From assembly GCA_027603945.1 (NCBI GenBank), contig JADIIU010000021.1:62001-126000 (forward strand): a stretch of 64,000 bases of DNA, in the 5' to 3' direction. This stretch comes from Terramyces sp. JEL0728. Lineage: Eukaryota; Chytridiomycota; Chytridiomycetes; Rhizophydiales; Terramycetaceae. Below, in pieces: positions 1 through 64,000 of the stretch (the stretch's first letter is position 1; each line of letters opens with the position of its first letter). A program made the position numbers and the translations under genes. The notes under the pieces were generated by a model. It worked only from the letters and a program-made list of their open reading frames with translations, was not told the DNA's origin and did no database searches.

Positions 1-251
1 AATTTTCCATTTGAAAATTGCAATAGAATCAAGAAGGCAGCAACCACAGACCAAACATTCATAACAGGACTCTGAAATCTGTGCGCTTTTAACGCGTTGG
101 GAACAATGGGTTCATCGTGAAACGAGAAAACGGAATATTCCTGGAGAATTTTGGTTCTGCTTCCGACTTCATGCCATCCTACCAAGTAAGCCAATGTATA
201 TCTTTGGCCCATCCACGGATCGTGAAACGGTTTTGAACAGTGCAGATTCAA
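1..251 (-). CDS. Small membrane protein, partial (copy 1)
   Basis: This is the N-terminal part of the gene seen complete at 18889-19341. It is open to the window edge, so the C-terminus is missing. One hydrophobic segment is visible (around residues MNVWSVVAAFLILLQF). Relative to copy 2 it lacks three codons (N-K-R region) near position 140, an in-frame change. I do not recognise the family. The start is unsure: the reading frame extends to 251 without an ATG there, and the first in-frame ATG is near 212. An upstream tiny exon is possible. Confidence 0.5.
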   Translation of the reverse strand, partial: MNLHCSKPFHDPWMGQRYTLAYLVGWHEVGSRTKILQEYSVFSFHDEPIVPNALKAHRFQSPVMNVWSVVAAFLILLQFSNGK

Positions 252-343
252 TATAAATTGGAATCTTTTAACCTGACCTTTAACATGCTAACTATCTTAA
301 ACCAGCAAAAGTTGGCAGAACACGATATTAGAATGGCGATTTA

Positions 344-1664
344 TTAAAACAATTTCTTTGTCTCTGGACCTCCTAAACTATTACTTCGTTTCATTCCTAC
401 ACCGCCTAACGTATTCCCAAACAAACTGGTATTCAAAGTTGGCACAGCTGCTGTTGCCGGTTTGGTATTTAGCGAAAACGCAGGTTTTGCATCAGGCGGT
501 TTGTTGAATAGGGACTGAGCACCAAATTGAGATTGATTCATCTGTTGTGGGGCGGGTTGTTGCACAGTTGGCTGGAGATACTGTGCTAATTGCGAGTAGG
601 ACTCTCTATTATTTTCTGGGACAATGCTGCCATAATACATTTCATGGAACTGTATATACGTATCTTTTGCTTTAGTAATAGAGTCATGCACTTGCGCAAC
701 TTTTCCTGCAATTGACATAAACGATTGATATTGATTCTTTATAATTTCTTGAATAACTTCATTAATTCAAATTACCTGTTGCATTGATCTTTGAAGAATG
801 CGAGCTACGCAAATTTAATTCCAACTCTTCTATATTTTGTCTACATTGGTTCATTCTCATTTCCAAATCGGCAGTGAAATTCAAGAAATAACTATTGTTA
901 ATTATAAATACTTTGAATATGCGTCATTAGTCTGGATTCCCTTATTGAAATCATTTGTTGGGGAGGACTCAATAAATCTGGCTACTAAATCGGAATTTCT
1001 TAGTTCATTGGCAACTAGACTCTTCAATTGGTCAATCACATACACATCTCTTTGTAATATTGTCTTTAATCCGCTCAGTTTCTACTATTAACACAAATTA
1101 CTCTTGCCGTCTCTTCAGTTTCTTTAACAATTTCCTCCAGATCAGTTTCCAAAGTAAGATTTGCAATTGATGTTGATACATTAGTCTGCGAGTTTATAAA
1201 TTTATCGATTGTATCTAACTGCGCTTGGATATCTGCAGGAAGTTCCGAATACTTTGTTGTAAGAGTAATACTAAATTAGCTGGTTATTACGGTGCCTGTG
1301 CATTTTGAGTTTGTCCAAATCCGGTTTGTCCAGTACCTTTTTGGCCAAACATCCCTCCAGCAGCCGGTTGAGTAGTGTTTGTATTATTTTGTCCAAATAA
1401 ACTATTATTTGGCTGATTTGTGTTACTATTTTGACCAAACATTGCTCCAGCAGCTGGTTGGGTAGCAGTGTTTCCAAACATTCCTCCAGCAGCTGGTTGA
1501 GTACCAGTGTTTCCAAACATTCCTCCAGCAGGTTGTGCTGATTGCGCGTTTGCACCAAACCCACCAGTATTTTGCTGGGTCTGTTGTCCAAATCCAAATG
1601 TATTCTGAGCAGGCTGTCCAAATCCAGAAGGTTGATTTTGATTTTGCTGGCCAAATCCAAACAT
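344..1664 (-). CDS. NUP58: FG nucleoporin, Nup58/Nup49 type (copy 1)
   Basis: This is a central-channel component of the nuclear pore (Nup62-Nup54-Nup58 type complex). Four introns (1271-1290, 1082-1101, 892-911 and 757-775, of 20, 20, 20 and 19 nt) splice to a 413-residue protein. The N-terminus is FG-rich (GFGQ, MFGNT and SLFGQ repeats, residues 1-125). The middle is coiled coil with a NQCRQNIEELELNL stretch matching the Nup58 pattern 'QYRQQIEELENHL'. It is followed by KAKDTYIQFHEMYYGS, like 'KEQYLGYRKMFLGD' of Nup58. The C-terminal tail again carries F/FG motifs and a basic end. The FG repeats are encoded by near-identical tandem units (about 1440-1530). The start codon lies only 18 bp from that of the divergent ArsC-like gene. 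Confidence 0.85.
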
Positions 1665-1682
1665 CAGATCTTTGAAAAAAAT

Positions 1683-2024
1683 ATGAGATTTCTTCTGTTG
1701 CAAAAACCTACTTGTTCCAAGTGCAAAACCGTCCTCGCTTTCTTGAATGAAAAGATTCCTAATCAGTTTGAAGCCATTGATTACACCACCAATTTATTGC
1801 AAAAAGAAAAGATCCTTGAAGTATTGAAATTGATGGGAAAAGAAGACCTGGACCTAGTATTCAGAAAGGATGAATATAAAGGACAAGTACCTACAGAATT
1901 GGATGCATTGGCTACATTGCTTCAAGACCCGGCGATTATGCAGAGACCAATTCTGGTTGACTATGAAAAGAAAAGAGCTGTGGTAGGAAGACCGCTGGAA
2001 AGAATCTATGACTGGTTTAAATAA
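1683..2024 (+). CDS. ArsC/Spx-like thioredoxin-fold protein (copy 1)
   Basis: A single-exon protein of 113 residues, the usual length for the ArsC (glutaredoxin-dependent arsenate reductase)/Spx superfamily. The N-terminus LLLQKPTCSKCKTVL places a CxxC (Cys11, Cys14) after the first strand. Conserved arginines typical of ArsC-like active sites are visible at Arg61 (VFRKDE), Arg88 (QRPILV) and Arg103 (VGRPLE). Known members reduce arsenate or act as thiol-redox proteins. Which applies here cannot be told from sequence, and the CxxC is more Spx-like than classical ArsC. The ATG was chosen because the ArsC fold begins there. The family is mainly bacterial. Confidence 0.8.
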   Translation: MRFLLLQKPTCSKCKTVLAFLNEKIPNQFEAIDYTTNLLQKEKILEVLKLMGKEDLDLVFRKDEYKGQVPTELDALATLLQDPAIMQRPILVDYEKKRAVVGRPLERIYDWFK

Positions 2025-2113
2025 ATCCCAGAGTCCTTGTTATAATCTCTGTGACGAATCTTTCATTAACCCCACTGTCTCTCATTTCGTAACAGAAAGA
2101 AATAACTTTGAGC

Positions 2114-2633
2114 TTATATTTTCTTTTTATCAAAATTTGTAAAGTAAAGTGTGGACTGGGACAAAACCATCTTTTTGATTGCATGGTAACCAAGAAATGC
2201 TTCAGCAATCAGGAAAAAGAAATACAGGAGATTATGCGCAAATTCATAAGCAGTCACGAACCCACCACCAAATATTTCTAAATTAACGAATCGTACGCTG
2301 TAAACCAATTAATGCAAACGACAGCACCATCTGCGGAAACACGGTTAATAGAACACAGCCGGCAATATCTGGTGCCCGCTCTTTTAGATTACCAAAGAAT
2401 CCCAAATATAATCTTAGCGGCTCTATTAGTGCGAATAAGTAATATATGATCCATGTTTGAAACCTAGTCCATCCTGACGGATTAAACCAAGTTATTTTCC
2501 AGTCGATTGTAATATATTCTCCGTATAACCAAAATATATACAAGTAGATATTGAAATAAATCAGCACTTGAAACGGCAAGTAACCGTCAATCTCCTGGTC
2601 TACATTAACAGCAATTACCAGAGAAACTTTCAT
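2114..2633 (-). CDS. TMEM17: Transmembrane protein 17, ciliary transition zone (copy 1)
   Basis: Splicing one 19-nt intron (2278-2296) gives 166 residues with four hydrophobic segments. The segment ALIEPLRLYLGFFGNLKERA closely matches the diagnostic TMEM17 motif 'IEAIRLYLGYVGNLQEK', and the C-terminus ends in a TNFDKKKI tail comparable to TMEM17. In animals TMEM17 sits in the Tectonic/MKS complex of the transition zone, gating membrane proteins into the cilium. Its presence implies that the organism builds, or recently built, a flagellum. It converges on the ArsC-like gene (89 bp between stops). Confidence 0.88.
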
Positions 2634-3019
2634 TTAATCTGACTGAAAAGTGCGGAAAGAGATATTTGACAAAGCTCTCCAGTATCGAGTGAGATTTATG
2701 TATCAATTCAATTCCATATTCCTTGATTCTGTTCATCCGAGCGTGTTTTTTTCAAAGTTTGTTTGTCAGGTGTTGTCTGATGTGAAATCAGAGCCGGTAT
2801 GTCTCATTGGTTGCTTCAACAAGGTGTAGGGGAGAATTATTTTATCATAAGCGAGTCTCCATTCCATTGCCTGCGGTGTAATTGGGTCTGCAGTCGTATA
2901 TTACCGCACAGATGGCAATAATATGAGGAATCAAACAATTCGAGCCAACTCAATGGCAGAATGTTCCATGGGCATTGTCGTCAAACCCTTGCAAAAAATT
3001 CATTTTAGCTAATCGAAAA
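2634..3019 (+). other. Intergenic region with a possible decayed small reading frame
   Basis: 386 bp between the divergent TMEM17 and ECM29 start codons. From about 2653 an open frame without an ATG start reads like protein (VRFMYQFNSIFLDSV...). In copy 2 it stays open longer, but here a 2-nt and a 1-nt indel near 2800-2845 change the frame. It could be promoter sequence, part of an unrecognised gene, or a remnant. No RNA gene is seen. Confidence 0.3.
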
Positions 3020-6000
3020 ATGGAAAAAGAAATTGGTATCTAAATAATAATCCAAGAATTGCTTGAAAAAGTAGAATTACGATTGGCTTTAGCTTCGGAT
3101 GAAAGCGCTTTTGAACAGCAGATAATGAATCTGCTCTGTCCAATCTTGGCAAAACTCGATAGTCCTCATCCGCAAGTAAAGAAGAAGGCGATGGAAGTTT
3201 GTACTCACATCAATAGGAGATTGAATTCGGGGAATATCGGCTTACCATTGGACAAACTTGTAGAGTTCTATCATACAGGTGGACAGACTTCAAGGGCATT
3301 CGCAATCATTTATCTTAAGAAAGGATTCTTGAAATTAAATGAATCTGTAACTAATTTTAATTCAGGATCAATTGCTTAAACTACCGGATTTGATTAAAGG
3401 AATTTCTAAAAAGCCAGTTCAGCAGCAGATGGTATTATTTTCAATTGCATTGCCAATACTTGCAAATTACACTACAGTATTTGCTGAAAAGCATTCAATT
3501 AGCTTTGAAGATGCGGATGTGAAATACTTGGTTTCAAAGTTTTTGGATTTCATTTTGTATGCAGTGCCACAATCTGGTAGAAAAATGACTGCTTTAAACG
3601 CTGCGGAATTGTAATTTTTATTAATCACAGGGCCGCATTACCTCCAATATCACCATTAGATGTAGTACCACCAGGATTATCAAAAAATGCAGTAAATTTC
3701 ATTACCAACAATGTAACTGCTGACTGGACAATGAATTCGACTGCAGTTAAAGACTTGAAAGTTGGAATTGCAAAATTTTTGATGATTGAACCAATTGTCG
3801 CAAAAGATTCTTTGCTGATTGAAAAGTTTCTTGTTTTCCTGGTAGCTTCAGTAGACACATTTCACGAAGTTCAGTTTGTTGGGGAAGACGGTTTAAGAAG
3901 ATATGCCAAGCCAGATATGGACAATGATTACCTCGTAAATAGATTATATTTATTGTATCTGGGACACAACGATCCACAGGACCAAAGTACTTTTGAATTA
4001 ATAATAGACGCATCCCGGTTGTCAGCTAGCGTACTACTTAAAAATCGAATTATTGATTATTTACTGAAATCAGTTCTAGCAGCAAACAAGATTCCCTTCA
4101 TGATTAATATGACCTTTGATGCTTTGTATAATCCTGCATCCACATCAAAGTTGCGATCGAATGGAATGGCGTTTGTCCATTGGATGGCCAAAATGACAAA
4201 GAGCGAAATAATGAAGCCAATCGCAAAAGTGCTGATTGATGGGATTTCAAAGTTACTGGATGAACAGCACGACCCAGCATTGGAAAATATCAGAGGCTTG
4301 ACTTATGAATCTATTGGAATGATCTCAATGAAAGGTTATTATTATTAATCCAAGTGCCAGAAATGTTTCAAAGTGATTTGGGTATATTGAAAAAGTTCTT
4401 TGATGCCATTCCATTTGAATCGCCAAATGTTCGAGTGTCTTTGCAAGATGCGCTAGTTTCATTATTGTCTGCGTACAAAGGAATCTCTCCCGAATTGAAA
4501 AAGGAGTTGCACTTGATTTTACTCGACAATATAGATAGACCAGAGCATCAGTCAAGATACGTTGCTTTAAAGTATGCGATCGAAATTTATGATTTCGCCG
4601 ACCCAATTGCAAGGTATATTTCACTATTAGCAACAGCAGATAGCAAACTGGAGATCAGAGAATTGTCTTTTAAAGGGCTAGAGTTGCCGCCTAAAGACTC
4701 GATGGAAACAATCACCAGCGAATTCTTGGCAGACTTGGTGGAATGCATCCAAACCTTTTCTAGCAAAAGAAGCGTTAAAGCAAGTTCTGCAGCTGGTGTT
4801 TCTTGGATTGGCAACCTGACTATATCCACTTTTTCATTCGTCCTTGCGTTTTTAAGACAAGTGCTATTTAGAGTATTGGATTGCGATTTAGATCTGGGAA
4901 AAATCTCTATTGATTCAAGTGAGAGAGAAAATATATCCTCAAGCAAGAGGCTATTGGAAGGGCTATCATCCCTATGGCAAAATCCCGACTCACAGAAAGG
5001 CTTGAAAGGGTATATCGGTTACTTGGAAAAAGCACTGGATTCGAAAGAAGCAGGTAGTCTATGCTAATATAGACGGTCTATTACTGTCATTGGCCGCTTC
5101 AAATTTGCTGGAACTCATCTCCATTTCTCCAGAAGAAATTTCTAAATCATTTGAATCAAAAATTAATTGGGCGGATGTAAATTGTGCTAATGTAGAATTT
5201 CCTAAAAAGTCCAAAGTACGAAACAAGAATTTCGATGGCACACATTATCGGTATATTATCCACTGCAGGGCTGAATTCGCTTGACAAGCAAGCAGAATTC
5301 AAAAATCGAATTAGCAAATATGTTTCGGTGGCAAATGATTTGTCAAAAAATGTAGTTGTTTATTTGATGTAGAATGTTGAATATCGCCATGGATCGATCG
5401 CAGTCCTAGGGTATAGCATTGGAAGACTATTCTACCGACTTTCAACGAAATCCAAGGCTATCATAAGCGACAACGAATTGCTGCAGATCTTGGAATCAAT
5501 ACTTGCTGCACTACGATCGGACAATGTGTCACTTATACTTGGCAGCTCTATTTCAATTGCCGAAATGGGAAGATATGGCACATTCGACAACCCCGATGAA
5601 AAGTTAAAATCGGTGCTGCGACAATTCCAAGAAAAACTAACAGAGCTGATCAAATCAAAAGAACCCAAGGTGCAAGAAATGGCAATCTTCTCGATAAGTC
5701 ACTTGGGTTTAGCAACTGATTTCATATTGAAACCAGTCCTAGATCTTATCTTGACTTTACCGAGTTTATTAGCAAAACATGTAGAATTGCAATTCAACAT
5801 TGGTGAGGCTATTTGCTCCTTATTATTTAAATTTGAATCCCTGAATATGGTGCGCTATTTGGATATCGCAGATGTTATATTCCCACCTAAAGAAGTTTCT
5901 GTTTTCAAATTGAATGAGGAATTGCTAGACGAATACATGAGCAAAATCTTTGCGCTTGTTGCACCTTCTCAAAATGCAATCAACAAGAAAGCAGGCTGCA

Positions 6001-8707
6001 TCTGGTTGCTTTGTATCACCAAATACGGAAAAAATACTCCATACATCCAAAAGAAGCTCTTGCAGTTGCACCAAAACTTTTCTGAATTGCTCAACGACAA
6101 GGATGGTAAAATCAGCTAATATTAGATTTCACTCAGGAAATAGCGTCAAAAGGGATTGGGCTAATTTACGAAATCGGAGATGCAGCAATGAAAAAAGAAT
6201 TGGTGTCATCTCTCGTTTCTACATTTACTGCAGGCAAGAAATTAGTGCCGCAGAGTGTTTCTGCAACAACAGAGCTCTTACCAAACACTGCATTAGGCGG
6301 TACTCCTGATGGATCAAACATTAGCACTTACCAAGATATTTTATCCTTGGCTGCAGATATGAACCAGTAACTATTATTGACACAGACCCGATTTGGTGTA
6401 TAAATTCATGTCGCTTGCGTCCCATCACGCAATTTGGAATTCCAGAAGAGGTGCAAGTTTAGGGTTTAGTTCTATTGCATTACAAGCAGAAAAAGATTTG
6501 GAACCAATCCTGCCGTCACTCGTACCCAGATTGTATCGTTATTCTTTTGATCCGCATCCAAAAACAGCCCAAGGTACAGAAAACTTAAGACAGGTATGAA
6601 AAATATCTGGAACTCGTTGGTAAAGGAACCAGCAAAGACTGTCGACAAGTACTTTGTTGAAATAATGAACGAGGTACTAAAAGGAATGGGAGATCGTATG
6701 TGGCGAACTAGAGAAGCCAGTACAGCAGCGTTGACAGATTTACTCAATGGCAAGAAGATAGAACAGCTCGAGCCGTTCATGAAAGAGTTATGGACAATGT
6801 CATTCAGGGCTCTGGATGATATCAAAGAGTCGGTCCGCAAAGCAGCATTCCTGGCGGCTAAAACATTAATGAATATTACAGTTAGGTACTGTGATCCAGT
6901 TTACCATTCCCCAAGCAAAGGACAAAAAATTATGGACGACATGATGCCGTTCTTATTGCAAAAAGGATTGGTAAACAATTCAGAAGAGGTGCGTGCTTAT
7001 TCCCTTTCCACGATTTTAAAGCTCACCAAAACTGGGGGCATATTGCTGAAACCACATATTGTTGAATTGGTTTGTACTTTGATGGAATCTCTCAGTAGTT
7101 TAGAGCCACAATCAATGAGTAGCTATTGTTAACATAGATTATCTTGCATTCCACGCTACCTCATATAATATCACTCAGCATGACTTGGACACTTCCCGCA
7201 TGTCGGCTGCAAAAAGCTCCCCTATCATGGAAGCCATTGATAGATGTGTTCCGTTTATTGATGAAAGCATTTTGGCCGACTTATCCCCAAAACTTGCGAT
7301 AATTGTAAGAAAGGGAGTGGGGCTGCCAACTAGAGCTGGGGCTGCGAGGTTTGTTTATACCCTGGTACAAAGTGCGCCTAATGAATTGCGACCAGTTTCC
7401 GAGCCATTGATTAAAGCTCTATCGGTTGCGATTTATGATAGGTCGCCCGTAGTTAGAAAGTCGTTTTCAACTGCATTTGGGTATCTTGCCAAACTGGTAG
7501 AGTTTTCAGTTTTGGAAAAGATTATTAATCAAATCAATGCAAAGTATTTAGAAGCAAACGACGAAGAAGGCCGTATGGTTGCACCAATTACTTACTTGGA
7601 AATCTCTAGACATTCCCCAACCGCAATACAGGATTTCCACGGACTAATTATCCCGTTAGCATTTATGGGCAGCAGGGACAAGACTCAGTTGACAATATCG
7701 GAGGTTTGGAAGAATTTGTGGGATGAAAACACTGGTGGATCTAGTTTAGCCATCAAGAAATGGAAATTAGAGATATTTGAATCTTGTAAATCGATTTTGG
7801 TGACTAATCCATCCTGGGATATGAAAAGGCAAGTAGGAAAAGCGCTTGTTGATTTTGCAAAGTCTCTGGGTGGAGATATTGTGGAACTTATGCCGCCATG
7901 TCTCTCCCTCTTAGCCGACGCACTTGGTGGACGAACATGGGCCGGAAAGGAAGCATTGCTGGAGGCGCTGATGACTGTTTGTATATCAGGAAAAGAGCAC
8001 TTTGCTAACTGCCCCAGCGATCGTAAAAAGATTGAAGATATTTTCATTCGGGAGGCTCAAAAGAAAAACATGCAATACAAACGGTTTAGCATCGAATATA
8101 TGGGAAATACATTTGATGAATTAGATTGCAATCGATTCAGCGATGTGTTTGAATTCCTGGCAAACTGTGCCGAAGAAAAAGATGTGGATATGGACGATGA
8201 TGTGGATGAGGGCATTAGCAAACCTCTAATTTTAGCAATAAGGGCTATTGCTTTTAAATCGGTTGGGAGATGTTTCCCAGTGGCAGATTTCGGTAATATT
8301 GAGCCTAATCATAGCTGATTTTGTTGCACCGGTAGGTGAATTATTGGAAAGAAACCTCATCAACAACATTTGGAATATTCGAGTTAGCGTTCTCGACTCT
8401 TTGAAGAGTACTTTTGAAAAGGTCGGTACTTTAAAACCTTTCCCTGATCAAATACTGCACAAAATCATTAGAGGACTGATCCAATGTCTGGATGATGGCA
8501 AAGTAATACTGCTTTAATTTAGTTCAAAGTTGTGCGAGAACATGCCGCCAACCTTTTATTTGAAATTTGCAAAAAAGGTGATTGTTACTAATTCAAGATC
8601 CACTGCTAACCAGCTTTGCAAAAACTCCATTAAGGCCATATGCAGAAAATGAACGCGATGGATCCATACAGGCAGTATTGCAAAACACTTTCAATTTATT
8701 TGATTAA
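3020..8707 (+). CDS. ECM29: Proteasome adapter and scaffold protein ECM29 (copy 1)
   Basis: This HEAT-repeat scaffold tethers the 26S proteasome, binding both core and regulatory particles. Fourteen introns of 19-22 nt (first 3036-3056, last near 8578-8597) splice to 1802 residues, close to the 1845 of human ECM29. Diagnostic stretches are visible from start to end: [12 protein letters not shown] near the N-terminus, [16 protein letters not shown]-like [75 protein letters not shown] and [14 protein letters not shown]. The ATG at 3020 lies in a 16-nt first coding exon. One intron (near 5202) has an unusual GTCCAA donor. The stop is 48 bp from the convergent CH-domain gene. Confidence 0.95.
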
Positions 8708-8755
8708 AATATATCGATTTAAAACAATATTAGTTGAAGATATTTGGCAGTTTAT

Positions 8756-10547
8756 TCAGAAACGATAGCCCAAGTTTTGGAGTTTGGCATTCGTTACATT
8801 TATGATATTCTCTACTGAAGTGTCTTTGGTGTGAATATTAGAGCAATTAAAGGTCTGCTTGTAACCCATGTTGGCCAATTTCAAAAAAACCAGTTCAGGA
8901 TTGAAAGTTGACATGTCGTTTGGACAATCAGGTATTACAACATTGCCATTTGGTGTTTTATAAATAGAAAAGGCGGATGATTGCCTCTTTAATACCTTTT
9001 CTCGAATTTCTTCTTTGGACGGATATTCCTTGAGAGTTGAAATGGGCTGTTTTTGATCTTCTAGTATATTAGGTTCGGGTGGAAGGATTTCTTTAGGTAT
9101 TTGAGAGCCAGTTGACTCTGTAACCTTTAGTGTTGATGGAGTTTCAAGTTCTATCGTTGCAGTATCTTCAGCGCTAGGATTTCCAGCAACCACAGCAATT
9201 TCATTATCCATGTCTTTGGCAACCTGATCGCTTTTCAGATCATTTTCACTGGATACTTCTTCATAACTGTATTGATCTTCAGATGTGGTTGGTAGAGTTG
9301 AACATTCACTTTCTTCAATAATCGTTTCCATGATGGTTTTGGAAGGAGAGAAACAGTTTAAATCTTCCGTTTGGTAGTACTTGCTTTCATCAAACATTTC
9401 TACATAATTCAAGCTGTCAGGAGAGTCTTCAAACTGATCCTCCACCGAGTAGTTGATTTGCAAAGAAGGGGGACTCTTGATTGGAATCGGGTGGATGATA
9501 TCGGCATGTTCTGATTGATCTGCATAATAATCGGTGATGATTGTTGTGATATTTGATGTTGGAGGTGTGATTTGTACTTTTAATCCAGGGGATTTGCTTG
9601 AAGGACTGGTTAATTCCACCGCTCCCTCCTTTTCAATTGGTAAATCAGATTCAAATTCTTCCGGATTATCCTGCCTAATAACTATTTCTGTTTCAAGCCC
9701 AGCTACTTTCACCATCAGGGCTGAATCAGAACCTACATTTGAAATTTCATGTATATTTTGATTCACTGATTCCTCAATTTCCTGCACAGCAGGATTTTGG
9801 ATACTCTCTACTTTATGATCCAGCTCATCGATACTTTGTTCAACAGGGCTACCTGAATGTAGTGGTTGGTCAACATCTTGATTTTCCAAAATGGCTCCTT
9901 GATTGCTGTACACAAAATCCAGGTTTTCAACAGTTGTATTCGACGAGTCTAAATCTGAATCCTTAGATTCAAGTATGACAGCTGGACTAGTTACTTTATA
10001 GTTTGAATTGATTTCAGCTGGGTTATCCACCGCGTTAATACTTTGCGACAGCTTTGAATTTACATAGTGATCAGAATTTCTACTAGAATTTGAGATTGTT
10101 GAATTCATTGAATTTCTTGACCGCAGCTGTCGATTTCCAAGTAATGGCCCTTGATATCCGTTCTTTTCCGCATTTCTTGAAATTGCAAAAATGCAGTCAA
10201 TTACCTGTATATCAGTTCAGTATTACTTGATTGATATTCTTCTTTTCAAAAAGGTCCACTGTTTGAAATGTTTCGAATGATGACAGACCCAAACTTGGTA
10301 GCGTGTCCAGGAATTTGGAAATATTATCCATTTTCTTGAAAGGCAATGACGAAGATGCATATTTGATGGGTGTGCTGTGAGGAGTTAACGCATTTGAAAG
10401 CTTGCATAGAATAATCCCGTCATTCAGCGCAGTGGCCAAATCCTCCTCGATTGCTATTCCAACGACATTTTCAATCCATTCTCGCGCTTCATTTTCCCTA
10501 ACTATCGACGATTTCAAATCATTTTTGTACAATTCCAAAGGGTTCAT
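8756..10547 (-). CDS. Calponin-homology domain protein with acidic tail (copy 1)
   Basis: 589 residues after removal of one 22-nt intron (10205-10226). Residues 1 to about 130 form a single type-3 calponin-homology domain (transgelin/calponin class): EAREWIENVVG, LNDGIILCKLSNAL, FKKMDNISKFL, VDLFEKKNINQVIDCIFAIS, then YQGPLLG. Such domains bind actin. The remainder is a long, Ser/Glu/Asp-rich, probably disordered stretch, then a short better-conserved C-terminus (ANMGYKQTFNCSNIHTKD). The acidic middle carries many replacements and two compensating three-codon indels between the two copies, so it evolves quickly. The role is probably in the actin cytoskeleton. The exact orthologue is unknown. 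Confidence 0.8.
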
Positions 10548-10660
10548 TGAAGAAATGTTAACTCAAGTTGGCTCTGTTCTGGCGTTTCAGATTACGCCAG
10601 AGATTGGGGCTTGTGGATCAGTGTCAAATATATATCGCCATCTTTTATTAATCAATCGTC

Positions 10661-12193
10661 CTAATCAAAATCAACATAATCTTCTAGCCCAACATATTCG
10701 CCTTCCTCTGACGCGCGAGTAATTCTATTTGAATCTAATATGAACAGGAGTGATATGGCGATCGTATAGAACGAAGCCATAACAAAGAAATAGAATTCTG
10801 GGAAATTCTTTACGGTCAACTGCCAAATATTTGGATATAATATTCCACCAAAAAGTGAGATAATTTGGTCCAAAAACGATATTCCAGAAAATAAAGTCCC
10901 TTGAGATCCAGATGGTACTGATATTGATATTAAAGATCGCAAAGTTGGACCTGCCAAAGTACCAAACCCATCAAACACCGTCAAACCATACAGTACCCCG
11001 GATACTGGGGTGACGGCTTTCCCTATTGTTGAAGTAATAATAATCAGCAATCCAGTCTTGATTAAGGATAATTCCCAGCTTATTTTATCCGGGCCAGCCA
11101 AGTTGCTGGTTTTGCATAGTTTCAGTATTAATGGGTACAGTAAACCCATGTTGACCATCCTGCTGATGGATGATATAAGAACATATTGGCCTGGATTAAA
11201 TAAAATTACCTTCGTCTTGACTGTCCCATCCAAATTTGTAAGAAACAAATTGGAAAAATAGCGTGGACGAATGGGCAAGTGTCATTATTCCATGTACCAC
11301 CAAAAGCAATATGAAAGAAGTAGATTTGGCTTTAGCAAATACATCCACTGCGGATGAAACAATATCTGTAAGAGAATTCACTTCATTTTGTGGGATTTGC
11401 TCAAAATCCAATGATTCTGGCAAAAGGAATATCGCATAGAAAATAACCAAAATTTCGATAATAATGGAGGCAGAGAATACTACTATTGAACCATTATCAA
11501 ATGATCTGAAAATTGCTCCTCCTATCAACGGTCCAAATGCAATCCCTCCAAAGAGAATTGCTTCTCCAACGATAAACGTCTTGCCTCTATTTTCTGCATC
11601 GGAACAGTCAGCAAAATAAGATACAGTTGCATTCATAATGGCTATTACCCCGCCTAGCCATCCTTCAATGAAAGACGCGAGCAACAGTACCCACAAGCCA
11701 TATCCAAATCGGTCTACAGTGATATAAGCCGTAAAGGAAACCAGCGAAGCCGAAAGTGCAATTACAATAATAGGCTTGCGTCCAATGCGATCAGACAAAA
11801 ATCCATATAACGGGCCAACGATAATTGATAATGCAGAGAATATCCTGATGATCATCACCCATCTTACTGCTAATACCTGACATTAATCACACTTACTTGA
11901 ACGTCAGTATTAGTCCTGCACCTGCCCCAATCCATATCCTCATGAATAACCGGTGAATTGTAAAATCCTGGCAAGTAAATTGCGGTGCTATTTACTTGCA
12001 GCATATCTATATGGTCGAATCTAGCACATAGATACAGCATTAGCCACTGTTGGATGATTCCAGAAGTCATGGACATTGCCAGGACGTAGAATAGACCTGG
12101 GATGCATATGTAAAATGGTGACGGCTTCTTTTTGGTTTCAGAATGGATCGAGTTGCTCAAGTTAATTTGCTCCTGGTATAGATCACTTTCCAT
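10661..12193 (-). CDS. MFS transporter, tetracycline-resistance/SLC46-like (copy 1)
   Basis: 497 residues after splicing two introns (20 nt near 11879 with a GTAAGT donor, and 19 nt near 11188). About twelve hydrophobic segments are present, with the MFS loop 2-3 signature GFLSDRIGRKPII and an acidic, cytosolic C-terminus (RASEEGEYVGLEDY). The N-terminal half has a long loop after TM1 (NSTAIYLPGFYNSP) with a possible N-glycosylation site, as in proton-coupled folate transporter-like carriers. The substrate cannot be inferred. It lies on the same strand as the upstream peroxiredoxin gene. Confidence 0.8.
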
Positions 12194-12387
12194 AATTTCC
12201 CTTGGATTTTCTACTATTTATCATTGCGCAGTGACAGATCTGATCACAATGATCAATGCCATCACCGCCATTAAGACATGGAGAGCTTCACGACTCTACT
12301 TAAATGAGACACTGGGTTTTATTTTTTGGGTTTTTTAGAGGAATTGGTTGACGATTCATTCTTGCGTTTGACAGTGGGCGAATAAAC

Positions 12388-13027
12388 CTAGTTAGCCTAA
12401 GATTAAGAGCTTGCATACCTTTTCAAAGTAAGACTTTGAATCCTTGATGTTGTCCTTCATGGTTGCAGCACCCTTCTTCCATCCAGCAGGGCTAAAATTA
12501 AAAGCAACTTACCAAACTTCGCCGTGTTTAGCATGGAATTGAATAGCTTCAACGAGACGGTAAACTTCGTCAATGTTACGGCCGATTGGCAAATCGTTGA
12601 TTTGAGCAACACGAACATTTTGTTTGTCATCAATGATGAAGGTACCGCGAGCAGCCAAGCCAGCATCACCACCTTCTTCAATCAAGACACCGTAATCTCT
12701 AGAGATTTGCTTGGTGACATCAGCAACAAGTGGGATGTGCATTTCTCCGAGCCCACCTTGCTTTCTTGGTTGGTTAATCCAGTTAAAGTGTGAGAATTTA
12801 GAGTCAATGGAAACACCAACAACTTCGGCGTTGATCTTTTTGAATTCGGCAGCCTTTTCGCTGAATGCAATAATTTCGGTTGGGCAAACAAAGGTCCAAT
12901 CCAACGGATAGAAGAACAATACGAGGTATTTACCCTTGTAATCGTCCAATGAGACTTGCTTGAATTCACCGTCAACGACTGCTTGTGCACTGAAGGCTGG
13001 AGCTTTTTGTTGGATTTTGACAACCAT
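12388..13027 (-). CDS. Typical 2-Cys peroxiredoxin (copy 1)
   Basis: A thiol peroxidase of the Tsa1/PRDX1 class that reduces H2O2 with thioredoxin. Two introns (21 nt, and 22 nt at 12397-12418) leave 198 residues. The peroxidatic Cys48 is in [13 protein letters not shown], and the resolving cysteine is at about 172 in VCPAGW. GGLG and a C-terminal YF (SYFEKAN) are present, the pair linked to sensitivity to over-oxidation. ATG 13027 was chosen because the reading frame upstream has no other ATG. If the last intron instead ended at a later AG (31 nt), the protein would gain a basic tail ending SKKPKK. Codon use looks more biased than in neighbours, suggesting high expression. Confidence 0.93.
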
Positions 13028-13115
13028 AGTAGATGACAAACTGAAATTTTTTCCATTCAACTTAAATGCATAATTCACGTGACTATGAAGTAATACTCGA
13101 GAAAATCAGGTTTTA

Positions 13116-14285
13116 TTAGTTGTGGACACTGAATTCTACATTCCATGATCTTCTAATCCAAAGGTATCCTACTTGCAAGTTATGGTCTTCAGTCTTTTTG
13201 CGTTTTAGAGTAGGCATCATTGCACCAGCTTTTGCAGACTGTTGGAGTATAGGAACTTTTTGCCACCAGCAGGCCTTGAATACCTGGCGCTCTAAAACCG
13301 CGTTTTCAATCGATTTAGCGTTATGTGTATCTTCAACTTGTGTGATCATTTCATTTTCTACAGGATCCATTGCTACATCTTCATCAACATGAGCTTCGGT
13401 ATGGACAATGTTGCTAAGGGGAACTATAGAGTAACCAAGGACAGTTTTTTTGTTTGGGACTACAGATCTGTGTCCCCAAGCAGCACCTTCCTCCAAGTAC
13501 TTGTTTTTTCTGAAATACTTGAGCATGGCACCGCATTGGCTATCCATTAGGGTTTCTACTCCCCATTGAACAGCTTCCGCTTGACTGAGAAGAGCGGCTT
13601 TACTTTCCGAAGCTAATTCGTTTGTGGTAAGGTCTGCGTTTTTAGATTTTATCAACACACCCTGAGAAGTGAGAGATTGTGTGGGAGGTTGCTGCACTAT
13701 GTATAATTCCATTTCTTCCTTTAAAATCATGAATTCCTTGGATCCGTTTTCCTCCGATAATTGCGGAAGGCTGCTGCTTTCCTTGAGCATTTCCTTTGAA
13801 ACAAATTCTTTAAAGTACTTGCCCAGGTATTTGAACAATCCAATTTCAGTGTTCATTGACAGTCCTTTTTGAGTAACCAACTCTGCCAATTCAGGGTCGA
13901 ATTTGTCCACCCTTTCAAACAAAGTCTTGAAAGATGGTTCAGCGTCATAAGCATCGATATCTGAAAATTCTGAACTGTTGAATTCAATGGCCATTTGGCT
14001 GCTGTCCTTCAATTGGCTGTTGTGGTCGCTAAGAGTTGACAATGGAACAGGCTGCATATCTTCTGAATCCATTGAACTGAGAGAAGTGAATAAAAGCAAT
14101 TTTACTTCCTGCGCTGTCAAAAATGAAGGTGCTGGAATCCCAAATGGAAATATTTCATTCAAGTATGAAAGTGGGAAAAGTCTGAGGATAGCTAACGAAG
14201 CGACGTAGTAGCAGACTGGGCCCTTCTTTTGATTGGAACCAACAGCATTCATTACCAATAAAACAATGTCCTGTTGTTCTGACAT
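13116..14285 (-). CDS. Unrecognised 389-residue protein (copy 1)
   Basis: A single-exon frame from an ATG, intact in both copies with almost no protein change, so it is a real gene. I do not recognise the family. The N-terminus (DIVLLVMNAVGSNQKKGPV) is moderately hydrophobic. The middle is acidic and rich in Ser. A conserved-looking C-terminal block contains VFKACWWQKVPILQQSAKAG followed by the basic stretch LKRKKTED, a possible nuclear-localisation signal. No signal peptide or clear membrane segment is present. It lies 88 bp upstream of the peroxiredoxin start, on the same strand. Confidence 0.7.
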   Translation of the reverse strand: MSEQQDIVLLVMNAVGSNQKKGPVCYYVASLAILRLFPLSYLNEIFPFGIPAPSFLTAQEVKLLLFTSLSSMDSEDMQPVPLSTLSDHNSQLKDSSQMAIEFNSSEFSDIDAYDAEPSFKTLFERVDKFDPELAELVTQKGLSMNTEIGLFKYLGKYFKEFVSKEMLKESSSLPQLSEENGSKEFMILKEEMELYIVQQPPTQSLTSQGVLIKSKNADLTTNELASESKAALLSQAEAVQWGVETLMDSQCGAMLKYFRKNKYLEEGAAWGHRSVVPNKKTVLGYSIVPLSNIVHTEAHVDEDVAMDPVENEMITQVEDTHNAKSIENAVLERQVFKACWWQKVPILQQSAKAGAMMPTLKRKKTEDHNLQVGYLWIRRSWNVEFSVHN

Positions 14286-14641
14286 TTTCTATGAAAACTT
14301 TTGAAACTTGCTCTGCTTCGATTTTTGTGGCTTGTGACACTCCTATTTAGGATTCAATTTTTTTCAAAGGAACTCGGTTTATATGTTGACTTATCTTTAA
14401 TCTGGTCAAGACATTGCAGAGGTGACTGAATCATATCTCCAAACTCTGGATGCCTACGAGTGGTTTAATTCGGTACATCTCATCCTCACATTAAATTCCT
14501 TTCGTTGGGATCTCAAACCACCCGCCAAATTCAAGTCCACAATATAGACAGTTTATTGAAAATGAGAAGCTGGTTCCTTTCCTTGCCATCTGCCATTCGA
14601 CTTTTTGCTATTAATGACTTTAATCTTATCCAATAACTACA
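14286..14641. other. Intergenic region, fast diverging between copies
   Basis: About 356 bp between CSN6 and the 389-residue gene. It differs from copy 2 by several indels (7, 1 and 4 nt) that are not multiples of three. A short open plus-strand frame here (QDIAEVTESYLQ...) is broken in copy 2 by a 1-nt deletion, which argues that it is not coding. No tRNA or other RNA gene is seen. Confidence 0.5.
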
Positions 14642-15502
14642 TTAGCAAGATTTCACTTCGTTCAACGCATCGGTATTCTTTGTAATAGTTGCGAGATACA
14701 GTATTAGTGTCACGTCGTTATAATCTTTTTGGAAATCGTTTTCGAATTCTGGGTCTTGAATAAGAGGCAAGCGCGCCAACAGACTGCTGATTTGACGCAA
14801 GAGTGTATGGTCTTTAGCTAATTTGCCTTGTTAAGGGAAAATACCTTGCTGCACGGCTTGTACGTAATCCAACAAAACCAGAATTCTAGAATACAGCATT
14901 TGAATTGCACTCTTTTGTCCTTTTAAATGGGCAACCACTACATTAGCATAACATACAGGCATTTTCACTCTCGTTAGAAATATGCGCGACATGATCAACT
15001 GCAATTCTTTCTGCTTCTCCAGTTTCAATTATAAACGTAGATTCCAATAATTGAATTGATCCGCTATTTGGTTCCATGAAAGATTCATAGATTTTAATTG
15101 GTAATTGCTTTGTATTGCTATGTGGATCGAGCTTCAAGTACAATGGTGATTCATTGACATCCAGGAACTGTTTGTGTAGTATATTGTCCACTTGGTTTAA
15201 TTCGCCTCCTGATGAATACCAACCCAGGAATTCCAACTTTGGAAATACTTGCTTGTACTGCTCTTGCTTTTGCAACATGTAAACTTTATCCACAGTCTTG
15301 TCTGACAAAGGAATCTCAAATGAATTCATGATTTCGATTTCTCTTCCGTTTTGAGTTCCTAGAATTGCACCAATGACTCGAGCATCCTTATTTTGAAGAG
15401 AAAGTCTGGTGTAATGATCCGAAATGTTGAGAATTGCAAGCGGATGTCTAGAATTAGCAATCGTTACAGCTTGATTTCAAATGTTGACTTTTCCGATTTC
15501 AT
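14642..15502 (-). CDS. CSN6: COP9 signalosome subunit 6 (copy 1)
   Basis: This is the MPN- (non-catalytic) subunit that pairs with CSN5 in the cullin-deneddylating COP9 signalosome. Three introns (20 nt at 15448-15467, 19 nt, 18 nt) splice to 267 residues. The N-terminal strand FEIKLHPLAILNISDHYTRL matches 'VALHPLVILNISDHWIR'. Also visible are IGAILGTQNGREIEIMNSFE, FPKLEFLGWYSSGG, ESPLYLKLDP, EAERIAVDHVAHIS and a C-terminal LYLATITKNT like 'YLGTITKTCN'. The JAMM zinc ligands are absent, as expected for CSN6. Exon 1 overlaps the end of KDSR in the same frame, so CSN6 transcription must begin inside KDSR or arise by read-through. Confidence 0.88.
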
Positions 15503-16651
15503 TGAAAATTTCAAACACATATCAGTAATCGCAGCCCAAACCGTAAAAATAGTTGCCAATAGAGGAGTAGCCAAGATCTAAGGTTAATGCATATTACTTC
15601 AACGAAAGGATATGGTCTTGGGTTTCCACCACTCACCGATACACGGGCCAACTCTCCTAATAAGTCGTTGGAGTAGTAAAACAAGTCGCGGTCGAATCCA
15701 GCCAATAGTGATTCAGCTGCGCTCTTTGCAGATACAGTTTCACTTGAACCTTCAATCTTTGCCGTGATTTTCGGCTTGGTCTCATTTTCAATTTCAAATC
15801 CAGGAGTAGCCATATTACCTGGATAGTAGATTCCAACATGAATCCCTAATGGTTTTAATTCGCTTCTAATAGCATCAGCGAATCCTCTAATAGCATATTT
15901 GCTGAGTTAGTGGGTATTACCTGGCAGAGTAAGCACTGAACCCAACAAAAGACAAAGTGGAAAGTACACTACCAACCAAAATAATAGACTTTGGTAATTT
16001 AATGGCAATTTTCGATGATATTCCACAGATAGAGTCTTCTTCACTTGATTCTCCTTTTCTCGCAACTTGTAACAATGCGCGAATAACATTGACATGGGTG
16101 AAATAGTTTGATTTCATCATCCATTCATGTTCACCTTCTTCATACTTGTCCTTGTTTTGAACTGGCAGTTGATCAATGAATAATCCAGGTGTAGCAGATC
16201 CAGCATTACAAAACAAAAAGTCTGGGTTATGTCCTTGTTCAAACAGCTTTTCAAACATTTCAACTACTTTATCATAAACAGTCAAATCAACCGCAAAAAA
16301 TTGAATAATTTGATCAGGGTTTGCTTTAGATATTTCCAATTCCTTTACAACTCCGTCCAACGAAGAAATTCCGGTTTTTAGATCCTTTTTCCCTCTTGCA
16401 ATTATTGTAACATGGGCTCCTGCCTTGACTAATTCAACTGCAGTTGCTTTTCCAAGTCCTTGCGAAGCACCAGTAACCAGGCAATGTTTTCCTTTTACTT
16501 TTTTTGAGACTGACTGTTGCCTGTATGAAAGCGAGAGCTTCCAATTAACAATTACCCCCAACAATCCAGTGATTGGTAGCCCCGCGAGTACAATTAGCGT
16601 CAAAACCAAGTATTCTCCATAATATTGCGAAAGGGCAGCTGAAAAATTCAT
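15464..16651 (-). CDS. TSC10: 3-ketodihydrosphingosine reductase (KDSR/Tsc10)
   Basis: This short-chain dehydrogenase makes dihydrosphingosine in ER sphingolipid synthesis. Two introns (15902-15920 and 15578-15597) leave 382 residues. An N-terminal membrane segment (about residues 14-37) precedes the NADPH motif TGASQGLG (60-67), the NAG-type FLFCNAGSATPG and the catalytic YSASK (241-245). The substrate-loop region YYPGNMATPGFEIENETKP matches the human 'DTDTPGFAEENRTKP'. A C-terminal membrane segment ends ...FSMKSEKSTFEIKL, comparable to human 'CMMQREKSENADKTA'. The last 39 nt are also CSN6 exon 1, in the same frame. The stop TAA (15464-15466) lies inside CSN6 intron 1. Confidence 0.88.
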
Positions 16652-16849
16652 TTAGTGGCAAAGAAAAAGTTGGGTGCCTTCAATGATCATGTAGAATCTG
16701 ATCCAACTGTAAATCTTGCCTTACCTCCAGGTAAGACTCAGTTATGGGATAGTGGGTTCAATCGACGAAAAATCTTCCAATCCTTGCCGTCCAAATGCTT
16801 AGTTGGCAGTATCAACAGGCACAATAGAATTGGATTTATTAAAAACATT

Positions 16850-17284
16850 TCAAATGTCATCGATATCAAATTCAACATCAACATCTACGGTTAAAGATAT
16901 TTTACCTTCTTCTTCTCCTTCCCCTTCGTCATTTTCATTAATCTTTACGCTATCCGCCAATTCACCGTAACTCTTCAATAAACGAGCTTCATCCGGAGTA
17001 TATTTCAATATAACATCAGCTTTTTCTTCTTGATAATCTCTGAGTCCCAATAATATAACATCTCCAACATTAATCCAAACCTTTTTTCTGAAAGCACCTC
17101 TAATGTGTGCCATTCGCTTTTCACCATCTGCACATGAGGCAGATAGCCATCCATTACCCAGCATTTTTTCCACGACAGCATATTCTTGTCCATCTTCCTT
17201 GAATACTAACTCTCTTTTGTCTCCTTCGCCAATGTTCTTTCCTCTCTTGTGATTTTTACCTCCCTTTCCTTTGTTCTTTGGCAT
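16850..17284 (-). CDS. TIF11: Translation initiation factor eIF1A
   Basis: A complete, intronless 144-residue eIF1A. It has a basic N-terminal tail ([17 protein letters not shown]), an OB-fold ([20 protein letters not shown] through [19 protein letters not shown]), the helical [15 protein letters not shown] and an acidic C-terminal tail ending DIDDI, matching the conserved end of eIF1A. It acts in 43S preinitiation complex assembly, scanning and start-codon selection. It is divergent from TSR2, with about 270 bp between start codons. Confidence 0.96.
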
Positions 17285-17555
17285 TTTTTGAAAAGATTTT
17301 TCTCATTGAATTAAGCCACTCTGACTCGATAATAGCAGTGCTACTGTAATTGTAATTGCAGGATGTGCTTATTGGTTTAATATTCGCTTCATGTACATGT
17401 GCTGCATCGTGCTTGCTTATCGTCAGAGGCAATCGGAAATTCAGAATTAGTGAATCTCAAATCTCATTCCATTGATTACCAGTATAATATTTGCAAGGAT
17501 TTGCAGGGGTATTCAATGTCTGGTTGCATGAAATATTTTTTTCTTTTTTTAAAAA

Positions 17556-18086
17556 ATGGCATTGCTAGTAAGCGAACGGTGGGCATTCTTCCAAGAAGCA
17601 GTTGATGTTGTATTCACCAAATGGACTGCTCTTCAAATCGGTATCGACAATTCGCCATATCCAGGACAGACACCGCAAAAGGATTTGGTTGAAGATACTG
17701 TAGAGTTTTTCAAGGAATACAATGGGCAAATTCATGCTGATGAACTAGCGTCCAATTTTGACAGGTTTTTGGAAGAGCAATTGGATTGTTACTGTGAAGA
17801 TAATTCCCCTTACCAAGTATCAACTCATTTATTGAAATTATTTGCAGAAATTATTGGAAACTCCGACTTAACGACGCTACAAGTGATGAAAGAAGAACTG
17901 AGTAAAAGAGGAAGAGAAGTTGTTTCTAAAGTGGTTGCTGATGAAGGTGCTTCAGACTCTGAAATGGAAGATGAAAGCATGGATGTTGAAATGCAAGCTG
18001 ACACCCCAGTGTATACAAAACCAGAACCAATTATCGATGAAGATGGATTTGAATTAGTTGTTCGTAAAAAGAAGGGAAGAAAATAA
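17556..18086 (+). CDS. TSR2: Pre-rRNA processing protein TSR2
   Basis: 176 residues, single exon. TSR2 is the escortin-type chaperone of ribosomal protein eS26 and is needed for late 20S pre-rRNA processing. The N-terminal conserved domain includes FFQEAVDVVFTKWTALQIGI and VEFFKEYNGQIHADELASNF. This is followed by a coiled region and an acidic linker (SDSEMEDESMDVEMQ). The end EDGFELVVRKKKGRK matches the family's C-terminal 'DGFE.V..k..r'. It is preceded by a T-rich tract at 17540-17550. It is convergent with the Cys-rich protein gene, with only 18 bp between stops. Confidence 0.88.
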   Translation: MALLVSERWAFFQEAVDVVFTKWTALQIGIDNSPYPGQTPQKDLVEDTVEFFKEYNGQIHADELASNFDRFLEEQLDCYCEDNSPYQVSTHLLKLFAEIIGNSDLTTLQVMKEELSKRGREVVSKVVADEGASDSEMEDESMDVEMQADTPVYTKPEPIIDEDGFELVVRKKKGRK

Positions 18087-18104
18087 ATTATTGAAAATTT
18101 CTAT

Positions 18105-18806
18105 TTAAATGATAATTGCTAGAGCAATAACAATTGCTCCAAAAGACAATACCGCTCTGTCGCCATAACTCCCTGCCTCTTTTTGCAAGTTTGAAGCAGT
18201 GCAATTGGAATTGTATGTGTTGTTTAATTGAACTACGGCGTCTTGGAATGTACCGGTTGCGCCATCCAAGTTTGAAATAGCAGCCAATTGACTCTTTACG
18301 CAGGTAGAACAAACTAAACCTTGCTTAAGGCTGCCAGTAGCAATTGCCTTTTGAACTACACCAGCACCAACGCCAAATGGCTGAGACATGTCAACACCAA
18401 AAGCTCCAGCCATGTTTAATTGATCGATAATGCAATAGTTGTTGTTATCGTCCTGTACGCAAGAGGCAGCAGTTGCGATTAAGTTAATAGTTGAGAAATC
18501 TTCAGCAGTGACATTTGAATTTTGAAATAATGGAGTAGAGGAACAGGCAAAAAGTACAGCAGAGTGGAAATAATTGACAGCCTTGGCGCAATTGCCTGAG
18601 CAAATGCTTGGAATATTTGATTTGTATACTGAAATAATATCCCCGGTTGAAGTTGGCGGGTTGCTGACATTGTAGTTTGGAAAGCAAGCAGAGTTGAGAA
18701 TCTGGCCTTGGTAATTCAAAACGTTTTTGCAATTGACGCTCAATGAAGAGGAAAGAGTGGAAGGGACTAGTTGGGAAGCTACACTGGAAATTAACAAGGA
18801 AAGCAT
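18105..18806 (-). CDS. Secreted Cys-rich, probably GPI-anchored surface protein
   Basis: 233 residues from the ATG at 18806. A hydrophobic signal peptide (MLSLLISSVASQLVPS) is followed by a Ser/Thr/Asn-rich ectodomain with about ten cysteines (for example SICSGNCAKAV, SCVQDDNNNYC, LVCSTCVKSQ) and several N-x-S/T sites. It ends in a hydrophobic tail (VLSFGAIVIALAIII) with no cytosolic residues, the layout of a GPI-anchored cell-surface protein. Similar Cys-patterned wall proteins occur in fungi, but I cannot assign a named family. No intron was needed. Confidence 0.72.
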   Translation of the reverse strand: MLSLLISSVASQLVPSTLSSSLSVNCKNVLNYQGQILNSACFPNYNVSNPPTSTGDIISVYKSNIPSICSGNCAKAVNYFHSAVLFACSSTPLFQNSNVTAEDFSTINLIATAASCVQDDNNNYCIIDQLNMAGAFGVDMSQPFGVGAGVVQKAIATGSLKQGLVCSTCVKSQLAAISNLDGATGTFQDAVVQLNNTYNSNCTASNLQKEAGSYGDRAVLSFGAIVIALAIII

Positions 18807-18888
18807 TCGTATTTTATAGTGAAACTTTTCCAAACGGAATTTCAAGGTGCACAACGGCTGGCACAAGACATTTTTAAAAAATAATTTA

Positions 18889-19341
18889 TTATCCTTCAAT
18901 TGCTGCTAGCACTTCATAACTCTTGGCCGCAAACTTTTTTGTAATTGGGGATTGGATTTCTTCTTCCAGTTGAAACTCTGCAGATATCGAATCGCATTTA
19001 ATTATTTTCAACGGGTATAGAGTTGCCTGAGCTAGTGGTAATCTTCTTGGGATGCACTTCATGATTTTGTGTATTGTCACTAATTTTCCATTTGAAAATT
19101 GCAATAGAATCAAGAAGGCAGCAACCACAGACCAAACATTCATAACAGGACTCTGAAATCTGTGTGCTTTTAACGCGTTGGGAACAATGGGTTCATCGTG
19201 AAACGAGAAAACGGAATATTCTTGGCGCTTATTGAGAATTGTAGTTCTGCTTCCGACTTTATGCCATCCTACCAAGTAAGCCAATGTATATCTTTGGCCC
19301 ATCCACGGATCGTGAAACGGTTTTGAACAGTGCAGATTCAA
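18889..19341 (-). CDS. Small membrane protein (complete copy)
   Basis: About 137-150 residues. One hydrophobic segment (NVWSVVAAFLILLQF) lies mid-protein, with a basic region before it and a C-terminal domain rich in charged residues (DSISAEFQLEEEIQSPITKKF). I do not recognise the family. The frame opens at 19341 without an ATG, and the first in-frame ATG is at about 19302 (MGQRYTLAYLVGWHKVGSR). The frame also continues upstream (VKGQVKRFQF), so a small 5' exon is likely. The partial copy at 1-251 has the same frame with three codons fewer. Confidence 0.55.
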   Translation of the reverse strand: MNLHCSKPFHDPWMGQRYTLAYLVGWHKVGSRTTILNKRQEYSVFSFHDEPIVPNALKAHRFQSPVMNVWSVVAAFLILLQFSNGKLVTIHKIMKCIPRRLPLAQATLYPLKIIKCDSISAEFQLEEEIQSPITKKFAAKSYEVLAAIEG

Positions 19342-19432
19342 TATAAATTGGAATCTTTTAACCTGACCTTTAACACGCTACTATCTTAAACCAGCAAAGG
19401 TTGGCAGAGCACGATATTAGAATGGCGATTTA

Positions 19433-20750
19433 TTAAAACAATTTCTTTGTCTCTGGACCTCCTAAACTATTACTTCGTTTCATTCCTACACCGCCTAACG
19501 TATTCCCAAACAAACTGGTATTCAAAGTTGGCACAGCAGCTGCCGGTTTGGTATTTAGCGAAAACGCAGGTTTTGCATCAGGCGGTTTGTTGAATAGGGA
19601 CTGAGCACCAAATTGAGATTGATTCATCTGTTGTGGGGCGGGTTGTTGCACAGTTGGCTGGAGATACTGTGCTAATTGCGAGTAGGACTCTCTATTATTT
19701 TCTGGGACAATGCTGCCATAATACATTTCATGGAACTGTATATACGTATCTTTTGCTTTAGTAATAGAGTCATGCACTTGCGCAACTTTTCCTGCAATTG
19801 ACATAAACGATTGATATTGATTCTTTATAATTTCTTGAATAACTTCATTAATTCAAATTACCTGTTGCATTGATCTTTGAAGAATGCGAGCTACGCAAAT
19901 TTAATTCCAACTCTTCTATATTTTGTCTACATTGGTTCATTCTCATTTCCAAATCGGCAGTGAAATTCAAGAAATAACTATTGTTAATTATATATACTTT
20001 GAATATGCGTCATTAGTCTGGATTCCCTTGTTGAAATCATTTGTTGGGGAGGACTCAATAAATCTGGCTACTAAATCGGAATTTCTTAGTTCATTGGCAA
20101 CTAGACTCTTCAATTGGTCAATCACATACACATCTCTTTGTAATATTGTCTTTAATCCGCTCAGTTTCTGCTATTAACACAAATTACTCTTGCCGTCTCT
20201 TCAGTTTCTTTAACAATTTCCTCCAGATCAGTTTCCAAAGTAAGATTTGCAATTGATGTTGATACATTAGTCTGCGAGTTTATAAATTTATCGATTGTAT
20301 CTAACTGCGCTTGGATATCTGCAGGAAGTTCCGAGTACTTTGTTGTAAGAGTAATACTAAATTAGCTGGTTATTACGGTGCCTGTGCATTTTGAGTTTGT
20401 CCAAATCCGGTTTGTCCAGTACCTTTTTGGCCAAACATCCCTCCAGCAGCTGGTTGAGTAGTGTTTGTATTATTTTGTGCAAATAAACTATTATTTGGCT
20501 GGTTTGTGTTACTATTTTGACCAAACATTCCTCCAGCAGCTGGTTGAGCAGCAGTGTTTCCAAACATTCCTCCAGCAGCTGGTTGAGTAGCAGTGTTTCC
20601 AAACATTCCTCCAGCAGGTTGTGCTGATTGCGCGTTTGCACCAAACCCACCAGTATTTTGCTGGTTCTGTTGTCCAAATCCAAATGTATTCTGAGCAGGC
20701 TGTCCAAATCCAGAAGGTTGATTTTGATTTTGCTGGCCAAATCCAAACAT
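19433..20750 (-). CDS. NUP58: FG nucleoporin, Nup58/Nup49 type (copy 2)
   Basis: Same structure and four introns as the gene at 344-1664; spliced length 412 residues. It differs by one codon lost in the C-terminal TKPA(T)AAVP stretch and several replacements in the FG region (for example SLFAQ in place of SLFGQ, and GGMFGQ in place of GAMFGQ). All splice sites are kept and the frame is open. Start codon at 20750, 18 bp from the divergent ArsC-like gene. Confidence 0.85.
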
Positions 20751-20768
20751 CAGATCTTTGAAAAAAAT

Positions 20769-21110
20769 ATGAGATTTCTTCTGTTGCAAAAACCTACTTG
20801 TTCCAAGTGCAAAACCGTCCTCGCTTTCTTGAATGAAAAGATTCCTAATCAGTTTGAAGCCATTGATTACACCACCAATTTATTGCAAAAAGAAAAGATC
20901 CTTGAAGTGTTGAAATTGATGGGAAAAGAAGACCTGGACCTAGTATTCAGAAAGGATGAATATAAAGGACAAGTACCTACAGAATTGGATGCATTGGCTA
21001 CATTGCTTCAAGACCCGGCGATTATGCAGAGACCAATTCTGGTTGACTATGAAAAGAAAAGAGCTGTGGTGGGAAGACCACTAGAAAGAATCTATGACTG
21101 GTTTAAATAA
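20769..21110 (+). CDS. ArsC/Spx-like thioredoxin-fold protein (copy 2)
   Basis: 113 residues, identical in protein to the copy at 1683-2024 as far as I can read, with only silent changes. CxxC at Cys11/Cys14 and Arg61, Arg88 and Arg103 are all kept. It shares a very short divergent promoter with the nucleoporin gene. Confidence 0.8.
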   Translation: MRFLLLQKPTCSKCKTVLAFLNEKIPNQFEAIDYTTNLLQKEKILEVLKLMGKEDLDLVFRKDEYKGQVPTELDALATLLQDPAIMQRPILVDYEKKRAVVGRPLERIYDWFK

Positions 21111-21186
21111 ATCCCAGAGCCCTTGTTATAACCTCTGTGACGAATCTTTCATCAACCCCACTGTCTCATTTTGCAACAGAAAGAGC

Positions 21187-21706
21187 TTATATTTTCTTTT
21201 TATCAAAATTTGTAAAGTAAAGTGTGGACTGGGACAAAACCATCTTTTTGATTGCATGGTAACCAAGAAATGCTTCAGCAATCAGGAAAAAGAAATACAG
21301 GAGATTATGCGCAAATTCATAAGCAGTCACGAACCCACCACCAAATATTTCTAAATTAACGAATCGTACGCTGTAAACCAATTAATGCAAACGACAGCAC
21401 CATTTGCGGAAACACGGTTAATAGAACACAGCCGGCAATATCTGGTGCTCGCTCTTTTAGATTACCAAAGAATCCCAAATATAATCTTAGCGGCTCTATT
21501 AGTGCGAATAAGTAATATATGATCCATGTTTGAAACCTAGTCCATCCTGACGGATTAAACCAAGTTATTTTCCAGTCGATTGTAATATATTCTCCGTATA
21601 ACCAAAATATATACAAGTAGATATTGAAATAAATCAGCACTTGAAATGGCAAGTAACCGTCAATCTCCTGGTCTACATTAACAGCAATTACCAGAGAAAC
21701 TTTCAT
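21187..21706 (-). CDS. TMEM17: Transmembrane protein 17, ciliary transition zone (copy 2)
   Basis: 166 residues after splicing the same 19-nt intron. The protein appears identical to the copy at 2114-2633, with silent substitutions only. The gap to the ArsC-like stop is shorter than in copy 1 because of intergenic deletions around 21165-21185. Confidence 0.88.
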
Positions 21707-22089
21707 TTAATCTGACTGAAAAGTGCGGAAAGAGATATTTGACAAAGCTCTCCAGTACCGAGTGAGATTTATGTATCAATTCAATTCCATATTCCTTGAT
21801 TCTGTTCATCCGAGCGTGTTTTTTTCAAAGTTTGTTTGTCAGGTGTTGTCTGATGTGAAATCAGAGCCGGTATGTCATTGGTTGCTTCAACAAGGTGTAA
21901 GGGAGAATTATTTATCATAAGCGAGTCTCCATTCTATTGCCTGCAGTGTAATTGGGTCTGCAGTCGTATATTACCGCACAGATGGCAATAATATGAGGAA
22001 TCAAACAATTCGAGTCAACTCAATGGCAGAATGTTCCATGGGCATTGTCGTCAAACCCTTGCAAAAAATTCATTTTAGCTAATCAAAAA
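21707..22089 (+). other. Intergenic region upstream of ECM29 (copy 2)
   Basis: 383 bp. Here the protein-like open frame that starts without an ATG at about 21723 (KEIFDKALQYRVRFMYQF...) runs to 21920. If a 27-nt GT-AG segment at about 21896 were removed, it could continue almost to the ECM29 start. The equivalent in copy 1 is frame-shifted. I do not recognise the product. It may equally be non-coding. Confidence 0.3.
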
Positions 22090-25000
22090 ATGGAAAAAGA
22101 AATTGGTATCTAAATAATAATCCAAGAATTGCTTGAAAAAGTAGAATTACGATTGGCTTTAGCTTCGGATGAAAGCGCTTTTGAACAGCAGATAATGAAT
22201 CTGCTCTGTCCAATCTTGGCAAAACTCGATAGCCCTCATCCGCAAGTAAAGAAGAAGGCGATGGAAGTTTGTACTCACATCAATAGGAGATTGAATTCGG
22301 GGAATATCGGTTTACCATTGGACAAACTTGTGGAGTTCTATCATACAAGTGGACAGACTTCAAGGGCATTCGCAATCATTTATCTTAAGAAAGGATTCTT
22401 GAAATTAAATGAATCTGTAACTAATTTTAATTCAGGATCAATTGCTTAAACTACCGGATTTGATTAAAGGAATTTCTAAAAAACCAGTTCAGCAGCAGAT
22501 GGTATTATTTTCAATTGCATTGCCAATACTTGCAAATTACACTACAGTATTTGCTGAAAAGCATTCAATTAGATTTGAAGATGCGGATGTGAAATACTTG
22601 GTTTCAAAGTTTTTGGATTTCATTTTGTATGCAGTGCCACAATCTGGTAGAAAAATGACTGCTTTAAACGCTGCGGAATTGTAATTTTTATTAATCACAG
22701 GGCCGCATTACCTCCAATATCACCATTAGATGTAGTACCACCAGGATTATCAAAAAATGCAGTAAATTTCATTACCAACAATGTAACTGCTGACTGGACA
22801 ATGAATTCGACTGCAGTTAAAGACTTGAAAGTTGGAATTGCGAAATTCTTGATGATTGAACCAATTGTCGCAAAAGATTCTTTGCTGATTGAAAAGTTTC
22901 TTGTTTTCCTGGTAGCTTCAGTAGACACATTTCACGAAGTTCAGTTTGTTGGGGAAGACGGTTTAAGAAGATATGCCAAGCCAGATATGGACAATGATTA
23001 CCTCATAAATAGATTATATTTATTGTATCTGGGACACAGCGATCCACAAGACCAAAGTACTTTTGAATTAATAATAGACGCATCCCGGTTGTCAGCTAGC
23101 GTACTACTTAAAAATCGAATTATTGATTATTTACTGAAATCAGTTCTAGCAGCAAACAAGATTCCCTTCATGATTAATATGACCTTTGATGCTTTGTATA
23201 ATCCTGCATCCACATCAAAATTGCGATCGAATGGAATGGCGTTTGTACATTGGATGGCCAAAATGACAAAGAGCGAAATAATGAAGCCAATCGCAAAAGT
23301 GCTGATTGATGGAATTTCAAAGTTACTGGATGAACAGCACGACCCAGCATTGGAAAATATCAGAGGCTTGACTTATGAATCTATTGGAATGATCTCAATG
23401 AAAGGTTATTATTATTAATCCAAGTGCCAGAAATGTTTCAAAGTGATTTGGGTATATTGAAAAAGTTCTTTGATGCCATTCCATTTGAATCGCCAAATGT
23501 TCGAGTGTCTTTGCAAGATGCGCTAGTTTCATTATTGTCTGCGTACAAAGGAATCTCTCCCGAATTGAAAAAGGAGTTGCACTTGATTTTACTCGACAAT
23601 ATAGATAGACCAGAGCATCAGTCAAGATACGTTGCTTTAAAGTATGCGATCGAAATTTATGATTTCGCCGACCCAATTGCAAGATATATTTCACTATTAG
23701 CAGCAGCAGATAGCAAACTGGAGATCAGAGAATTGTCTTTTAAAGGACTAGAGTTGCCACCTAAAGACTCGATGGAAACAATCACCAGCGAATTCTTGGC
23801 AGACTTGGTGGAATGCATCCAAACCTTTTCTAGCAAAAGAAGCGTTAAAGCAAATTCTGCAGCTGGTATTTCTTGGATTGGCAACCTGACTATATCCACT
23901 TTTTCATTCGTCCTTGCGTTTTTAAGACAAGTGCTATTTAGAGTATTGGATTGCGATTTAGATCTGGGAAAAATCTCTATTGATTCAAGTGAGAGAGAAA
24001 ATATATCCTCAAGCAAGAGGCTATTGGAAGGGCTATCATCCCTATGGCAAAATCCCGACTCACAGAAAGGCTTGAAAGGGTATATCGGTTACTTGGAAAA
24101 AGCACTGGATTCGAAAGAAGCAGGTAGTCTATGCTAATATAGACGGTCTATTACTGTCATTGGCCGCTTCAAATTTGCTGGAACTCATCTCCATTTCTCC
24201 AGAAGAAATTTCTAAATCATTTGAATCAAAAATTAATTGGGCGGATGTAAATTGTGCTAATGTAGAATTTTCTAAAAAGTCCAAAGTACGAAACAAGAAT
24301 TTCGATGGCACACATTATCGGTATATTATCCACTGCAGGGCTGAATTCGCTTGACAAGCAAGCAGAATTCAAAAATCGAATTAGCAAATATGTTTCGGTG
24401 GCAAATGATTTGTCAAAAAATGTAGTTATTTATTTGATGTAGAATGTTGAATATCGCCATGGATCGATCGCAGTCCTAGGGTATAGCATTGGAAGACTAG
24501 TCTACCGACTTTCAACGAAATCCCAGGCTATCATAAGCGACAACGAATTGCTGCAGATCTTGGAAACAATACTTGCTGCACTACGATCGGACAATGTGTC
24601 ACTTATACTTGGCAGCTCTATTTCAATTGCCGAAATGGGAAGATATGGCACATTCGACAACCCCGATGAAAAGTTAAAATCAGTGCTGCGACAATTCCAA
24701 GAAAAACTAACAGAGCTGATCAAATCAAAAGAACCCAAGGTGCAAGAAATGGCAATCTTCTCGATAAGTCACTTGGGTTTAGCAACTGATTTCATATTGA
24801 AACCAGTCCTAGATCTTATCTTGACTTTACCGAGTTTATTAGCAAAACATGTAGAATTACAATTCAACATTGGTGAGGCTATTTGCTCCTTATTATTTAA
24901 ATTTGAATCCTTGAATATGGTGCACTATTTGGATATCGCAGATGTTATATTCCCACCTAAAGAAGTTTCTGTTTTCAAATTGAATGAGGAATTGCTAGAC

Positions 25001-27777
25001 GAATACATGAACAAAATCTTTGCGCTTGTTGCACCTTCTCAAAACGCAATCAATAAGAAAGCAGGCTGCATCTGGTTGCTTTGTATCACCAAATACGGAA
25101 AAAATACTCCATACATCCAAAAGAAGCTCTTGCAATTGCACCAAAACTTTTCTGAATTGCTCAACGACAAGGATGGTAAAATCAGCTAATATTAGATTTC
25201 ACTCAGGAAATAGCGTCAAAAGGGATTGGGCTAATTTACGAAATCGGAGATGCAGCAATGAAAAAAGAATTGGTGTCATCTCTCGTTTCTACATTTACTG
25301 CAGGCAAGAAATTAGTGCCGCAGAGTGTTTCTGCAACAACAGAGCTCTTACCAAACACTGCATTAGGCGGTACTCCTGATGGATCAAACATTAGCACTTA
25401 CCAAGATATTTTATCCTTGGCTGCAGATATGAACCAGTAACTATTATTGACACAGACCCGATTTGGTGTATAAATTCATGTCGCTTGCGTCCCATCACGC
25501 AATTTGGAATTCCAGAAGAGGTGCAAGTTTAGGGTTTAGTTCTATTGCATTACAAGCAGAAAAAGATTTGGAACCAATCCTGCCGTCACTCGTACCCAGA
25601 TTATATCGTTATTCTTTTGATCCACATCCAAAAACAGCCCAAGGTACAGAAAATTTAAGACAGGTATGAAAAATATCTGGAACTCGTTGGTAAAAGAACC
25701 AGCAAAGACTGTCGACAAGTACTTTGTTGAAATAATGAACGAGGTACTAAAAGGAATGGGAGATCGTATGTGGCGAACTAGAGAAGCCAGTACAGCAGCG
25801 TTGACAGATTTACTCAATGGCAAGAAGATAGAACAGCTCGAGCCGTTCATGAAAGAGTTATGGACAATGTCATTCAGGGCTCTGGATGATATCAAAGAGT
25901 CGGTCCGCAAAGCAGCATTCCTGGCGGCTAAAACATTAATGAATATTACAGTTAGGTACTGTGATCCAGTTTACCATTCCCCAAGCAAAGGACAAAAAAT
26001 TATGGACGACATGATGCCGTTCTTATTGCAAAAAGGATTGGTAAACAATTCAGAAGAGGTGCGTGCTTATTCCCTTTCCACAATTTTAAAACTCACCAAA
26101 ACTGGTGGCATATTGCTGAAACCACATATTGTTGAATTGGTTTGTACGTTGATGGAATCTCTCAGTAGTTTAGAACCACAATCAATGAGTAGCTATTGTT
26201 AACATAGATTATCTTGCATTCCACGCTACCTCATATAATATCACTCAGCATGACTTGGACACTTCCCGCATGTCGGCTGCAAAAAGCTCCCCTATCATGG
26301 AAGCCATTGACAGATGTGTTCCGTTTATTGATGAAAGCATTTTGGCTGACTTATCGCCAAAACTTGCGATAATTGTAAGGAAGGGAGTGGGGCTGCCAAC
26401 TAGAGCTGGGGCTGCGAGGTTTGTTTATACCCTGGTACAAAGTGCACCTAATGAATTGCGACCAGTTTCCGAGCCATTGATTAAAGCTCTATCGGTTGCG
26501 ATTTATGATAGGTCGCCCGTAGTTAGAAAGTCATTTTCAACTGCATTTGGGTATCTTGCCAAACTGGTAGAGTTTTCAGTTTTGGAAAAGATTATTAATC
26601 AAATTAATGCAAAGTATTTAGAAGCAAATGACGAAGAAGGCCGTATGGTTGCACCAATTACTTACTTGGAAATCTCTAGACATTCCCCAACCGCAATACA
26701 AGATTTCCACGGACTAATTATCCCGTTAGCATTTATGGGCAGCAGGGACAAGACTCAGTTGACAATATCGGAGGTTTGGAAGAATTTGTGGGATGAAAAC
26801 ACTGGTGGATCTAGTTTAGCCATCAAGAAATGGAAATTAGAGATATTTGAATCTTGTAAATCGATTTTGGTGACTAATCCATCCTGGGATATGAAAAGGC
26901 AAGTAGGAAAAGCGCTTGTTGATTTTGCAAAGTCTCTGGGTGGAGATATTGTGGAACTTATGCCGTCATGTCTCTCCCTCTTAGCCGACGCACTTGGTGG
27001 ACGAACATGGGCCGGAAAGGAAGCATTGCTGGAGGCCCTGATGACTGTTTGTATATCAGGAAAAGAGTACTTTGCTAACTGCCCCAGCGATCGTAAAAAG
27101 ATTGAAGATATTTTCATTCGGGAGGCTCAAAAGAAAAACATGCAATACAAACGGTTCAGCATCGAATATATGGGAAATACATTTGATGAATTAGATTGCA
27201 ATCGATTCAGCGATGTGTTTGAATTCCTGGCAAACTGTGCCGAAGAAAAAGATGTGGATATGGACGATGATGTGGATGAAAGCATTAGCAAACCTCTAAT
27301 TTTAGCAATAAGGGCTATTGCTTTTAAATCAGTTGGGGGATGTTTCCCAGTGGTAGATTTCGGTAATATTGAACCTAATCATAGCTGATTTTGTTGCACC
27401 GGTAGGTGAATTATTGGAAAGAAACCTCATCAACAACATTTGGAATATTCGAGTTAGCGTTCTCGACTCTTTGAAGAGCACTTTTGAAAAGGTCGGTACT
27501 TTAAAGCCGTTCCCTGATCAAATACTGCACAAAATCATTAGAGGACTGATCCAATGTCTGGATGATGGCAAAGTAATACTGCTTTAATTTAGTTCAAAGT
27601 TGTGCGAGAACATGCCGCCAACCTTTTATTTGAAATTTGCAAAAAAGGTGATTGTTACTAATTCAAGATCCACTGCTAACCAGCTTTGCAAAAACTCCAT
27701 TAAGGCCATATGCAGAAAATGAACGCGATGGATCCATACAGGCAGTATTGCAAAACACTTTCAATTTATTTGATTAA
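22090..27777 (+). CDS. ECM29: Proteasome adapter and scaffold protein ECM29 (copy 2)
   Basis: Second full-length ECM29, again 1802 residues after 14 introns of 19-22 nt at matching positions. About 16-20 amino-acid replacements separate it from copy 1, scattered and mostly conservative (for example MVRYLD to MVHYLD, LLATADS to [16 protein letters not shown] to GGCFPVVDF). No stop or frameshift was found, so both copies could be expressed. Confidence 0.95.
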
Positions 27778-27811
27778 AATATATCGATTTAAGCAATATT
27801 TGGCAGTTTAT

Positions 27812-29603
27812 TCAGAAACGATAGCCCAAGTTTTGGAGTTTGGCATTCGTTACATTTATGATATTCTCTACTGAAGTGTCTTTGGTGTGAATATTAGAGC
27901 AATTAAAGGTCTGCTTGTAACCCATGTTGGCCAATTTCAAAAAAACCAGTTCAGGATTGAAAGTTGACATGTCGTTTGGACAATCAGGTATTACAACATT
28001 GCCATTTGGTGTTTTATAAATAGAAAAGGCGGATGATTGCCTCTTTAATACCTTTTCTCGAATTTCTTCTTTGGACGGATATTCCTTGAGAGTTGAAATG
28101 GGCTGTTTTTGATCTTCTAGTATATTAGGTTCGGGTGGAAGGATTTCTTTAGGTATTTGAGAGCCAGTTGACTCTGTAACCTTTAGTGTTGATAAATTTT
28201 CAAGTTCTATCGTTGCAGTGTCTTGTTTAGCTTCAGCACTAGGATTTCCAGCAACCACAGCAATTTCATTATCTATGTCTTTGGCAACCTGATCGCTTTT
28301 CAGATCATTTTCACTGGATACTTCTTCATAACTGTATTGATCTTCAGATGTGGTTGGTAGTGTTGAACATTCACTTTCTTCAATAATCGTTTCCATGATG
28401 GTTTTGGAAGGAGAGAAACAGTTTAAATCTTCCGTTTGGTAGTACTTGCTTTCATCAAACATTTCTACATAGTTCAAGCTGTCAGGAGAGTCTTCAAACT
28501 GCTCCTCCACCGAGTAATTGATTTGCAAAGAAGGGGGACTCTTGATTGGAATCGGGTGGATGATATCGGCATGTTCTGGTTGATCTGCATAATAATCGGT
28601 GATGATTGTTGTGATATTTGATGTTGGAGGTGTGATTTGTACTTTTAATCCAGGGGATTTGCTTGAAGGACTGGTTAATTCCATCTTTTCAATTGGCAAA
28701 TCAGATTCAAATTCTTCCGGATTATCCTGCCTAACAACTATTTCTGTTTCAGGCCCAGCTACTTTCACCATCAGGACTGAATCTGAATCTACATTTGAAA
28801 TTTCATGTATATTTTGATCCACTGATTCCTCAATTTCCTGCACAGCAGGATTTTGGATACTCTCTACTTTACGATCCAGCTCATCGATACTTTGTTCAAC
28901 AGGGCTACCCGAATGTAGTGGTTGGTCAACATCTTGATTTTGCAAAATGGCTCCTTGATTGCTGTACACAAAATCCAGGTTTTCAACAGTTGTATTCGAC
29001 GAGTCTAAATCTGAATCCTTAGATTCAAGCATGACAGCTGGACTAGTTGCTTTATAGTTTGAATTGATTTCAGCTGGATTATCCACCGCGTTAATACTTT
29101 GCGACAGCTTTGAATTTACATAGTGATCAGAATTTCTACTGGAATTTGAGATTGTTGAATTCATTGAATTTCTTGACCGCAGCTGTCGATTTCCAAGTAA
29201 TGGCCCTTGATATCCGTTCTTTTCCGCATTTCTTGAAATTGCAAAAATGCAGTCAATTACCTGTATATCAGTTCAGTATTACTTGATTGATATTCTTCTT
29301 TTCAAAAAGGTCCACTGTTTGAAATGTTTCGAACGATGACAGACCCAAGCTTGGTAGCGTGTCCAGGAATTTGGAAATATTATCCATTTTCTTGAAAGGC
29401 AATGACGAAGATGCATATTTGATGGGTGTGCTGTGAGGAGTTAACGCATTTGAAAGCTTGCATAGAATAATCCCGTCATTCAGCGCAGTAGCCAAATCCT
29501 CCTCGATTGCTATTCCAACGACATTTTCAATCCATTCTCGCGCTTCATTTTCCCTAACTATCGACGATTTCAAATCATTTTTGTACAATTCCAAAGGGTT
29601 CAT
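27812..29603 (-). CDS. Calponin-homology domain protein with acidic tail (copy 2)
   Basis: 589 residues with one 22-nt intron. The CH domain is unchanged relative to copy 1. The acidic middle differs by many replacements, a three-codon loss (EKMELT against EKEGAVELT) and a three-codon gain (EAKQDTATIELE against EDTATIELE), leaving total length equal. This is the fastest-evolving coding stretch in the duplicated block. Confidence 0.8.
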
Positions 29604-29716
29604 TGAAGAAATGCTAACTCAAGTTGGCTCTGTTCTGGCGTTTCAGATTACGCCAGAGATTGGGGCTTGTGGATCAGTGTCAAATATATATCGCCATCTT
29701 TTATTAATCAATCGTC

Positions 29717-31249
29717 CTAATCAAAATCAGCATAATCTTCTAGCCCAACATATTCGCTTTCCTCTGACGCGCGAGTAATTCTATTTGAATCTAATATGAA
29801 CAGGAGCGATATGGCGATCGTATAGAACGAAGCCATAACAAAGAAATAGAATTCTGGGAAATTCTTTACGGTCAGCTGCCAAATATTTGGATATAATATT
29901 CCACCAAAAAGTGAGATAATTTGGTCCAAAAACGATATTCCAGAAAATAAAGTCCCTTGAGATCCAGATGGTACTGATATTGATATCAAAGATCGCAAAG
30001 TTGGACCTGCCAAAGTACCAAACCCATCAAACACCGTCAAACCATACAGTACCCCGGATACTGGGGTGACGGCTTTCCCTATTGTTGAAGTAATAATAAT
30101 CAGTAATCCAGTCTTGATTAAGGATAATTCCCAGCTTATTTTATCCGGTCCAGCCAAGTTGCTGGTTTTGCATAGTTTCAGTATTAATGGGTACAGCAAA
30201 CCCATGTTGACCATCCTGCTGATGGATGATATAAGAACATATTGGCCTGGATTAAATAAAATTACCTTCGTCTTGACTGTCCCATCCAAATTTGTAAGAA
30301 ACAAATTGGAAAAATAGCGTGGACGAATGGGCAAGTGTCATTATTCCATGTACCACCAAAAGCAATATGAAAGAGGTAGATTTGGCTTTAGCAAATACAT
30401 CCACTGCAGATGAAACAATATCTGTAAGAGAATTCACTTCATTTTGTGGGATTTGCTCAAAATCCAATGATTCTGGCAAGAGGAATATCGCATAGAAAAT
30501 AACCAAAATTTCGATAATAATGGAGGCAGAGAATACTACTATTGAACCATTATCAAATGATCTGAAAATTGCTCCTCCTATCAACGGCCCAAATGCAATC
30601 CCTCCAAAGAGAATTGCTTCTCCAACGATAAACGTCTTGCCTCTATTTTCTGCATCGGAACAGTCAGCAAAATAAGATACAGTTGCATTCATAATGGCTA
30701 TTACCCCGCCTAGCCATCCTTCAATGAAAGACGCGAGCAACAGTACCCACAAGCCATATCCAAATCGGTCTACAGTGATATAAGCCGTAAAGGAAACCAG
30801 CGAAGCCGAAAGTGCAATTACAATAATAGGCTTGCGTCCAATGCGATCAGACAAAAATCCATATACCGGGCCAACGATAATTGATAATGCAGAGAATATC
30901 CTGATGATCATCACCCATCTTACTGCTAATACCTGACATTAATCACACTTACTTGAACGTCAGTATTAGTCCTGCACCTGCCCCAATCCATATCCCCGTG
31001 AATAACTGGTGAATTGTAAAATCCTGGCAAGTAAATTGCGGTGCTATTTACTTGCAGCATATCTATATGGTCGAATCTAGCACATAGATACAGCATTAGC
31101 CACTGTTGGATGATTCCAGAAGTCATGGACATTGCCAGGACGTAGAATAGACCTGGGATGCATATGTAAAATGGCGACGGCTTCTTTTTGGTTTCAGAAT
31201 GGATCGAGTTGCTCAGGTTAATTTGCTCCTGGTATAGATCACTTTCCAT
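29717..31249 (-). CDS. MFS transporter, tetracycline-resistance/SLC46-like (copy 2)
   Basis: 497 residues after splicing the same two introns. It differs from copy 1 by few replacements (PLYGF to PVYGF next to the DRIGRKP loop, VIHED to VIHGD in the first extracellular loop, EEGEY to EESEY near the C-terminus). Open throughout. Confidence 0.8.
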
Positions 31250-31443
31250 AATTTCCCTTGGATTTTCTACTATTTATCACCGCGCAGTGACAGATCTGAT
31301 CACAATGATCAATGCCATCACCGCCATTAAGACATGGAGAGCTTCACGACTCTACTTAAATGAGACACTGGGTTTTATTTTTTTGGTTTTTTAGAGGAAT
31401 TGGTTGACGATTCATTCTTGCGTTTGACAGTGGGCGAATAAAC

Positions 31444-32083
31444 CTAGTTAGCCTAAGATTAAGAGCTTGCATACCTTTTCAAAGTAAGACTTTGAATCCT
31501 TGATGTTGTCCTTCATGGTTGCACCACCCTTCTTCCATCCAGCAGGGCTAAAATTAAAAGCAACTTACCAAACTTCGCCGTGTTTAGCATGGAATTGAAT
31601 AGCTTCAACGAGACGGTAAACTTCGTCAATGTTACGGCCGATTGGCAAATCGTTGATTTGAGCAACACGAACATTTTGTTTGTCATCAATGATAAAGGTA
31701 CCGCGAGCAGCCAAGCCAGCATCACCACCTTCTTCAATCAAGACACCGTAATCTCTAGAGATTTGCTTGGTGACATCAGCAACAAGTGGGATGTGCATTT
31801 CTCCGAGCCCACCTTGCTTTCTTGGTTGGTTAATCCAGTTAAAGTGTGAGAATTTAGAGTCAATGGAAACACCAACAACTTCGGCGTTGATCTTTTTGAA
31901 TTCGGCTGCCTTTTCGCTGAATGCAATAATTTCGGTTGGGCAAACAAAGGTCCAATCCAACGGATAGAAGAACAATACGAGGTATTTACCCTTGTAATCG
32001 TCCAATGAGACTTGCTTGAATTCACCGTCAACGACTGCTTGTGCACTGAAGGCTGGAGCTTTTTGTTGGATTTTGACAACCAT
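31444..32083 (-). CDS. Typical 2-Cys peroxiredoxin (copy 2)
   Basis: 198 residues with the same two introns. One replacement relative to copy 1 was seen (KKGAATM to KKGGATM, after the resolving cysteine). Peroxidatic Cys48, resolving Cys172, GGLG and YF are kept. The possible alternative basic tail beyond the last intron is also kept here, differing only by a silent change (CCC/CCA Pro). Confidence 0.93.
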
Positions 32084-32171
32084 AGTAGATGACAAACTGA
32101 AATTTTTTCCATTCAACTTAAATGCATAATTCACGTGACTATGAAGTGATACTCGAGAAAATCAGGTTTTA

Positions 32172-33341
32172 TTAGTTGTGGACACTGAATTCTACATTCC
32201 ATGATCTTCTAATCCAAAGGTATCCTACTTGCAAGTTATGGTCTTCAGTCTTTTTGCGTTTTAGGGTAGGCATCATTGCACCAGCTTTTGCAGACTGTTG
32301 GAGTATAGGAACTTTTTGCCACCAGCAGGCCTTGAATACCTGGCGCTCTAAAACCGCGTTTTCAATCGATTTAGCATTATGTGTATCTTCAACTTGTGTG
32401 ATCATTTCATTTTCTACAGGATCCATTGCTACATCTTCATCAACATGGGCTTCAGTATGAACAATGTTGCTAAGGGGAACTATAGAGTAACCAAGGACAG
32501 TTTTTTTGTTTGGGACTACAGATCTGTGTCCCCAAGCAGCACCTTCTTCCAAGTACTTGTTTTTTCTGAAATACTTGAGCATGGCACCGCATTGGCTATC
32601 CATTAGGGTTTCTACTCCCCATTGAACGGCTTCCGCTTGACTGAGAAGAGCGGCTTTACTTTCCGAAGCTAATTCGTTTGTGGTAAGGTCTGCGTTTTTA
32701 GATTTTATCAACACACCCTGAGAAGTGAGAGATTGTGTGGGAGGTTGCTGCACTATGTATAACTCCATTTCTTCCTTTAAAATCATGAATTCCTTGGATC
32801 CGTTTTCCTCCGATAATTGCGGAAGGCTGCTGCTTTCCTTGAGCATTTCCTTTGAAACAAATTCTTTAAAGTACTTGCCCAGGTATTTGAACAATCCAAT
32901 TTCAGTGTTCATTGACAGTCCTTTTTGAGTAACCAACTCTGCCAATTCAGGGTCGAATTTGTCCACCCTTTCAAACAAAGTCTTGAAAGATGGTTCAGCG
33001 TCATAAGCATCGATATCTGAAAATTCTGAACTGTTGAATTCAACGGCCATTTGGCTGCTGTCCTTCAATTGGCTGTTGTGGTCGCTAAGAGTTGACAACG
33101 GAACAGGCTGCATATCTTCTGAATCCATTGAACTGAGAGAAGTGAATAAAAGCAATTTTACTTCCTGCGCTGTCAAAAATGAAGGTGCTGGAATCCCAAA
33201 TGGAAATATTTCATTCAAGTATGAAAGTGGGAAAAGTCTGAGGATAGCTAACGAAGCGACGTAGTAGCAGACTGGGCCCTTCTTTTGATTGGAACCAACA
33301 GCATTCATTACCAATAAAACAATGTCCTGTTGCTCTGACAT
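32172..33341 (-). CDS. Unrecognised 389-residue protein (copy 2)
   Basis: Same single-exon gene as 13116-14285, with one replacement seen (MAIEF to MAVEF) and otherwise silent changes. That pattern indicates constraint on the protein. Function unknown. Confidence 0.7.
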   Translation of the reverse strand: MSEQQDIVLLVMNAVGSNQKKGPVCYYVASLAILRLFPLSYLNEIFPFGIPAPSFLTAQEVKLLLFTSLSSMDSEDMQPVPLSTLSDHNSQLKDSSQMAVEFNSSEFSDIDAYDAEPSFKTLFERVDKFDPELAELVTQKGLSMNTEIGLFKYLGKYFKEFVSKEMLKESSSLPQLSEENGSKEFMILKEEMELYIVQQPPTQSLTSQGVLIKSKNADLTTNELASESKAALLSQAEAVQWGVETLMDSQCGAMLKYFRKNKYLEEGAAWGHRSVVPNKKTVLGYSIVPLSNIVHTEAHVDEDVAMDPVENEMITQVEDTHNAKSIENAVLERQVFKACWWQKVPILQQSAKAGAMMPTLKRKKTEDHNLQVGYLWIRRSWNVEFSVHN

Positions 33342-33692
33342 TTTCTATGAAAACTTTTGAAACTTGCTCTGCTTCGATTTTTGTGGCTTGTGACACTCCT
33401 ATTTAGGATTCAATTTTTTCAAAGGAACTCGGTTTATGTTATCTTTAATCTGGTCAAGACATTGCAGAGGTGACTGATCATATCTCCAGACTCTGGATGC
33501 CTGCGAGTGGTTTAATTCGATACATCTCATCCTCACATTAAATTCCTTTCGTCGGGATCTCAATCAAACCACCCGCCAAATTCAAGTCCACAATATAGAC
33601 AGTTTATTGAAAATGAGAAGCTGGTTCCTTTCCTTGCCATCTGCCATTCGACTTTTTGCTATTAATGACTTTAATCTTATCCAATAACTACA
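33342..33692. other. Intergenic region (copy 2)
   Basis: About 351 bp between CSN6 and the 389-residue gene, equivalent to 14286-14641 but with several small indels. No gene, RNA or repeat is seen. Confidence 0.5.
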
Positions 33693-34553
33693 TTAGCAAG
33701 ATTTCACTTCGTTCAACGCATCGGTATTCTTTGTAATAGTTGCGAGATACAGTATTAGTGTCACGTCGTTATAATCTTTTTGGAAATCGTTTTCGAATTC
33801 TGGGTCTTGAATAAGAGGCAAGCGCGCCAACAGACTGCTGATTTGACGCAAGAGTGTATGGTCTTTAGCTAATTTGCCTTGTTAAGGGAAAATACCTTGC
33901 TGCACGGCTTGTACGTAATCCAACAAAACCAGAATTCTAGAATACAGCATTTGAATTGCACTCTTTTGTCCTTTTAAATGGGCAACCACTACATTAGCAT
34001 AACATACAGGCATTTTCACTCTCGTTAGAAATATGCGCGACATGATCAACTGCAATTCTTTCTGCTTCTCCAGTTTCAATTATAAACGTAGATTCCAATA
34101 ATTGAATTGATCCGCTATTTGGTTCCATGAAAGATTCATAGATTTTAATTGGTAATTGCTTTGTATTGCTATGTGGATCGAGCTTCAAGTACAATGGTGA
34201 TTCATTGACATCCAGGAACTGTTTGTGTAGTATATTGTCCACTTGGTTTAACTCGCTTCCTGACGAATACCAGCCCAGGAATTCCAACTTTGGAAATACT
34301 TGCTTGTACTGCTCTTGCTTTTGCAACATGTAAACTTTATCCACAGTCTTGTCTGACAAAGGAATCTCAAATGAATTCATGATTTCGATTTCTCTTCCGT
34401 TTTGAGTTCCTAGAATTGCACCAATGACTCGAGCATCCTTATTTTGAAGAGAAAGCCTGGTGTAATGATCCGAAATGTTGAGAATTGCAAGCGGATGTCT
34501 AGAATTAGCAATCGTTACAGCTTGATTTCAAATGTTGACTTTTCCGATTTCAT
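33693..34553 (-). CDS. CSN6: COP9 signalosome subunit 6 (copy 2)
   Basis: 267 residues with the same three introns. One replacement relative to copy 1 was seen (SSGGEL to SSGSEL). Unlike copy 1 there is no KDSR gene upstream: duplication similarity ends 15 bases before the start codon, and the R3H gene's stop lies 45 bp upstream. Any promoter in the KDSR gene is therefore absent here, and expression of this copy may differ or be lost. Confidence 0.85.
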
Positions 34554-34598
34554 TGAAAATTTCAAACAGTAGACATTTGCAATTACAAGCAAATTATA

Positions 34599-35370
34599 TT
34601 AGTGTAAAAAATAATCAGTAAAGGAAATATCTGGGAATTCAAATTGCTCATCAGGAGCCTTAATCACAGTAACGCGATCATCCCCCTTGTTATAACCTGC
34701 AATTAATCTCGATTACTTGAGGAAGGAACGCAATAGTATCTACACATCGAATGAACAAGCAAACGAAGGAATGAATTGGTAATTTTCAAATGCAATTCTT
34801 CGCCATCAATTACAGTAGCATTGGTCAACGAAACCCATTCTTCAGAGTTATTGGAATTCATCTCAATGTCAGAAATGTCCATATCCAATTCATAATCTTC
34901 TTCCTTGTAAATACACTTCTTGACAAAGTTTCGAATTTCATATTCAAAGTCTTTTAGCAATGGCTCATCGCAAGAGTATCTTCTGACATGCTGGCGCAAT
35001 TTCCTGTCATTTCTAGTCAAGTTATGCGGACCTGAATGAAACCATGCTTACCAGCTTTGTGGTTCTTTTCCCTTTCCTGCTGTTCTTCTTGATCGGAAAG
35101 ATCAGAGTCCATATTGATAAACGGCGATGGTCCTGCTGGAGGATAACCTGGTTTTTCGTCTTGCTCTTCAATATAATTTGGATTCTTGTTTGGTTTGAAA
35201 GGGTGAGAAGAAAAAGAATCATTTTCTGCTCGTTGTCTCTTCTTTTGTCCTATTCGTTTTTTGCTTTCGACTTCCTTGTAAGAGATAGGACTAGATTTTC
35301 GAAATAATTCTAGGATGCTGAAATCAACTTGGGAATCTTCCGGGTTATGAGGTTGCAAATCAATTGCCAT
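34599..35370 (-). CDS. R3H domain protein, R3HDM4-like
   Basis: Two 20-nt introns (35019-35038 region and 34697-34716 region) splice to 243 residues. The N-terminal half is charged and low-complexity (KKRIGQKKRQRAEN, SDLSDQEEQQ). The middle has LTRNDRKLRQHVRRYSCDEP. The C-terminus carries an R3H nucleic-acid-binding domain: LHLKITNSFLRLLVHSMCRYY followed by SSSYNKGDDRVTVIKAP, the 'S.S.....r.v.i.k' end of the fold. R3H domains bind single-stranded nucleic acid. The precise role is unknown. ATG 35370 was chosen. The frame is open further upstream (ERARSLIFKAQQNDKI), so an upstream exon is possible. Confidence 0.72.
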
Positions 35371-35460
35371 AATTTTGTCGTTCTGTTGTGCCTTAAAAAT
35401 CAAACTGCGAGCACGTTCTGTGACCTAGAGACTTCAAGAGGATATTAAAATTAATATATA

Positions 35461-36780
35461 TTATAAAGATTTAGAACAATTGCTTGACCCGCAGATACAG
35501 TAGGAGCTAAGCATAGTATCCCACTGCGCAGACATTCTAGAAATTTCTTCCTTCAATAATGGCAAGGAGTCAAAAGTACTTTCCGCTCTTAAATTTTGCA
35601 CAGTTTGGAACGAAGCCTGCGGAAAGTTTGTCAGTAGTTCCCTAGGAAGCGACAATAGAAATAGAGTTGCTAACTGTTCCACCGAGTTCTTTCCCAGTTG
35701 AACATGAATTTTGTTTTCACAAGTAGATTCACAAGGCGCCATTGCTTCACAAACTGCATTGTACATTGCATGCTGTTTAACTTGATTCATCAGCAATTCA
35801 AATTCATCCTTCAGATCAGCCGCCAGTTGTCTATTTCCATCCACAGTACCTGCCAGATCGAAACCGCCATCTGCCAGCGCGGTATAGAAATGGTGTTTAT
35901 CAGGGATGTTGTTAACGATTGCTTTGATGGGATTGCTGTTGGTTTTCAGCTCTTGAGGTATAATTTGCCAGAATATTTTTGTTAATCCCTGCCATTCCAA
36001 CTTTTGTGCTGTAATTTTGCAAAGAGGTAGCGGTTTAGAATCGCCTAGTGTTACCATAATAGTTACCCCGCGTAAGTACAAAATATCCTCTTGGCAGCCC
36101 AGTTGTAACATCTATTGGGTTCATTGCTTCATAGAGCAACTTTGCATCTACAAAATAACTGGGATATTTAAATCTAGCAGTGTCCATGACTAGCACCTGA
36201 TTGCTGGAGGGGCAGTAAGCACCAACAGGCGAGAAATGGCCATCACCAGTTTGGTTCAGGGTTTTTCTGCTGAACGACACAACCATATGAGTATCCAATG
36301 AGCTGGTAACTTTTTTCAAATCATTAATGAATTCTTTGTACGAGGTTTGATCGCTCCGCTTTGTTTCTACATTCAATCCATTCCCTCTGGCTGTTGCTGC
36401 CAGTTGAATAAAATTTAATCCGTCCTTCTTTATATCTTCCAATGAAGCACAGCATTCTAGCATATCATCGGCATACCACCTCCAAACGCCTTTCCATCTC
36501 TTCCCTGGATCGACCGATAGTGCATTCAATACCATCGCAAGTGACCCTAGACCGCAAAAAGCAGGCTCGCTCTGCATAGTGAAATTCCCTGATAATGAAA
36601 AGAATATTTCTGCATGTCCTTCTCCCAAAGATTTTCTGAACAATTCTTTTCCTTGGGGAGATGTGAATGAATACAAATTCTACCGTTAAATATATTTACA
36701 TTAGGAAGCTCTCTTCTATAAAAGGTATTTTGAATTGGATTCCTCGAGATACTAATTAACCGCTTGATAAGTTTGAACAT
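35461..36780 (-). CDS. Phytochelatin synthase
   Basis: This papain-fold gamma-glutamylcysteine dipeptidyl transpeptidase makes phytochelatins from glutathione to bind Cd and other metals. Two introns (20 and 22 nt) leave about 425 residues. FYRRELP leads into the catalytic core, with SEPAFCGL (Cys69), GDGHFSPVGAY (His175) and MDTARFKYP (Asp193). The C-H-D spacing of 106 and 18 residues equals that of the plant enzyme (56/162/180). A variable C-terminal domain ends with cysteines (SYCICGSSNC). Exon 1 adds MFKLIKRLISISRN, basic and amphipathic, a possible mitochondrial presequence. It diverges from NUF2 across about 300 bp. Confidence 0.93.
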
Positions 36781-37083
36781 AAACTTTTTTTCGTTTTCCA
36801 AACAATGACGGGAGGGAATCGGAATGGAAAGATTCCGAGAGAGATTGAAACATTGATTTAGGCACAAGAGCAAGTAACGAGAGCAATTGGAACTTAGACA
36901 TTCCAGAATGAGCTCTGAATATTCATTTAGTTGAAAGTGTTCAAATATCTGCTAGAGTAAATCTTCCCCCTCAAAGCCCAGTTGTTGGCGCTCATGGTAA
37001 CCAGTCTCTTGATATTGTGAGGTGGTATTAGTTTTCCAAGGTATTCCCCAAAATGTCCAGAACTTCCAACTTTTTAATCAAGA
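36781..37083. promoter_or_regulatory. Divergent intergenic region, PCS / NUF2
   Basis: 303 bp between the two divergent start codons, presumably holding both promoters. It contains A/T-rich tracts near 36780 and 37060. No specific binding motif can be named and no gene is seen. Confidence 0.4.
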
Positions 37084-38509
37084 ATGAGCGAGTTGACATT
37101 TCCCAACCTGGACACAAAAGAAATATTGCAGATACTGATCGAGCTTGCAATTCCATGCACTGAAGAGGACCTAAAGAAACCAACTATGCACAAGATGCTC
37201 CAAATTTACGAAAAATTCACAGAGCTGCTTTTAGGTTCAACAAGAAACTTGGCCGTACCTGATTTCAGCACTCTCTTGGAAACACCAGATCTTCAGCAAG
37301 ATTCGATCGCTTTAATGGGATTCTACCGCCAATTGTATTTTGTGTTAATTTTAGACTCAAAATTGTAACTCAAGCTGGAGTTGAAAACTTTAGTCTACGT
37401 GATTTACTCACCCCTTCAGTTAAACGGGTCCGATATATTCTTAGTGCAATCATTAATTTCTGTAAATTTAGAGAAGACAAAATGCAGATTTACGAACAGT
37501 GTTCGGAACAAGCTGTAATTTCCTTTTGAATTTAGGAAGCGCTTGCAAATCAAAAAGTGTCACTGCAATCGAACCTGGATGACCTGACTGAAAAAGTAAA
37601 CTCCTACAAGTAAGAAATGCTTGATTGTAGGGCTTCCAGAGTTGCAGAAACACCTTTGGCTGAAAAGAAGAGGGAGATTGTTAGTGTGTTGACAGCGGAT
37701 TTGAGAGAACTAAAGAAAATTCAAACCAATGTTGGAGGAGAAATTGATACTTTGAAGCTGGAAAAGTCCCAATTATCAGAAAAAATGAACAACAATACGT
37801 TCCTAATTACAAATCTGAAGCAGGAATGCGCGAGATTGCAATCCAGAATTATTACAAATCCGGAAAAATTAAAATTGGCTATAGATGATATGATAGCATC
37901 TGTTAAAATTGAAAAAGCAAATGTAGCTGCTTCCGAAAAGAAATCTAGAGAATTGCAAGTGCGAATCGACACTATGGATACAGTCGAAGCAGTATTTGCA
38001 TTTAATCTTAGGATGTTGAAAATTGCTGTGAATTGTTACTGGAAGCTGAACAGGAAAGAAAGAAAAAAAGAGATGAGCAACTTCGCTACCAAAAAGATGC
38101 CGAAAGTCTTCAAAGAAAGCAAGATGAATTGCGCGAGTTGACCATGAAGGAACAAGTAAGAAAGATTTAATCCCAGCAATTACTCCGCCAGCTCGAGAGT
38201 GCAAACTCAAAAATTACCAGATTAGAGCAGCACCATAGTCAACGGGAATCTGCTAATGAACAGAAATTTGTTAAATTGAAGGAGGAATTCGAGGAAGTTG
38301 TAGCGCAACATCAAGCTAGTGTCTCCAGAGCCCAAGAAAATGAAACTCAAGCAGTTGAATACGAAGAAAAGGTATACGCTGATTTAACAAAGACTGAATT
38401 GTACCAAAGCACCGTTGAGGCTGAAATCAATTCCTTAAATCTTCACTATAGCAACCTGATTCTTGGGATTGAATCCTTTCAAAATACTATTCAGGCTTCA
38501 AGGATTTAA
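37084..38509 (+). CDS. NUF2: Kinetochore protein Nuf2
   Basis: A subunit of the Ndc80 complex that links kinetochores to microtubules. Five introns (20, 21, 21, 20 and 21 nt) leave 440 residues, near the family norm. The N-terminal calponin-like domain starts SELTFPNLDTKEILQILIEL, continues TEEDLKKPT, GVENFSLRDLLTPSVKRVRY and ILSAIINFCKFRED, all matching Nuf2 signatures. The remainder is coiled coil. The next gene, another long coiled-coil protein, begins 33 bp after the stop on the same strand. Confidence 0.92.
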
Positions 38510-38541
38510 ATAAATATTTTGACGTAATCCTAATTTTACTA

Positions 38542-41500
38542 ATGAAATCTATTTTGAGTTTACTAGGATATGAAAATAAAGAAAAAGGAATATTAGGACC
38601 TGCAGCAGCAATATTGGGGATTTTTAGTGTGCCACCTGTCAGTGGTAAGATTGGTTTAAACATAGATGGCAAGCTGGAATCAAAACGGAAACAAATGGCT
38701 GCCAAGGATTCAGATATCACCCTTGGCTCGACGGGAGATTTAGATGCAACAGAAGATGGTAAAATTGAAAATCCTCTCGCATGTCAAGATACCATAGAAA
38801 AAACCTCCGATGGTAAAGTCGCGCATGGATCCGAAATTCAATTAAACAAAGATCAAAATGACTTTTCCGGAGAGGTAGAATGTAACGGCATTGAGGATCC
38901 ACTTCCACCTGATTCCCTGGACGAAACTCTGGATGGTAGCTGCTCAGAGAATCACAGTGATGGAATTTACGATCCATCCGCGATTTTGAATATTCAACAA
39001 GGCTCACCTGTGGATTCGGAGGTGGACGATAGCAAATCTACTGATTCAGACCACGAAGAGTTAAATGAAAGCAAAGTCAACTTGGAAATTGAATCAGATG
39101 ATGAAATGGAAGGAGATGATGCAGCATCTGACGGCAATGAAGGAGAATGTGATATATCCAATGTAGATGGAGTGGATATCGAGCACACAGCTATTGACAA
39201 AGAAGTAGAATTTATGAACAAAGTTACTGAGAGAAAAGTGCAGCCTTCTATCCTTAATTCAGACGGAGATGAATTACTTTCAAATACTGATGTAATCAAA
39301 GGTAGGATTTGCACTAACTTGCAGACACACCGAAGCATGAATTCGAAGACGAAAAAGAGGATTATACCCAAAATGTGCCAGAAGAAATGAGAACCATGGA
39401 CGGGTTCGCAGATTTTTCAATCAACCCGGAAATATCAGCTGAAAAGACGCAGATAGATATCTCAAACATCCCAAAATCACCAATAGAGTTATCTGTTGAA
39501 GCAATTGAAAATATCTATTCCCAAAATGAAGAGAGTATCGCCTTGTACAATGAGATTAGCCAAAGTGATGAGAAAAATACTATGAAAAATGATAAATTAC
39601 AAAAATTGGACATTAATGTATGTGATCCAGCATCAGATATGAATGTACACACCGAAAAAGTCACCGAAAAAGTAATCTCACCACTATCAGTGCAAGAAGC
39701 GTACGAGATTACAAACGGAAAGCTTACAATGCTGGAATGGGGGTTTGAAAGCAACAGCTATGCAAATAATCAAAGCAACATAGTACCTGCTGTTGCTACT
39801 ACTTTTAAAGAACTCTCTTTCCAAAATGAACACTTTAAATTATCAAGTAGCAACCTGGATGTCGAGGAAATATTGTTTGCTTCACATAATCCCCAGCATT
39901 TGTTTAAAGAGTGCCGTGTAAAATTGAAACAAGAACTCTTGATGAACGATCTCGTTACTAAACAATTTACCAACAGCAACAGACTTGCTAAGGCGCTACA
40001 AAAGAAGTTGACGGCAATCAAGTATTCCAATAGCCAACTGAAATACGAAAGTCGAATGTACAAGAACAGTTATTTGAATGTAAAAGAAAGACTGTACAAG
40101 ACCCAATTATGTGTTGATGAGCAGAATTTTACAATTACTGATCATAAGAATTCAATTCAAAATTATAAGACGTCAATCTCTGAATGTGAGTTGAAAAACA
40201 AAGATGTAAATGAAAGCAATATAAAATATCAACAGGAAAATGCCCTCCTGTTAGCCAAAATCAAAGAATTGGAGGAATTTAATCAACAATACGAGAAAAA
40301 GGCAAAGAAAGGAATGCTGTTGCTGCAGGAAGAATTGATTTCTAAAGAAAAGATGCAAAGCTTGATAAAGAAAGCCAACTGGGAATTGGAAGAAAAATCT
40401 GCAGCCAATTCAAAGTTAAATGCTGATATTGCATCCCTAAGTTCCCAAATAAGCAATTTCAAAGGGAAAGTGCAAGAGTTATCCAGCAAGTTAGAAAATG
40501 AAAGACTGCTTAACAAACAGCAAGTTAAAGAAAACGATGGATTGAAGAATAAGAAACAAGAACTCACTGAAGAGATAGCTGTAATTTGGAACTTATATCT
40601 AGAAATTGGAACAAAAGTACAAAAATATGAAGGAAGCGTCCATTTCAAAGTTTAGTCAATTTGCTAAAGATGTTGCTGTTAAACAAAGTGAAACCTTATC
40701 CTCCATTTTGAAAAAAGTAGATGAATTGGATGGAAAATTTAATTTGGTAGCGGAGAAAGCAATATCACAAACATTGCAAATGGAAAAGGATTATCGAGAA
40801 AAGGGGATAAATCTAAAGAAAATCAACAATGCACTAAAAGTAGCCAACTACAAGGACAAAGACCAGCTAAAGAAGCAGAAATTGGAACTAGAGAGCTTTA
40901 AAGTGGTAATACGTCAGGAGAGTGCCTTGATCTCTGCATTAAATCTGAAAATGAAGCGAAATGAACTTGCAAGAAGACAATATGAAGAGAAAATGAGAGA
41001 ATTAAAGATGTGTGTAGATAGCCTCAATAGCACAAACGAACAAGCACTTCAGAAGCATAAAGATGAAATTGAAACTGTCAGTGTTGCCCATAAATCCATG
41101 GCCGGAGAATTAAACAGCAAGATCCTAAACTATGAATCACAGGTGGCCAGTTTAAATACAAAATTGTCTCGACAAACGGTAGAATTGCAAAAGAGCCAGA
41201 ATGAATTTGTAATTACGAAAAAGGAATTGGTGAATGTTCAACAGCAGTTACTCCAACACACTGAGCATAAAGAAGACATTCTATCAAAAATTAAACGCGA
41301 AAACAATTTGTTGAAATCCAAAAGTTATTTACTAAACACGGAAATAGCAAAGGATATTTCATTCTTCTGTGACCTGTTCAATTTAATGGACGAGGAAACA
41401 CTAGATCAAAATCTGCAATTGGTTGCCGAAAAAGAATCAATTTCACAGAATGAAATTCTTGTATCGATCAGAAGAATCATGCGGAAAGCAGTTTCATTCC

Positions 41501-41994
41501 TTCTAAAGTGTAAAAGGGAGCGAGATATTCTAAAAGGCAAAGTTAACCGGTCCTTGAATCCAAGCGATGAATGGAAGAATATTGATCAAGATTGTCAGGA
41601 TTTCGTCCAGACTTTGAATCATGTGAAAAACATTCACTTTGGAAATGATACCAACAGAGATTTTCTTACCACCTGGAGAGGAGCAATCAATAATTTCGAA
41701 AGCATGACTGTGCAAATGAGAGGACTATCCAATTCGAAAGATATGGATTTGAAAAGACACCAAAATCTCAAAGAACTGACTTTCCTCAGGGTTTTCTTGA
41801 ATGCCATAGAAAACCATCTCAAAATTACCTCATCCTCCACATTAAAAGAAAGGGTGCAACAAGTATTCCTCACTCTCTGCAATAACTCTTTTGAAGTTGA
41901 TGAAGCCAGAAAGGAATTAAAGTCGGCAAAAGAAGCACTATCATCGCGAGATGACTTTGTCAGAAATTTATTACGCTCTTCTACGATAAGTTGA
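38542..41994 (+). CDS. Large acidic / coiled-coil protein, function unknown
   Basis: 1135 residues after removing two introns (23 nt near 39302 and 22 nt near 40583). The N-terminal third is acidic and low-complexity (DSEVDDSKSTDSDHEELN, SDDEMEGDDAASDGNEGE). The rest is long heptad-rich coiled coil (for example LKKQKLELESFKVVIRQE, LNTKLSRQTVELQKSQNEF). It ends in a more globular-looking helical tail (TTWRGAINNFESMTVQMRGL). I do not recognise the family. Scaffold roles at centrosome or basal body, nuclear envelope, or in autophagy are all possible, and none is supported directly. It converges on ERCC6 with 28 bp between stops. Confidence 0.78.
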
Positions 41995-42022
41995 TTTAAA
42001 TACATAATTTATTGATTTCTGT

Positions 42023-45019
42023 TCATTCTTTTAATTTCCAGCCTTTAATAGCACCTTCTCGTTCTAAGGTAGCCATACCTTTTAACAGACCACGAAATAC
42101 CACCATTTCATCCTTGTTAATTTTGTGTTTAAAATGATCCAGGATTTGTGCGGAAGGAACGATACCCGGCGACTTTGACAAATAATCAAATATTTCGGTT
42201 GCCAGAAATCCATTGCTATTTTTGGCATTCGGGCTAGGGTTCGACCGTTTCTTTAGATTGTTCAGGATGCTTGCACTACCACTCCTTTCTTCAGACAGCT
42301 TTGAACCACCACCGAATCTTTGTTTGCCTGCAAATCCAAACTTACCGGTCCAAGTTGGCTGATGAACTTTATTTTCTTTCAGCTGTTTACGGGACAGTTT
42401 CAAGTTCTTTACTGCTTCTTCCGATACCCTTCTTGCTTCATCTTCCATAATTGCGTATTCTACAGTAGGTTTTAGTATGGCTTCGTGCTCTAATGCTGAG
42501 TGAACACCAGACTTGGCAAAAAGAGCCTCCAAAATACTACTATCACCGGATTTGGATGCTGCCTGATCTGCTGGATGTTCAAAATTGTGCACTTTATCCA
42601 CATTTTGCATTCTCATGTCTGCTTTCACTGCAACTTTCATGTCTTCAAACAAATTTTCAGTCTCTGTTGGCCCTTCTAGTTTTTCATCAAATGTGAACAG
42701 ATTATGAAGATCATTCCTTTTGAAAAACCGTCTTTGTCTTGGGTCTTTTAGAATTTTGTTTGTAAGGAATTGCTTGAATATTTGTCGCTGGTAGATCTTT
42801 TCTTCGATGGTATGCGAAACCATTAATCTGTAAATTGTGACGTTTTTAGTTTGCCCCAAACGCCAACATCGTTCCCTAGCCTATTGTCAGAATTAATTAT
42901 ATACTTGCAAGTCAACAGAGGGATTCTATTGTTAGGCACAACATACCCAATCTGGATCGTAAATAATACATCGATCAGCCCCGGTCAAATTGATTCCCAG
43001 CCCACCAACTCTCGTTGTCAAAAGAAACACAAAGATCTCCGAGTTACTGTTGAATGAATCTACCAGAGTAGAACGTGTCTTGATAGGTGTAGTTCCATCC
43101 ATTCTCAAGTATTTGTAGTCTAGATAAAGCATCTAAATACCAGTGTTTTGAATGAACTGCTCCATAATGTCGAGCATTTGCCTTGTTTGACAAAACAGCA
43201 ACACTCTATTCCCCTGCATCTTCCACATCTGCAGTAGGTTTTCAACAACAATCATTTTTCCGGATTTCTCAACTGTTCCAAACTCATCAACCTGCCAATT
43301 AGCATTTCAGTACATCTTTTTCAATTAGGTCAGGGTGGTTGCAGATCTTTCGCAAGATATCAATACCAGATAGAACATGTTGCTTGCCGTCAAGGATTCG
43401 AGAGACTTCTTCAGAATTTATATATCTCAAATATTTCTACATTAAACCAAGTGATACTTGTTTTTGGACAGGGGTAAGTTTACAAAATAGTATTTGCTCA
43501 CTCTTCTGCGGCAATTGCTGCGCAACATCGACTTTCATTCTCCTTAGCATGTACGGCGAAATAAAGTCTCTTAGAATACACGCACATTTATAAGCAGTTT
43601 GCACTTGTATGTTGGTAGCGTTCGCATATCCCCCAATATTAATTGGCACTGCGAATTCGGACTGAAAAACTGGCAAAGTTCCTAGTCTTCCAGGATACAC
43701 AAAATCGTATAGCGACCATAACTCGGTCAGGTTGTTCTGAATTGGAGTCCCTGAAAGTATAATTCTGTGTGGGGTCATTAAGCTTTTACAAGCCAAAGTT
43801 ACTTTAGCATCAGGGTTTCTGGAATCAGTCTCGACTACCTTATCTTGTGACCTTCGTCCAAGACGCAATAAGCCCATTTCACCTTTCCCATCATCTCTTC
43901 ATACAGAGTTATTGAGCTATACGTAGTAACAATCACATGTCCCTTCTCTGCAATTTTGTTTATCAGGGCATCAATTCCTTTGGATTTCACCGATGACTTG
44001 CTGATCTTTCGTCTTTTTGCAGGCATTTCCTCTTCCGACTCACTATCATATCGAAATATACCACCTTCAGAAATGCCACTTCCAGAGGAGTGTAGGATTG
44101 CAACTCGATATGCCGGCCACCATTTATGAAATTCCTGTACCCATTGATTCAAAACAGTTGCAGGACAAACTACTAGTATTGGGCCCTCTAGGAGCTTAGA
44201 GTATCCCAATCCTGCCAAAAAGGCAACCAGCTGGACAGTCTTGCCTGCGTTAACATACATCAAACCTAATCCCATCTCATCCCCCAAAACACCGCCAACC
44301 TTTTGACGATGTAGTTCTACTATTAAATTCAATTACCCCAGAGCCACCTTACGCAAGCTTTCTGGTAATCAAAAAGATGTGACGCGATGTCTCCTGGTAC
44401 CTTGTATTCCCCAATTATTTCATCTTCAGCGACACCAGACGCAGTAGTCATTTCATCTTCGATATCGTTAGCAAAATCCAGTGTGTCTACATTTTCAGAT
44501 TCAGGATTCTCATGCAAATATCTTTTCTTTCTTCGTTTCACAGCCCATCGAAGTAGTCTTCTTTGGTAGTAATTCTCATCTCCATCATCCATTGCATCTT
44601 CTTCCTCGTCTGAGTCACCCACATATAATTCGACAGAAGTGTACTCCTTGCCAGTTGCAATATCATCTTCTTTTGTAAATGGGTTGATCTTTCCAGTGCG
44701 AATGAGTCTTTCCCGATCAGATTCTTTTATCTCCTCATCTATGTTAGAAAGGTATACGATTTTCAAGTCTTTCTTTGATTTCCTTTTCTTGTTGGGTTAA
44801 AAATTCAATTTCTTCTAATATTTCATCTACTGGTTTCCCCCTATCCAAATATTTATTTAATTTTGTGTTTGCTGTCTGTAATTTGCTTTTAATTTTCTCT
44901 AGCCGTTTATTTTCAATTTCCCTCGTCTGTTCCTCAAATTCCCTTTCAGCATCCTGAAGAATTCTATTTTCCAATTCGTTTTCATCGGCAACGTTATCAA
45001 CGAATTCAGAAATCTCCAT
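42023..45019 (-). CDS. RAD26: CSB/Rad26-type SNF2 ATPase, transcription-coupled repair
   Basis: This ERCC6/CSB orthologue recognises stalled RNA polymerase II and starts transcription-coupled nucleotide excision repair. Nine introns of 19-24 nt leave about 935 residues. The N-terminus is coiled and acidic. The SNF2 core shows [20 protein letters not shown] followed by GKT (motif I, split by a 21-nt intron), VLDEGHKIR (II), [14 protein letters not shown] (III), [22 protein letters not shown] (V) and [12 protein letters not shown] (VI). The C-terminus has a winged-helix-like end ([15 protein letters not shown]... IKGWKLKE) matching CSB's 'GIWKLKPE'. The start is the ATG at 45019. Confidence 0.93.
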
Positions 45020-45112
45020 TTCTTTTGGCAAAAAAACCTTTAGTTTGGCGAAAGCTTACACAAAGTGGCTTGGTTAGAGATAATTTCCTGTTAAAAAGAT
45101 AAAACGGCTTTA

Positions 45113-48100
45113 TTAATCCAATTTTTGCTGGTTGACCAGTTGGTAGTAGGAGCCTTTTTGTTCAACCAGTTCAAAGTGAGTTCCGGATTCAATTACAGCC
45201 CCTGCACTGACTACCAGGATCAGATCAGCATTCTGAATAGTAGATAGACGGTGTGCGATAACAATGGTAGTTCTACCCTTTGCTGCATTATCCAAAGCCT
45301 CCTGCACAACCTTTTCTGATTCAGAATCAAGGGCGGATGTAGCTTCGTCGAGCAACAATAGTCGCGGATCTCTGATCAATGCTCTTGCAATAGCAATTCT
45401 TTGTTTCTGTCCACCAGAGATTTGGCCACCCTTTTCTCCAACCAAAGTATCATACATGTCTGGAAGACCTTGAATAAATTCATGAATATTAGCCAGTTTG
45501 GCTGCTTCTTGAATTGCCAATTCGTCAACTGGTCCGACCGCACCATAAGCAATGTTGTCTCTGATACTAACATTAAATAGCACTGGTTCCTATGGTAAGA
45601 ATAGCGTACTTGTCCAACGATTCCCATATGTGATCGCAAATTAGCAATATTCCACTTGCTTACTTCAGTATTATCAAAATTAATTTGGCCACTCGATGGA
45701 TCATACCAACGTTCGAGCAAGCCCATTACTGTCGACTTGCCACAACCACTTTGCCCAACCAGAGCGATAGTCTTTCCTTTGAAAGCGTCCAAAGATAACC
45801 CTTTCAATACTTCAATGTCAGGTCTAGCAGGATAGGTGAATCTTGCATTCTTGATAGAGACATTTCCTTCGGCCTTTTCCTTCTTTTCACCGCTTTCAGT
45901 GGTTGGATCAATTGCAGATACTCTGTCTAAAACTGCAAAAATAGAAAATGCAGCTAATTTGGCTTTTGCTGCATCTGGCGTGTGATTATTGACTTGCCCT
46001 GTTAACATTGCAGTGAAAATAATTGTGAAAATTGCTCTGAATACATCGCCTGTGTTGTACAATTCCCAAACAACAAGTCTTGAACCGTAGTAGAAAGATA
46101 TAGCCCAAGCAAAGTGCAAAACACTTTGTGAGAATGCGAAACCACCAGAGGTAAGGAAGGCACCTTTGACAGTAATCTTGTGCGGTAAAATAATACTGTC
46201 AAGATAGCGCTTATAGAAAACTTCTTCCTTGTTCAAAACTGCAACGGTTCGAATAGTTGAAATGGCTTCAGAGGCTTTTTGACTGGCGGTTTCATATGCA
46301 GCTTTTGTTTTACTTCCAAATCCAACCAAGACCTGCAATTGCATGTAACCTGCTGCAGCAATCAAAGGAACCATACCCAAGATAACAAGGGACAATTGCC
46401 AGCATGAAATAAAGGCAATAATTAAACCAACAATTACACCAGCAACGGATTGTAAAATGGCACCAAAGAATGGACCGGTTAGTCCCATAACCAAATTTGC
46501 TTCTTCAGACAATTTTGAAGTCAAAGCACCAGGAGCATTTTCTTCCATATCAAAGAATGAAATTTCTTGCTTGAGAAGAGCAACAAAAACATCGTAACGT
46601 ACTCTTCTGGTCATTTTTTCACCACAATACTTCAGCAAACCAAGTTGTAGAAAGTTGGTGATGAAAGCACCACAAGCTAGCCCAACAAAAATCAAAGAGT
46701 AAGTATTGGTTAAAGAAGTGCCCAAAATAGTGAGGACTTTGGAGAAAATGATAGCAAAAACAGGTTGAATGCCGCCATTACACAAACCACCGAATATGCT
46801 AAGTTTAGCGTGAAATTACCCCAACGCCATCAATCCATATTCAGACTTGTTGTACGACAATAATCTACCATAATCTAGCTTTCCTTCAATTTTCTTGACT
46901 TTTTCTTCATCTTTATCGATACTAAGAACTACAACTCCTTTGTCGGGCATGGCAGGGTCAAACTTTTCAGTTTGAGCAGCTTCGACTTGAGGAGAATTTT
47001 CACCGACTTTTGGAGATTGAGCACCATCAGTCTTCAACTCTTGTGCTTGGACAAGATTGTAATAGTTTCCTTTCTTTTCAAGTAATTGAGCATGAGTACC
47101 CTGTTCGATAATTTCACCAGCATCCATAACAACAATAAGATCAGCCTTTTTGACAGTTGAAAGACGATGGGCAATGATGATAGTAGTTCTGTTTGCAGAG
47201 GCAGTTTCCAAAGCAGCTTGCACTACTCTTTCGGATTCTGTATCTAAAGCTGAAGTGGCTTCATCAAGCAAAATAATGGAAGGGTCCTTGATAATTGCCC
47301 GAGCAATTGCAATACGTTGCTAAAATTAAGTTTATAATTACCTTTTGGCCGCCAGACATCATACCACCCGCTTCACCTACTTTAGTGTCCAGCTTGTCTG
47401 GCAACTTTTGAATAAAGTCCCAGCAATTTGCTTGGCGGCATGCCTTTTCAATTCTATCGCTCAAGTCAGGAGCGTTTGCGTGTTCAGTATCTAATCCCAA
47501 AATAATATTTTCCTTGATAGTGGTGTCAAAAAGCACTGGTTCTTGGGTAACCATACCAATATTACTTCTTAACCAAGAAAGTCTCAAACTTTTAATATCA
47601 ACGTTTCCCAGCAAAACAGACCCATATACTGGATCGTAGAATCGTTCAAACAGTTTAACAATAGTGGACTAGTTTAAAAACAATTTACCTTTCCAGACCC
47701 AGATAATCCAACAAGCGCAACCGTTTGACCAGTCTTTACTTTCAAATTAAACTTTTTCAAAATTGGAACATCCTTTCGGGATGGATAATGGAAGTCAATG
47801 TCCCTAAATTCGATATCTTGTTTAGCGGTTTCCAAAATTTCACCAGCTGGAGAAAGAGCATCAATTGGCGATACTCTGTCGATAGTTTCAAAAACACCCT
47901 TTGCGGCACCCAATGCAGAAGCAATAGCAGTGATGTGAGGAGTGGCATTACCCAATGAAAATGAACCAATGATAATTGCAAAGAATACGTTAAGCACATC
48001 ACCAGTACTCATTACATCTGGTACAAGAGTGTTTCCATACCAGAAGGTAAGAGCATAGATATTGAACATTAAAAATTGAAAGAACCCAACACCAGCACCG

Positions 48101-48982
48101 TTTGACAACGCCAAAAATTAAAACATTGCTTACCTTTTTAATACCAGCTTTCTCTGCAGTATCTAAATGCTTGGCATACTTGGCAGCTTCTTTATCTTGA
48201 CCGCCGAATGAAACTACAGTTCTAATGGATGTAAAAGTTTGTTGCGCAATTGCACCGGCTTCAGCGTAGGCATCCTGTTCTTGTCCTTGCCCGCCAGACA
48301 AGATTTTTGACATCAAGAATGCTGCGCCTGAGAGGAGAGGCAAAGTAGCAAGCAATACCAGAGCAAGTCTCCAGCCTCGGACAAATGCGATGACGTAACC
48401 AGTAATAAATGCACAAGTAAATTGAATCAATAGTCCGACCTTGTCTGAAAGGCCCTCCTGAATAATGTTGATGTCTGCGGTTAATCTAGAGTTCAAATCT
48501 CCAGTAGAAGTAGCATCAAACCAACCAATATCTTGTCGCAAAATAGAATAGAAAAAGTGTTCTCTAATTCGTTTGGATACGTTTTCACCAAACAAGATCC
48601 AGCAACTCATTTGAACATATGATCCTACAAAAGTAACAGCGCCAATAACACACATCTTGAATTAGGATAGATTTTACCATAGTGACTGCAAAGCTCATAT
48701 CTTTGTTCATCTGGTCCAAAAGCGCTTGATCTCCTGGCTTGTAGGAAACGAATGACTGAATGATTTGGCCAAAAAATATAGTCATGACTGGCAGTGTTGC
48801 TCCATTCTAAATTAATATATAAAGTACCACCATGGCAGCTAATGTTCCAATAACTACATATATGTAGTCTGCCGGCTGCGCGTACGATAATAACCTGAAG
48901 TACGAGACCGAGCTCATATTTTTTTAGTGGAGAAGTGGGTTTTTTGTTCCACGTCACTCTGGCCTTTCACAAGTTGAGTCAT
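45113..48982 (-). CDS. Full-length ABCB/P-glycoprotein-type ABC transporter
   Basis: An ATP-driven exporter with TMD-NBD-TMD-NBD layout. NBD1 has [12 protein letters not shown] (split by a 20-nt intron), [15 protein letters not shown] and [15 protein letters not shown]2 has [44 protein letters not shown] and [10 protein letters not shown]. Most introns are 20-22 nt GT-AG. Two oddities exist. The junction [11 protein letters not shown] at 48112-48133 needs an intron ending TG instead of AG. The first exon from ATG 48982 ([21 protein letters not shown]) reaches TM1 in frame only if a run of seven A's is six. The start is therefore provisional. The substrate is unknown. Confidence 0.85.
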
Positions 48983-49588
48983 CCTCCCAACTTAACTTGG
49001 GTAACATTAATCGCTCATATGGATGTGAGTAGCTGCACAACATATTTATAGACCTTTTAGGTAGCTTTGAAATAATGGGATTTACCATAATTTTTTGCTG
49101 ATATTTACCACCGGACCGCGACGTGGAGTTGATCAGCTGGTCTAAAATGCTACTGGACTTGGCCATAAGACGCGGTCTAATCTCCAATTATTCTAGCAGC
49201 TATGGGTCTAAAATTTTGGCTCAGCTAACATTTTCTTTTTAAACCGCCGACCATTGCCGACCATTGCCGACCATTGCCGACGGCATTCGGGGATATATTT
49301 CCACTTGAAGTTGAAATTGCACCATAATCACATGAAAGTAAACTACACAGCCAAGTAACACGTATGCAGACAACCAAAACAAGTGTGTAGACAACCAGAG
49401 TGTTCTGGGATTATAAAGTAAATATCTCTCTGGAATATCGTTAGCAGCACGCTACATTGAAATCTGAGCAACATTTCTCATGGCGGGTCTGCACATATGC
49501 AGGTAGAGAAACAACTTTAAGAGGGTAATTGATTTCGCGTTGCTTCTGTGAAAAAGAAAGTCGAAATTTCAAAATCCAGTTCTTAAAA
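48983..49588. promoter_or_regulatory. Divergent intergenic region, ABC transporter / OPT transporter
   Basis: About 600 bp, the longest gene-free stretch here, between two divergent transporter genes. It contains a 10-bp tandem repeat (separate entry) and otherwise AT-rich sequence. An open minus-strand frame at 48954-49187 does not join the ABC transporter with any short GT-AG intron, and I treat it as non-coding. Confidence 0.45.
49246..49281. repeat. 10-bp tandem repeat, about 3.6 units
   Basis: The unit GCCGACCATT is repeated perfectly three times and followed by GCCGAC. It sits between the divergent ABC and OPT transporter genes, and its GC content stands out against the AT-rich surroundings. 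It could be clustered transcription-factor sites or a simple minisatellite. Confidence 0.9.
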
Positions 49589-51980
49589 ATGAAATATAAT
49601 GTGAATTCAAACTAACGCAGCGATTAAACAATCCCAGAGCCTCCCAAGATTCAGAATACATTGAACTGGACAATTTGGAGACTGAAGATGAATCTCAAGA
49701 CGGGAATTACGACCGCACTTCAATTATTCCACAAACTGATGACCCAATGGCTCCGAGTCTAACTTTACGAGTAATTATATTGGGGTCATTATGGTGTATT
49801 TTTCTTGGAGTAGTAAATTCAATTCTTGCTTTCAGAACAACGCCATTTGAAGTTGTAGAGTTTAATATTAGATACCCGCATTCCTAGCTACGCTACTAAG
49901 TTACCCAATGGGGATATTCATGGCAAAATTCCTTCCTAATTACCAATTTTCTGTGGGGAAAAGTGTATTTCAACTAAATCCAGGATCATTTGGGATGAAG
50001 GAACATGTTCTAATTACAATTATTGCTGGATGTGGAGGAGGAATTGCCTATGGAATAGATAACGTGGTTACACAGCGCTCAAAGATGTTTATGGGGAATA
50101 CTTCAATTACATTCTTGGAGTCGTTGGGATGGTATGCTTATTGTTGATCCCAGGGTCCTCACAACTCAATTTTTAGGGTTTGGGATTGCAGGATTAGCAA
50201 GGAGGTTTCTAGTCAAGCCGCAAGCTATGGTCTGGCCAGGAATACTATCAACTGTCGCGCTATTCGTTGGGTTTCACTCCTCTCATGAAAATGACGAAAC
50301 CTCAGTGTATAAACTATCCAGATTCAATTTCTTTTGGATTGCATTTGCAATAAGCTTTGCATACGCTTGGATACCTCAGTATTTTATGGTTGCTTTGCAA
50401 TCGTTCAATATCCTTTGTTTCCTGGGATTAGGAGAGAAAGCCAACTTTCTAATGTCTTCCGATAACGGGTATGGGCTTGGGATGGGATCTCTGACATTGG
50501 ATTGGTATTATGTGAAAGGTGCTTCTCTCACTACGCCGTGGTGGTACCTGTTTCTCATTTTAGGGCTACTGTAAATATTGCTTTTTCAAATATTATCTGG
50601 GGTTGGATTTTGACACCTTTGGTATTTTTCACCAATGCTTTTGGCAGCGATCAGACGCTGCACATCCATGAATACAGAGACGGACGGCCGATCCCAGTAT
50701 TAAATTCAGCAGCGCTTTTCAATTCATCCGGACATCATATCTCTGCCGTTAGTTTATACGAACCGCCTAAATTCGACTTGAGCGAAGCGCGATACCAACA
50801 AGAGTCTCCAATTTACATTTCATCGTTTTTTGCTTTAGCGTACGCAGCATCGTTCTTGTCAATCGTAGCTGGTAAGTGTCATTAATTCCAGCTTTCACTC
50901 ATGTGTACCTTTGGCACGGAAACGAAATTTATGTCCAATTGCGATCGGCATTGAAACAGCTGGAAGAGACGGAAGAAGATATTCATAATTTGCTGATGAA
51001 GAGATACCCAGATATTTCAGAATCTGCGTTCATCTATTTTTTGGTTGTTTTGATTATTCTGCAGTTTATTATTTCGGGGTTCACTTCATATGAAATGCCA
51101 TTTTGGTCAGTAATACTATGCATTGTTATGGCTGTGATGTCAGTCTTACCGATCGGTGTAATTACTGCGATTTCCGGGACTAGGTTAGGGATAAACGTTC
51201 TTACAGAATTTGTAATTGGTCTATTGCTGCCGGGGAAAACTGTAGTCGTAATGGCTTTCAAGAGTCTAGGGACGAATTCTGTAATCCAAGCAATCACATT
51301 ATTAGCTGACCTAAAACTTGGCCATTACATGAAAATCAATCCCGTTCATATGGTATTTGCACAACTATACGGAACACTCCTGGGGGCTTTTGTTAATACA
51401 GCTACTAGTTTTTGGGTGATGGATTCTCTCGAAACTATTCTTGGGACTGGTGATTGGCAAGCAACTGATTATTTTGTATTTTACAACGCAGGTATCCTTT
51501 AACTTACGCAGGGGCGATATGGGGAGCAATAGGGCCACAGAGATTCTTTGGTATCGGTTCAGTTTACGAGTCTACTCTTTGGTGCTTCTTGATTGGCTTT
51601 CTCCTGCCAATAATACCATGGTATTTCAACAAAATATATCCACACACATACTGGAAAATGATAAACATTCCGCTCTTGTCATCTTTCTTTGGTCCTGGAC
51701 AATTCCAAAACTTCTACATCGTTCCGGTTGGTGTCGCTTGGTTTTTCCAATCGTACCTGTATAAAAACTACAATTTATGGTATTTCGTGGTTGACATAGG
51801 TGGCAAAAATACAATTATATTCTAGCAGTTGCACTGGATGCCGGGGTGGGTATTACGGTACTCTGCATCACGATGCTCCAACAAAATGGAATCAACACTA
51901 CGAAAGGGCACCTCAATCCGAATATCGAGGAAGGCGTACCTATCGACTATTACTGTTTAGGCAAAGACTATGATGTGTAA
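49589..51980 (+). CDS. OPT-family oligopeptide transporter
   Basis: A proton-coupled small-peptide transporter of the fungal/plant OPT family. Seven introns (20-22 nt) leave 749 residues, the normal length. A short first coding exon (MKYN) precedes a 20-nt intron. Multiple membrane segments are present, with the family block NPGSFGMKEHVLITIIAGCG (variant of NPGPFNIKEH), IAGLARRFLVKPQAMVWP, a helix with GLGMGSLTLDW, SFFGPGQFQNF, and the end YNYILAVALDAGVGIT... CLGKDYDV. The family occurs in fungi and plants and supports a fungal identity. Confidence 0.93.
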
Positions 51981-51991
51981 ATAAATTTAAT

Positions 51992-54651
51992 TTATTCCGT
52001 TTGAATCCAGGCGACATCATAGTAATTTAGATAAAAGGACGTCGCAAGTTTTAAACCTGTGGTGTCGAAAGGGCTATCACTACCAAAAAAGTCGGCCGTT
52101 GGCTTCCAAACTGAATCTAGATATTCCCTGAATAATGGCATTAATTTTTTATAGCTTATATCCCAGTCTTCTTTTGCATTTGGCGACAGGTCAAAGATAT
52201 CCTGCTTTGAATATCCTTTAATCATGCGCAACCATATCAAGAAGGTGTTAGTAACTCCTAGCGATAAATCACAATCGATAGAGAGATCGCTTTTCTCCAA
52301 TAGCCGTATATCCCTGTATAACCTGGAAGGCGATAAATCATGTGCCAATAACTGATCTCTTTCCAGTGAAGATCCAATAGTATGTATGCAATCCACAAGA
52401 TTGGGCTGGATTGTACCAGATTGGAATCGTACAGCATCACTTAGGAGGAACATTGTAACCTGCATACGCTTCGCACTGATGCTTGTCGCATTATCAAAAT
52501 TAACGGGATTGCTTGCTCCTACAATTGACGCAATGACATGTCTTTGTTCAGTTAATAATGAAGATGCTAGGAGCGACGATCCAACCCACTGTAATATTCT
52601 ACATTCAAATACTTGCCAAATTGCAAGCAATAGCGGCAATCCAACAGCCAATAATATCGAATTTGGATTGTCCGATACAATATCTTTAATGATTTTCGAT
52701 AGTACCGGTTGAAAAAGAGAAGACGATTTCAAAAGTGCGTGGTTGGTTGTTTCTTCTTGGACCAAAATTGCACCAGAGTGCGTTTTAACTAACGGAATAG
52801 CTCCAATGCTATCAGCGGACCAAGAAATAGGAGGATTGATCTTGGTGGGGGCAAGGGCAGTAACGTATTCCGGCGAATCAAGCACGGCTTTGATGAATTT
52901 CTTTGTTTCTTGTGGATGGGCCAAGAATATGCGCTTGCAAATGATATTCATGATGATACTGAGGATTTTCAGCTTTTTTGATAATATCTGGTTCGCTCTG
53001 ACTGGCTTGATGGTGGTAAGTTTGATTTTTTCCAAAGTATGAAACACCGAAGTAATCCAGCCAAAAGATTTTTGGCCAAATAGCAACGATGGTAACGAAT
53101 CAGTGCTGTTATTTTCTTTAGTAAACATAATGTTCACTGGCTTTTCCCCAAAGGTCTGGAAGGCAATGTTTAGTGAAAGTACTGGCTCAACAGAGCTTTC
53201 AGCATTAATGGCATCTTCAAAGTAGAACATCGATGGTGCTTTTTTCGCGGATTCGTCCATATGAAGGTTTGAAAGCTGTGATTGCAGTTGATTGGCAGCA
53301 AGATATTCAATTACAGCAGACTAAGTCAGTAATGCTCTACCTGATTAATACGGGCTGTTTCAATCATATAGGTCACACATTCATTGATAGCATGTGGAGG
53401 GGCTCCAGCTATAATTAGAAAGATTCCTACCAGCTATTGCAATGTTTCTTGCATGAAGCGACATATGGCCTCTTTGAATTCCTTCAGTTGCTAGCGCTCT
53501 CAAGGCAGCAAAGTTTTGAGCCAAACCAATGCATACCATTGATAATGCCAACTCTTTTGAATTCGGACGACCCATCAATCCAAGAGCCAGTTGATATGTC
53601 GGGTTAGTTTTCAGCACACCTCCAGCTGTTCCAACAGTAATCGGTAATTCAAGTGTGCCAACGAGATGGTTTTCGCCGTTAATTTCTTCAATGGAATACT
53701 CTGTCAGTGGTTTATACCCGCCTTCGCTCTTCAGGCTCGCCCAGGAATGGCATGCAGCTTCAATTGCTCTCCAATCTTGCCCTGTTGCTAGTGCCACAGC
53801 ATCAATTCCATTCATGATACCTTTGTTGTGAGTAACAGCCCTATACGGATCATCTACTGCCCAATCAAACGCTTCCACGATTCTTTTTGCGACTTCCTGT
53901 CCGGTGTACCCTTTATATCCCAGCTGCGACACAGGTATTTCAAAACGAGCTGCACTGATGCGTTCAGATGCCAAATTCGACACTATCCTGAACCCTATCC
54001 GACAGCCAGTTAGTTGCGCCAAGTAAGGAGCCATCCCTTCAGCTACCGTACTTGCGCAGTTGGCACCCATTGCATCGCACACATCCAGATGAAAGTGAAC
54101 AACAACCCAAGAATTTGACATTGAATGGGTCTTTGATTTCTTTATCTGGCGGATTGATAAATCTACCACTCCGCCTCCTCTATTAAGCATCGTCTTGCAG
54201 AATTCATTTGATTGGTTAATTAAAATACTTTTTTTCAAATTTAACTGGGATTAACAACAATTACAATTTCAATTGCACTTTCCAATTTTTCATCCGGAAT
54301 ATCTAACAGCTGAACTTGAGCAAATATAATATTTCGTTTTGGCGAGCTTCCAATAAATCCTCCACATGCAGATATTAATTTAGATGCCCCAGAAACTGCC
54401 GCGACTACAGAGGGTTCTTCAACCACCATAGGTATCACTGTCGGCTTTGAATTGATTACCGTATTCAAAGCTAACCCTAGGGGCAACCCAGTGATCCCAA
54501 TGCAATTTTCAATCATATTATTCGCTTGTTCTTCCTCTAAAATTTTGAATTCCTGATTTTCCATTATTTGCGGAAAAGATAGCTGGATTTGCGACTGTCT
54601 CTCTTTTAAGGATTTTCTATAGAATCCAGACCAAATTGATGTTGAAGACAT
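51992..54651 (-). CDS. Class II HMG-CoA reductase fused to an unknown C-terminal region
   Basis: HMG-CoA reductase of the bacterial/archaeal class II, with no membrane domain. Residues 1 to about 430 show AGxN-terminal SGFYRKSLKER, MIENCIGITGLPLGLALN (class II ENVIG motif), MVVEEPSVVAA (catalytic Glu), DAMGANCASTVAEGMAP (Asp), NPTYQLALGLMG and GHMSLHARNIAIAAGA (His). Introns of 20 (54245-54264), 22 (53409-53430) and 20 nt (53321-53340) keep one frame. The last joins directly to a further 430 or so residues, giving 865 in all, with no family I know. If that last intron is retained, the reductase ends six residues later (VEHY stop) and the downstream part could start at ATG 53260. A classical eukaryotic class I enzyme would have looked different. 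Confidence 0.85.
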
Positions 54652-54821
54652 GCTGATTTTTGATATTTTTGCGGGAGAAAATGAATTTTGGAAAATTGAG
54701 ACTAAATTATGTTTGTCGGTCTGAAAGGAGTATTTCACTCTTGAGAGGTACTTTTGGCGAGCGGGTATTTTAGTGCAGACAAGGACGTAAATGTCCGACT
54801 TTCTGATCTTGAATCTTGAAC
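54652..54821. promoter_or_regulatory. Divergent promoter region, HMG-CoA reductase / RFC3
   Basis: 170 bp between divergent start codons. No recognisable motif. Confidence 0.35.
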
Positions 54822-55953
54822 ATGTCTTTGTGGGTAGACAAATACAGACCAACCTCACTCGATACTCTGGACTACCATCCAGAAATTACTGCTAGATTGC
54901 AGGAAATGGTAATACCCTGCTAATGCAGACTTTAAACGGTGATTTCCCACACCTATTGATCTACGGACCATCTGGGGCTGGAAAGAAGACCAGAATTTCA
55001 GCAATCCTGAGGGAAATATATGGAATTAGATCAGAAAAGCTGAAGATTGAAGTTCGTCAGTTTGAAACTCCATCAAAAAAGAAACTTGAAATTAATTTGA
55101 TTTCATCCAACTATCATGTTGAAATTACCCCAAGTGATTTGGGAAATAGCGATCAATTGGTCATTCAAGACTTGATTAAAGAAATGGCACAAACAAAGCA
55201 AATTGATTCAAACGCAAAGCACAGATTCAAGATCGTCGTCATAAACGAAGCAGATAGTTTGTCAAGGAATGCCCAAGCTGCACTTCGAAGAACAATGGAA
55301 AAATACATGGCAAACTTGCGGGTTATTTTATGCTGCAATGTCACTTCAAAAATTATTGCGCCTATTCGTAGCAGATGTATGATGTTAAGAATTCCATGTC
55401 CGTCCGATGAGACGGTAAGTTAAAATAATACCAGGTTGTTAATGTACTAGAATCATGCGCCAAGAGTGAAAAGATTAATCTTCCACCTCAACTGGCGAAA
55501 AGAATTGCTCAGTCTTGCGAGGGGAACTTGCGAAAGGCTCTGCTGATGTTTGAATCTCTGTATGTGCAGCAGTGCGTTTTATTAATGTAGATATCCATTT
55601 GTCGACAGCCAACAGTTACCGGTTACTGACTGGGAGCTGTTTATTCAGGAAATTGCAAACACCATCATCAATGATCAGACACCACAGACCCTAGCCGAAG
55701 TTAGAAGTAAATTCTATCAGCTTTTGGCAAACTGTATCCCTCCTGAAACAATCATCAAGACACTGACCTTTGAATTGCTGAACATTGTTGACGGGCAGCT
55801 TAAACTTGATGTCATAACAAACGCTGCAGAATATGTAAACCCAGCTAATACTAGGAACATCGCATGCGGCTGGGAAACAAGGCAATTTTTCATTTAGAGG
55901 CGTTTGTTGCTAAAATTATGTCTGTCTACAGCCAATTTTTGATTAATCTATAA
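54822..55953 (+). CDS. RFC3: Replication factor C subunit 3 (clamp loader)
   Basis: A small RFC subunit (the yeast Rfc5 / human RFC3 type) that loads PCNA. Four introns (20, 20, 19 and 20 nt) leave 350 residues. It begins MSLWVDKYRPTSLDTLDYH, then the Walker A GPSGAGKKTR, LKIEVRQFETPS, NYHVEITPSDLGN, INEADSLSRNAQAALRRTME (Walker B and SRC-adjacent region) and SKIIAPIRSRCMMLRIPCPS. The C-terminal collar ends LGNKAIFHLEAFVAKIM. NEAD in place of DEAD and GKKT in place of GKTT are the features that mark this subunit. It converges on ARL6 with 13 bp between stops. Confidence 0.95.
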
Positions 55954-55966
55954 ACACGATATAGTT

Positions 55967-56523
55967 TTATTTTATCTTTGCGGACAGCCATTTGTAAGCG
56001 TCCAATACTCCTTTCCCGTCACTGGCACTACATGGAATGATTGTCCAGGGTCGGTCTTTAATACTGCCCAAGCCAAGGGCAGTTGAGCACTCTGAAGCAC
56101 AAAGCCCATCCGCCAGATCAGTTTTATTCGCCAATATCAGGATAGGTATTCTCCTGTTCCTTTTTGAGTTGATAAATTGCTCTATTTCATCTTTCGCTAT
56201 CGATATCCTATCCGTGTCGGTTACATCAACAACAAAAACCAGCGCGTCGTACGAATCAACCAGGCCCCATATTCTTCTAAAGCTGCTTCTGCCAGAGCAG
56301 TCCATGACCGTAAACTCTATATCTTGTTTGCTTACGATTGTTTTTGCAAACCCTATTGTCGGAAACGCGTTTTCAATTGGCTGTGTTAGCTAATTCGTAC
56401 TTTGTTGTATTTCAAGTAGTGCAATAAACTTGATTTACCAGAGTTTTCTAATCCTATCCATAATAAATGGTGCTTGCGCTTCTTTAGTCCCCAAGCAATC
56501 AATTGGTCGTTTATACCCTGCAT
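55967..56523 (-). CDS. ARL6: Arf-like GTPase ARL6/BBS3
   Basis: 178 residues after splicing one 20-nt intron. G1 is WIGLENSGKSSLL, switch I has PTIGF, G3 is MDCSGRSSFRRIW (ARL6 has 'DMSGQGRYRNLW'), G4 is ILANKTDL and G5 is PCSASDGKG. ARL6-specific stretches RRIPILILANK and IKDRPWTI match the human protein. The N-terminus reads QLIAWGLKKRKHHLL. GTP-bound ARL6 recruits the BBSome coat to membranes for ciliary cargo traffic. The glutamine normally after G3 Gly is Arg here, so intrinsic hydrolysis may differ. It independently supports a flagellated stage. Confidence 0.85.
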
Positions 56524-56549
56524 TGAAAAAATTGAAAATAATTTGACAT

Positions 56550-58781
56550 TTATTCAAGTGATATAGATTGCAATTCTTGCTTGATGGCTGCAGTTCTCTT
56601 GTAAATATTTCTGAAAATTTTAGATTCTTCCTCTGCCTTGGACTTGGCTGCATTTTGCTGGTTAAATTTCCTTTCTTGCTCGTCCATTGAATACTGGAAC
56701 TTTCTTTGAAAGTCGTTTACCCCAGTGCGGAGTAACCGTTGAGAGGTGCTAGTTATATAGTGGGAGTTGGAGTGGACAAAGCTGGAGTCTTTAAAGTACT
56801 GCCTAAGCTTTTTTGAGAGTTTGGACTGGACCGTAGCTTTCATGTCTGATAATTTGAATATCAACAATCCAACACCTGTGATGGCAAGACCGGCAACAGC
56901 TAGTTTAGCTAATCTGGATAGCGAATGAGATTTTAACACTGCAGTGACCAAACTCCTATATCCAAACACTCCAGCAGACACCATACCCAATGCCGGAACA
57001 AAGTCTTTGATAATCTCAAATCTATCTGCACTGTCAAACAAGCTGTGGTCTGACAGGTCTAACAGTGAGCCTTGGCTTCTTAGTTCTAATCCTTCATGCA
57101 ACGGACCTTCATCCAATGTGATGTCGTTCGGAAGTGAACATTCTTTGGCGGCGGAAGAAATCTTGCTGGAATACTCCAAGCACTTTTCTTGAGCAAACGT
57201 ATGGCAAGAACGAAGTCTAATAAATGCCAATCTAGACACAACCAAGCGGAGTTCATGAGCATATTGCCATACTTGAACTGCACCATTCCATTCAATAGTA
57301 TCCATAAACAGTTCAAACTCTACTGTTAGCAATGTTTACCTTCAATAAAGTTGTTTAACGTTTTGTTTGAGAATTCCGATATTTCGTTTACAATATTCTC
57401 AATGTTTCTATCAGAGTCATTCAAGTATATATCTTTCAAAGTTTTCATATTTTCATAAACCGGAGCGATAGAGCCCAATTCATTAGATAAGTTGAATGAT
57501 TCCGCATCATGGTATTGTATATTGTAGTTTGAGATAGCTTCTAAATCAGAAAGCACATTTCCAAGGTAAACCTTGGCGGGAGCTAATTTGGATTTAGTTC
57601 TCTTTTCCAAGATAAAAGTGCGGAGGCAATTTTCCAACCTTTCAAAGTCTGGAACCCAGTTGTCAGCGGATGGTTCGACTCCTGCGTTGTAATATTGGAA
57701 AACTTGGCGGGAACTGACAAAATGAACCAGATTATCAGCTTCATCTTGATTAATTTCGGTTACCAAATGTAGTTTGAGAAATCGATCTGATTTGCTCCAA
57801 GATATCCTTCTTGTTTCTGTCTTTTCTCTTGATTGAATCAAACCTGTTTACTACAATAAATACGTAAGCCTTTTCTTTTGTCGCGGTTTCCAAGAATTCT
57901 TTTCCCTGGGATTAAAGACACTTACAGATAAGGTAAAGTGATTTTCCGCATTGACAACGAATACAATGACATCGATTTCTTCCTGTTTCGAAAAGAGAGA
58001 GGTTGTTTTCATAGAATCAATGTTCAATCCAGGCGAATCGATCAAACTGATATCTATGATTCCATTGTGCAGCAAACTAGACTTGTTGCGGTTGTCCTTT
58101 ACATAAACTTTCATCAGCGGATAGTTGGATTCTTCGTTTTCGACATGCTCTCTCAAATCGCCCACAGGGATAGTGATGTACGAATCCGGGTTGTCTCTTG
58201 AATACACTGCAGGGTCAGAAATTGCGTGGACCTCTTCGATTCCGTTGTTGTCGGACTTGTCTACCACTTCAACAAACAATGCTGTGCACGGCTCTTGGTC
58301 ATCCGGCACAACTGGTCGCCGTAATAAAGTGTTGACAAAGGTAGATTTACCTGACTTAGCAACAATTACCAGCATTTAAATCCCCAGTAACCAATACTCT
58401 AGAATGCGTATCTGAAATTCTCGTTTGCAATCTATCGAAATGATTGATGACTTCATTCACTCTATCCGCAGTCAGTAGGACTAAATCAGTGTGTGGGAAT
58501 TGAGCTGGTGGCATGTTTTCCAACAGAGTGGTTGTTTGCTTCAACAAAAACAAAAGCGAATTTCTGATTTTTTGGTAGGATGAATTTTGCAATATTTCAG
58601 ACTGGTACCCAGAGTCGTATCCAAATTCCTTTTGTTCTTGGCGTTCAATTGCTGGGGTTTCATTTATTTCTTTTTGCATTTTTTCAAAGTTCAGATTTTC
58701 GCCGCTTTCAGATGAACAGGGATGAATCACCTCAAAATCTTGTGCGTTTATACATCCTAGCCTGTTGGTCTCATCAAACAT
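56550..58781 (-). CDS. FZO1: Mitofusin, Fzo1-type
   Basis: A dynamin-related GTPase of the outer mitochondrial membrane that drives mitochondrial fusion. Four introns (19, 20, 19 and 20 nt) leave 717 residues. G1 is VTGDLNAGKSTFVNTLL (split by an intron), T in EPCTALFVEV (G2), SLIDSPGLN (G3) and IVVNRFDSIK (G4). Coiled regions follow, then paired hydrophobic segments (VPALGMVSAGVFGYRSL and KLAVAGLAITGVGLLIF), and a C-terminal coiled coil (EQERKFNQQNAAKSKAEEES). The start is taken at ATG 58781. It is divergent from URA2. Confidence 0.92.
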
Positions 58782-59166
58782 AAGCTGCAATCAGCGGTGC
58801 ACATTTACTCTGGGCATTGGCTGGATTGTGCTGCTCTCATTCTCCTTGCACCTGCTGCTTTCCAGCCAAGATTAATCTGCTTTGAATTAATCTAGAACAG
58901 AGCCTGTGCCATATATCATGTTTTATAATTGCCTGATATGTCAAATCATCAATCAGCCAATAAACGCCAAATTTCGGCATTCGATATTTCGAATTTCTGA
59001 AAAGTTCATCCGCAAACAGCCAGAGTGCCGGCAGCAATGCAATTCATCCATGGAGTATATCTTTTTTTTTCAATCCAACATCTTTTTTGGAAATTTTCTT
59101 TTCAGTGTGGCTTTCTGACATAAAACTGAATTTTTTTTTTCGTGTTCCTCTCTGTAAATATTGCAG
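58782..59166. promoter_or_regulatory. Divergent intergenic region, FZO1 / URA2
   Basis: 385 bp between start codons. T-rich tracts lie at 59060-59072 and 59127-59142 just before URA2, typical of nucleosome-free fungal promoters. GTAAATATTGCAG immediately before the URA2 ATG resembles a splice acceptor and might end a 5'UTR intron. No gene is seen. Confidence 0.4.
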
Positions 59167-62100
59167 ATGGCCGTAACTCACTCAGCAGTGTATTCTATCG
59201 GTTCCGATGCTCAAGGAGTATTATTACTTAGTGACGGGTCAAGCTACAAGGGAACTTCCTTTGGTGCAAATGTATCAGTTGCTGGAGAAACTGTTTTCCA
59301 AACAGGTATGTTTAGTATAATATAAGGGATGGTGGGATATCCTGAATCGCTTACTGATCCTTCTTATCAAGGCCAAATCTTGGTATTAACTTTCCCATTA
59401 GTTGGAAATTATGGTGTGCCTTCACGCACTGAGGTTTATTTTAGATTTACAAGTAGGTTGAAAAGACACTTGAAAATCTCCCAGTTTATTTTGAATCTTC
59501 TAAAATCCATATTGCGTGTTTGATAGTTGGTATTTATTCGCAAGATTTCTCCCACTATCTTGCAAATTCTTCTTTATCGCAATGGTTGAAAGAGCAAAAC
59601 ATTCCAGCATTGTACGGAGTCGATACTAGAGTACTCACAAAGAAGATCCGCACTCAGGGATCAATGTTGGGAAAAGTGGTATTTCCAAAGGAAAGTTCAA
59701 AATCGTAAGTGAAATTCGGTGTTTGAGAAATCCAGGGTTTCAATCTCACCAAAGATAGAATAGTTAACACGCAGATATCCAAAAGTTGCTCCCCACCCAA
59801 CATTGCCAAACCCAGAGTGGTTGGAAGAGTACGAGGACACTGAATGGGTTGATCCTAACGGAACCAATCTGGTAGCGCAAGTTTCCACTAGAAAAGCAAC
59901 TACTTATCAACCGCTTTCAACAGCCACTCCTGTCAAAGGACCAGACGGTAAAGTTTTGCATATTCTTGCTGTTGATGTTGGTATGAAAAACAATCAAATC
60001 AGGTGTTTCGCCAAGCGTGGTGTGTCGGTTACAGTTGTGCCATGGGACTATGATTTCACTAAAGAAACAAACTATGACGGTTTGTTCATTAGTAACGGAC
60101 CTGGCGACCCGTCCACTTTAACAATTGTCATAGAAAGATTGGCAAAAATGCTTCAGGCTAAAACAAAGCCAATTTTCGGTATCTGTTTGGGCCACCAACT
60201 TTTGGGATTGGCTTCTGGTGCAAAAACTATTAAACTCCTCTATGGTAACCGTGGTCACAACATTCCTTGCACTGATTTGCAAACAGGAAGGTGTTACATC
60301 ACTTCGCAGAATCACGGGTTTGCGGTTGACGTTTCAACCTTGAAGGACGGTTGGGAACCATACTTTATCAATGCCAACGATCAATCCAACGAAGTAATTT
60401 GTATTGACAACAGGGTATTATTCACAAGTCTCTCCCATTCTTTAGTGTACAATTCCATCCTGAATCAACCCCGGGTCCGTGGGATACTGAATATTTATTT
60501 GACAAATTTATCGCGTCTGCCAAGGACTGTGCTTTTGCTAAGAAATTAGTACCAATAGCGCAACCTCCTCGCCCAAGTGCACCAATTAGAAAGAGACCAA
60601 AGAAGGTGCTTGTTTTGGGATCGGGTGGTTTATCTATTGGCCAAGCTGGAGAATTTGATTATTCTGGATCTCAATGTATCAAAGCTTTGAAAGAAGAAAA
60701 AATTTACACTGTGTTGATTAATCCAAATATTGCAACTATCCAAACATCGAAAGGGCTCGCTGACAAGGTGTATTTCCTGCCTGTCACCCCAGAATATGTA
60801 AGGAAGGTCATCAAATACGAAAAACCAGACGGTATCTATGTTACATTTGGTGGTCAGACCGCACTTAATGTCGGGGTTCAATTGAAGAACGAATTTAAGA
60901 GTCTCGGGGTCGAAGTACTTGGCACCCAAATTGAAACTATTGAAATTACCGAAGATCGAGAGCTTTTCAATGCCGCTCTTGCTGAAATTGGCGAAAAGAC
61001 TGCAGTAAGTCATGCCGCCACTACAATGGAAGAAGCAATGAAAGCAGGAAAAGAAATCGGCTTCCCGTTGATCATTCGTGCCGCTTATGCTCTTGGCGGT
61101 TTGGGCTCTGGGTTTGCTGAAAATGAAGCTCAATTAAGAGAACTGTGCACAAAGGCGTTTTCGATATCTCCTCAAGTTTTGGTAGAAAAGTCAATGAAAG
61201 GCTGGAAAGAAGTAGAATACGAAGTTGTTCGTGACGCTGCAGATAACTGTATTACTGTTTGTAATATGGAAAACTTTGATCCTCTTGGAGTTCACACGGG
61301 CGAATCCATCGTTATTGCTCCGTCACAGACTTTATCAGATGAAGATTATATGATGCTGAGAAGAACCGCAGTCAATGTCATTCGCCACCTGGGAGTTGTC
61401 GGGGAATGTAATATTCAATACGCACTCAATCCACTCACTAAAGACTACTGTATTATAGAAGTAAATGCCCGTCTTTCGAGAAGTTCAGCATTGGCTTCTA
61501 AAGCAACGGGCTATCCGCTAGCGTTTGTCGCTGCAAAACTTGGGCTAGGAATCCCTCTTACAGAAGTAAAGAACAGTGTTACCAAGAAGACTATTGCCTG
61601 CTTTGAGCCTAGTTTGGATTACTGTGTAATCAAAATGCCAAGATGGGATCTAAAGAAATTCGACAGAGTAAGCAACAAAATTGGATCCGCAATGAAAAGT
61701 GTTGGAGAGGTTATGGCGATTGGAAGAAACTTTGAAGAAACGTTCCAAAAAGCTGTCCGTGCTGTCGAATTTTCCAACATTGGATTTGCTGATACTGATC
61801 GTGTCTCTGAAGCAGATATCGATGAAGAAATCAAAAACCCAACTCCTATGCGTATTTTTGCTATTGCAAAAGCCATGCACAAAGGATATTCAGTTGAAAA
61901 GATCCATGACATGTGCAAAATTGATCGATGGTTTTTGAACAGATTGCAAACTATTGTAAACCACGATAAGCTACTCCAAAAGTTCTCACCTGCTACTATT
62001 CAAGATAATCACATCCGATATGCAAAGCAAATTGGGTTTTCTGACAGACAGATTGCAATTGCTGTGGGCAGTACCGAATTGGCTTTCCGAAAGCTCAGAG

Positions 62101-64000
62101 TTGAAAGGGGAATCACACCGTTTGTGAAGCAAATTGATACTGTTGCTGCTGAATTCCCATGTTACACCAACTATCTGTATACCACCTATAACGCCTCTGA
62201 ACACGACATTACCTTTGAAGACAGGGGTGTAATGGTTCTTGGAAGCGGAGTCTACTGCATAGGAAGTAGTGTTGAATTCGACTGGTGTGCTGTCAGATGT
62301 ATTCGCACTCTGCGTGCCAAGGGATATAAAACCGTAATGGTCAACTATAACCCCGAAACTGTTTCTACGGATTACGATGAGGCTGATAGGCTTTATTTCG
62401 AAAATTTGACTCTGGAAAGAGTTTTGGATATTTACGAAATCGAAAACTCTGCAGGTGCGGTAGTCTGTATGGGCGGGCAATCGCCAAACAATATTGCATT
62501 GGCACTGCACAGAGAAAAGGTAAAGATATTTGGTACGTCCCCAGAAAAGATTGATGGTGCTGAGAACAGATACAAATTCTCCAGAATGTGCGACAAGATT
62601 GGCGTAGATCAGCCGCTGTGGAAAGAATTGACTTCTATGGATGACGCGTCCAGTTTCTGTGAACAAGTTGGGTACCCGGTGCTTGTCCGCCCGTCGTATG
62701 TCCTTTCTGGAGCAGCGATGAACGTTGTATACTCTGAAACTGACTTGCACAGTTACTTGCAAATGGCAGTTAGTGTTTCACGAGACTATCCTGTTGTTAT
62801 TACCAAGTTCATTGAAGAAGCAAAGGAAGTTGAAATGGATGCAGTGGCTATTGATGGCAAACTTGTTATGCATGTAATCACCGAACACGTTGAAAATGCC
62901 GGCGTACACTCTGGTGATGCAACGCTTATCCTTCCTCCGCAAGATTTGGATCCAGAAACTGTTCGCAAGATTGAAATCGCCACAGCTAAAGTGGTTGAAG
63001 CCTTAAATGTAACTGGTCCGTGCAACATTCAATTCATAGCAAAAAATAACGAAATCAAAATAATTGAATGTAACGTTCGCGCTTCCAGATCGTTCCCATT
63101 CGTTTCCAAAGTCCTTAACTGCGATTTGATTGAAATGGCTACCCTGGCTATTATGGGCGAAACTGTCACACCATATCCAGACATTGAAAAAGTGGACTAT
63201 GTTGCGGTGAAGGTTCCTCAATTCAGTTTCAGCAGGTTGGCCGGCGCAGATCCTATTCTTGGTGTTGAAATGGCATCTACCGGTGAAGTTGCTTGTTTCG
63301 GAAAAGATAAATACGAAGCTTACATCAAAGCGCTTGTTGCAACCAACTTTAGGCTCCCAAAGAAAAACATTCTCTTTTCCATTGGTTCCTTCAAGGAAAA
63401 AATGGAATTGCTGCCATCTGTAAAGAAATTGCATCAATTAGGATTCAAATTATTTGCAACTTCTGGAACTTCTGATTTCATGAGTGAACACGACATCCCA
63501 CTTCAATATCTAGAAGCTATTGAAGATGACCATACTGAACAAAGAAAGGAATATAGTCTCAACTACCACTTGGAAAACAAACTTATTGATTTATACATCA
63601 ACTTGCCGTCAAATAACAAATTCAGAAGACCCGCTGCTTATGTTTCGCAAGGTTATAAAACCAGACGTATGGCTGTTGATTTCAACATCCCACTTATTAC
63701 CAACATTAAGTGTGCAAAGCTGTTCGTCGAAGCACTCTCTCGAGGCGTGGAGTACGAAATTAGCGCACATGATTATCAATCTTCACATGTCTCTGTTACT
63801 CTTCCGGGATTAGTCAGCATTGAAAGCAGCTTGAATCAAGAAGTAGCCAAACGCTCCAAGCTTGCGCTAGCTGGTGGTTTCACAACAATTGCAAACGGGC
63901 CAGTTGCATTGGCTGAAGTTGAAAAATTCAAGAACACTTGTGGAGATGTGTCATATGTCGATTACGCCATTGCCGGAACAGTCGAAAGTTTGCCTGCATT
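59167..64000 (+). CDS. URA2: Multifunctional pyrimidine synthesis protein URA2/CAD, 5' part
   Basis: Glutamine amidotransferase, carbamoyl-phosphate synthetase and a dihydroorotase-like domain, truncated by the window end before the expected aspartate transcarbamylase. GATase: [35 protein letters not shown] (catalytic Cys) and VQFHPES. CPSase: [59 protein letters not shown], then the second half with [18 protein letters not shown] and [14 protein letters not shown]. The DHOase-like domain reads [14 protein letters not shown] where active enzymes have DVHVHLRE, so it is a dead fungal-type domain. Introns lie at 59306-59326 and 59434-59456, plus an exceptional 70-nt one at 59705-59774. Continuity at 60429-60445 needs removal of 17 nt without a GT donor. 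Confidence 0.95.

Follow-up and report, generated by a model that had tools for sequence, protein, structure and literature searches.

The locus lies on the minus strand of the window, that is, the whole stretch of 64,000 nucleotides of Terramyces sp. JEL0728 DNA analyzed here, and consists of four exons (54651-54265, 54244-53431, 53408-53341 and 53320-51992) which, when spliced, read in frame through 865 codons to a stop. The three introns are short and all of the GT..AG type: intron 1 (54264-54245, 20 nt, GTAATTGTTGTTAATCCCAG), intron 2 (53430-53409, 22 nt) and intron 3 (53340-53321, 20 nt, GTAGAGCATTACTGACTTAG). Exon 1 encodes amino acids 1-129, including the EEPS motif with E79; exon 2 runs from residue 130 to inside codon 401 and carries K270, D286 and H389; the 68 nt of exon 3 encode a piece of the C-terminal region of the reductase, and exon 4 encodes amino acids 424-865 and the stop codon, comprising the C-terminal end of the reductase, a linker and a C-terminal domain (51992..53236, minus strand) that extends from residue 452 (PSMFYFE) to residue 865. 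A deposited protein, HDV01_003173, which is an annotation and not a cDNA and carries the name "hypothetical protein", agrees with the spliced product at all 865 positions. Thus, the in-frame fusion of a reductase to a long downstream region across the 20-nt intron at 53321-53340, proposed in an earlier note on this DNA, was recovered in full; that intron was borne out as well, although it was the only one named there and the gene has three. Judging from the sequence, the product is a single 865-residue protein in which a class II HMG-CoA reductase (HMGR) is followed by a C-terminal domain.

The assignment of this eukaryotic reductase to class II agrees with the earlier note. The model for the class II, degradative enzymes (TIGR00532) matched residues 1-443 with 338.1 bits (cut-off 259.95), whereas the class I model (TIGR00533) failed with 35.5 bits against a cut-off of 441.8, so that class I is excluded by the model scores, and the class II motifs ENCIG, EEPSVVAA and GANCASTVAEG are all present in the protein. 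PF00368 was the sole Pfam domain found in the 865 amino acids, and judging from Pfam the protein appears to lack membrane segments. Residues E79, K270, D286 and H389 align with E83, K267, D283 and H381 of the P. mevalonii enzyme (chain 1qax), which we take to be the catalytic Glu, Lys, Asp and His of the class II motifs. The Terramyces protein therefore resembles the P. mevalonii type (TIGR00532) in its catalytic domain and four catalytic residues, and differs from it in the additional 414-aa C-terminal domain and in having Cys145 at the position aligned with Asp146. As the latter is presumably the NAD-specifying residue, a preference for NADH cannot be assumed. For the HMGR of Ruegeria, D154 is reported as the determinant of cofactor preference (PMC12292504). 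The genome encodes a second HMGR, of class I, on contig C2 (around 135700-138900), in which membrane segments resembling a sterol-sensing domain were recognized by eye. Class I reductases with such a domain share the reaction with the protein described here, which in contrast is of class II, contains PF00368 only and bears its extra domain at the C-terminus.

Short introns are frequent in this DNA. Searching positions 1-64000 on both strands, we counted 46 20-nt GT..AG candidates with a branch-like motif, compared to 11.0 ± 2.8 in 20 dinucleotide shuffles, a figure in which some candidates are counted twice because of a duplication (about 19 kb) within the window. Candidates of 19 and 22 nt were also far above the dinucleotide shuffles, with those of 21 nt less raised (20 versus 9.4). 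Five junctions were tested in the gene for the class I HMGR on contig C2 and in the flavoprotein gene next to it. Removing an intron of 19 or 21 nt restored four of them; for the fifth no short intron was found, only a 47-nt candidate. Introns of 19-22 nt thus appear to be the norm in this genome, a local rule read from the sequence. Introns this short would be unusual as a genome norm in a fungus, and no report of such a norm was found in the titles and abstract starts of the literature matches listed.

Intron 3 sits between RINQ (residue 423) and SAVIEYLAANQL. Reading through it yields a 427-aa product ending in ...ARINQVEHY, which matches the stop after VEHY noted earlier and keeps the four catalytic residues, and it had been suggested that retention of the intron acts as a toggle, giving the reductase alone in one state and the fusion in the other. 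This suggestion was not supported, and the end of the reductase lies beyond intron 3, which follows residue 423. The matches to solved class II reductases extend to residues 427-432 in six of 12 PDB sequences, and unfused relatives finish in a stretch similar to SAVIEYLAANQL (e.g., KEYLEAKRLLEKI in Globomyces P0009), so the stretch after intron 3 is still reductase and the cut would precede the end of the reductase homology. Moreover, the Boothiomyces protein models read through RINQ|SAVIEYLAANQL without a break, and in each of the eight aligned relatives the two sides of the junction are contiguous (protein models, not cDNA). Retention of the other introns would truncate the protein too, at 136 aa for intron 1 and at 416 aa for introns 2 and 3 together, and short introns are the rule here. 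Intron 3 has no feature that would set it apart as a switch, and we regard such a toggle as very improbable. As a separate observation, the protein P0003 from Boothiomyces JEL0838 contains seven extra residues (GTVVLTV) exactly at the position of intron 2, which suggests, from the sequence of the model, that its gene model keeps an in-frame short intron at this site.

A search admitting proteins of about 476-1514 residues found eight proteins with the C-terminal domain, all of them with PF00368: the deposited copy, two from Boothiomyces, one each from Phlyctochytrium, Dinochytrium and Blastocladiella emersonii, and two other rows. Further carriers were the Chytridiales protein P0038 and the rows P0049 and P0044, with the first part of the domain also present in P0048 from Blyttiomyces and in the row P0054. 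In all 13 carriers the domain comes after a complete or partial class II reductase, and no free copy was found among proteins of about 476-1514 residues. The genome of Terramyces itself gave a single match to the domain. In prokaryotes, none of 47 candidate stretches from 84,980 genomes, searched with two short patterns, contained it, which is a weak negative. Relatives of Mortierella, the Glomeromycota, the oomycete and the EukProt row have gene models without the domain, and a class II HMGR can therefore do without it. The domain is also missing from the gene models of Globomyces P0009, Catenaria P0011 and Blastocladiella britannica P0017, whether through loss or through truncated gene models.

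To place the reductase part, the 120 top-ranked relatives out of 8000 that were scored were combined with the eight domain-bearing proteins (128 rows). In a quick tree, 56 rows were split from the 72 others with an SH-aLRT of 100. The 56 rows take in the named fungal rows, the oomycete Bremia and one EukProt row, whose code "Sdes" we take to stand for Sphaerothecum destruens, whereas the named members of the 72 are bacterial. When 40 of the 56 rows, several of them metagenomic, were set against 80 named prokaryotes (the best 80 of 589 confirmed), all 40 fell on one side of a branch, again with an SH-aLRT of 100. The class II gene was present in chytrids, Blastocladiomycota, Mortierella relatives and Glomeromycota. 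These trees comprise homologues of this reductase with class I rows left out. As the rows containing eukaryotes lie on one side of the branch, the class II gene has a long history in this clade and is no private import of Terramyces; any transfer, if there was one, would be old, and a bacterial origin, considered likely in the earlier note, would in that case not be recent. A recent horizontal transfer was ruled out by the one-sided branch of 40 rows and by a more careful tree of 47 rows. The latter consisted of 39 of the 56 clade rows and eight bacterial ones, P0004 and 16 others being left out, and its domain carriers included members of the chytrid clade as well as Blastocladiella. With carriers on both sides, the fusion dates from no later than the split between chytrids and Blastocladiella, if it was a single event. 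P0044 and P0054 were placed outside the fungi in the best tree, and a constraint grouping them with fungi was not rejected (p-AU 0.209); given these two sequences, the fusion is perhaps pre-fungal.

Comparison of the domain with Pfam, NCBIfam and PDB sequences, both as a single sequence and as a profile, gave no match of weight, and Pfam searches with eight domain members returned only four unrelated matches with E-values of 0.06 or worse, each in one of the eight. A profile comparison by hhalign, which took in bacterial terpene synthases as the sole subfamily, was likewise negative. PF19086, used as a source of comparison sequences, was detected in 0 of 4 and 7 of 80 genomes, and from 13 loci 11 frames bearing the NSE motif were kept, two of them identical, so that 10 were used; the comparison yielded Prob 0.1 and E 0.64, and 12 column shuffles did no worse (Prob 0.0-0.4). 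Structure models, on the other hand, matched proteins of the isoprenoid synthase fold. Two models, built from overlapping shallow alignments of 10 and 12 rows, gave best Foldseek E-values of 0.047 and 0.022, none being below 0.02, with 234-291 aligned residues and 4-12% identity among the listed rows, which include the N-prenyltransferases DabA and DsKabA. The Z-scores at rank 50 were 13.9 and 13.1, against a stated background for helical models that reaches 13, and the absence of other families from these lists is no evidence against those families. In the exon-4 model the pLDDT falls below 50 over residues 151-202, and the predicted model opens with three strands. These models suggest that the C-terminal domain has the isoprenoid (terpenoid) synthase alpha-fold. 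Its earlier description as an unknown region still holds for the sequence libraries, none of which recognizes it, but no longer for the fold, which is predicted to be that of isoprenoid synthases. A diverged GHMP kinase was also considered as the C-terminal domain and rejected, there being no Pfam GHMP match and a different predicted fold.

Compared with class I terpene synthases and trans-prenyl synthases, the Terramyces domain is alike in predicted fold and lacks a shared DDxxD, a strict NSE motif and a Pfam match. DDxxD-like strings occurred in two of 11 aligned domain rows, at different columns and with no column in common, DxxxD at one column in at most three of the 11, and the strict NSE motif (NSE/DTE) in none. 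Among the 11 bacterial PF19086 frames, eight had a DDxxD-like string; their NSE count provides no independent control, since the frames were kept for having the motif. By contrast with these metal motifs, an acidic pair, E743-x7-D751 (52337..52363, minus strand), is found at one column in 10 of 11 rows, with E in 11 of 11 and D in all 10 rows with a letter there, and R531, N533, K541, S544 and E743 are among the residues invariant in the 11 rows. In P0001, a broken helix at 698-721 (R708 and FLLxD718, each in 10/11) is followed by a helix with E743 that ends at D751. The order is similar in terpene synthases, where helices G1/G2 are followed by helix H, which carries the NSE motif with an equal i, i+8 spacing. 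From this spacing, we infer that in the model E743 and D751 sit at the NSE position on helix H.

The reading we favor, tentatively and with slightly less than even confidence, is that of a class II HMGR carrying a domain of isoprenoid-synthase fold which most likely binds a prenyl diphosphate and adjusts the reductase. Such a domain would no longer ionize prenyl diphosphates in the standard way and would keep the pocket, the conserved acidic pair and the conserved Arg, Asn and Lys; it would bind a downstream prenyl diphosphate, most likely FPP or GGPP, which in turn would tune the reductase, so that the domain would serve this HMGR as the membrane sterol-sensing domain serves class I reductases. 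A passage of a 2026 review describes the regulation of yeast Hmg2 by GGPP via its membrane domain (PMC13412983), hence prenyl-diphosphate control of HMGR is known in principle in fungi; a review passage speaks against allosteric control of fungal HMGR. A broader proposal, which we consider possible but doubtful, is that the domain represents a new family with the isoprenoid synthase fold, whose members would act as receptors for prenyl diphosphates and not as catalysts. Their joining to a soluble class II HMGR would date back at least to the common ancestor of chytrids and Blastocladiomycota, perhaps further in view of P0044 and P0054, and they would give HMGR a second form of isoprenoid feedback, one that needs no membrane.

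The same fold is compatible with an active, non-canonical enzyme of prenyl transfer or cyclization, which would place two pathway steps in one protein. The N-prenyltransferases DabA and DsKabA among the fold matches point in this direction, as do the pathway fusions that exist around class II HMGR in bacterial rows with GHMP kinase domains (P0055, P0122), the GHMP kinase family being the one that takes in mevalonate kinase. Against catalysis speak the scattered DDxxD-like strings and the lack of a strict NSE motif in the 11 domain rows; furthermore, several reactions separate HMGR from the terpene or prenyl synthase step, which makes direct channelling unlikely. We therefore regard an active enzyme as unlikely. 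The missing metal motifs would suit a structural or oligomerization module that has its fold from an isoprenoid synthase and binds no isoprenoid, and the large, variable inserts that the domain contains in Phlyctochytrium, Dinochytrium and Blastocladiella could be taken in the same sense; the invariant polar and charged residues (R531, N533, K541, S544 and E743) fit a binding site better than a scaffold, and such a module seems to us rather unlikely.

It is also conceivable, though quite improbable in our judgment, that the fold match reflects a generic resemblance between helical bundles and that the domain is of another or a new fold. The negative sequence-profile tests, the best Foldseek E-values of 0.047 and 0.022, the rank-50 Z-scores near the stated background for helical models and the three opening strands would all be in line with this.

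Class II HMGR is portrayed as predominantly or mostly bacterial in two 2026 reviews, whose passages on the subject do not mention fungal class II enzymes (PMC13412983, PMC13001223). In our trees, many fungi outside the Dikarya share a single old class II clade, and the enzyme of zoosporic fungi is extended by a conserved domain whose predicted fold is that of enzymes using the products of the pathway. No HMGR with such a domain was found in the titles and abstract starts, mostly for part of the matches, of the open-licence literature, and by the structure models the enzyme that controls the pathway appears to carry a previously unrecognized domain of terpene-synthase-like type. Should this domain sense or process prenyl diphosphates, the protein would be a testable example of pathway control that is built in and independent of membranes, and terpenoid engineering would gain a naturally fused HMGR.

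Other class II HMGRs with added C-terminal domains were encountered among the relatives. P0052, P0055, P0122 and similar rows are bacterial proteins of about 750 aa in which a class II HMGR is fused to GHMP kinase domains, and they cluster in the tree; they are like the Terramyces protein in having an added C-terminal domain, and differ in the partner and in lying on the other side of the tree. In P0051 from the oomycete Bremia lactucae, the class II HMGR is joined to a 4'-phosphopantetheinyl transferase (PPTase) domain (PF01648) and has no terpene-synthase-like domain, so that here too a C-terminal domain is added and the partner differs.

Finally, a block of about 12.7 kb is present twice in the window (1542-14285 and 20628-33341), with an offset of about 19.06-19.09 kb and 98.5% identity; either the block was recently duplicated in tandem or the assembly has joined two haplotypes. 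On contig C26, two squalene/phytoene synthase matches with equal scores (64502-64987 and 110689-111174) lie 46 kb apart and may be another instance of local copies that are almost identical.
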